Part shown: piece by piece, positions 1 to 34,200 of the stretch
Numbering within the stretch: position 1 is the first letter of the stretch
How the letters are laid out: each line of letters opens with the position of its first letter
Made by a program: the position numbers and the translations under genes
Notes under the pieces: model-generated
The model's database searches: none
What the model saw: the letters and a program-made list of their open reading frames with translations, nothing else
What the model was told of the DNA's origin: nothing
Source of the DNA: a virus
Length of the DNA stretch: 34,200 nt
Direction: 5' to 3' (one strand)
Virus record (IMG/VR): IMGVR_UViG_3300032271_001530
Location: 1-34,200 of that record

Positions 1-2802
1 AAATGCCAAGGGCAAGGTAACATCAGTGCCACCAAGGCCTGCTGTTAAACTTCCCCATTGAATAAGCAAACCATTGGTAATTTGCGCGTATCCAGACGAA
101 GCTGTATAATCTAGGTTTCCCTGCAAAACATAAGAAGCTAACGGATACCAAGTAGTGCTATCAGTAAGTTTAGTCAGTTCTAGATTGTTTTGCCCATTAT
201 AATTATTAGGTATTAAATAACTGTTAACGCTTGCTGCAGTCGCTGGAATCTGCAGCGCCTGAAAAGCACCAAACGCCTTTACTGTTATACCAACATGACC
301 ATTTGTATATATTTTAATAGTTGCGCCTGAAGGCACTGTTGCAAGATCGGGTAATGTAATCGTAAAGTTGTTGCCTGTACAAACAATCCATTTTCTTATA
401 TCATCATTCGTTAATGTTGTGTCAGTGCTTACACTTAAAGTTTGTGGTTGAACGAAAGCAGTTGTGGCAACATTAGTGCTATTATCAGAACGTAATTGTG
501 TAGTTGTAGTTGTTGTTCCATTCAAAGACACTGTACCACTGAAAGTTTTTGCACCTGAAATTGTCTGACTAGTACTTTTTAAAACTATATCTGCGCCATC
601 CAACGACGAGCTGCCGGTACCGCCTTGACTAACAGGCAAAGCTGATGAACTGTATGTAATAGCGATAGATGGTGTGGTGGTCGAAAGTGATACAGATACA
701 TTCAAGAAAGGAGGTACTGATGCTGATACTGCGGTAACTGTGCCGACTGCTGGGGTTGACCATGTAGGAGCAGAACTACCACCTTGGCTTGTTAGTACTT
801 GGCCGCTTGAGCCAGCACTGGCAGTAAAACTATAAACACTGCCTGTGCTGTAAGCAATAGTGCCGGCTGCTCCTACTGATGTACTGCCTGTACCTCCAGC
901 TGAAACACCAGCAGATCCCCATGTAGGGGCTGAAGATGAACCTTGAGATAAGAGTACCAAACCACTTGTACCCGCTGCCAAGAAAGATGTAGCGCCAGAA
1001 CCAGTTTGATATGGAATTCGATTTGCGCCACCGCCGGCTAGATTAGTTGCTGTTGTGGCTGTTGTCGCTGATCCTGCACTGCCGTCAATATTCACGCCAG
1101 TTAATGTTTGACTTGCACTAGATCTGTTTAAAGCAATAGATGTTGTGCCAATGTAATGAGATGAGCCACCCAATACAGCTGACGGTATCGTACCAGTGAG
1201 TTGCGCTGCTGGTAAACTTGTCAGAAATGCACCAGAGCCAGAGAATGTTGTAGCAATTAAATTACCAGTGCTGGGATTGTAATTAAGTTTAGTGCTTGAT
1301 GTTTTGACTGTGCCGGTAGTACCAGAGGTTGTATTCCAAAACAAAGGATACATTGTAGTGTTGGTTGATGTATCATCACTCAAAGTAACTACTACACCGC
1401 TTTGTGTAGTCCACACAGGAGCACCGCCTGCACTAACGGTCAATATTTGACCAGTTGTACCGATAGCCAAGAAAGATGTGGCACCAGAACCGCTTTGATA
1501 AGGCAAAGAATTAGACGCTCCACCGGCGAGATTTGTTGCTGATCCGGCCGCAAGTGAACTTTGTGCTACCCAACTTGGTGCTGAACCGGTTGATTTCAAC
1601 ACGTAACCGTTTGTGCCAATAGCCAATGCTGTTAGTGCAGTAGGTGTTCCAGTGGACCCTGAGTATAAAATATCGCCGGCGGTATATGAACCTATGCCTG
1701 TGCCACCATTGTCTGCTTGCAGTGTGCCAGCAATTGTAAAAGTTCCGCCTGATGGCGTGGCTATTGTTGCTGTAGAGCCACCATTGATTGTTAGACCAGT
1801 GTTTGTTGACGCCAATGTGATTGTTGTTATACCAGCGCTGGCAGCAACGAGTGCGTTATCGACGTAAGACTTCATGTTGGTATTAGCTGTTGTAACAATA
1901 GTCGAAGTGTATGTGGTCTGACGCACATTTGAATCATCAACATAGCTTTTCATTGCTGTGTTTGCAGTGACTACAGCAGCATCTGTGTATCCTTTGGTTG
2001 CCACACCCAGAGAAGTTGTGGGACTACCAACAACCTCTATCAAACCACTGGTACCATTGATCTTGATAACGTCTAATGAAGTGCCTAAAGTCGGTGACAC
2101 CACAAATCGAATTCCATTGGCTGCAGCCAGTGAATTCATTACTACGTTGCCACTGGCCACACCCATCTTGAAGTTAGGTGAGCTTATCATGCTTGGTTCT
2201 GAAGTAGTGGTGAAATTTAAACCAGGATTTATTGTGGACAAGCCGCCGATAGTGGCGCTGCCTGATAAAGTAAACGCTGTTGTATCACTGCTCAATATTG
2301 CTGTGAGCTTGTTGTTAACCATTAAATTGCCAACAGTATGATTTGTCGCAGTGTTGTCTTGGAGTATATTGCCAGTGATTGTAGTAGGCAGACTAGCCAG
2401 ACTAGAAGCTGGGCCGATAGCTACCCAACCATTGCTGGTACCTGAATATATTTTCAACAGTGAATTGAGTGAATCCCACCAAATATCACCAACAGCTGGA
2501 TTAAGAGGCGCAGTTGTTGCGGTCTGACTGAAGGACATGGGTTTCCATCCAACAGTGCTGTTTACATAAACTTTAAGAATATTATTTAAATTATCCCACC
2601 ATAATTGGCCAACAAGCGGATTTGCTGGAGCTGTTGTTTTACTGAAGTTTTCCAGCATCTTGATGAAATTTTCATTTATCAGCAGACCGTAACCTGCATA
2701 GTTTTTGCCTATTAAACTTATGCTGGTTTTTGAAATATCTACTGCACCATCTGCTAGTGTAATTAGTGCAGTGCCATTGGTAAGGGTGAGATTATAAGCC
2801 AT
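1..2802 (-). CDS. Phage tail fibre protein, C-terminus cut by window edge
   Basis: This reading frame is open from the ATG at 2802 to the window edge, giving at least 934 residues. It is probably a trimeric distal fibre for host recognition. The first ~90 residues (MAYNLTLTNG..., then NYAGYGLLINENFIKMLENF) resemble the start of the fibre gene at 5877-7058. Two short units of the form G-x-(I/L)-WWD-x2-N-x3-K-x-Y follow (GQLWWDNLNNILKVY and GDIWWDSLNSLLKIY). The middle is rich in Gly, Ser and Thr, with GGTG motifs and two copies of an NLAGG-PYQ-GSGATSFLA module. Near residue 760 there is an ATTAFV motif common in phage fibres. The visible end (QWGSL...DVTLPLAF) matches the start of the gp53-like C-terminal fibre domain, so few residues are probably missing. 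AGGA lies 11 nt before the ATG. Fibre identity is secure; the receptor is unknown. Confidence 0.85.
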   Translation of the reverse strand, partial: MAYNLTLTNGTALITLADGAVDISKTSISLIGKNYAGYGLLINENFIKMLENFSKTTAPANPLVGQLWWDNLNNILKVYVNSTVGWKPMSFSQTATTAPLNPAVGDIWWDSLNSLLKIYSGTSNGWVAIGPASSLASLPTTITGNILQDNTATNHTVGNLMVNNKLTAILSSDTTAFTLSGSATIGGLSTINPGLNFTTTSEPSMISSPNFKMGVASGNVVMNSLAAANGIRFVVSPTLGTSLDVIKINGTSGLIEVVGSPTTSLGVATKGYTDAAVVTANTAMKSYVDDSNVRQTTYTSTIVTTANTNMKSYVDNALVAASAGITTITLASTNTGLTINGGSTATIATPSGGTFTIAGTLQADNGGTGIGSYTAGDILYSGSTGTPTALTALAIGTNGYVLKSTGSAPSWVAQSSLAAGSATNLAGGASNSLPYQSGSGATSFLAIGTTGQILTVSAGGAPVWTTQSGVVVTLSDDTSTNTTMYPLFWNTTSGTTGTVKTSSTKLNYNPSTGNLIATTFSGSGAFLTSLPAAQLTGTIPSAVLGGSSHYIGTTSIALNRSSASQTLTGVNIDGSAGSATTATTATNLAGGGANRIPYQTGSGATSFLAAGTSGLVLLSQGSSSAPTWGSAGVSAGGTGSTSVGAAGTIAYSTGSVYSFTASAGSSGQVLTSQGGSSAPTWSTPAVGTVTAVSASVPPFLNVSVSLSTTTPSIAITYSSSALPVSQGGTGSSSLDGADIVLKSTSQTISGAKTFSGTVSLNGTTTTTTQLRSDNSTNVATTAFVQPQTLSVSTDTTLTNDDIRKWIVCTGNNFTITLPDLATVPSGATIKIYTNGHVGITVKAFGAFQALQIPATAASVNSYLIPNNYNGQNNLELTKLTDSTTWYPLASYVLQGNLDYTASSGYAQITNGLLIQWGSLTAGLGGTDVTLPLAF
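977..1062 (-). repeat. Fibre module repeat, copy 2
   Basis: This stretch encodes TNLAGGGANRIPYQTGSGAT followed by SFLAAGTSG. It is a diverged copy of 1466-1551, and both copies share the DNA run ccaagaaagatgt. The two copies are about 490 bp apart inside the same fibre gene. Such modules usually arise by internal duplication and can recombine. Confidence 0.7.
1466..1551 (-). repeat. Fibre module repeat, copy 1
   Basis: This stretch encodes TNLAGGASNSLPYQSGSGAT followed by SFLAIGTTG, near residues 418-446 of the fibre. It pairs with the copy at 977-1062. The protein match is strong and the DNA match is partial, so the duplication is not recent. Confidence 0.7.
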
Positions 2803-2828
2803 ATTTCAGTATTTCCTAAATGTTCATG

Positions 2829-2836
2829 TATTTATT
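2829..2836 (-). promoter_or_regulatory. Putative T4-type late promoter (AATAAATA) for the left-edge fibre
   Basis: Read on the minus strand the bases are AATAAATA, seven of eight matching the T4 late consensus TATAAATA. The motif ends 26 nt before the fibre ATG at 2802, and an AGGA ribosome-binding site lies between them. It occupies the 45-bp gap between two genes. The assignment rests on motif and position only. Confidence 0.5.
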
Positions 2837-2847
2837 TCTATTTCTTA

Positions 2848-5800
2848 CTAAGGAGGAGTGTATGCATCCCAAGATATTGCAACGAATCCATTTTCACCGT
2901 CTGCACCAGTGAACTCATAAGGCGATGTTCTATCGGCAGAATTTGCGCCATATCCACCGAGTCCGGAATATTGTTCATAAAAATCACCAAGTGTATAAGC
3001 ATTTCCTGCAGGATAAATTGTTGAGTGCACTATTGTGCCGGCAGCAAATTTAATAATATATCCACTACCACCAGATCCACCAGCGCTGCTAGAATTATCA
3101 GCAGTGCCTGTCTGACCAGCCAATCCGTTAATGCCTGCACTGCCATACAATCCTTTCGGAACTGATATTGAACCGCCTGTGCCGCCTGTACCACCTGAGG
3201 TAGGAGTGGCGCCTATACCGCCTAGTCCACCATTTACTTCTACTGTTATTGCAGTAGGTGCCGGTATAACAACTTTAGAAAATCCACCTGGGTTCGCACT
3301 CTTTCCTCGAGTAGACGACGATGCTGCAAGAGCAGTTCCGCCTTTGCCAATTATGACAGTAATATTTGTATTTTTAGGTATCACTGTCGTCTTATCTCCA
3401 GCATAATTATAACTGGGGATATTAGAAGTTACTTTGCCCCATATCGCTCCTGCACCGCCGCCGCCGCCACCGCCGCCATTACCAGATTCTGTGGCACTAC
3501 CACCGCCGCCGCCTGCGCCAGTTACCAATAATTTTAGTCCGATCACAGAATATGGTAGCGTTAATGTATATGCACTTGAATTATAGGTAAAAGTATGTGT
3601 TGCTGCTGGTTGTTTAGCAATAACTGTCACAGGGACCTGGTACAAGCCATTATTTGCATTAGAAGCATCACTTACAATTTTTAGATAATCTGTATATTTT
3701 CCAACATCAGAAACAGACACTGCTTTTAGAGTTAAAGTTACAGAACTTCCGATGCCCAATGACTTTGGCAATGATGGCGGACTAACAAGAGTAAAATTGC
3801 TATTAGTTGAAGATAACCCTGTAATATTCAATGTTTTATTACCGTCATTTGTCAAAATAACTTGTGTGGTTGGCGGAGTAGAATCATCAACGTCAAATAC
3901 AAGAGAATACGATGTTTTATCTAATTTAATATGTCCTTGTTTATTTTGAACTAATCCTTTTAAAGCTATTTGATAAGTGCCTGAATCAGGATCGTCGCTT
4001 ACAATATTAATTGTATCAGTATAATTATTGCTGCTGGCAGTAAGTGAACTCCAACCAGCAAATGTAAGCTGAAATGACTTTACTGCACCCGATGTTATTG
4101 ACACTGGTGTAGTAATGCCCAAGGTTGAAGTGTAGCCAGCAAAACTTGATATACCAGTGACATTCAGTGAAGCTGCGCTTAGTTCAGTATTTTTAATATA
4201 TACTGTTCTCACTGTAGGCGTATCGCCAGCGTAAATTGTGCCTAGATCTATTGCTGTTAGAGCAACACCAGGGCTACCATCTAGATAAACAAAAATATTT
4301 GGATATTTTGGTATGTAAGTATAATAAACAGGCACTGCTAAAGTACTGACTGTAGGCGTAGTAGTATTACTATTAATTATTATGGTATCAATCTGTTGTT
4401 GACCGGTGGTTACATAATCATCGCCTAACTGTACACTTACTGCAAACGTTTGACCGGGAGTAATTGTGATAGGGAAAGCAAGTGCTGTGCTATTTGGCCC
4501 GAGAAACGAACACTTGCCTTGACTAGAATTAATACTAGTGATAGACAAGTTTTTAGCAGCAAGACCAGTGGACGTATTCTTTATGATCATGGCCTGGGCC
4601 TTTGGTATATTGTTTATGCCTAATGTCCAGTTTGACAATGCTGTTACTATTGCTGTAGCCGCTGGAGTAACAGTTGAGGGATAAACTTGAATTCCTGCTT
4701 GTTTAACCGTGACGGTATATGAAACTTTTATTTGTATACTTGCGTTCGTTGTGTCATTGTTATTAATGGTTATAGTGTCTGTTGCGTTAGCTAACAAAGG
4801 TTGTCCGGTTACATTAAACGTAGCTGTGCCACCAGCTGCAATAGAACTAATTGTTAAACCTGATACAGCTGCAATACTGCCACTAGATGCAGATAAAATG
4901 CTGCTAATAGTCAACGTCGCTTGGCCTTTATTTAAGATTGTAACTGTTTGAGTCGGCCCAGTTGCGTCCGTATCATAATATGCAGCAGATAACGATGGTG
5001 GACTTACTGAAATACTTGGTAATTTAGCAGACACTGTATAATTCACAGTGATTGTTAATGTTGGATTTGAAGTATCATTGCTGATAATGGTAATTGTATC
5101 GTTATGGGTACCAACAGCTTGACTTGTTGCAGTCAAAATCACACTTCCTGTATTACCAGAATTGATTGCAGACGGAAAGCTACTGACATTTATCACACCA
5201 CTTGAACTGGTAACGGATGATATATTAACAGTTTTTCCATTGCCGTTGTTATAAAGAGTAATTGTCGCTGAAGGCAAACTATCACCATAGTACATTGACA
5301 ATGGCACTGTTTTACTGATCACTGGTGTAATAGAATTTTCAAAAGATATGGCAGAATATTCAGCAAGAACGTTTACTGTTAAAGGTATTGTTAAAGTGCT
5401 TGTTCCATATGGAGCTACATCAGCAGTGATTACTATTGCGTTACTGGTATCTGAGCCGATCAATGATCCGGTAACATTTACCAAGATAGATTTTGACTGT
5501 CCAGGCAAAATAGTCATCGGATAACTGCTATCTGGCGTAAGAATAGAACCATAATATGAACTAATGCTTATGGTTGCATTTGTAATGGTCAGAGTGTTAT
5601 TGCCTGTATTTGTGATAATAATCGGTTGTGCAGTCGCTGAGTGATGTTGATAAACATTGAATGTCAAACTAGCTACGTTTGTGGTCAAAGTTGCCGCAGG
5701 CGTAGGATAAATCTGTTCCCATGTATCTACTCCTATTTTAGTCCAGGCTTTTTGCACAGGCTGCCATCCAGTGCTAGTTTTAGTCCACAGTTTTTTAACA

Positions 5801-5865
5801 GGTTTCCAATTGCCAGTTACTGGGTCATTAACATATATAGTGCCTAAGTTTGAGCTAAATGCCAT
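2848..5865 (-). CDS. Tail adhesin with six Ig-like (SPD-2/Hydin-type) repeats and a glycine-rich C-terminal domain
   Basis: This 1005-residue protein is probably a virion surface adhesin. Residues ~20-52 carry a Trp/Lys repeat (WKPVKKLWTK, then WQPVQKAWTK, then WEQIYP), likely a virion-attachment segment. Residues ~55-755 form about six beta-sandwich repeats starting near 55, 169, 286, 389, 521 and 642. Each has an I-x-N-x-G-x-x-T-L-x-I strand, a Pro/Gly turn, and many end in DTI-x-I-x-SND or a similar motif. This pattern is typical of ASPM/SPD-2/Hydin-like Ig folds. From ~756 the protein changes to a beta lead-in (HTFTYNSSAYTLTLPYS), then long Gly runs and GG-x-GG turns, like glycine-rich phage tip domains that bind hosts through polyglycine helices. 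No signal peptide or enzyme motif is seen. There is no clear ribosome-binding site; the ATG lies 11 nt after the preceding stop, so translation may be coupled. Adhesin role is inferred from domains and fibre neighbours. Confidence 0.75.
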   Translation of the reverse strand: MAFSSNLGTIYVNDPVTGNWKPVKKLWTKTSTGWQPVQKAWTKIGVDTWEQIYPTPAATLTTNVASLTFNVYQHHSATAQPIIITNTGNNTLTITNATISISSYYGSILTPDSSYPMTILPGQSKSILVNVTGSLIGSDTSNAIVITADVAPYGTSTLTIPLTVNVLAEYSAISFENSITPVISKTVPLSMYYGDSLPSATITLYNNGNGKTVNISSVTSSSGVINVSSFPSAINSGNTGSVILTATSQAVGTHNDTITIISNDTSNPTLTITVNYTVSAKLPSISVSPPSLSAAYYDTDATGPTQTVTILNKGQATLTISSILSASSGSIAAVSGLTISSIAAGGTATFNVTGQPLLANATDTITINNNDTTNASIQIKVSYTVTVKQAGIQVYPSTVTPAATAIVTALSNWTLGINNIPKAQAMIIKNTSTGLAAKNLSITSINSSQGKCSFLGPNSTALAFPITITPGQTFAVSVQLGDDYVTTGQQQIDTIIINSNTTTPTVSTLAVPVYYTYIPKYPNIFVYLDGSPGVALTAIDLGTIYAGDTPTVRTVYIKNTELSAASLNVTGISSFAGYTSTLGITTPVSITSGAVKSFQLTFAGWSSLTASSNNYTDTINIVSDDPDSGTYQIALKGLVQNKQGHIKLDKTSYSLVFDVDDSTPPTTQVILTNDGNKTLNITGLSSTNSNFTLVSPPSLPKSLGIGSSVTLTLKAVSVSDVGKYTDYLKIVSDASNANNGLYQVPVTVIAKQPAATHTFTYNSSAYTLTLPYSVIGLKLLVTGAGGGGGSATESGNGGGGGGGGAGAIWGKVTSNIPSYNYAGDKTTVIPKNTNITVIIGKGGTALAASSSTRGKSANPGGFSKVVIPAPTAITVEVNGGLGGIGATPTSGGTGGTGGSISVPKGLYGSAGINGLAGQTGTADNSSSAGGSGGSGYIIKFAAGTIVHSTIYPAGNAYTLGDFYEQYSGLGGYGANSADRTSPYEFTGADGENGFVAISWDAYTPP
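3453..3511 (-). repeat. GGC/GGT-type trinucleotide tracts encoding polyglycine
   Basis: Two tracts of ccg/cca triplets (plus-strand view) encode two Gly runs of about five and eight residues in the tip domain of the adhesin. Trinucleotide tracts can change length without breaking the frame. Confidence 0.6.
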
Positions 5866-5876
5866 GTTCTATATCT

Positions 5877-7058
5877 TTAAATTTGAAACCAAAAATCACC
5901 TACTGCACCACCAGTTGGCGTACCAGTGCTCACTGTTTTGCTGCTGCCTTGCCATTTTGCATTAGTTGCACTGCTTATAGCAGATTGCGTAAATGCAGTT
6001 GTGGCTATTAATGTAGTGTTGTCCGTGCTAGATGGTGTAGGTGCACTCGGTGAACCAGTGAATGTTGGGCTAGCAATAGTTGCATATGTTGAACCTAAGC
6101 CACTGATTTGTGTGTCTACATAACCTTTGGTAGCTGCACCGAGTGTGCTGGTAGGCGCACCGGCCAAAGTCACTTCTCCAGTACCACCATTGATTCTTAA
6201 TGCTCGGGTATTTACTGTGGATACATTGACATAAAAACTCAAATCTGCATTATTAACAATGTTGCGCACAGTCATATCACCTGTGCCGCCGGATGCACTG
6301 GTAATTGAACCACCGCTTGAACCGCCAATATTTATATTTGCTGCAAATGTTTCAGTAATATCTTTACGCGCATAGTTTGCAGCAGCGATACTATTGAGTT
6401 TTTGACTATTGGTAGCTGTGCCGTTCAAAATACCATTGTTGCTGGTATTCAAATTCAATCCAGGATATAATTTTCCGTCACTGGTCGTGAATCCTGGGAG
6501 GGATATAGTGTCAAATGTAAACGCTAGAGCCCAGCTAAAAACAGCTATCAAGTTGCCATTAGCATACATCTTGAGGATCGGATTGCTATTGTTAACATCA
6601 GGTATTGAGCCACCCTGGCCGTTCAATTTACTGAAAGATGGCCCTACAGTAACCCAAGATGAACCATTATAAGATTTAAATTGATCATTTGTGGTGTCCC
6701 ACCATTGATCTCCAGCTGCTGCGCCAGTTGGTGCTGAGACACTAGCAGTAAATGCTGTACCAGTAACTAAATTAAAAGCAGATCCATCATAGACTTTTAA
6801 TCTGTTTAGAGTAGTATCGTAGAATAATTGACCGGTTATAGGTTTTGAAGGTGGATTACTTGTAGTTTGGGCAAAATTTTCCAGCAGCTTAACAAAGTTT
6901 TCATTTTGAATTTGCCCATAATTAGGATAATTTCTGCCAATGAGATTTAATGAGGTACTATTATTTGGTGAATTTACGTCCGGGCCATCTGCAGTACCAT
7001 CATACAGAATAACTACTTGTTGACCTCTACTGTTTTTAATCGTATAACTATTTGCCAT
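5877..7058 (-). CDS. Short tail fibre protein
   Basis: This 393-residue protein has a fibre layout. The N-terminus (about residues 1-90) is paralogous to the fibre at 1-2802: both have a LIG(R/K)NY...GYG/YGQ segment, NENF(V/I)K(L/M)LENF, a GQL(F/W) turn and K-V-Y. A second small unit (GDQWWDTTNDQFKSYNGSSW) follows. The region near residues 300-370 has GYVDTQISGLGSTYATIASP then TFTGSPSAPTP and IATTAF, the classic shaft motifs of phage fibres. The protein stops soon after a short tail (GDFWFQI), so it lacks a large receptor head. It may be a connector or a short fibre. AGGA lies 9 nt before the ATG and overlaps the stop region of the upstream gene, from which it is 6 nt away. Fibre class is confident; its place in the virion is inferred. 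Confidence 0.8.
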   Translation of the reverse strand: MANSYTIKNSRGQQVVILYDGTADGPDVNSPNNSTSLNLIGRNYPNYGQIQNENFVKLLENFAQTTSNPPSKPITGQLFYDTTLNRLKVYDGSAFNLVTGTAFTASVSAPTGAAAGDQWWDTTNDQFKSYNGSSWVTVGPSFSKLNGQGGSIPDVNNSNPILKMYANGNLIAVFSWALAFTFDTISLPGFTTSDGKLYPGLNLNTSNNGILNGTATNSQKLNSIAAANYARKDITETFAANINIGGSSGGSITSASGGTGDMTVRNIVNNADLSFYVNVSTVNTRALRINGGTGEVTLAGAPTSTLGAATKGYVDTQISGLGSTYATIASPTFTGSPSAPTPSSTDNTTLIATTAFTQSAISSATNAKWQGSSKTVSTGTPTGGAVGDFWFQI

Positions 7059-7064
7059 TGTCTA

Positions 7065-7733
7065 TTATCCTATGGTGCTTAAGTTGGTCAGTGTTTGTAT
7101 TCTAACCGTGTAGTCAATTTGGATTAGTCTGTTCAAACTTTTTTGAACTGGATGAAATATAACGTGGGTTAATAATTTTCCCGTGGTACTAAGTCCGCTG
7201 GATCCATCGGTACTGCGAGCTTTTAATCCTAGTTCATCAAAGGTATATGTATCATTCAGATTGGTGGTGTTGTCAAATGCTTGCTGTCCTGATGGTTCGC
7301 CATAATCCAATAAACATGATACCAAAATATCTGTGTACACTTGGCCAGGCACATGTCTAATTTCCATCTTGTTGTACAGCGGATTTAAGTTTGCAGCGGC
7401 GTTGTTGTCTACTATTTTAGCATAAGTTGGGTTGTAAAGATTTGCATTTTGTGTGTTTGTATTGGCTGGTAGATAATTGATCACACCAGTTGGGTCAATG
7501 CTGGTGCCGCCGTTGCCGAAATGCATTTCGTAGATATAACTTTGACCTTTATTGGCTAATGAATAAGCAATAGCTTCTGAAATATTTTCATAATGAATAC
7601 TATTGCGCTTGTTTACATAAACTTCAGCAGATTCTGGATCAAAAATCTTGATATGGCCTTGAACGTAAATGCCGCCCAATTCATCGTGCTGCTTATCAGG
7701 TTTTGAGTTAGACTTTTTATTGAGATCATTCAT
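7065..7733 (-). CDS. Unassigned structural protein downstream of the giant baseplate protein
   Basis: I do not recognise a named T4 counterpart for this 222-residue protein. The first ~20 residues are charged and polar (NDLNKKSNSKPDKQHDELGG). Then comes a compact beta-rich part (YVQGHIKIFDPESAEVYVNK, HYENISEAIAYSL), a middle with Asn-rich loops, and a conserved-looking end (TGKLLTHVIFHPVQKSLNRL followed by DYTVRIQTL). There is no signal peptide, membrane segment or enzyme motif. Its position between the baseplate wedge genes and the fibres suggests a small baseplate or fibre-attachment component, possibly filling the role of gp8-gp11 in T4. No ribosome-binding site lies at a normal distance; TATAAATA ends 6 nt before the ATG and CATAAATA ends 28 nt before it. 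Confidence 0.55.
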   Translation of the reverse strand: MNDLNKKSNSKPDKQHDELGGIYVQGHIKIFDPESAEVYVNKRNSIHYENISEAIAYSLANKGQSYIYEMHFGNGGTSIDPTGVINYLPANTNTQNANLYNPTYAKIVDNNAAANLNPLYNKMEIRHVPGQVYTDILVSCLLDYGEPSGQQAFDNTTNLNDTYTFDELGLKARSTDGSSGLSTTGKLLTHVIFHPVQKSLNRLIQIDYTVRIQTLTNLSTIG

Positions 7734-7739
7734 AATACG

Positions 7740-7747
7740 TATTTATA
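7740..7747 (-). promoter_or_regulatory. Perfect T4 late promoter motif (TATAAATA), leaderless geometry
   Basis: The minus strand reads TATAAATA, an exact match to the T4 late consensus. It ends 6 nt before the ATG at 7733. At a T4 late promoter the transcript would begin at about that ATG, giving a leaderless message. Confidence 0.55.
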
Positions 7748-7761
7748 ACCTTCTTATCTTA

Positions 7762-7769
7762 TATTTATG
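7762..7769 (-). promoter_or_regulatory. Second late-promoter-like motif (CATAAATA)
   Basis: The minus strand reads CATAAATA, the same variant that precedes gene 6. It begins just after the stop of the giant gene and ends 28 nt before the ATG at 7733, so a transcript from here would carry a normal short leader. Which of the two motifs is used cannot be told from sequence. Confidence 0.45.
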
Positions 7770-7770
7770 G

Positions 7771-10700
7771 TCAAGTGTTGATGTTCTTTAGGTATGTGAC
7801 TTCTTTTGAAGTACTGCCTTCAAATCCTGTGCCGCTCAAGAAGCTTATGGCATTGGCGGGCAACACATGTAAGTTTGCACTGTCTTTGTACAAATAATAA
7901 TGATTTGTGACATTACTATCAAATATACCGCTGCTATTCACAAGCGTGATCACATTGCCAGTGGAATTAGCTGATACCACACCAGTTGCTCCTGTGATAG
8001 TTTGTGTGATTACGTTTCCAACATTCACAGTGACACTGGCTGTCACATACAATGTTTGATTGGCTGCTGCATTGTACCATGTATCTTTATGTGGTGTCCC
8101 TGGCAGCGGTCTGATTGTTAAATCTTGTATTACTGCTGCGTTTGAATACAGGAACTTGTTTTGTTGTGTAACATAAGCAGCTGCCAAGTGTACAGCAGGT
8201 GCGCCAGTGCCATTTACTGCTCTACGAAGTTGACCTAATCTATTGTGCACAGTATCCAATTCGTAGTAGGTAATAATTTCTCCATTGATCAGTATAGTGC
8301 CTGGTGTAGCAGTACTTGGGCTTGGAACTGATAGCAATGCAGCATTTGCTACAAATATATTTGAATCAGTGATATGTAGATTTGCTGTCAAGAACGTGCT
8401 ATGAGTAAATGTGTTGGCATCAATTTTATAATATTTTGGCCATTGCTTGCTATCAGCAGAATTGACATTAGCTCTCATGTTATGCACAACTGCATGAGCT
8501 AGATACGTGGTGTTGGCGTATATATTACTGTAGACTCGCATGACCATGGTATCATAGGTAATGCCCGGTATAAGTTCTTCAGGAGCATGACTGTTGAATG
8601 TATCATAATATGCGCCGCCAGAAACTACAATATCTTCTACTCGTGTACCAAGAACACTTTGAGTATCAGTGATGATAGCAACATTGCTGGCTGTCAATCC
8701 TGTGTCGTTGCCGTCTAATGTTAAATTAGATACAGTATTGAAAATACCGTATGTATTTGGCAAAGTAATAAAGCTGGTATTTACAACCGTTGTTCTTATC
8801 ACAGCACTTGCATCGTTGCCTATTTGTCCGAGAATGCTGCCGTATGAAGCAGTCAAATTTCCAGACAATGTAATTTCAGCAGTCCGATATCCATAATCAC
8901 TTTGAATAATACTGTCTAAAAAGATAGGATTATTTTGATCGTAGTAATTTAATGTTACGTTGGCGTTTGCTGCAATATAATCCAGTGTGCCTGTGACATA
9001 CAAATTGCCTTCTGATACTTCTTCAATCAACACTGTGTTTGTGTTTTTATCAATGTTCGTGGGCACATATGATGTTGAAAAAGATGTAAATGATGGTATC
9101 AATGATGAGAATTTAGCTGTTGTGTTGGCTGCTTGGTCATATATGTATGCATTAGCCAAGAATGTGCCAGTGATACTTACCACACTTATTAAATTACTGT
9201 TAATCGCATTGATAGCCACAACTGCTGTAGCACCAGTCACTGGCTGAGTGAGCACATTGCCACTGTTAGTGGTTATATTTGAACTCAATGCAAAAGTACC
9301 GGTATTGACGGTTCGATTGTACACAGTGATAGTACCGCCTGTGGTACTTAGGCCAGTGCTGACTGTTACTGTATTGCTTGCTGATTGAGCCAGTACCTTG
9401 ACATTTGCTGCACCTTGTTTAATATAATCTCCTGGTTTTACAATTACTGCACCACTGAGATTTACAATATTCACATCATTATTAACAACAGTGAGGTATT
9501 GGCCTCTGCTGTATTGTAAATCTACAAAGTTAATTACATTTGTATTATCACTCACAAGTCTGGTAAGATCATCCACAACCACATTAAGCGTGTTAGTAAT
9601 AGTGCCAGTATGCACAACAGTGGTGTTGGTTGTTGAGGTAAGTTCATCAAATTTCACACCCTGTACTTTAACGCCTGGATAATCAATACCGTACACTAAT
9701 TTTTTCAAGTCCTTGGTCCGCATTGTGTTATCAGGTTGATAACAAGCCCATATTCTGTCATTGGCATTATCAAAGCTTTCAGTTGGCACTCGCTGGTATT
9801 TGGTATAATCAAAAACGTTGATTATTCGCACCGGTCTTGCCAATGTATCAACGTTGTTTATTGTAATATTGCCATTTCTCTTAAAGAATGTACCGCTGAT
9901 GTTAGACACTGTGATGGTGTTATTGCTGACAACAGTGGTCGTAAGTCTTGCATTTCCAGATTGATTTATTTGACCAACATACGCACCAGCAGTGGCAGAA
10001 ATATTGCCACTGAGTTTAATTATTGCTGAACTGTAAACATCTGTTAATGCTTGATATCCAATACCTTCATAGCTCACAATAGTACCAGCTGCAACGGTTG
10101 TATTAGGCTGCCAATCTATAACTTGTGTGTTGTAACCAACTCTGTCAAATTTTAGAACAGAATCAAATGAACGAACCTTGTTATAACTCTTGTTTTCTGT
10201 CTGAGTAAAATATATCATTGGTGATGTATCACCAGTTGATATAGTTCTCATTGAGTAAAGCCCCAAATCTGTTCCGTCTCGGAATACATTTGTGTTGCTA
10301 AAGAATCTACCCTGGACTTGCCAAAGCGGCACTTTGGTCACCCAGCCGGTGACTTCTTTTTCATATACTCCAACAGCATTAGATATCACTGTGCCCGAAG
10401 CCCAAGGCATAGCAGAACCGCCAGATGATTGTGTGAGGATATTTCCTATATAGACATTGGCATTGCCACTCAACCATATTATGTCTGTAGCGAACGCAGG
10501 TCTAACTTGCAAATTGGCAAACTCTGAAAAGATCCATGAGTTGCTTTCAAATTTTCCTACAACATCAACAAGCGTGATGATACTGCTGTTTGAATTGATA
10601 TAAACTGTGCCTGATGCATTTGTGTTTGGTTGCACGATCAGATTTCCAGTATACACTGTTACCGGTCTTTCCAAAGTTAAATTGACTGTTGGAATACTTT

Positions 10701-13700
10701 CTAGATAATACTGTCCGGTGAGCACTGGATATCCAGCTGCACCAGTGCTTACGCCGTTTATCAATATTTCCGGTATGCTGGAGAAATTATATCCAGGATC
10801 TATAACTTGATATTTCTCAATAGTATTGGTATCTGCATTGATCACTGCTCTGATATTTGCACCAGTGCCACCTCCGCCGACAACAGTGACAGTTGGTTCT
10901 AGATAATAGCCATTATCAGACAGGATAGTCAGCGCACTCACAGTTGAATATGTGTTTGCGCCGTTATCATATATGTAATTGCTTGTGTCAAAAGTGCCAG
11001 TAACATTTAATAAATTGCAAATACCGTCTGCACTACTGCTGATAACGGTGCCAGTTGCAGTATTACTGCTTTGTGTTACTGTATTGCCAACTTGTAGTGT
11101 TACAGGTGGATTTAGAAACAACGATATAATAGGAGTTTGTACCCCTGCGCCACCATTTGTCACTAGTACTTCTTTTATACTATATGTGTGATTATTTTGC
11201 CATTGGCTATAAACTGATGCATTAGCTAGTTGTTCAGCATCTGTGCTTAGTGAACCATCTGGGCTATGGTATGTGCCAGTGCTGCTGTTGTAAATGCTTG
11301 GTAGGTCAAAGTCAGTTATATCACCAGCGAAATTATCATTGCCTTGATAATCAAGTACGTATTCTCGTAGACTGGTTCTGTAAGGCTTTACTTCATTTAT
11401 GTAGCTTTCATAGTAAGTTTGATTATCTCTAATATAATTTGGAAATTGCTCCAGTTTCTTTAATTGGTGAATCACACTCACAAAGCTGGTTTTGAATATC
11501 CAATCTATGTCTTTTTGTTCTGTCAACACATAGTTGATCATAAAGAAAAACATCTGATTCAGATTTTCTTGCAAACTCTTGATGAATATATCATTTAAAA
11601 TCGTATCAAAAATTATTCTGATTTCAGTAGTTGCATCAATAGTTGAATCATACAAATCTGAATTAAATTGAATGGTGCCATTTTGTATGCCTACTAGGTC
11701 TCGTGTACCTTGGTTATTGTATCGGTATACTTCAAATTGACCGCGACCATTGTTTAAAACTTTGATCGTTTTGCCTTCTTGTAACGTTGAAAACTTTAGT
11801 AGATCATTTGATGTGGCTACTACATAATCTGTTTTTACAGTATAATCATAAGTGCCGTCATACCAATCGACCTTACTCCAATAAAAAGGCACATTATAAC
11901 TTTGACTACGAATTAATGTCCAAGGACTGGTTGTGTTTCCTGAATAAGAATACAATGCCCATATGCCACGCTGATATTCATCACTGATAACTAAAACAGT
12001 ATAGCCAGCTGTTATCTTGGTCAAATCTATATAATCTAATTCAGTTTTAGTGTCAGTGGTAATATCATATAATTCATCTGACGGCAGGGGTTCACCTTGA
12101 TATAAAGGATCAATACGGAACTCTTCTATCACTGGCACAGTGATAAAAATGTTGTTGATATATTCGATCCAGTTCTTTAGCGCTAAAAATCTATCAACAA
12201 AAAATGACTGTCTGGGTCTGTTGTAAATGCCAATTTTATTTTGGAAGCTGAGAGCAGGATCGGGCACTAGATTACCATTTTTATCTACTCCCGATAAACT
12301 ATCCCGTAGTTTATCAATAAATCTTGGTGGTATTTTACTGCTGGCGCTGCCTTCTTGAATTAGTGCATATTCACTATGAATTACATTTGTATTTTTTAAT
12401 GTATCGTAGTTTATGTGCAGAATAATATTATTGGCAGTGATTTTATCAGTGATACCGTGAACGCTGATGGTGTCAGAACGAAGAACCTGTACATACGGAA
12501 TATCTTGTGCTGCAGGATTTAAAATGATTTCTTCAATTGCAGCTACACTATTACTCTTGTTACTATCCTGTTCTATTGTGGTTTTTCCCCTAACCCAGAA
12601 ATAATAATGACTGCGAACTGTTTTACTGACTTCATCAACATAGCTTTCCACTACGTAGGCAGTATTATTTGGATATTTGGCAGTACCTGATCCTTTATAG
12701 CTGCTCGGTGGCAAGTCGCTGACAACCCATTCATAAACTTCAACCGCACTGCCGGGGAATAGTTCACCCCAAGTTGCTTGGCGGTAAATCAAACTACCTT
12801 GTTCATAATCAATATAACGCATGGCAGCTAGATTCCACCAAATTTTTCCAACTTGATTCATTCCCCACGGACTGTTTACGTTTACTGACAGTTCATTTGC
12901 TGCTTCATCAGTTGAACCAGCAGAATTATAAATAGCTGGATCATAGGGTGTTCGATAGTCTATGTCTTGATCAGCAATACCCAGTACACGACCTTTGGCT
13001 GGATCAATATGATCCAGGCGAGCAAGAACTTTGTTGTTGGTCTTGTCATAGATATAGAAGTTGGTGATGCTGCGTGTATCAACCCTAGGTTCTTGAGTAT
13101 GAATAATATCCCAGCCAACGTTACCTGAAAAATCATTATAAACATAATATGTGCCTGTGCGTGGCACTGCAGTCAGTAATCCGCTTACAGAATCTGCAAT
13201 AATCTTGTTGCCTGAATCATTTTGAGCACCCACAAGCAATGTATGATCATTCATAGCCAGACTACTGCCAAACAAATCATTGTTCTGTAGATTATTATTT
13301 TGCAATCTTTGCACCAGCACATACTGATCTGCTGCTGGTCCAGCCAAATCACCGCCAACTAAACCGTATACATACACTGAACCTGAACCATAAATGCTAT
13401 CTAGGAAATTTGTGCTGTCTTGATCAAAAGTAGTGATATTTTGATCCAATGCCATGGTATTGTAGGTTGTACCTCCAGTAGCGCCAATAATTAATTTTCT
13501 TGAATCATAACTGCTGAGTACGTGTGCACCAAAATTATCAACCTGATCATTTACAGGATGTCTGAATGTTTGTGCCGATTGATAAACATTAAGTCCTAAA
13601 TCTCTCAAAGCCGTGCCATTACCTGGACCAACAATTAATTTTTGATATGCGGTTACTACATTGCTTGAAATAGTTAGAATGCCTACGTCAGAAACTGAAG

Positions 13701-16700
13701 CAGTAACACCAGCTATGCCAGCAGTGTTGATATTTGCTGCAACATTGGCAACGTCTGTTTGCCAGAATTTAACTATTTGTCCATTGAGTCTAATACTATC
13801 TCCGATAGCAACAGTTGGTGAATACTTGCTGCTGCTAATAGCACCGTAGGCAGCACCCTCATTGACAAATCTATAAACAATGCCGCTGTAATAACCTATT
13901 TCGCTGAAACCTGGGCTTGATACAAATATATCAGCATCATTGCCACTTATGTGGGAAGTGATTCCAAATACAGCACCACTGGTAGGATTATCTGCTGTAA
14001 TTCTTTCCATAAATTGAAATTTGCTGGTTTCAACATTGATCTTGCTGCCTATTGTTGGAGCAGAAGTAAACGTGATCACGTTACCAGACACAGTATAATC
14101 AGTGGTGATTTGCTTGTACGTGCTATCTATTGTTACTCTTACAAATCGAGGATCAATGGTATTCAAAGTTGCATAACTTTGACTAGTATTAGCAATGAAT
14201 GTTTCAATACTTCTATCATACACATAAACTGCACCAGCCGAGCTAATGCCGTTTACTGTTTCATAAGGTGCACTAATAATAGTCTGGCTAGCATCACTGG
14301 TTGTCTTGATAGTATAACCAAACTTAGAAGCACTGCTGTTTGATATTGTGTTTGCATATGTATACTGTGTTATTGGACCAACAGTTGGATCTGCAGATTG
14401 AAGTGTATTAGCATAAAATACTTCCACATTTCCTTTATTTGGTGCACCTACAAACAGCCATCTGCCGTCGGTGCTGGCACTTATGCTTTGACCAAAAGCA
14501 TCGCCGACGTTTGGACTCCAGTGACTGCTGATTTGTTGTAGTTTAGTAAATGAAGAATTTGCTGCCCAATACAAATAAACAAACACATTTCCAGATTGTG
14601 TGGAGCCATCTCCAGGAGCGCCTATGTATAATATATTGCCTGAGCTATCTAGACTTGCGCCAAAATTACTCACACCACTGTTCTGAGAAGATATATTAGC
14701 TACTAAGGTAAAGGTATTGCCGTTGGTTATATTTGATACAAAAGTCATCACTCTGCCATTGTTGGCCGCGGGCATGCCAGCTGCTGCGAATGTGCCGCTT
14801 TGATTTATAGTGGTAACTGAACCAAATCCACTGTCTGTAACATAATCGTTGGCAGACATTTTCATGTTGGCATTAAAATCACTGACATTTGCTGTCCAGG
14901 GTTCGGTCTTGTTATAAACAGCCCAGGTACCTGTGTTGGTATCATTGTCAACCCATAATTTATCGCTGTTCATCCACCCACGAATCGGTGTAATAGAATT
15001 TAAATCAGTTGCAGTTTTAACGCGACTGCTGATGAACTTAAATATTGAGCCTTTGCCAGTTATAGTCTGCAAATTCTTGATAGTAGTAGCTATTGCTAAT
15101 GTAACGATGTTAAATCTAGTTGGACTTTCGACGCTGTAAACTTGATACACGCCATCAACTCGCGGATCGAATCCTTTAATTACAACTAAATCACCGTATA
15201 CCACTGATATTTTTTTGTCAGTGGTTACAGTTGAAATATTATCCACACTGTATGACAAAGAAACCACACTGCCTTCAGTCTCAGTAAGGCGATAAACGTT
15301 CCAATCATTATTAAAATCTTTGGCACACCATATTTTATATCCTATGCCCATTGAATTGATTTTTGTCGAAAGACTAGAATAATTGGCAATGTCATAAATG
15401 GTAGTATCTACGTCATTTACATTGACATATCCAGCAGTATGAATATCATTTTCATAAATGCTGTGGTCATCACGATTTAAAAAGATATTTGCTTCATATC
15501 CTGTACCTGTACGATATAAATCAGCAGGTTTTATGCCAATTATTTGATCTACTGAAGAACCATTGTTTGGCAACAATGTTATTAACAATGGATCACTGCT
15601 GTATTGACCTTCAACTAGTTGTATTTCAACAAACTTATTATTTTCTAGTGCGCCATATTCACCAACACGAACTGCCCAATCTTCGTATAAATTAACAGTG
15701 CTGGTAACTCCATTGAATCCAGCTGCTGTAAACGCATTTATTGCATTTATTGTGCCTTTTTCTTTAATGAATCCTTGATAAAACTTGGCTTGAATAGACC
15801 TGTCAATGCCAAAATCAGTCATGTATTGTCGTTCTTGAAAGCCAATCACTCTGTCCGAGAACTCATCAAATCCTCCTTCAGTAGAAGGATTGTCTAGATC
15901 AAAAAACTGATTAAATTTGCTTGCATTGTATGAAAAGTTAGGCAACAAACCTGTTTTAATTTCACTAGTAGGTATTTGTCTCCATTGTCCAGGAACAAAA
16001 TCTAGAGTAGCAACAATGTCTGATAATGCAGCATAATAGAAATTTTTGTAGGATACCAACGCACCTTTTTTATAATCTACTCCGGACTGCCAGTTTGGCA
16101 CCGATGGGCTGTTATAGATAAAACCACCAGGGTTTAATACTCCAGTCCAGCCGCCAGTTTTGCTGCCGATTAACTTCATTCTATATTGTCTATTACCTAA
16201 CTCTGGCTTATAAATGATGTCATTGAATACAGTAGTATTATCAAATATCATTACATGCTCATATTCAACTACATCCAATACCGCCAGTGCAATAGTTTGC
16301 GTGAAGTTAGCAGTCAATTTGAAAACATTACCGTCTCTGAGTACAGTAAACTGATTGTTTTTTATGAAATTAAAGTTAGTATCAAGTACTCGACTTGCAC
16401 CCGGAGCGTTCTCCACATTATCAACTATACCTTGTGTATTGTTTACACGAATAATATTGAGTATTGGGCTTAAAATTATCACGCTGCCTATTGGCCAACC
16501 TTGTTGACTCCAGCTTAGAAACTCTTTGCTGCTTAAAACAAAATCACGCTGTTCAGTTAAATCAGAATCATAATCTGTAAATTGTATGCCTGATCCCGTG
16601 AGATATCTGCCATAACTTACCAAAAAATCGACCAATTGTTGTTTATTGGAAAATTCAAATCCATAAGGAACAACCACTTTGTATTTTTGATATTCTTTAT

Positions 16701-19700
16701 AAATCACTGCTCGTTCATTTTGAACACTTATAGCATAAGAATTGTTATTTGCTAAGCTCGGTATAATAGTAAAATAAGGATTGTCTACGTCGTAGCCGCT
16801 GACAGTATATCCATTTTCACTTTTTTCAACTATTACTGCGCTGTAAATAATGGTCTTTGTTGGAGTAGATTTATTGATTTGTATTGTGTAGTTTTCATTT
16901 GGTATCACAACTCCCTGATTGGTACTGGTTGGACTGCTTTGTTCAGCAATTACTTCAATCATTGTTGAGTCTGTGTAACTAGCCATTTTATAGGCAAGTT
17001 GTACTGATACGTATTGCAAATAACTATTGATTTTAGTTATTGGATCTATGCCGTTGTATCTTAGATAATCAGATATCCAATTCAAGTAACCTGCAGCCCG
17101 TTTAATAACAGCACTGGTAGTATCGCCGTTCAAATTAACAGTAGTAGTTGGTGATACTCTCTGAAGATTAGTAGTTAGAATATATTGATCTAGATCAGTA
17201 TTTTTATAGTATTCGCCAATGTTCATCAATGTGCCAAAATAAAACGCAGGGAAAGACAATGCTAATGCTTGTTGCATAGCATATGGAAAATCACTGCTGC
17301 GACGCCAAGCTGTTTCAACTGGTCCTTGGTTTCCAACAGCATAACTTGCATTGGTATGACTACTGTCAATGCCAGCAACTGCAAATTCATTGGGGGGTCT
17401 TAATAAACCGTGATCATCGACCGGAATAATTTTACTCAATCCCGGACGAGCAAATCTGCTGTCATAGCCAGCGCGGCTGCCGGAGTATACATAACCTTTT
17501 TCTAAGTCGTCCCATAATACCCGATTACCGCCTGTGTATGGAGCTGAGCCATATCTATCTGCCCACCAATCAGGTTGTTCTGAGAATCCCAACATTTCCC
17601 ATGGATGAGTGTGTGGTCTTGCTGTATCATAAAAATAATCAAATATAGCTCGCCAAGCGCCGGGTAATTGTTCTGAGTCAATACTATCTTTGTAATATCT
17701 GTAATTCCAAGTAAATGGATTGCTAGCTTGAAAATAACTGTTGGTTGTAAAATCTACTCTGTTGGCACCTGCCCATTTAAGAAAACTACGAGTCAGTATC
17801 TGATTAAATTCAGTGATGCTGTATTTTGAATCACGAAATTTACCTGGTATATGATCGTATATGTCAAAAACATTAGTCGCATAATTGATCTTGATATTAT
17901 TATAAATTCTTTTTTCAAATTCTAATAATAAATCGTCTCGTATATCACCAAAAGCAGGCGTAATACTGCCGTCGTGTCCTTGAATTACATACACTGGTTC
18001 TTGGTAAGTATCATCCAGATACTTCTCAGGCATAAATTTGGGGTATAACCCTAACTTAGTTGGTGTTTCAGGTATATAATTTCCGTCTGTGTTAGTATAT
18101 TCATTTATAGTGATAATATCATCTACATTCAACAAGTACGAATTGTTTATTGTCACACCAGCTCGATTAATGTCAAAAACATAATCTATACCTTTGGTAA
18201 GCTGCACGTTGTTCACATAAACTAAAACTGCTTGATTGCTCAATGCAGTATCATCAAAAATATTGCTTATTTCATAATCTCTGATTTCTGCGTCCAAAAC
18301 AGTGTAGGTGATAGTATTTTTAATTTCACCATAGGGAATCATGTCACTGTAGTACCAAGGAAATGCTTTGTTTTTTACTTGGTTGATATTCTTGAGAATT
18401 TGATCACATACGCCGGGAATATCAGTCAAATCAACAGAATCTGATAACAAATAAACTGATTCTAAGTACTTGTTTTTGATTTTTTGATATTCATGTCGAG
18501 CTAAGTCTAAACTTTTTATTAAATTTGCATTTGAATCTACCAGAAACAATTCGCTATAAAGCAAAGGACTAGCATGCTGTACGATACTGCCTCCTTGTTT
18601 CTTAATTGGTACATCTCTGAGATTACTATCGCCTGGTAAAGTTCCGATAATTCTAGTTGTATTTTCATACAGTGCGCTAAGATGATTGCGCATTTGTCCA
18701 AGCGTCAGACTAGTAAAATTTTTATTTTCTGTATTCAGATCTAAATTCTTGGGTATCTCATAGTAACCAATTTGACTTACGTCAGTGCTATAAATTCTTA
18801 TGTCTATTCTATCGCCCAGCGTCAACGATGTATCATCAACTCTAATATAAATGTTTACACCAATCGTCTCTTGTGTATACAAAGAAGAATTCAGCAACTT
18901 ACTGTTTTTATAAACTCTTAAATGAGGTACAGTTTTATCTTGTATAGCAGGCGTGATATCAATCAAAAAATATTTGTTTGAACCATCATAAATGTTACTG
19001 ATAATTTGAAACTGCTGTGATGGTTCTACTTCAGTAGTCCACATGTTTTTGATCGTGTAATTTGTTAGATCAGAATTGAATCTCATAAACCCAACAAAAT
19101 TTATATTTTTCGTAACCGTCGTATTAGATACAGTATCCAGATAGGAAAATGTATCGTTGTCAAAATTATTCAAAAACTGAATGTCGCCGATTTGATTAAA
19201 ATTTCTATAGCTCAGAGGAAATCCAAGTATAGAATCATTTGCGCCTGTGCCAGGAGCGTAACTGAAAACTTTAGTACCGACAAATGTGCTGCCGGCATAC
19301 ACATCTGTATTTGATAAGCTATATCCATTTTTGTCTATTGCATCAAAAAGTGGTGATTGATTCAAAGAGGACTTGGCCTGACACGGCAACCAATTTGCAC
19401 CATCAAAATAATATTCAACACCAGTGATAACGGTATCATCAGTAATAACTCCATCAACTGCAATCAAATTATTGTACGGTAACACTTCTGCATCAGATGC
19501 GAGTTGCAAAGTAATAACATATTTGCCATTGACATAAGAATATTTCACTACATAAATCTTGTTTTTTACGGTTGAGTCGATATCATTGCCAAATATTATT
19601 CTTTGGCCGTCTTTAAGAGTTATGCCGTGAGAAAGTGTGACCAATTCTTGAAGTTCAATGCCATTGAACGCATCTGTAAAATTACTTGTCAAAAGCAATA

Positions 19701-21600
19701 TATTGACCGGTGCCTTGGCTTTTCTGCCAAAGTTCCATAATTGAATATCATAATCAAACTCGATAATTGGTCTATTAGACCTTAGATTTTGATCTAATAA
19801 AAGTGTGGAGTTATTATAAGCAGCAGTTTGTTTAATAACGTCAATGTGAAACCATCGATTACTTCTACTCCAAGGATTTAGGTCCTGACTGCCTCTGTTA
19901 ATTGTGATATAGTCTTTTTCTGAACCAAATCCTTCAGGACTAATAAAATCATTGGTATCTAACAATCTTATAGCAGTACCAACGCCTTCTACATAATAAG
20001 TGTTGCCAACATATTGACTCGGTATAACTCCGGTAGAAAATCTTACTTTTAATCCATTAGTGAATTCTACTCCGTTAGGACTCTTGTAAGTTGTCTTGCC
20101 AATTATTTTTCTTACATCTATAACGTTATCAATAGATTCAGAAAGTGCAATCTCACCTTGATATTGAGTTTCTATGCCGTCTTGGTAATAAAGAATGGGC
20201 AATGGTGCAGTTATATGAGGAACTAATTCAAAAAAATCAGTATCTTTATCTCTATAGTAAGTCAGCTGTCCGCGCGCACTGCCGTTTCTGACAAACACTC
20301 GTTGATTTGCCAATACTTGTACGTCTGGTATTAGTCTGATAATTGGATCGCCGGGATCTCCGATCAAAGTAATTTTCCATAGGCTTCTTCTCTGACTATT
20401 TGGAACTGTAGGATATGATGAATAGTTATATTCAGTAAACAATATCGAAATACCAATAGTTAAAAATAATCCTATTGGTTGATTTAATGTTATTTGATTT
20501 CCTGAAATGTTGGTTATTCTGATATCAGAGCCAAGCAACTGTTCATCACTTAGATACATGCCTACTTTTAACCCAGCTGCATTATCTATAGTAATAACAG
20601 TATCTGTAGAGGTAGTTGATACCGTTAATTGATGTGTCACTGATTCAGCATATGTTTCAGAATCATACAAATCATTGCCTGTCCAAAACACATCATCTGT
20701 GTCGTTGTTGATGAATATCAGCGTTTTACCTGCAAGATTGGTAGTTACATTGTCGAAGCCATTGAATGGTGATTTTTGTAAAACTCTAAGATTTGTGTTT
20801 TGAATATCACTGAAATGCAGTTCAGTGCTGAGATCAGCCGACGCAACCAACGGCATTTCTAAATATTTGTCTTGTTGTGTTGGCTGAGGCACGTTAAATG
20901 TGATAGTGCCATTGTCTATGCCGTTGTTTTCTACACCCAAAACATCTCGTGTACTGACATTTTTTTGATTGTTTCTATATCCTTTAGTGCCTGGATCACT
21001 TTGAATCCAGAAAGGATACCCAGGCTGATTTACTATAAATTTGTATGTACCACCGTAGCCTAAGTGCAAAGTTGGGTTCTGAGTTGTGCCTAGACCACTG
21101 AAATGATAACTGCCGGTCGATGGATCTCTTGTCACGACATATGTACGATCTTTTTCAATAGCACTACCATATACATCCACTGCATCTGGCCCGTTTTCAA
21201 GCCAGTAATACTGACTGAAATTAATAAATTTATCAAAATCAAATCTGCCGTCAAAACTATATGATTCACTGGCAAACAATCTACTATGATCGGTGGTGAT
21301 ACCTCCGTAATATTTTATCTGATTCAGTAAATCTATATAACTGCTAAAGAAATTTAAATTTTTTTCTTTATCCTTGACAACAATACTAGGTTCAAGTTGA
21401 TAGTTTGTACGTTCTGTAGTCGGCTCAGGTTGATAATTATCTGTGCTTTTGAACGTTGGTGCAAATTTTCTACCAATATAGCCATTTACTTTTCGCAAAT
21501 CAGGTTGGCTAACCAGCTGATCTAGTGTAGCATTCAAGAATTTCCTGTTTGTGTCTGTTCGGAATATCTCTGGTAAGAAATTTACTGTCTTTATCGCCAT
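7771..21600 (-). CDS. Giant (4609-residue) baseplate wedge/tail protein in the gp7 position, with FG-GAP propeller and C-terminal repeats
   Basis: One uninterrupted frame. It directly follows gene 6, where T4 encodes gp7 (about 1030 residues), so a wedge role is inferred from order. The N-terminus (NFLPEIFRTDTNRKFLNATL) and several aromatic-rich blocks look like conserved structural cores: about 1287-1405 (PGAWRAIFDYFYDTARPHTH, then WEMLGF and PDWWADRYG), 1904-1980 (FYQGFIKEKGTINAI), 2915-2975 (MRYIDYEQGSLIYRQATWGE) and 3366-3425 (NEVKPYRTSLREYVLDY). Residues ~2300-2800 hold six FG-GAP-like blades. Residues ~3500-4575 hold about eight copies of a G-x2-(I/V)-x-Q repeat. Near 4429-4484 there is a common phage beta motif (INGEIITYY then LRRAVNGTGAP). 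No catalytic motif was recognised. The start has a weak GGA 6 nt upstream and lies 10 nt after the stop of gene 6. Baseplate membership is likely; gp7 homology is not proven. Confidence 0.75.
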   Translation of the reverse strand: MAIKTVNFLPEIFRTDTNRKFLNATLDQLVSQPDLRKVNGYIGRKFAPTFKSTDNYQPEPTTERTNYQLEPSIVVKDKEKNLNFFSSYIDLLNQIKYYGGITTDHSRLFASESYSFDGRFDFDKFINFSQYYWLENGPDAVDVYGSAIEKDRTYVVTRDPSTGSYHFSGLGTTQNPTLHLGYGGTYKFIVNQPGYPFWIQSDPGTKGYRNNQKNVSTRDVLGVENNGIDNGTITFNVPQPTQQDKYLEMPLVASADLSTELHFSDIQNTNLRVLQKSPFNGFDNVTTNLAGKTLIFINNDTDDVFWTGNDLYDSETYAESVTHQLTVSTTSTDTVITIDNAAGLKVGMYLSDEQLLGSDIRITNISGNQITLNQPIGLFLTIGISILFTEYNYSSYPTVPNSQRRSLWKITLIGDPGDPIIRLIPDVQVLANQRVFVRNGSARGQLTYYRDKDTDFFELVPHITAPLPILYYQDGIETQYQGEIALSESIDNVIDVRKIIGKTTYKSPNGVEFTNGLKVRFSTGVIPSQYVGNTYYVEGVGTAIRLLDTNDFISPEGFGSEKDYITINRGSQDLNPWSRSNRWFHIDVIKQTAAYNNSTLLLDQNLRSNRPIIEFDYDIQLWNFGRKAKAPVNILLLTSNFTDAFNGIELQELVTLSHGITLKDGQRIIFGNDIDSTVKNKIYVVKYSYVNGKYVITLQLASDAEVLPYNNLIAVDGVITDDTVITGVEYYFDGANWLPCQAKSSLNQSPLFDAIDKNGYSLSNTDVYAGSTFVGTKVFSYAPGTGANDSILGFPLSYRNFNQIGDIQFLNNFDNDTFSYLDTVSNTTVTKNINFVGFMRFNSDLTNYTIKNMWTTEVEPSQQFQIISNIYDGSNKYFLIDITPAIQDKTVPHLRVYKNSKLLNSSLYTQETIGVNIYIRVDDTSLTLGDRIDIRIYSTDVSQIGYYEIPKNLDLNTENKNFTSLTLGQMRNHLSALYENTTRIIGTLPGDSNLRDVPIKKQGGSIVQHASPLLYSELFLVDSNANLIKSLDLARHEYQKIKNKYLESVYLLSDSVDLTDIPGVCDQILKNINQVKNKAFPWYYSDMIPYGEIKNTITYTVLDAEIRDYEISNIFDDTALSNQAVLVYVNNVQLTKGIDYVFDINRAGVTINNSYLLNVDDIITINEYTNTDGNYIPETPTKLGLYPKFMPEKYLDDTYQEPVYVIQGHDGSITPAFGDIRDDLLLEFEKRIYNNIKINYATNVFDIYDHIPGKFRDSKYSITEFNQILTRSFLKWAGANRVDFTTNSYFQASNPFTWNYRYYKDSIDSEQLPGAWRAIFDYFYDTARPHTHPWEMLGFSEQPDWWADRYGSAPYTGGNRVLWDDLEKGYVYSGSRAGYDSRFARPGLSKIIPVDDHGLLRPPNEFAVAGIDSSHTNASYAVGNQGPVETAWRRSSDFPYAMQQALALSFPAFYFGTLMNIGEYYKNTDLDQYILTTNLQRVSPTTTVNLNGDTTSAVIKRAAGYLNWISDYLRYNGIDPITKINSYLQYVSVQLAYKMASYTDSTMIEVIAEQSSPTSTNQGVVIPNENYTIQINKSTPTKTIIYSAVIVEKSENGYTVSGYDVDNPYFTIIPSLANNNSYAISVQNERAVIYKEYQKYKVVVPYGFEFSNKQQLVDFLVSYGRYLTGSGIQFTDYDSDLTEQRDFVLSSKEFLSWSQQGWPIGSVIILSPILNIIRVNNTQGIVDNVENAPGASRVLDTNFNFIKNNQFTVLRDGNVFKLTANFTQTIALAVLDVVEYEHVMIFDNTTVFNDIIYKPELGNRQYRMKLIGSKTGGWTGVLNPGGFIYNSPSVPNWQSGVDYKKGALVSYKNFYYAALSDIVATLDFVPGQWRQIPTSEIKTGLLPNFSYNASKFNQFFDLDNPSTEGGFDEFSDRVIGFQERQYMTDFGIDRSIQAKFYQGFIKEKGTINAINAFTAAGFNGVTSTVNLYEDWAVRVGEYGALENNKFVEIQLVEGQYSSDPLLITLLPNNGSSVDQIIGIKPADLYRTGTGYEANIFLNRDDHSIYENDIHTAGYVNVNDVDTTIYDIANYSSLSTKINSMGIGYKIWCAKDFNNDWNVYRLTETEGSVVSLSYSVDNISTVTTDKKISVVYGDLVVIKGFDPRVDGVYQVYSVESPTRFNIVTLAIATTIKNLQTITGKGSIFKFISSRVKTATDLNSITPIRGWMNSDKLWVDNDTNTGTWAVYNKTEPWTANVSDFNANMKMSANDYVTDSGFGSVTTINQSGTFAAAGMPAANNGRVMTFVSNITNGNTFTLVANISSQNSGVSNFGASLDSSGNILYIGAPGDGSTQSGNVFVYLYWAANSSFTKLQQISSHWSPNVGDAFGQSISASTDGRWLFVGAPNKGNVEVFYANTLQSADPTVGPITQYTYANTISNSSASKFGYTIKTTSDASQTIISAPYETVNGISSAGAVYVYDRSIETFIANTSQSYATLNTIDPRFVRVTIDSTYKQITTDYTVSGNVITFTSAPTIGSKINVETSKFQFMERITADNPTSGAVFGITSHISGNDADIFVSSPGFSEIGYYSGIVYRFVNEGAAYGAISSSKYSPTVAIGDSIRLNGQIVKFWQTDVANVAANINTAGIAGVTASVSDVGILTISSNVVTAYQKLIVGPGNGTALRDLGLNVYQSAQTFRHPVNDQVDNFGAHVLSSYDSRKLIIGATGGTTYNTMALDQNITTFDQDSTNFLDSIYGSGSVYVYGLVGGDLAGPAADQYVLVQRLQNNNLQNNDLFGSSLAMNDHTLLVGAQNDSGNKIIADSVSGLLTAVPRTGTYYVYNDFSGNVGWDIIHTQEPRVDTRSITNFYIYDKTNNKVLARLDHIDPAKGRVLGIADQDIDYRTPYDPAIYNSAGSTDEAANELSVNVNSPWGMNQVGKIWWNLAAMRYIDYEQGSLIYRQATWGELFPGSAVEVYEWVVSDLPPSSYKGSGTAKYPNNTAYVVESYVDEVSKTVRSHYYFWVRGKTTIEQDSNKSNSVAAIEEIILNPAAQDIPYVQVLRSDTISVHGITDKITANNIILHINYDTLKNTNVIHSEYALIQEGSASSKIPPRFIDKLRDSLSGVDKNGNLVPDPALSFQNKIGIYNRPRQSFFVDRFLALKNWIEYINNIFITVPVIEEFRIDPLYQGEPLPSDELYDITTDTKTELDYIDLTKITAGYTVLVISDEYQRGIWALYSYSGNTTSPWTLIRSQSYNVPFYWSKVDWYDGTYDYTVKTDYVVATSNDLLKFSTLQEGKTIKVLNNGRGQFEVYRYNNQGTRDLVGIQNGTIQFNSDLYDSTIDATTEIRIIFDTILNDIFIKSLQENLNQMFFFMINYVLTEQKDIDWIFKTSFVSVIHQLKKLEQFPNYIRDNQTYYESYINEVKPYRTSLREYVLDYQGNDNFAGDITDFDLPSIYNSSTGTYHSPDGSLSTDAEQLANASVYSQWQNNHTYSIKEVLVTNGGAGVQTPIISLFLNPPVTLQVGNTVTQSSNTATGTVISSSADGICNLLNVTGTFDTSNYIYDNGANTYSTVSALTILSDNGYYLEPTVTVVGGGGTGANIRAVINADTNTIEKYQVIDPGYNFSSIPEILINGVSTGAAGYPVLTGQYYLESIPTVNLTLERPVTVYTGNLIVQPNTNASGTVYINSNSSIITLVDVVGKFESNSWIFSEFANLQVRPAFATDIIWLSGNANVYIGNILTQSSGGSAMPWASGTVISNAVGVYEKEVTGWVTKVPLWQVQGRFFSNTNVFRDGTDLGLYSMRTISTGDTSPMIYFTQTENKSYNKVRSFDSVLKFDRVGYNTQVIDWQPNTTVAAGTIVSYEGIGYQALTDVYSSAIIKLSGNISATAGAYVGQINQSGNARLTTTVVSNNTITVSNISGTFFKRNGNITINNVDTLARPVRIINVFDYTKYQRVPTESFDNANDRIWACYQPDNTMRTKDLKKLVYGIDYPGVKVQGVKFDELTSTTNTTVVHTGTITNTLNVVVDDLTRLVSDNTNVINFVDLQYSRGQYLTVVNNDVNIVNLSGAVIVKPGDYIKQGAANVKVLAQSASNTVTVSTGLSTTGGTITVYNRTVNTGTFALSSNITTNSGNVLTQPVTGATAVVAINAINSNLISVVSITGTFLANAYIYDQAANTTAKFSSLIPSFTSFSTSYVPTNIDKNTNTVLIEEVSEGNLYVTGTLDYIAANANVTLNYYDQNNPIFLDSIIQSDYGYRTAEITLSGNLTASYGSILGQIGNDASAVIRTTVVNTSFITLPNTYGIFNTVSNLTLDGNDTGLTASNVAIITDTQSVLGTRVEDIVVSGGAYYDTFNSHAPEELIPGITYDTMVMRVYSNIYANTTYLAHAVVHNMRANVNSADSKQWPKYYKIDANTFTHSTFLTANLHITDSNIFVANAALLSVPSPSTATPGTILINGEIITYYELDTVHNRLGQLRRAVNGTGAPAVHLAAAYVTQQNKFLYSNAAVIQDLTIRPLPGTPHKDTWYNAAANQTLYVTASVTVNVGNVITQTITGATGVVSANSTGNVITLVNSSGIFDSNVTNHYYLYKDSANLHVLPANAISFLSGTGFEGSTSKEVTYLKNINT
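7890..11110 (-). repeat. C-terminal array of about eight G-x2-(I/V)-x-Q repeats in the giant protein
   Basis: I count eight related segments, starting near residues 3499, 3647, 3718, 3871, 4053, 4109, 4249 and 4523. Examples are VGNTVTQSSNTATGTVIS, TGNLIVQPNTNASGTVYI, SGNVLTQPVTGATAVVAI and VGNVITQTITGATGVVSA. Most continue with an N-x-I-x-(L/V) strand and end in (T/S)G-x-F. They are separated by unrelated beta-rich sequence of varying length. The DNA copies are diverged, so the array is old. Confidence 0.65.
13205..14685 (-). other. FG-GAP (integrin-like beta-propeller) region of the giant protein
   Basis: Six blades share an FG-x-S/T...(L/I)-x-(V/I)-(G/S)-A-P pattern: NFGASLDSSGNILYIGAPGD (~2308), AFGQSISASTDGRWLFVGAP (~2366), KFGYTIKTTSDASQTIISAP (~2424), VFGITSHISGNDADIFVSSP (~2541), NFGAHVLSSYDSRKLIIGAT (~2686) and LFGSSLAMNDHTLLVGAQND (~2774). 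Several are followed by a G-x-V-Y/F-V-Y strand. This is the signature of FG-GAP repeats, which fold as a seven-bladed propeller in integrins. A seventh blade may be too diverged to see. Confidence 0.75.
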
Positions 21601-21610
21601 ATTATTTCCA

Positions 21611-24600
21611 TCAAGGTATTACATTTGCCAAGCTTTGATTAAGCTGCGTGGCTGTTATTGCACTAATTATTTCAACATTATCGACCGTGGCTGCACTAAT
21701 AATAACTTCATCAGGTTGAGCATTGATCTGCATCAAACTACCAAAAGCTTGATTGTTAGATGAAGGTACTATAATAATACTTGCTATATTAGGAGACAAT
21801 TTATTATGTAGATACGTACTTAGTTCACTGAAATAAAATGTCTCACCAAAATCCCAATTTGCTGTATCAAAAAACGTGTTGATCGCTGATATCACACTGG
21901 TTTTAATATCATTATCACTAATTATTCCATTAGGATTCTTTACTACCTTAAATGTAGCCTGATATTCTAATCTAACTTTATTGATATCTAAACCAAACAC
22001 TGGCTTGAATTTTCCTGAGTTATAAACTAACGTATCGCTGAGTGCTTTGTAGTTTTCAAGACTGGTTGATCCTGCACCATATGCCATTTTAAGTTCTTCA
22101 TTGGTGGGTCTTGTAGGTTCACTGACTGCACCACTGGTATCTCTTATCCAAGCAATATAATCTTGTGTGTATTGTTTGGTCAAAATGTATAAATCCATGA
22201 CATTATTTGGACTAGGGTCAATTCTTCTTTCACCGGGACTGTTGTGTCGATGTTGAAAATACATGTCTTGCCTGCCTACTTCAGCCACATAACTAGTGTC
22301 TGCCGTTGCCGGAAATGTTCCGGTTGTTCCTAGTACCCAAAAAGTTTTTTCAGAGGTTGCGTAAAAAATTTGACCTGCAGCGTAAAGACTCTTGTGCGTA
22401 GAAATATCATTATAGGTAGCATAAACTGTTACAACGTTGTTGTTGTCTACGGGAACCAGAATGTCATAGCCGTCAGTGGTTAGCTGATGTTGAAAAAACA
22501 CATACTTTTTACTGGTATTCACTGTTGGAGCAACAATATTGGCAAACAGATCCGGATCATCAGGCACGCCGTCGAAATTCGAATCGGTGTATGTGATTAA
22601 AACTTTAGAATTATCAATAAAACCCGTGGTATCTATCAGATTATTGTAAATGTACCAAGTTTGATCCTGTGTCAGCGGAGATGCGCTGTCTGGCTTGTTA
22701 TTGATTTTTAATATCTTTATTTGATCATGCACAATTACTCCTTCGCGTGGATCATATGCATTAACTTTTGGATCAAAATAGAATCTGGTTTCGTCTACAC
22801 TGCCAAATACATATTGCTGAGTTCGATAAAATGCAGAATATGTTGTGCCGTTGAATCCAAAACGAACTATCCAACTTGCATCCAATGCATTTCCTGTTGT
22901 ATTTCCTGCATATGTGAGGCTAAATGTATCTGTAGGATTCAAATCCTGTGGTAAAATTATCTTCCAGGTTTGATAATCTACATCATATCTGATGCCAAAA
23001 TTCTTGTAACTTTGAATCAATTTGGTCATCTCGTCAGTGAATGTTTTTCCTGGCAGTACCGTGTTTAACACAGGAATAATTTGATCAAGAACAGCAGAAC
23101 TAGGAACTTGTGCACTGAGATTTACGCCGTTTCCTAAATTAGTAGAGGTAACTGCAGCATAGATATAAAATTTTTCGCCTTCGTATACCGGTGTGCCTGT
23201 CTGTATTTGATTCTGAGTATCAAAGTACTTGGTGCCATCAGTAGATGCTACAAATCGCAATAAAGAACCAACCGTAACATACTTTAATGCACTATCAGTA
23301 ATTTTACCGATACTTTGTGTTTGACCTCCGGACTGCAGATAACCTGAGCAAGAATTTGTGTCTACTGATATACGTGACCAAACAATATTGTTAAAGTTAC
23401 CGGGTCTGATTTTTCGTGGAAAATTTGTATAATAAAATTGTTTAATTTCCACAGTTGATAACAGCGGATTAACCACATTATAAATCACATTGTTTATATC
23501 GTTTGGTGAACTGATATTGAAATTTACACTCTTGATTGGCAAGTCTTGATAAATGAATCCATCGCTACAAAACACATTCGTGCTGGAATACTTGCCAGTA
23601 GCGTCTAAAACATCCAAAAATCTGCTTACGCCAGCACTACTACGGTTAACAGCTTTGACTTTTAATATGCTGTTAAAGTTAGTGTAAGGAAAAATATTAT
23701 AATCTTCACCTGTGATCATGCGATTCTGAGTGTAATACTGTTGCGGAGCTTTAACTCTGATATCATCAGCAACTTCACGAATGTCTGCGTTGGCTACTGT
23801 GTATTGCAAACTAGCTCTAACCGTCAACGTTTCAACACGATTATTTCGACTTACATAATTAATTGAAATCAACACACCCTGTATTTCATCAGGTGTGACT
23901 TTATAACGCTGTCCGTTGCTAACTCTGTAATACAAACGATAAACACCTTGCGGAACGTTCGCAAATGATCCATCGCCAAATACTAAATCTATTTGATCAT
24001 TTGCTCTGGTGTTTACTTGATACAAATTTCTATCTGAACTGTGGTTGTAAATTATATTAATTCCAGCCAATGCTGGAACTTGAGTCCATAATGTAGATGG
24101 GGTACCAGTGCTGTCTAATTCATATAACCAAACGTCGCTGTTGTTGATATTATCAAAATTCAAATTTACAACACGGTTTGACAAAGCTTGTGAAAGGTTA
24201 AATGATGTATTGTTTAAAGTGCCTTGCTTAAAATAAACAAAATAGCCTGTGTTAGCACTGGCATTTCCTTGATTATCATTACGATATAAAATATTGAATT
24301 TTCCAGCAGGCTTGGGTTCAGGTTCATAGATGTAACTTTGGCCGGCGGTTGTGGCACTCACAGCTTCAAAATTCATCAGACTGCCTTCAACTACTGCTTT
24401 GAACCCAAATGTCGGCACTACACCTTGAACTAGATTAATAGTATATTCATCAGTTTGAATACTGTTAATCATCTGGCTATTACTGGGTTTTCCAATTAGC
24501 TGACTGTTTACTAAGCTAGCATTTAAAATAGTAGCAAATTGTTCTTGCCAGTCTGGATTAGTCGTGTCGTTCCAGCTAATAATTAAATTGCTGAGGTCAT

Positions 24601-25003
24601 AACCATTTGAATCTGTAATACGTTCTGTGGTTGTAATGCTGTCTATCTTCAATAAGCCATTGGCTGGCATATTTCGTTTAGCATTGTAGCTGATAAGCCT
24701 AGCTAATTTTAAAACACTATCTCGACGCTCAGCAGTATCAAAGAAATTTTCGCGAGCGTTTAAGTCTGTGCGAAACGCAAGGCTTTGCCCTAAAAATGCG
24801 ATAAGATCAATAAGGGCAATATATTCACTACTTTCTGTGTAGTCATTAAAATCTTCAGGATAATATGTTCTTAGGTATTCAATCATTGACTTTCGAATAG
24901 TCTCGAAGTCATAGCTCTGAAAATCAGCTTCCTTAAAAGATTGATATACCTGTTTCCAATCCTGATTTACTAATAGGTTGGTTTGTCTTCTAGTAATAGC
25001 CAT
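21611..25003 (-). CDS. 6: Baseplate wedge protein gp6 (Baseplate_J-like)
   Basis: The N-terminus (about residues 20-125) has the gp6 pattern seen in T4-like phages: YDFETIRKSMIEYLRTYYPE, then SSEYIALIDLIAFLGQSLAF, RTDLNARENFFDTAERRDSV and LARLISYNAKR. The middle contains the Baseplate_J-like beta domains with VFGDGSFANVPQGVYRLYYR near residue 340 and ITGEDYNIFPY near 435. The C-terminal part (FKPVFGLDINKVRLEYQATF, later WDFGETFYFSELSTYLHNKL) fits the dimerising end of wedge proteins. In T4, gp6 forms the continuous ring of the inner baseplate together with gp53 and gp25. At 1130 residues this copy is clearly longer than T4 gp6 (about 660). AGGA lies 10 nt before the ATG, and a late-type motif CATAAATA lies 22 nt before it. 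gp25 is just upstream and the giant gp7-position gene begins 10 nt downstream, which is the T4-like order. Confidence 0.92.
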   Translation of the reverse strand: MAITRRQTNLLVNQDWKQVYQSFKEADFQSYDFETIRKSMIEYLRTYYPEDFNDYTESSEYIALIDLIAFLGQSLAFRTDLNARENFFDTAERRDSVLKLARLISYNAKRNMPANGLLKIDSITTTERITDSNGYDLSNLIISWNDTTNPDWQEQFATILNASLVNSQLIGKPSNSQMINSIQTDEYTINLVQGVVPTFGFKAVVEGSLMNFEAVSATTAGQSYIYEPEPKPAGKFNILYRNDNQGNASANTGYFVYFKQGTLNNTSFNLSQALSNRVVNLNFDNINNSDVWLYELDSTGTPSTLWTQVPALAGINIIYNHSSDRNLYQVNTRANDQIDLVFGDGSFANVPQGVYRLYYRVSNGQRYKVTPDEIQGVLISINYVSRNNRVETLTVRASLQYTVANADIREVADDIRVKAPQQYYTQNRMITGEDYNIFPYTNFNSILKVKAVNRSSAGVSRFLDVLDATGKYSSTNVFCSDGFIYQDLPIKSVNFNISSPNDINNVIYNVVNPLLSTVEIKQFYYTNFPRKIRPGNFNNIVWSRISVDTNSCSGYLQSGGQTQSIGKITDSALKYVTVGSLLRFVASTDGTKYFDTQNQIQTGTPVYEGEKFYIYAAVTSTNLGNGVNLSAQVPSSAVLDQIIPVLNTVLPGKTFTDEMTKLIQSYKNFGIRYDVDYQTWKIILPQDLNPTDTFSLTYAGNTTGNALDASWIVRFGFNGTTYSAFYRTQQYVFGSVDETRFYFDPKVNAYDPREGVIVHDQIKILKINNKPDSASPLTQDQTWYIYNNLIDTTGFIDNSKVLITYTDSNFDGVPDDPDLFANIVAPTVNTSKKYVFFQHQLTTDGYDILVPVDNNNVVTVYATYNDISTHKSLYAAGQIFYATSEKTFWVLGTTGTFPATADTSYVAEVGRQDMYFQHRHNSPGERRIDPSPNNVMDLYILTKQYTQDYIAWIRDTSGAVSEPTRPTNEELKMAYGAGSTSLENYKALSDTLVYNSGKFKPVFGLDINKVRLEYQATFKVVKNPNGIISDNDIKTSVISAINTFFDTANWDFGETFYFSELSTYLHNKLSPNIASIIIVPSSNNQAFGSLMQINAQPDEVIISAATVDNVEIISAITATQLNQSLANVIP

Positions 25004-25025
25004 TCTTTAAATATCCTGTATCTCT

Positions 25026-25033
25026 TATTTATG
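25026..25033 (-). promoter_or_regulatory. 6: Putative late promoter (CATAAATA) for gene 6
   Basis: The minus strand reads CATAAATA in the 49-bp gap between genes 25 and 6. It matches seven of eight bases of the T4 late consensus, ends 22 nt before the gp6 ATG, and is followed by AGGA. Position and spacing resemble the motif before the tail-tube cap gene. Confidence 0.55.
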
Positions 25034-25052
25034 ACTGTAAGAAACACGGGTT

Positions 25053-25442
25053 TTATTGGGAAACTGAAAATACTTTGGTGGTACCTGGTGAATTTTTATC
25101 AAACTGTAACATAAGAGTTTCTACTTGATTTGTAGCTCGATAGACCAATGTTATCATGATTTGAATACCGTATTGCTGCTCAGTGATATCAAATTGCGTT
25201 ACACCCAACCGAGGATCATAATTTATTATTTGCTTGATATCATCAATGATGGACTGTCGCAAAGTTTCAGTAAATGGCTCAAACAAACTACTCCAAATCA
25301 TGGTACCAAAATCAGGCTGCATTACTCTCTCACCTTTTTTGGTGTTAAGATAATTTATAAGATCTTGTTTAGCAAGTTCAAAGTCTGTTACTCTAAACTT
25401 TTTAACTCGATTGTATGTTGAAAAACCGTTGTATATAGTCAT
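25053..25442 (-). CDS. 25: Baseplate wedge protein gp25 (GPW/gp25 lysozyme-like family)
   Basis: This 129-residue protein is close to the T4 gp25 length (132). It has the family core: DFELAKQDLINYLNTKKGER followed by VMQPDFGTMIWSSLFEP (residues ~22-58), an acidic helix (LRQSIIDDIKQIINYDPRLG), and the end strands (YGIQIMITLVYRATNQVETL). The R-V-M-x-P-x-F-G-T and F-E-P elements are the family hallmark. gp25 links gp6 and gp53 in the inner wedge and primes sheath assembly. It lies 9 nt after gene 5. No ribosome-binding site is visible; AATAAATA ends 6 nt before the ATG, so it may be expressed from a leaderless late message or by coupling to gene 5. Confidence 0.93.
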   Translation of the reverse strand: MTIYNGFSTYNRVKKFRVTDFELAKQDLINYLNTKKGERVMQPDFGTMIWSSLFEPFTETLRQSIIDDIKQIINYDPRLGVTQFDITEQQYGIQIMITLVYRATNQVETLMLQFDKNSPGTTKVFSVSQ

Positions 25443-25448
25443 AGATAT

Positions 25449-25456
25449 TATTTATT
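25449..25456 (-). promoter_or_regulatory. 25: Possible late promoter (AATAAATA) abutting gp25 start
   Basis: The minus strand reads AATAAATA across the stop of gene 5, ending 6 nt before the gp25 ATG. The spacing equals that of the exact TATAAATA before the gene at 7733. AT-rich stop-codon sequence could produce this by chance. Confidence 0.35.
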
Positions 25457-28400
25457 TCGGCACATAGCTAGATAAATTGATATGAACTTTATCTGGCTTT
25501 GCAAAATTGCCTCCCCATGTTAAGCCATAATCACTTAGATTAAATGATGTGGCTAAAATTTCTGCCTGACTGCTGTCAATAGCGATTCCTTGGCCATGTG
25601 CATTGAGCTTGCCGCCTTGGCTAATAGGTTTAGCTGGTGTGGTAATATTCGCAGCAGTTGGATTATCTGGGCCGCCGCCAGCTGCTAGCCACTTATTATA
25701 AATTGCTTCTTGTTCAGTTTGTGCTCTATATGCACTGGTAATTGTAACTTTACTGTTGGTTTTATCTTTATAATCCTGAGCTAATTTTAATATAGCACTT
25801 TTGAACGCACCATCAAGTTGATCAAAGTGCGCACGATCTCCGCTGCCTGCTGTAAACACTAATACATCATCAGGATTTATGCCACTGGTATTTTCACCAG
25901 CTGGACCAGTGCCTGCCACTGACGCTACTGCACCATTAGCTGATAAAACATCAATTGCGTATCTACCGTGGTTAAAGTAGTTTGCAGCTATACTGTCTTT
26001 ATTTTTGTCTCGCCATGTTTTGGCTTTATCTACACTTCTGTAATAATGCGCGACAAACAACATGCCAGCTGCTGTACAAATATCATCTGTGGATTTTATC
26101 CCACCATTATTTTTTAAATCATTGTAATTTGCAGTAAATTCATCTAACTGTATTGCATCCTGAGTACTCTTGTAATCCAGAAACGTCGTTAGATTGTTTA
26201 TGCTATCTTTGCCTGTCCAACTTTCATCATGAAGTAAAGCTGAATCACCATATTGTTTATATGCGTCAGGTTTAATATATGCTCTGGCAGAATCTGCTAG
26301 ATATTCTGAATCTATTTGATACTTGCCTACAGTGGTATCATTGGTTGTTTTAGAATAATTCCATTGGCTTTCCATGTAGCCCAATTCGCTCATCATGGCT
26401 TTTACTTGAATCTGATTAAATTGAGGCGCAGAATCTCCGATTCCACCAGGTGGATTATAATTGTCTGATTTATTCAGCCATTCTGCTGGACATGTATCAC
26501 CAAAAAGTGCTTTGCCAGCTGCTTCAGTGATGCCTTGATCTTCAGTAGATGTTGTTGTACTGTTTGTACTGCTGATAACATTGCCAGTGCCATCAGAAAC
26601 TTCTCGATTTTCAGTTTGAGTTTCAGATTGCACGCCAGCGTTGGCTAGAATCTGTTTGACTGAATCTTGATTTCTTTGGATCGCAGCTGCCACATCTGCT
26701 ACAGTGGTATATCCTTTTCTAGCTGTATCAAAGCTAGGATTCGCTCTTTGAGCAGCGCTGCCAGGCTGAAAAACTACGTAATCATCAGGTTTACCAACTG
26801 CTGCAGGCCATAATATGGTCAAATAAATGTCAACAAGTCTTGGAGTAGGTGCTTTTTGATTAAGTTGATTAATTTGAAAATATTTCAATACAAAATCACA
26901 TTGATCCTGACGAGTCAAATCTTTGATGGCTTTGGTTGTTGTGCCACATGCTCGACAAGCATCTACTCCAAACTGAATCAAACCAGTGTAGCCTAGACTG
27001 TTAGTAATAGCCGGATCAAAAGTACCACCAGTTTCTAAATTCATACATGATAACATATCAATATAATTCAAGTTCAATGAGCTGCTGATGCTTTTAACTT
27101 TTTCAATAAAAGGTTTGTCAGTAGACCACGGATAAGGTTGGCCTTTTACTTTGCCTTTATCAAGATTTGCTGAATTTGGTGGCGGCAATGTATAATTGGG
27201 TGGTGCTCCTTTTTTAGGTGGGCATATGCTGCTGTTGACTACTGTGAGTGGTGCATCGCCAGTGACTTGTAAACCATTGGATCCTTGTCGTGTCCAGGGC
27301 TCATGCTGTGGCAGTACAGAAACAATACTTTGTTGACCAGCTACCACTTCTCTCCAAACATTACGAGGAGTAACATTTTTATCACTTATGAAACCAGTGG
27401 CGTTGTGTGAATTTTGTTGTATAACTGTGCCAACGATACTGTTGCCGCCGGCTGTTTTGTTCAAATCAATTTTGCTGCCGTTTATTTGTATAGCACCGCT
27501 GGCACCCATGTTTACAGTGCTAGCGCCAATGTTCATAAAACTGCCTGAGCCAAAATTTACTTTGCCCCCAAAAGCCAATATACTATCTGAACCAGTGGCA
27601 TTTATTTTGGAAGCTGTTATATTAAATTCGTTTCCAGCAAAAAGATTTATATTGTTTTCAGCATGAATATTGACATTTTTACCAGAATGAAGATTCATAT
27701 CTCCTTGTGTGTGCAAATTAAATCCAGCTGCAGTAAAAATATGTAGATGACCTGACCCTGCTAACTCAATCCAAACTGAGCCTTCACTATTAGCAATATA
27801 AAGTATCTTTTCATTATCATTCATAAGAATCTGGTGACCGCCTGCTGTTCTTAATCGAATCAGCTGGTCTTTACCCATTGAATCACCGTCATCCATGACA
27901 AATTGATGGCCGCCTTTTCGAGCACGAACTGCATAGGTGTTATCATCAATTTCACCGCGATTCACTTTATATTGAAAATCTGGATCATCAGCAGGATCAT
28001 TGCCATAAGCACGGCCAGGTGTTGAAATACCAAATACATGACTGGGTGTTTCACGCTGACTGCTGCTGGTTATAGCTCCTCGTATACCATCAATATCTAG
28101 GCCTTGCTTAAACAGTATATTTGCTTGAAACTCATGAATGGGTCTAGGATTATTATAAAAGTTATCTGAGATTGCATCTTTTGCATTTTCATTAAACTCT
28201 ACAACTGGCAAGACTTGTGGTTTTGCCCCATTAATGTCAAGACTTGGTTTGAAATAATCAGATACAGTTGAAACATCTGCCTTGGGATTTGTGGCTATGC
28301 CCGGAACCATGCCATGGCTTAGTGTAGGATTAATACAAGCAAACCAATATCCTCTGCTTGGATCAGCATTAACAAATGTGCATAATACTTGATTGCCTAT

Positions 28401-28721
28401 GTCAGGTGGAATCATCCACATGCCATATGTGTGATTTACTTTATCAAATGCATTGTTCTCGTACTTTGATGGCTGATATGTTGCACCAAAATAAGGACTT
28501 GCATAACTTACAGTTCGCCAAAATGCTGGATCGTTTTCTGTTTTTTCATTTTGAGAACCACCAAAATCTGGTATCCACACTTGTAGTCGGCCACTGCGAG
28601 TCGGATCGTAATTGTCTTTGACAACCCCTATATATGTGGCAGCATCTAGTTTTGTGCCTGCTACTTTTTCTCGATCAGTGTGAATCGGCGTTTTTCTACC
28701 TTGGCGTCTATCTTCAGCCAT
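25452..28721 (-). CDS. 5: Baseplate hub needle protein gp5 with three peptidoglycan-hydrolase-like domains
   Basis: This 1089-residue protein punctures and digests the cell wall. T4 gp5 has 575 residues and one lysozyme. Residues ~29-120 are the OB-fold that seats gp5 in the hub (YIGVVKDNYDPTRSGRLQVW, then IPDFGG). Residues ~269-421 are the VgrG/gp5-type triple-stranded beta-helix (AAGFNLHTQGDMNLHSGKNV and similar strands). Then come three wall-active regions. One is a transglycosylase-like domain with probable catalytic E563 in NLETGGTFDP...GYTGLIQF. A second lysozyme-like domain has E784 in GYMESQWNYS...VGKYQ. The third is a C-terminal M15 peptidase with H1042 and D1049 (NAHGQGIAID) and D1077/H1080 (WGGNFAKPDKVHINL), matching the zinc ligands of L-alanyl-D-glutamate peptidases. 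Ser/Thr-rich linkers separate them. AGAGG lies 7 nt before the ATG. Domain roles come from motifs; activity is untested. Confidence 0.9.
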   Translation of the reverse strand: MAEDRRQGRKTPIHTDREKVAGTKLDAATYIGVVKDNYDPTRSGRLQVWIPDFGGSQNEKTENDPAFWRTVSYASPYFGATYQPSKYENNAFDKVNHTYGMWMIPPDIGNQVLCTFVNADPSRGYWFACINPTLSHGMVPGIATNPKADVSTVSDYFKPSLDINGAKPQVLPVVEFNENAKDAISDNFYNNPRPIHEFQANILFKQGLDIDGIRGAITSSSQRETPSHVFGISTPGRAYGNDPADDPDFQYKVNRGEIDDNTYAVRARKGGHQFVMDDGDSMGKDQLIRLRTAGGHQILMNDNEKILYIANSEGSVWIELAGSGHLHIFTAAGFNLHTQGDMNLHSGKNVNIHAENNINLFAGNEFNITASKINATGSDSILAFGGKVNFGSGSFMNIGASTVNMGASGAIQINGSKIDLNKTAGGNSIVGTVIQQNSHNATGFISDKNVTPRNVWREVVAGQQSIVSVLPQHEPWTRQGSNGLQVTGDAPLTVVNSSICPPKKGAPPNYTLPPPNSANLDKGKVKGQPYPWSTDKPFIEKVKSISSSLNLNYIDMLSCMNLETGGTFDPAITNSLGYTGLIQFGVDACRACGTTTKAIKDLTRQDQCDFVLKYFQINQLNQKAPTPRLVDIYLTILWPAAVGKPDDYVVFQPGSAAQRANPSFDTARKGYTTVADVAAAIQRNQDSVKQILANAGVQSETQTENREVSDGTGNVISSTNSTTTSTEDQGITEAAGKALFGDTCPAEWLNKSDNYNPPGGIGDSAPQFNQIQVKAMMSELGYMESQWNYSKTTNDTTVGKYQIDSEYLADSARAYIKPDAYKQYGDSALLHDESWTGKDSINNLTTFLDYKSTQDAIQLDEFTANYNDLKNNGGIKSTDDICTAAGMLFVAHYYRSVDKAKTWRDKNKDSIAANYFNHGRYAIDVLSANGAVASVAGTGPAGENTSGINPDDVLVFTAGSGDRAHFDQLDGAFKSAILKLAQDYKDKTNSKVTITSAYRAQTEQEAIYNKWLAAGGGPDNPTAANITTPAKPISQGGKLNAHGQGIAIDSSQAEILATSFNLSDYGLTWGGNFAKPDKVHINLSSYVPK

Positions 28722-28741
28722 TGATTAACCTCTTGTTCATT

Positions 28742-31366
28742 TTATATGCCTACCACAAAATCACTGTTCACTATGTTTGATAAACTTTGATCTTGACTAG
28801 TATTTTCATTAAATTCAGTAATTGCTTGGGCATTAGCTCGTTGTGCTTGGTTTGGATTATCTGCTAGCTTGGTGACTGTGCCGTCTGCTCGTGTGATTGT
28901 TGCTCCACCGCCACTGGTGGTAGCTATTGTAGTTGAACTACTGCTTTGTTTTGATAAATTTACAGTAGATGAGCTATTGGTTGTAGAAACTGCCGTTTGA
29001 TTGCCAGAATCTGCTTGCTGTGGCGAGATTTTAGGATCATTGATTTTGTTGCCTTCTGCAAGATTTTTATCAGTGTTTCGATTATCTGCATTTGTTGCGT
29101 TTTCAACTTGATCGGCGTTTGAAGATTTATCATCGCCAGGTTGATTAAACTGTCTTACCATTTCTAAAGATTGTGTAAACTTTCCTTGTACAAACTCACT
29201 TTCTACAGTAAGAACTCTATAATATCCACTGAAAACACTTTCAGAATATTTGGAATCTTTTCGCAATAGTCCGGTGGTTTCATCAATATCTACCGGTGTT
29301 TTAAACGTCACATAACAATAAATCTCAGCTGCGTCCATAACCAAGCTGTTGGTATTCACTAATAACATTTTTGAATCATCATAACTTTCTTGACTGGGAT
29401 TTTCGTAAATGTCATCTTGCTTTATGAAATGAGGATCACCTATTATTTTCAATTTTAAATTGAGCATGTCGCCACGTGGCGTACTGAGTAAACTTTCTTG
29501 CACACTGTGAGCTTGTTTTTTTGTACTGTCAGTTGATGCGTTCAAAATGCCAGTTCCAACTTGATCTGCAACAGGTTTGAAACTCACTGGCGTCACACTG
29601 TTTCCTGATCCATTTATTTTAATACGAGAATTTGAACTATTGGGTGTTTCGTTGTCTTGTTGTTTTGCTGTTTGCTGAGTCTTGCTCAAATCTGATTGTG
29701 CAGCAGTGTAATAAAGAGTGTTGAAGTCTATATCAAAATCTATAATATCGTTGTTTTTGCCAGTGAACATGTAATCATATTTTTTAGCATAACCATCCGG
29801 AAATGATTGATTTGCCCTACTATCTTTAGAATTGTGATACTTAAATGTTTTTACATGATAAACAGTTTTTCTTTGGTACTGATTTCTTTTTTTATCAAAT
29901 GGGCCTAATGTAACTGAAGGTATAATTTTATACCAATTGATAGCTTGTTTTTTAATTGCAGAAGAAAAAGAATCACTGTCCACCACAGATGAAGAATTCT
30001 GCAAATCGCTGCTCAAAGTTGGATCAAGTATCTGATTTGTTATATATTGACTGTTCAGTAATACTTGACCTATCAAAGTCATCAATGATGTGCCGGCATT
30101 TATATTAAATGACTGTCTTTCAAAATCTGGCCCAATTGTTGGTCTAGTTTTTTGAGTATCTGGATTATTGCTTTTTGCTCGATCCGCGGCACTTACAGTG
30201 CCTTTTATTGGTGCTTTATCAGAAGGGTTTTTCTTAGCATATACAATATTGGTTTTCATAGCAGAATCAAATTCTACCTTAATTTCATCAGCAAATTCTT
30301 GTACGCCATTTTTAGCTGCTTGTTGTTGCCATGCGTTATAAGCAGCCACAAAACTTGTGATTCGAGGTGTAGGCGCAGGTGTATCTGCAGTGTTTGTGCC
30401 TTCAGATTTGCTTTTTTCTCCAGTGGTAGTTGTTCTGACATCAGTGTTTGTGGTCTGTGCTGAATCAACACCTTCTTTGGGTGGGTTTGGCACCAAGTCA
30501 TTGATCTGTTTAAGCTGATTTGAATCAAGACTATCAGAAGAAAAAAATTCTTGCACAGTCTTTGCTATTACTTCAAAGTTTGCTGGGCTAGCACTTGAAC
30601 TTTCCATATAAGCAGTATGATTAAATGGCACAGCAGATATTGCGTATTCACCACCCCTGACAGATGCTTTTATTTTCATTTCAGTTAATTTAATTGGTAT
30701 AAACTTAGTATGCTCAGCTAAATTTGCAATTTTACCATTGTCATCATATGCAAAAAAATTAATTTCCAACAAATAAGGTATATCAAGATAATTGTTTGCA
30801 CCTAATTCTTGAACATTTATGTCAATCAAACGATTCAACAAAGTCAATCCATATGGTTCTATTATAGTAAAGCTGAGCTGTATTGCGTTTGTGCCTTGGG
30901 AATGGGAATTCAATCCTATAACTGTAGACATTTTGAAATTATCAAAATAAAAATCATCTTTAAAACTAGGCAATCTTTTATCATGATATCTGCTGGCTGA
31001 ACTTATAAGAGTTTTTTGCGGCTTAAACTGTTTTGGACCACCTTTAGATAATGTATTAAAATTTTCAGCAGTCAATGCATGCAAAGTTAGGCCATAAGTG
31101 TAGTTTGGATAAGCATGCAATGGGTTAGGCACAGGACTAGGTGTTTCATTATTGCCAGCATTAACCGCGGAATTTGTGGTTTTAGTTGCTGCTGCATCTT
31201 CTGTTGAAGCCTTAGGTGTGCTCGAAGAAACAGTAGTAGATTCAGAATCTATAGGATAAAGACTAGCTGCTGCATTTTTTTGTTCCTCTGGTGACAATAA
31301 AGATGCGTTAAAGTTATTAGGTTGATTGATTGCATCAATAATTAATGAATCTTGCTCTACAGCCAT
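28742..31366 (-). CDS. Large baseplate hub-like protein between gp53 and gp5 (gp27 position)
   Basis: This 874-residue protein lies directly before gp5, whose hub partner in T4 is gp27 (391 residues). The first ~80 residues and residues ~290-340 and ~755-835 are low-complexity Ser/Thr/Asn/Gln linkers. Two folded parts are visible. Near 163-245 there is a beta domain (SFTIIEPYGLTLLNRLIDIN, then PYLLEINFFAYDDNGKIANL). Near 644-745 there is a hub-like barrel segment (GDPHFIKQDDIY, then FSGYYRVLTVESEFVQGKFT and QSLEMVRQF), of the kind found in tail-hub proteins. No enzyme motif is seen. AGGT lies 7 nt before the ATG, 1 nt after the gp53 stop, so the two genes are likely translated together. A hub role follows from position and the barrel-like end; homology to gp27 is inferred, not shown. 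Confidence 0.6.
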   Translation of the reverse strand: MAVEQDSLIIDAINQPNNFNASLLSPEEQKNAAASLYPIDSESTTVSSSTPKASTEDAAATKTTNSAVNAGNNETPSPVPNPLHAYPNYTYGLTLHALTAENFNTLSKGGPKQFKPQKTLISSASRYHDKRLPSFKDDFYFDNFKMSTVIGLNSHSQGTNAIQLSFTIIEPYGLTLLNRLIDINVQELGANNYLDIPYLLEINFFAYDDNGKIANLAEHTKFIPIKLTEMKIKASVRGGEYAISAVPFNHTAYMESSSASPANFEVIAKTVQEFFSSDSLDSNQLKQINDLVPNPPKEGVDSAQTTNTDVRTTTTGEKSKSEGTNTADTPAPTPRITSFVAAYNAWQQQAAKNGVQEFADEIKVEFDSAMKTNIVYAKKNPSDKAPIKGTVSAADRAKSNNPDTQKTRPTIGPDFERQSFNINAGTSLMTLIGQVLLNSQYITNQILDPTLSSDLQNSSSVVDSDSFSSAIKKQAINWYKIIPSVTLGPFDKKRNQYQRKTVYHVKTFKYHNSKDSRANQSFPDGYAKKYDYMFTGKNNDIIDFDIDFNTLYYTAAQSDLSKTQQTAKQQDNETPNSSNSRIKINGSGNSVTPVSFKPVADQVGTGILNASTDSTKKQAHSVQESLLSTPRGDMLNLKLKIIGDPHFIKQDDIYENPSQESYDDSKMLLVNTNSLVMDAAEIYCYVTFKTPVDIDETTGLLRKDSKYSESVFSGYYRVLTVESEFVQGKFTQSLEMVRQFNQPGDDKSSNADQVENATNADNRNTDKNLAEGNKINDPKISPQQADSGNQTAVSTTNSSSTVNLSKQSSSSTTIATTSGGGATITRADGTVTKLADNPNQAQRANAQAITEFNENTSQDQSLSNIVNSDFVVGI

Positions 31367-31367
31367 T

Positions 31368-31670
31368 TCAGATACCTAAGTCTGAAACAAGATTTTGTTT
31401 TTTAGGAATATAGATGCTAGTGCCGTTACGAAAATCAAAAACTGGATCATCGATGGTATTAGGATTTCTTTCACGGAATACCCACCATAATGCAGCGTCA
31501 CCGTACAAGTCAAATGCTAGCAAATCTGGTCTAAATTCATACATCTTATCAATAGTGTATAGAACATCATCTGAATATTTTGTAATAGGTCTATAAGTCA
31601 ATATATCTAAAAAACTGCCAAAGGTACCAGTTTTATAATATGGGCTGACCTTACTGTATTGAACGGTCAT
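31368..31670 (-). CDS. 53: Baseplate wedge protein gp53
   Basis: This 100-residue protein is shorter than T4 gp53 (196) but keeps the LysM-like core. The residues YRPITKYSDDVLYTIDKMYE, FRPDLLAFDLYGDAALWWVF and RERNPNTIDDPVFDF run through the middle, followed by NGTSIYIPKKQNL, the usual LysM ending where the IYIP strand sits. gp53 clamps the inner wedge ring to the hub. Its ATG overlaps the stop of the tail-tube cap gene by one base (TGATG), and a strong AGGAGGA sits 8 nt upstream inside that gene. Confidence 0.85.
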   Translation of the reverse strand: MTVQYSKVSPYYKTGTFGSFLDILTYRPITKYSDDVLYTIDKMYEFRPDLLAFDLYGDAALWWVFRERNPNTIDDPVFDFRNGTSIYIPKKQNLVSDLGI

Positions 31671-32584
31671 CAGAAGAATCCTCCTCTACCACGCAATAAT
31701 TTTCCTTGAGCAAAGTCTTTGAGGTTGAAATTATTGTAAACATTCTTGCGACTATAAACTGGCTGAACTGTTACTTGTAGTTGACTGCTGGTTGGCAGTC
31801 TGACTGTTTGGCCACTGGCAGTTGATACCGCTGGCAGTCCACCAGCAGACACAGGTATTTGAATATAATCGACATCACCCGACATTGTGTGTTGAAAACT
31901 CGTTAATACACAACTCACATGTGGAAAATAATAATCACCAAATCCATCTAAAAAAACCAATGGAGGTGGATTGCCGGCTAAGTTGTCATTGCCAAAGAAC
32001 ATTTTGGTAGCTGCTCTAAAGAAATATATCGCTGCCAACAAATATCTGCCTTCATCAATGTTCTGCACAGTGAAATCTCCACTGATTGTTAATGCTGCTA
32101 CTTCAGATCCTTCATAAAAATAGTTTGAGTAGTTGCTGTGAGTAAGATTTTGCTGATTATATCTAGCTGTATGTGTGGTAGATATACTTGGAGTGTATGG
32201 AAATATCACACCATTGGTTCTGACGATCGGTGATATTAAATCTGTGCCTGAATCACTAAATATACTCCAGTCAGCAAGAGAAATCTTGACTCTCCAATCT
32301 TTTTCAGTGCTTGCGCCAGCCATTGTTGGATTTACATTTAAACCAGGCGAAACGTTTGTGTTAGAACCGCCGGCAAATAAGCCTGCAGCTTGCATTCTCA
32401 TACTGCTGGGATCTGGTAAAAATCCACTGGGATAATTATTGCTATAGCCGGGTGCATATACAGAACTAGTTGGTCCAGATAATGTGCCTGTTGTAGGAGT
32501 AGGAGAAAATGCATTTACAGCAGTTTGTGCTGCTATACCTGCTGCTGCATTGATGCCTAGTAGTTCGAGGGTGCTCAGAGCCAT
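31670..32584 (-). CDS. Tail tube cap/initiator protein (gp48/gp54-like)
   Basis: This 304-residue protein resembles the baseplate proteins of T4-like phages that start the tail tube. The N-terminal ~95 residues are Ala/Pro/Ser/Gly-rich. A tube-like domain follows from residue ~97: DWRVKISLADWSIFSD, IVRTNGVIFPYTPSISTTHT, NLTHSNYSNYFYEGSEV, LLAAIYFFRAATKMFFGNDN, and PPPLVFLDGFGDYYFPHVSC. The length is near those of T4 gp48 (364) and gp54 (320), and these two are related, so I do not choose between them. It is the first gene of the minus-strand block. AGGA lies 7 nt before the ATG, and a late-type AATAAATA lies 23 nt before it. The last residues (GRGGFF) are basic and glycine-rich. Assignment to the family is confident; the exact name is not. 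Confidence 0.78.
   Translation of the reverse strand: MALSTLELLGINAAAGIAAQTAVNAFSPTPTTGTLSGPTSSVYAPGYSNNYPSGFLPDPSSMRMQAAGLFAGGSNTNVSPGLNVNPTMAGASTEKDWRVKISLADWSIFSDSGTDLISPIVRTNGVIFPYTPSISTTHTARYNQQNLTHSNYSNYFYEGSEVAALTISGDFTVQNIDEGRYLLAAIYFFRAATKMFFGNDNLAGNPPPLVFLDGFGDYYFPHVSCVLTSFQHTMSGDVDYIQIPVSAGGLPAVSTASGQTVRLPTSSQLQVTVQPVYSRKNVYNNFNLKDFAQGKLLRGRGGFF
31679..31685 (-). promoter_or_regulatory. 53: Strong ribosome-binding site for gp53 inside the upstream gene
   Basis: The minus strand reads AGGAGGA, ending 8 nt before the gp53 ATG. It is the strongest ribosome-binding site in the window and lies within the last codons of the tail-tube cap gene, supporting the overlapping TGATG start. Confidence 0.8.
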
Positions 32585-32607
32585 GATTTATTCCTGATGG
32601 ATATTAT

Positions 32608-32615
32608 TATTTATT
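32608..32615 (-). promoter_or_regulatory. Putative late promoter (AATAAATA) for the baseplate operon
   Basis: The minus strand reads AATAAATA in the 110-bp divergent gap. It ends 23 nt before the tail-tube cap ATG, with AGGA between. It is the likely entry point for late transcription of genes 48/54, 53, hub and 5. Confidence 0.6.
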
Positions 32616-32642
32616 GTGTGTATAAACGGCGAATATTAAAGC

Positions 32643-32671
32643 TTGACATCTAGAAAAAACTGTGTTAGCAT
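32643..32671 (+). promoter_or_regulatory. 55: Sigma-70-like early promoter for gene 55
   Basis: TTGACA (32643-32648), an exact -35 box, is followed after 17 bp by TAGCAT (32666-32671), a four-of-six -10 box. A transcript would start near 32678 and reach AAAGGA and then the ATG at 32695. Being host-type, it fits expression of gp55 before late genes. Confidence 0.7.
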
Positions 32672-32694
32672 GGCCGATCTTTAAAGGAACAAGG

Positions 32695-33573
32695 ATGAAA
32701 ACAAACTATCTAAACAACAAAGACATATTAAAAGAAATACACAAAAGCAAAAACACATACTGCAGTTTCATTGATGCTGAATATGCAGATTATGATATTA
32801 TTCTTGATGATATTACATTGATCTGTACTGAGACTATTTTAGAAGGCAGAACAAATCGTTCTGCACGACTAGCTAAGCTAGCACACGCAACAGCACAGGC
32901 AGCAGATGAAAATGACAAACGCAAAATAGAAGAATTTGAAATTCCCCTAGAATCAATCGCAGATACTGATGTGGTATTTCGTATCATGACATGGGAACAT
33001 ATTCCACTGGATGATGCCAAAACCAAGCGAGCCAGAATGATAGCTTTGGATATTGAAGACGACGAAGATCCATTGTTAATTGATTTCGATGAAGCAGACA
33101 CCACACACAACAAACATGTAAAGTGCAATTTTCCACCGTTCATGCATTATAAAGTAACAGCAGAAGGTATTCCATATTGTGTAGGCAAGAGTCATTGGCA
33201 AGGAGACCTAGTTCAAGGTGAATTCTGCAAAGATCATGGACAAATCACACGCAAACTAGCTCACATGTTTATCAAGCTGTGTGAACGTTATGCTACTCGC
33301 AGTAACTGGCGTGGTTACACGTACAATGACGAGATGCGTGGTCAAGCACTGCTGCAACTCAGCTATAATGGTTTGAAATTTGATGAAAGCAAAAGTCAGA
33401 ACCCCTTCAGCTATTATACCGCAGCAATTACAAACAGTTTCACCAGAATACTGCATGCTGAAAAACGCAACCAAAGTATTCGTGATGATATCCTGGAAGC
33501 AAATGGCATGACACCCAGCTTTACCAGACAATATGAATGGGGTTTGGATAAACCAGGTCACATGGATGATTGA
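32695..33573 (+). CDS. 55: Late-transcription sigma factor gp55
   Basis: gp55 is the T4-type sigma factor that directs host RNA polymerase to TATAAATA late promoters with gp33 and the sliding clamp. I choose the ATG at 32695 (292 residues) over the GTG at 32662: the GTG lies upstream of the predicted transcript start and has no ribosome-binding site, whereas AAAGGA lies 6 nt before the ATG. The C-terminal ~120 residues carry the conserved core: YCVGKSHWQGDLVQGEFCKD (from ~161), RSNWRGYTYNDEMRGQALLQ (from ~202), FDESKSQNPFSYYTAAITNS, and EKRNQSIRDDILEANGMTPS. These correspond to sigma region 2. The N-terminal ~150 residues are more variable and acidic. The protein is longer than T4 gp55 (185), as in aquatic relatives. 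Gene 47 follows closely, as in T4-like genomes. Confidence 0.93.
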   Translation: MKTNYLNNKDILKEIHKSKNTYCSFIDAEYADYDIILDDITLICTETILEGRTNRSARLAKLAHATAQAADENDKRKIEEFEIPLESIADTDVVFRIMTWEHIPLDDAKTKRARMIALDIEDDEDPLLIDFDEADTTHNKHVKCNFPPFMHYKVTAEGIPYCVGKSHWQGDLVQGEFCKDHGQITRKLAHMFIKLCERYATRSNWRGYTYNDEMRGQALLQLSYNGLKFDESKSQNPFSYYTAAITNSFTRILHAEKRNQSIRDDILEANGMTPSFTRQYEWGLDKPGHMDD

Positions 33574-33598
33574 TATTGCTGGTTGAATCTCATATAAT
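33570..33598 (+). promoter_or_regulatory. 47: Sigma-70-like promoter for gene 47, leaderless geometry
   Basis: TTGATA (33570-33575) and TATAAT (33593-33598) are separated by 17 bp; the -10 box is exact. The -35 box overlaps the stop of gene 55. The ATG of gene 47 is only 7 nt after the -10 box, so transcription would start at or next to the ATG. No Shine-Dalgarno sequence is visible. Confidence 0.7.
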
Positions 33599-33604
33599 CT
33601 GTGT

Positions 33605-34200
33605 ATGAGTAACTTATTCAAAAAAGCCATGGTCTTGACTGATATTCACTTTGGATTAAAGTCAAACAGCACCATACACAACGAAGATTGCCTGCGATTT
33701 ATCAAATGGGCCACTGCACGCGCCCGAGAAGAAGGTTGCGAAACTTGTTTTTTCTTGGGCGACTACCATAATAATCGGGCGTCAATCAATATTCTAACTT
33801 TGAACTACAGTCTGCAAGGATTGGAGCATTTAAATGACAACTTTGATCAAGTCTTGTTTATTCCGGGCAATCATGATCTCTATTATCGCGACAAGCGTGA
33901 TGTACAAAGCGTCCAATGGGCACGCCACCTTTCTAGAGTACGCATCGTTAATGATTGGTTTCACGATGGTGATGTGGTCATTGCTCCTTGGCTAGTTGGC
34001 GAAGATCACCGACGCATACCTAAGCTCCGAGGCAAGTATATGTTCGGGCATTTCGAGTTGCCAGGCTATTTAATGAATGCTATGGTAGCAATGCCTGAAC
34101 ACGGTGAACTGCGTGGCGACCATTTTCAAGGCTTTGAACATGTGTACACTGGACATTTTCACAAACGGCAAACTCAGCGCAACATCACTTATGTAGGCAA
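33605..34200 (+). CDS. 47: Recombination endonuclease subunit gp47 (Mre11/SbcD-like), C-terminus cut by window edge
   Basis: gp47 pairs with gp46 (Rad50/SbcC-like) to resect DNA ends for recombination-dependent replication. The visible 198 residues are the calcineurin-like phosphoesterase domain with its metal-binding motifs in order: D13-I-H15 (LTDIHFG), G-D-Y-H (FFLGDYHNN), GNHD (FIPGNHDLYY), G-H-F (YMFGHFELPG) and GHFH (VYTGHFHKRQ). All expected metal ligands seem present. T4 gp47 has about 340 residues, so over a third is missing here. The start is the only plausible one: an in-frame stop lies 19 nt upstream with no other ATG between. The order 55 then 47 fits T4-like genomes, and gene 46 probably follows outside the window. 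Confidence 0.93.
   Translation, partial: MSNLFKKAMVLTDIHFGLKSNSTIHNEDCLRFIKWATARAREEGCETCFFLGDYHNNRASINILTLNYSLQGLEHLNDNFDQVLFIPGNHDLYYRDKRDVQSVQWARHLSRVRIVNDWFHDGDVVIAPWLVGEDHRRIPKLRGKYMFGHFELPGYLMNAMVAMPEHGELRGDHFQGFEHVYTGHFHKRQTQRNITYVG

Follow-up and report, generated by a model that had tools for sequence, protein, structure and literature searches.

The giant ORF and its locus

The product of the 4609-aa ORF at 7771-21600 is probably the wedge scaffold that corresponds to gp7 in a contractile jumbo phage of the RaK2/PA5oct type. In T4-like phages, the tail-baseplate scaffold gene (gp7) is found at this gene position, and the giant gene follows directly after gp25 and gp6, in the gp7 slot of the tail operon. 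The gp7 identity is supported mainly by synteny, plus a weak profile match that is unique within the chain.

The window analysed was the entire virus record of 34.2 kb (34,200 bases). The giant ORF is on the minus strand and is open from ATG to stop, and stops were present throughout the plus strand across the same interval. It covers 13,830 of the 34,200 bases (40%) and is 4.5 times as long as T4 gp7 (1032 aa). A frame of this length is not a product of chance, and it is also conserved. An earlier note on this DNA had described an intact frame over 13.8 kb, more than four times the length of T4 gp7, taking up 40% of the window and lying in the gp7 position; each of these points was borne out, the first also by many full-length relatives.

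The genes on the minus strand are ordered as follows: a 304-aa virion protein, gp53, an 874-aa virion protein, a gp5-like hub, gp25, gp6 and the giant ORF, which is followed by a conserved protein of 222 aa and by three proteins of tail-fibre-like or surface type. A late sigma factor gene (gp55) and an SbcD-like (gp47-type) gene are divergently oriented on the other strand. The main features of the locus are:

31368..31670, minus strand: gp53 homologue (phrog_7145, PF11246)
25452..28721, minus strand: gp5-like hub with an OB domain and peptidoglycan-hydrolase domains
25053..25442, minus strand: gp25 homologue (PF04965, 4e-13, and PHROGs)
21611..25003, minus strand: 1130-aa homologue of gp6, the expected partner in the wedge, matching phrog_10646 and phrog_219 (baseplate wedge subunit)
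7771..21600, minus strand: 4609-aa ORF, phrog_10938, proposed gp7-equivalent baseplate wedge scaffold
7065..7733, minus strand: 222-aa conserved downstream neighbour, phrog_11259

Two other proteins of the window had distinctive domain contents. In the gp5-like hub (1089 aa), the OB domain was accompanied by two stretches matching hub/lysozyme families and by a C-terminal VanY/endolysin-type peptidase, and the hub is thus rich in cell-wall-cutting domains. The 1005-aa protein encoded at 2848-5865 (minus strand), with DUF1573/HYDIN-type Ig-like repeats and a C-terminal glycine-rich domain, is likely to be a fibre or decoration protein.

Relatives of the giant protein

In PHROGs, the giant ORF matched phrog_10938, annotated "virion structural protein", with 1144 bits in four stretches over most of its conserved body. 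By tblastn, matches to the giant protein were obtained in 60 phage records at 26-31% identity, and those listed included RaK2/PA5oct-type jumbo phages and their relatives. The homologues in isolates were 25-30% identical to it, and their sizes were 4555 aa in Phosso, 3857 aa in PA5oct, 4449 aa in Atu_ph07, 3807 aa in SCTP-2, 3326 aa in RaK2, 3771 aa in Vibrio 2.275.O and 3341 aa in GAP32. All seven were situated at the same locus. The order gp25, gp6, giant protein and a protein of ~200 aa was kept in Phosso, PA5oct, Atu_ph07 and Vibrio 2.275.O, and the order gp25, gp6 and giant protein was kept in RaK2 and GAP32. Among these proteins, RaK2 ORF070, PA5oct gp355, Atu_ph07 gp180, GAP32_230 and SCTP-2 gene 140 were homologous over the conserved body, belonged to the same size class and were mostly annotated as virion structural protein; the record of the PA5oct homologue also carries a virion ESI-MS/MS annotation. 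The protein studied here differs from these five in a rare insert at ~330-420 and a longer repeat-rich C-terminal arm, and it has a propeller of ~600 aa that is missing from RaK2 and GAP32.

At least 587 IMG/VR stretches code for relatives of the giant protein. Among the matches listed, 50 complete environmental relatives were recovered, the nearest of which was 76% identical across 4612 aa. Since these 50 relatives span 3508-6307 aa, a length of 4609 aa is ordinary for this phage group. RaK2-group jumbo phages carry the giant protein as a rule; the finding is less unusual than first supposed, and the present protein is a new sequence within an already catalogued giant-protein family.

This recurrence also bears on the idea that an assembly chimera or a missed stop has fused several genes into one frame, whose probability we consider negligible. 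In one relative (L047, 1-8243), the homologue is split into two ORFs by a frame change, probably a sequencing or assembly error, and single-base errors may therefore occur in such contigs. However, the gene is uninterrupted in the 50 full-length environmental relatives as well as in several isolate genomes, which refutes a fusion artefact.

In SCTP-2 (L004, 8609-17899), the gp6 slot, just before the gene of the giant protein, holds a gene whose product is itself 3096 aa long, and no BLAST similarity was observed between this product and the gp6, gp25 or giant protein of the window.

Conserved body and variable modules

A family alignment was made of 58 homologues. Residues 1 to ~3450 form a conserved body, except for the variable insert at ~300-420, which was found in few relatives. 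The earlier note's description of the chain, with a body, a propeller and a repeat-bearing tail, agreed with what was observed: the body reaches ~3450, the propeller lies at ~2230-2840 and the tail repeats number seven. The parts of the chain are:

21181..21600, minus strand: highly conserved N-terminal block, residues 1-140 (LPExF..., YQLEP, NFxQYYW)
17311..18063, minus strand: residues 1180-1430, a block with some of the strongest conservation in the family (GHDGS, PWEMLGF)
15976..16113, minus strand: CBM5/12-like (chitin-binding-fold) module, residues ~1830-1875, by profile match to CBM5/12 structures
15631..15948, minus strand: candidate gp7-type core, residues 1885-1990, in which FYQGFIKEKGTINAINAF aligns with gp7 FYxSKGTxxSIxxLF
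13081..14913, minus strand: FG-GAP-type beta-propeller, residues ~2230-2840, by FG-GAP/integrin alpha propeller matches
11251..13083, minus strand: second conserved half of the body, residues 2840-3450, ending in a helical block (3345-3430, EVKPYRT)
7774..11250, minus strand: variable C-terminal arm, residues 3451-4609, with repeats, CBM5/12-like and ING-E-ITY modules

Of the large parts of the body, only the propeller is optional. Six FG...GAP-like blade motifs were recognised in it, five by pattern and the sixth, FGASLDSSGNILYIGAP, by eye; the corresponding region comprised 83-292 residues in RaK2, GAP32, Vibrio 2.275.O, PA5oct and one other relative (L029), as compared to ~710. The CBM5/12-like module at ~1830-1875 gave a VIA match of 45 residues to phage Milano 8fqc_P1 (Z 7.0, rmsd 1.1). 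Within the C-terminal ~1160 residues, there were seven copies of a ~47-residue repeat, which was absent from 46 of the 58 relatives, a second CBM5/12-like module at 3830-3853, and an ING-E-ITY module (4361-4480) that is common to cyanophage gp7 (93% probability). A YHYH domain occurred in some relatives, and by BLAST the P-SSM2 gp7 has one too. Accessory modules such as the propeller, the CBM5/12 modules and the tail repeats thus vary between relatives.

Five relatives (L045, L057, L072, L081 and L083) had lengths of 6145-6307 aa. In four of them the extra length lay at ~500-1000 and in the propeller region, and in L083 it was a C-terminal arm of 2600 aa.

Sequence evidence for a candidate gp7-type core

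No significant match to the T4 gp7 profiles (phrog_964, PF21427, PF21428 and PF21456) was detected in the giant protein. When 14 segments of the chain were compared by hhalign with T4 gp6-gp12 and gp53, no segment gave a match; a likeness to T4 gp7, gp8 and gp10, for which the earlier note had pointed to segment comparison, was accordingly not observed. In the PDB sequence search, neither the whole protein nor its N-terminal 300 residues retrieved a wedge protein, and a profile of residues 1677-3459 had significant matches to integrin propellers only, with CBM5/12 matches being weaker.

Cyanophage gp7 cores, which themselves match T4 gp7 at 95%, were used as a bridge. A diverse gp7-core profile, comprising T4, cyanophages and a Stenotrophomonas phage, was compared with 209 windows of the giant protein, and the six windows over ~1921-1968 ranked 1-6. 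Their scores were 24.7-28.5, as compared to 15.0 for the next window, a mean of 10.6 for the 209 windows and a best score of 17.5 for the 209 windows of the reversed sequence. The probability of the match was 26-52%, which is below conventional certainty, and a second, separate alignment of the motif gave 37% with a P of 4e-4. In the aligned piece, KFYQGFIKEKGTINAINAFTAAGF of the family is placed against the gp7 motif FYxSKGTxxSIxxLFKxLY. The gp7-core-like motif at ~1921-1968 is thus unique in the chain but weak, and we regard it as suggestive. T4 gp7, which occupies the same slot after gp6, has an internal core motif, FYSTKGIEASYKFLF, resembling KFYQGFIKEKGTINAINAF; whole-protein profile similarity between the two proteins was not detectable. 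A KGT-containing helix of P2 gpI (176 aa), FIHCHKGTIGAI, looked similar by eye, and the best raw score of P2 gpI among the 58 relatives fell on the motif in RaK2. The similarity was not significant, and P2 gpI was rejected as a single-sequence bridge because it was too weak.

A plain HMMER search of 18 related genomes or contigs revealed no further gp7-like gene, although it detected the T4 and P-SSM2 controls. HMMER was blind to the motif in the giant proteins too, so that a similarly diverged small gp7 could be missed.

The giant protein might alternatively be an adhesin or whisker-like virion protein that merely adjoins gp6, the true gp7 lying unrecognised elsewhere. It has a propeller, CBM5/12-like modules and repeats, as surface-binding proteins typically do, and the T4 gp7 profile found no match in it. 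However, the location after gp6 is fixed across distant phages, a core is kept in 58 of 58 members despite the irregular occurrence of the adhesin-like modules, and the chain holds a gp7-core-like motif and is the only gp7 candidate found in the related genomes searched. We therefore consider a non-wedge protein quite improbable.

Two parts of the chain were modelled with AlphaFold. The equivalent of residues 1677-3459 in a relative lacking the propeller (L029, 1640-2830) gave a pLDDT of 78 and a pTM of 0.52, and residues 1872-2140 of the window's protein gave 69 and 0.31. Searches of both models against the PDB with Foldseek and VIA returned no wedge protein and no gp7, gp8 or gp10; with the first model too large and the second too weak, this outcome speaks neither for nor against a gp7 fold. 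The matches were to isolated domains only, among them a stalk beta-barrel common to phage endosialidases and a CBM5/12 fold, and the matches in BFVD were mostly to the same giant-protein family.

Peripheral baseplate proteins

The earlier note had proposed that gp7 is merged here with gp8-gp11, so that one polypeptide per wedge would supply the whole baseplate periphery. Its gp7 part is consistent with the slot, the weak motif and the lack of another candidate; the merger itself is not supported by the profile comparisons, and we judge it unlikely. Some observations are in its favour, since ~2500 residues of the conserved body lie beyond a minimal gp7 core, and neither T4-type gp8 (PF09215), searched for in 18 related genomes or contigs, nor the T4-type gp9/gp10 N-domains (PF07880), searched for in 8 of them, could be detected, although the T4 control was. 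PA5oct, however, has a separate protein with the gp10 C-terminal domain (Gp10_C). Profile-profile comparison of the 14 segments also showed none resembling T4 gp8, gp9, gp10, gp11 or gp12; a 12% hit to gp10 at ~1137-1175 was discarded as being within the noise of the segment comparisons. The note had further held that separate gp7 and gp8 genes elsewhere would speak against its reading. None was found in the 18 related genomes or contigs, but the cyanophage P-SSM2 has a separate gp8 alongside a gp7 of 5195 aa, and giant size alone is therefore no sign of a merger.

Peripheral roles could also be taken by the 222-aa neighbour and other downstream virion genes. The phrog_11259 gene was present in the loci of 47 of the 50 complete relatives, at times 1-3 kb further downstream, and the record of its PA5oct counterpart carries a virion mass-spectrometry note. 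The 222-aa protein had no match to T4 gp8 and was rejected as a hidden gp8; it may be a baseplate component that has escaped recognition. Since T4-type gp8 and gp9/gp10 were undetected in the genomes searched for them, they may have been replaced by unrelated domains of the giant chain, or by other genes. In a broader reading, the outer baseplate that T4 builds from gp8, gp9, gp10 and gp11 would have given way in RaK2-group jumbo phages to a single very long gp7 chain in each wedge, whose gp7 core is small and buried and whose surface-binding modules can be exchanged. This reading is speculative and in our view rather doubtful.

Proposed arrangement of the wedge scaffold and comparison with cyanophages

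For the giant protein as a gp7-equivalent wedge scaffold, we infer a virion position and domain roles as follows. A small gp7-type core (~1885-1990) would pair with gp6 and gp25 in each of six wedges, and the long conserved beta-rich flanks (1-1880 and 2000-3450) would form outward baseplate arms. The propeller, the carbohydrate-binding-like modules and the repeat-rich C-terminal arm may be lineage-variable rim decorations for fibre docking or contact with the cell surface, and it is these variable modules that are likely to be turned towards the host. Together with the candidate core, the family alignment provides a concrete hypothesis for the point at which the chain plugs into the wedge. 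A discussion of the giant protein as gp7 was not found in PMC6102473, PMC6892783, PMC3622015 or PMC10253068, and the buried gp7 core is a hypothesis for which we found no earlier statement.

Giant gp7 proteins are also known from cyanophages, with 5195 aa in P-SSM2, 7124 aa in P-SSM7, 7022 aa in S-MbCM6 and 6198 aa in S-ShM2; S-CRM01 has 1454 aa, and the size of the gp7-locus gene in cyanophages is thus elastic, from 1454 to 7124 aa. Some of the giants are annotated as baseplate wedge subunit or initiator. Like the protein studied here, they are huge modular chains in the slot after gp6 with an ING-E-ITY module, and they have the YHYH module in common with some of its relatives. However, end-to-end similarity is lacking, and the cyanophage core lies near the N terminus (somewhat further in for P-SSM7 and S-ShM2), in contrast to the internal candidate core of the present chain. 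At the gp7 locus, a length of 3300-7100 residues is standard for the proteins of two abundant groups, the RaK2-type jumbo phages and the marine T4-like cyanophages, and as far as we found, these proteins are structurally unstudied. Three cyanophage genes with a gp7 core (L208, L207 and L214), encoding 6198-7124 aa, exceed the window's protein in size and are annotated as structural protein only.

Follow-up and report, generated by a model that had tools for sequence, protein, structure and literature searches.

The window, that is, the whole stretch of DNA analyzed here, comprises 34,200 nucleotides (positions 1 to 34,200) of the IMG/VR virus record IMGVR_UViG_3300032271_001530, and contains a gene for a protein of 1089 residues. 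The plus-strand translation of 25452-28721 is rich in stop codons and the open reading frame (ORF) sits on the minus strand; the strand was missing from an earlier note on this DNA and is established here. The gene, its neighbors and its domains are as follows.

21611..25003, minus strand: baseplate wedge subunit (phrog_10646; gp6 position), neighbor
25053..25442, minus strand: gp25-like baseplate wedge subunit, neighbor
25452..28721, minus strand: gp5-like baseplate hub of 1089 aa; three wall-enzyme domains lie behind its helix
25455..25868, minus strand: M15 (VanY/Ply500-like) peptidase domain, residues 952-1089, with H1042, D1049, D1077 and H1080 (phrog, PDB profile, model)
25917..26489, minus strand: LT2, SLT-fold lytic-transglycosylase-like domain, residues about 745-935 (phrog, model)
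26370..26372, minus strand: codon of E784, putative catalytic Glu of LT2 (16/23 three-domain proteins)
26652..27128, minus strand: LT1, phage lytic-transglycosylase domain, residues about 532-690 (phrog, PDB 9udh, model)
27033..27035, minus strand: codon of E563, putative catalytic Glu of LT1 (23/23 three-domain proteins)
27432..27794, minus strand: beta-helix, about residues 310-430 (octad periodicity, phrog_13211)
28332..28634, minus strand: OB domain, about residues 30-130, Phage_base_V (Pfam)
28742..31366, minus strand: virion structural protein (phrog_11190), neighbor
31368..31670, minus strand: baseplate wedge subunit (phrog_7145; gp53 position), neighbor

The hub gene and its neighbors

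The cluster runs from a late sigma factor gene on the opposite strand through a structural protein, the gp53-like wedge subunit, a second structural protein, the hub and the gp25-like protein to the gp6-like wedge subunit, so that the hub gene lies between gp53-like and gp25/gp6-like baseplate genes, the context of a gp5-type protein. Homologs of the hub were found in Phosso, Atu_ph07, PA5oct, GAP32 and Vibrio phage 2.275.O, each with part of the same gene order. A virion structural protein gene stands at the position matching that of the 28742..31366 gene in Atu_ph07, PA5oct and GAP32, and the order hub-gp25-gp6 recurs in GAP32 and, with two small genes in between, in PA5oct. None of 50,697 phage records had a match covering more than 80% of the 1089-residue hub, and searches of the protein against NCBIfam and PADLOC gave no match. 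A scan of a genome collection returned one relative, on a Porticoccaceae MAG contig that may be a stray phage contig. No match to a PAAR tip protein was obtained in nine records, which may be incomplete.

In the N-terminal part of the hub, PF04717 (Phage_base_V) matches the OB domain with 27.9 bits against a cut-off of 23.8 (35.9 bits with both frame pieces), and residues 31-434 match the hub family phrog_13211 (E 5.7e-38); a Pfam match to DUF2345 stayed under its cut-off. Residues 310-430 have a hydropathy period of 8 that was equaled in strength in 0 of 1000 shuffles and was absent from three other tested stretches of the hub, as would be expected of a beta-helix, and on this periodicity we assign one. 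The Phage_base_V match over its cut-off, phrog_13211 and the baseplate neighborhood bear out the gp5-like hub proposed in the earlier note, and the protein is confirmed as a gp5-like baseplate hub with three wall-active domains behind its beta-helix. This architecture is not due to chance.

Three wall-enzyme domains behind the helix

All three enzyme matches fall beyond residue 525, and the order downstream of the helix is linker, LT1, LT2 and M15. Residues 441-531, 691-744 and 936-951 are linkers. In Pfam and phrog, no enzyme family was matched between the OB domain and the helix, so that the layout is not that of T4 gp5. According to PMC3622015 and PMC5259590, T4 gp5 has a single lysozyme, between OB domain and helix, in agreement with the earlier note. 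It shares with the window hub the OB domain, the beta-helix, a wall-cutting enzyme and the baseplate gene neighborhood, whereas the window hub carries three domains downstream of the helix and has no enzyme match upstream of it.

In LT1, region 530-686 matches phrog_4928 and phrog_196 (best E 1.4e-28), and the sequence matches the phage lytic transglycosylase of PDB 9udh (E 7e-21). A search with the LT1 profile also found the C-terminal portion of an internal protein in 9k2v (cyanophage A4 pre-ejectosome). The LT1 model superimposes on 9udh (VIA: Z 19.7, rmsd 2.0, 148 aligned, 32% identity) and on phiKZ gp144 (VIA: Z 10.2). The nearest solved relative, 9udh, is a free-standing chain of 164 residues, whereas LT1 is part of the hub chain. 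E563, G580 and Q583 are unchanged in all 23 three-domain proteins, that of the window among them, and a predicted lysozyme-superfamily fold with its putative catalytic Glu thus places LT1 among the lytic transglycosylases.

The C-terminal domain matches phrog_2649, an endolysin family (E 1e-11), and its profile matches solved VanY enzymes in the PDB (E 4.8e-4), while Pfam VanY (E 3.8e-4) stayed under its curated cut-off. The model resembles VanXYg (VIA: Z 9.9) and Ply500 (VIA: Z 8.9). R999, H1042, D1049, D1077 and H1080 are each intact in 23/23 three-domain proteins; counted from the motifs themselves rather than from alignment columns, DxxH occurs in all 30 M15 domains (23 three-domain and 7 others), and HxxGxxxD occurs in 29 of 30, L009 being one residue short. 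The predicted fold and the zinc/acid motif are those of an M15 peptidase of the VanY/Ply500 type, whose catalytic acid is most likely D1077, in D-x-x-H.

In LT2, region 772-923 matches phrog_27932 (E 1.7e-10), and the LT2 profile found no relative by sequence among solved structures; three HEPN-toxin rows (E about 0.4) in that search were discarded as chance. An AlphaFold2 model from a 46-row alignment has a pLDDT of 94.2 and a pTM of 0.90. Foldseek put MltE at the top with an E of only 0.044, and VIA gave the soluble lytic transglycosylase Cj0843 (Z 12.6, rmsd 2.9, 140 aligned), MltE (Z 10.9) and phiKZ gp144 (Z 9.6); lytic transglycosylases and goose-type lysozymes made up most of the 50 matches shown, and a chitinase and a GH124 cellulase ranked further down. 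In the model, E784 corresponds to residue 48, at the end of the first long helix (34-49), which is the usual site of the catalytic Glu in the SLT fold. E784-S785 and GKYQ are both present in the window, so that LT2 has the predicted fold and the E-S motif of a family-1 (SLT) lytic transglycosylase.

The comparison with L003, which is 90% identical, gave dN/dS values of 0.029 for the hub, 0.032 for LT1, 0.040 for LT2 and 0.040 for M15, values that are rough, with dS at 1.1-1.5 and synonymous sites near saturation. They point to strong purifying selection on every domain of the hub. The mutual arrangement of the domains cannot be read from a 565-aa multidomain model (pTM 0.46).

The domain assignments of the earlier note thus held up well. 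It had placed all wall-active domains after the helix, and had assigned E563 to a transglycosylase-like domain, E784 to a second lysozyme-like domain and H1042, D1049 and H1080 to an M15-type peptidase; these residues all stand at the positions given, each of the three regions matched at least one phrog family, both lysozyme-like regions found a fold match, and the second can be named more exactly as an SLT fold. Its description of the protein as a needle with three wall hydrolases is sound insofar as all three domains were identified, but activity of all three need not hold across the family, because the LT2 Glu is absent from 7 of 23 three-domain proteins.

Those seven proteins have L (4), I (2) or V (1) in place of the Glu, L014 has Q at the same position, and the Glu-less state requires 3 changes on a 29-row hub tree. 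In the wider LT2 alignment A2, in which some rows align doubtfully, 33 of 46 rows have E and 13 have another residue. L062 and L064, a pair of hubs with LT2 only and no Glu, have an LT2 dN/dS of 0.022, so that the domain is retained there under purifying selection without its catalytic residue. L037 is another hub whose LT2 has no Glu. Two five-domain relatives, L012 (1462 aa) and L026 (1459 aa), have an SGNH-like stretch nested in LT2, between E-S and GKYQ. All of this could be explained if LT1 and M15 alone were active and if LT2, serving as a scaffold or in glycan binding, were losing its catalytic function across the family, the more so as E563 and the M15 residues are kept in 23/23. However, the window keeps E784 and GKYQ, and some LT2-only hubs are Glu-less too, so that the loss is not tied to LT1 (a tie between Glu loss and the presence of LT1 was considered and rejected on this ground). 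We regard this reading as a tenable one with the odds somewhat against it. LT2 is probably non-catalytic in some relatives; for the window's own protein, we lean toward a catalytic LT2.

Module variety among related hubs

Viral-contig scans, together with five named phages and a single MAG contig, yielded 187 hub ORFs for comparison, 120 of them non-redundant, with the window excluded. L001 and L002, which are pieces of the window, and near-copies with more than 85% of 8-mers in common were left out of the counts, and domain labels were assigned with seeds trimmed of the post-helix linker. The sample is no census: 80 of 599 candidates were kept in one scan and 80 of 136 in another, and LT1 counts are inflated by the use of LT1 as query in the latter.

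The post-helix stretch of these 120 ORFs holds from zero to five enzyme-like domains, in 11 labels. The most common are LT2 (47), LT1+LT2+M15 (22), LT1 (14), other (14) and hub only (12). Two ORFs each have LT1+SGNH+LT2+M15+alpha/beta-hydrolase, N54+LT2+M15, GH19+LT2+M15, N54 alone and M23+GH24, and a single one has LT2+M15; an additional fragment, L118, has the five-domain order as well. M15 occurs in 29/120 ORFs and in every case lies downstream of LT2, while the slot ahead of LT2 holds LT1, a GH19-like domain, an N54 endolysin-like domain or nothing. A 92-row hub tree, built without ORFs open at an end, requires 3 changes for M15, 3 for LT1 and 6 for LT2; these counts omit rows labeled 'other' or M23+GH24. 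The names GH19, SGNH and alpha/beta-hydrolase should be read as leads. In L038, Pfam Glyco_hydro_19 scores 30.0 against a cut-off of 25.5, but the match stays under the cut-off in L014, whose GH19-like domain matches the endolysin family phrog_181 (E 2.4e-40). The SGNH-like domain is named from a Pfam match under the cut-off (E 0.0021) with GDS and GSND motifs, and the alpha/beta-hydrolase-like domain from a match to Pfam BAAT_C, also under the cut-off (E 0.0028), with GFSKG, a GxSxG motif; the alpha/beta-hydrolase-like domain had no match in a PDB search. N54 denotes a domain of L054 and L055 whose phrog matches are the endolysin families 90 and 1200.

The 12 hub-only ORFs, that of PA5oct included, have at most 510 residues and end shortly past the helix, indicating that a spike can work without the enzyme-rich stretch. 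From them one might argue that the stretch has decayed or persists as a passive remnant, the spike alone being enough for entry. However, strong purifying selection acts on all three domains, and the catalytic residues of LT1 and M15 are invariant; we consider this reading very unlikely.

L012 and L026 bear the mark of a domain swap. When their hub genes are compared in bins of 150 bases, nucleotide identity is 0.75-0.93 outside LT1, whereas in the LT1 bins starting at residues 534, 584 and 634 it is 0.57, 0.66 and 0.57; the synonymous difference is 0.743 in LT1 and 0.41-0.48 in all five other regions. Because the drop in identity is confined to LT1 and the synonymous difference is raised there, the pattern is best explained by recombination that exchanged the LT1 of either L012 or L026 for a diverged version. 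The hub of Rhizobium phage RL38J1 (phrog_27932 type), a helix-bearing hub with a homologous LT2, has LT2 at 335-485 and the helix at 549-759. There LT2 lies ahead of the helix, like the T4 lysozyme, and here behind it, so that the same module can occur on either side; the LT1 and M15 profiles did not match the RL38J1 hub.

Relatives have thus swapped, added or apparently switched off post-helix enzyme domains as exchangeable modules. This modularity of the post-helix stretch is what is new; the three-domain hub is a variant of a known arrangement. Neither the variability of the cassette nor the loss of the LT2 Glu in relatives was visible to the reader who wrote the earlier note.

A modular wall-enzyme stretch on a probable puncturing hub

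Hubs with enzymes behind the helix have precedents. According to PMC3622015, the RaK2 hub (886 aa) has a lysozyme behind the helix and a domain composition called very unusual, and PMC5259590 suggests for the CBB hub that M23 (E 6.48E-4) lies centrally and a lysozyme at the C-terminus. In GAP32 and in Vibrio phage 2.275.O, we find both M23 (under the Pfam cut-off) and GH24 (over the cut-off) behind the helix of the hub. The Rak2-like hubs (RaK2 gp078, CBB_240, GAP32 gp234) are homologous to the window hub and share with it a similar gene order and the presence of post-helix enzymes, but their enzymes are the unrelated M23 and GH24 where the window hub has LT1, LT2 and M15; Pfam at E up to 1 lists neither M23 nor GH24 in the window hub, which is thus not of the Rak2-like type. 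In a podovirus of Gram-positive hosts and in another type of carrier protein, phi29 gp13 also joins a glycan-cutting and a peptide-cutting domain in a single tail-tip protein (PMC9863714). The earlier note had stated that glycan and peptide cleavage are combined in one tail-tip protein: domains of both kinds are indeed present, from which both cleavages may be expected, but given RaK2 and CBB the combination is not unique. Its interpretation as a whole is partly supported. The literature searched, mostly outside subscription journals and seen in part, yielded no description of an LT1+LT2+M15 hub.

We propose, with a probability of roughly 0.78, that the protein would be the puncturing hub or spike (gp5 type) of a contractile-tailed phage of the T4 superfamily, in which a modular stretch of wall-opening enzymes behind the beta-helix would replace the single lysozyme ahead of it. 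The hub would, by homology, be trimeric, and on contraction of the sheath LT1, LT2 and M15, each in three copies, would be driven through an outer membrane to the wall, the wall type of the host being taken from the hosts of the named relatives. There, LT1 (E563) would most likely cleave the glycan strand, and M15 (zinc ligands H1042, D1049 and H1080; acid D1077) the stem peptide or a cross-link, while LT2 (E784) would serve as a second glycan cutter or else as a glycan-binding domain. The phage might benefit from cutting both glycan and peptide, and the post-helix stretch would be an exchangeable set of modules, with LT1 probably recombined in at least one pair of relatives. We prefer this explanation of what is observed (domain identities, predicted folds, residues, conservation and selection, and module turnover) because of the hub identity and a baseplate neighborhood similar to those of Atu_ph07, PA5oct and GAP32; because of the three predicted folds, the conserved active-site residues and the purifying selection on each domain; and because of the module turnover, the LT1 swap and the occurrence of LT2 on either side of the helix. 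Counted against it are the LT2 Glu losses, the pTM of 0.46, the VanY match under its cut-off and the lack of a PAAR match in nine records.

A different use of the enzymes is suggested by analogy with the type VI secretion system, whose spike, according to PMC11796386, delivers Tae17, an effector with an LT and an amidase. T6SS VgrG spikes with Tae17 resemble the window hub in that a spike delivers wall hydrolases, but Tae17 is carried non-covalently, whereas the enzymes of the window belong to the spike polypeptide itself, in a phage baseplate. By this analogy, the post-helix domains might serve chiefly for lysis from outside, biofilm spread or attack on rival cells, with entry secondary. The gene, however, lies within a phage-type baseplate cluster and no sequence feature was found in support, and such a use seems very unlikely.

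More broadly, a widespread lineage of the T4 superfamily might use the spike as a chassis whose stretch of zero to five domains recombines one domain at a time according to the wall chemistry of each host, with LT2 turning into a binding or scaffold domain. We put the chance of this wider reading at slightly short of even. The modules that it names are glycan cutters, the peptidase, the SGNH-like domain and the alpha/beta-hydrolase-like domain; a GDSL/SGNH domain is described at the tail tip in Tal of the S. aureus phage 80alpha (PMC7048315). If the cassette reading is true, nature has provided spikes that differ in carrying from zero to five enzyme domains on the same chassis. With them one could measure how much each wall-cutting activity contributes to entry, and they would be a source of wall enzymes already combined in nature.

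Endopeptidase domains of virion lysins occur almost only in phages of Gram-positive bacteria, according to PMC6116005. GAP32 and Vibrio phage 2.275.O, which have Gram-negative hosts, depart from this rule, as the family of the window probably does too.

Variation within and upstream of the relatives' hub genes

In the two five-domain relatives, L012 and L026, the gene upstream of the hub (about 3151-4950) is 0.57-0.80 identical between the contigs, and because it is less alike than the two hub genes, this gene may have been exchanged as well as part of the hub. The hub of another relative, L083 (7249-8649), has a stretch between the helix and LT2 that matches tape-measure protein families and is perhaps a long coiled-coil spacer.

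Hubs annotated as tail lysozyme and a second GH24 gene

The hub of Agrobacterium phage Atu_ph07 (L028 4908-7502) is annotated as tail lysozyme, but its C-terminal domain, which Trypsin_2 matches at E 1.9e-17, is that of a trypsin-like serine protease. That of Pseudomonas phage PA5oct (L029 4917-6347), 477 aa long and ending shortly past the helix, had no match to the enzyme profiles used here and nonetheless carries the same annotation. GH24 occurs in GAP32 both in the hub itself and as a lysozyme domain in a small separate gene directly after it (L030 6643-7128).

Large reading frames in the window

7771-21600 (-): very large ORF of 4609 aa, next after the gp6-like wedge
2848-5865 (-): ORF of 1005 aa

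The PHROG search matched the former to phrog_10938, a virion structural protein, with 1144 bits; the latter had no match at 0.001. Similar segments recur in the translation of the 1005-aa ORF, which has a Gly-rich stretch close to its end.
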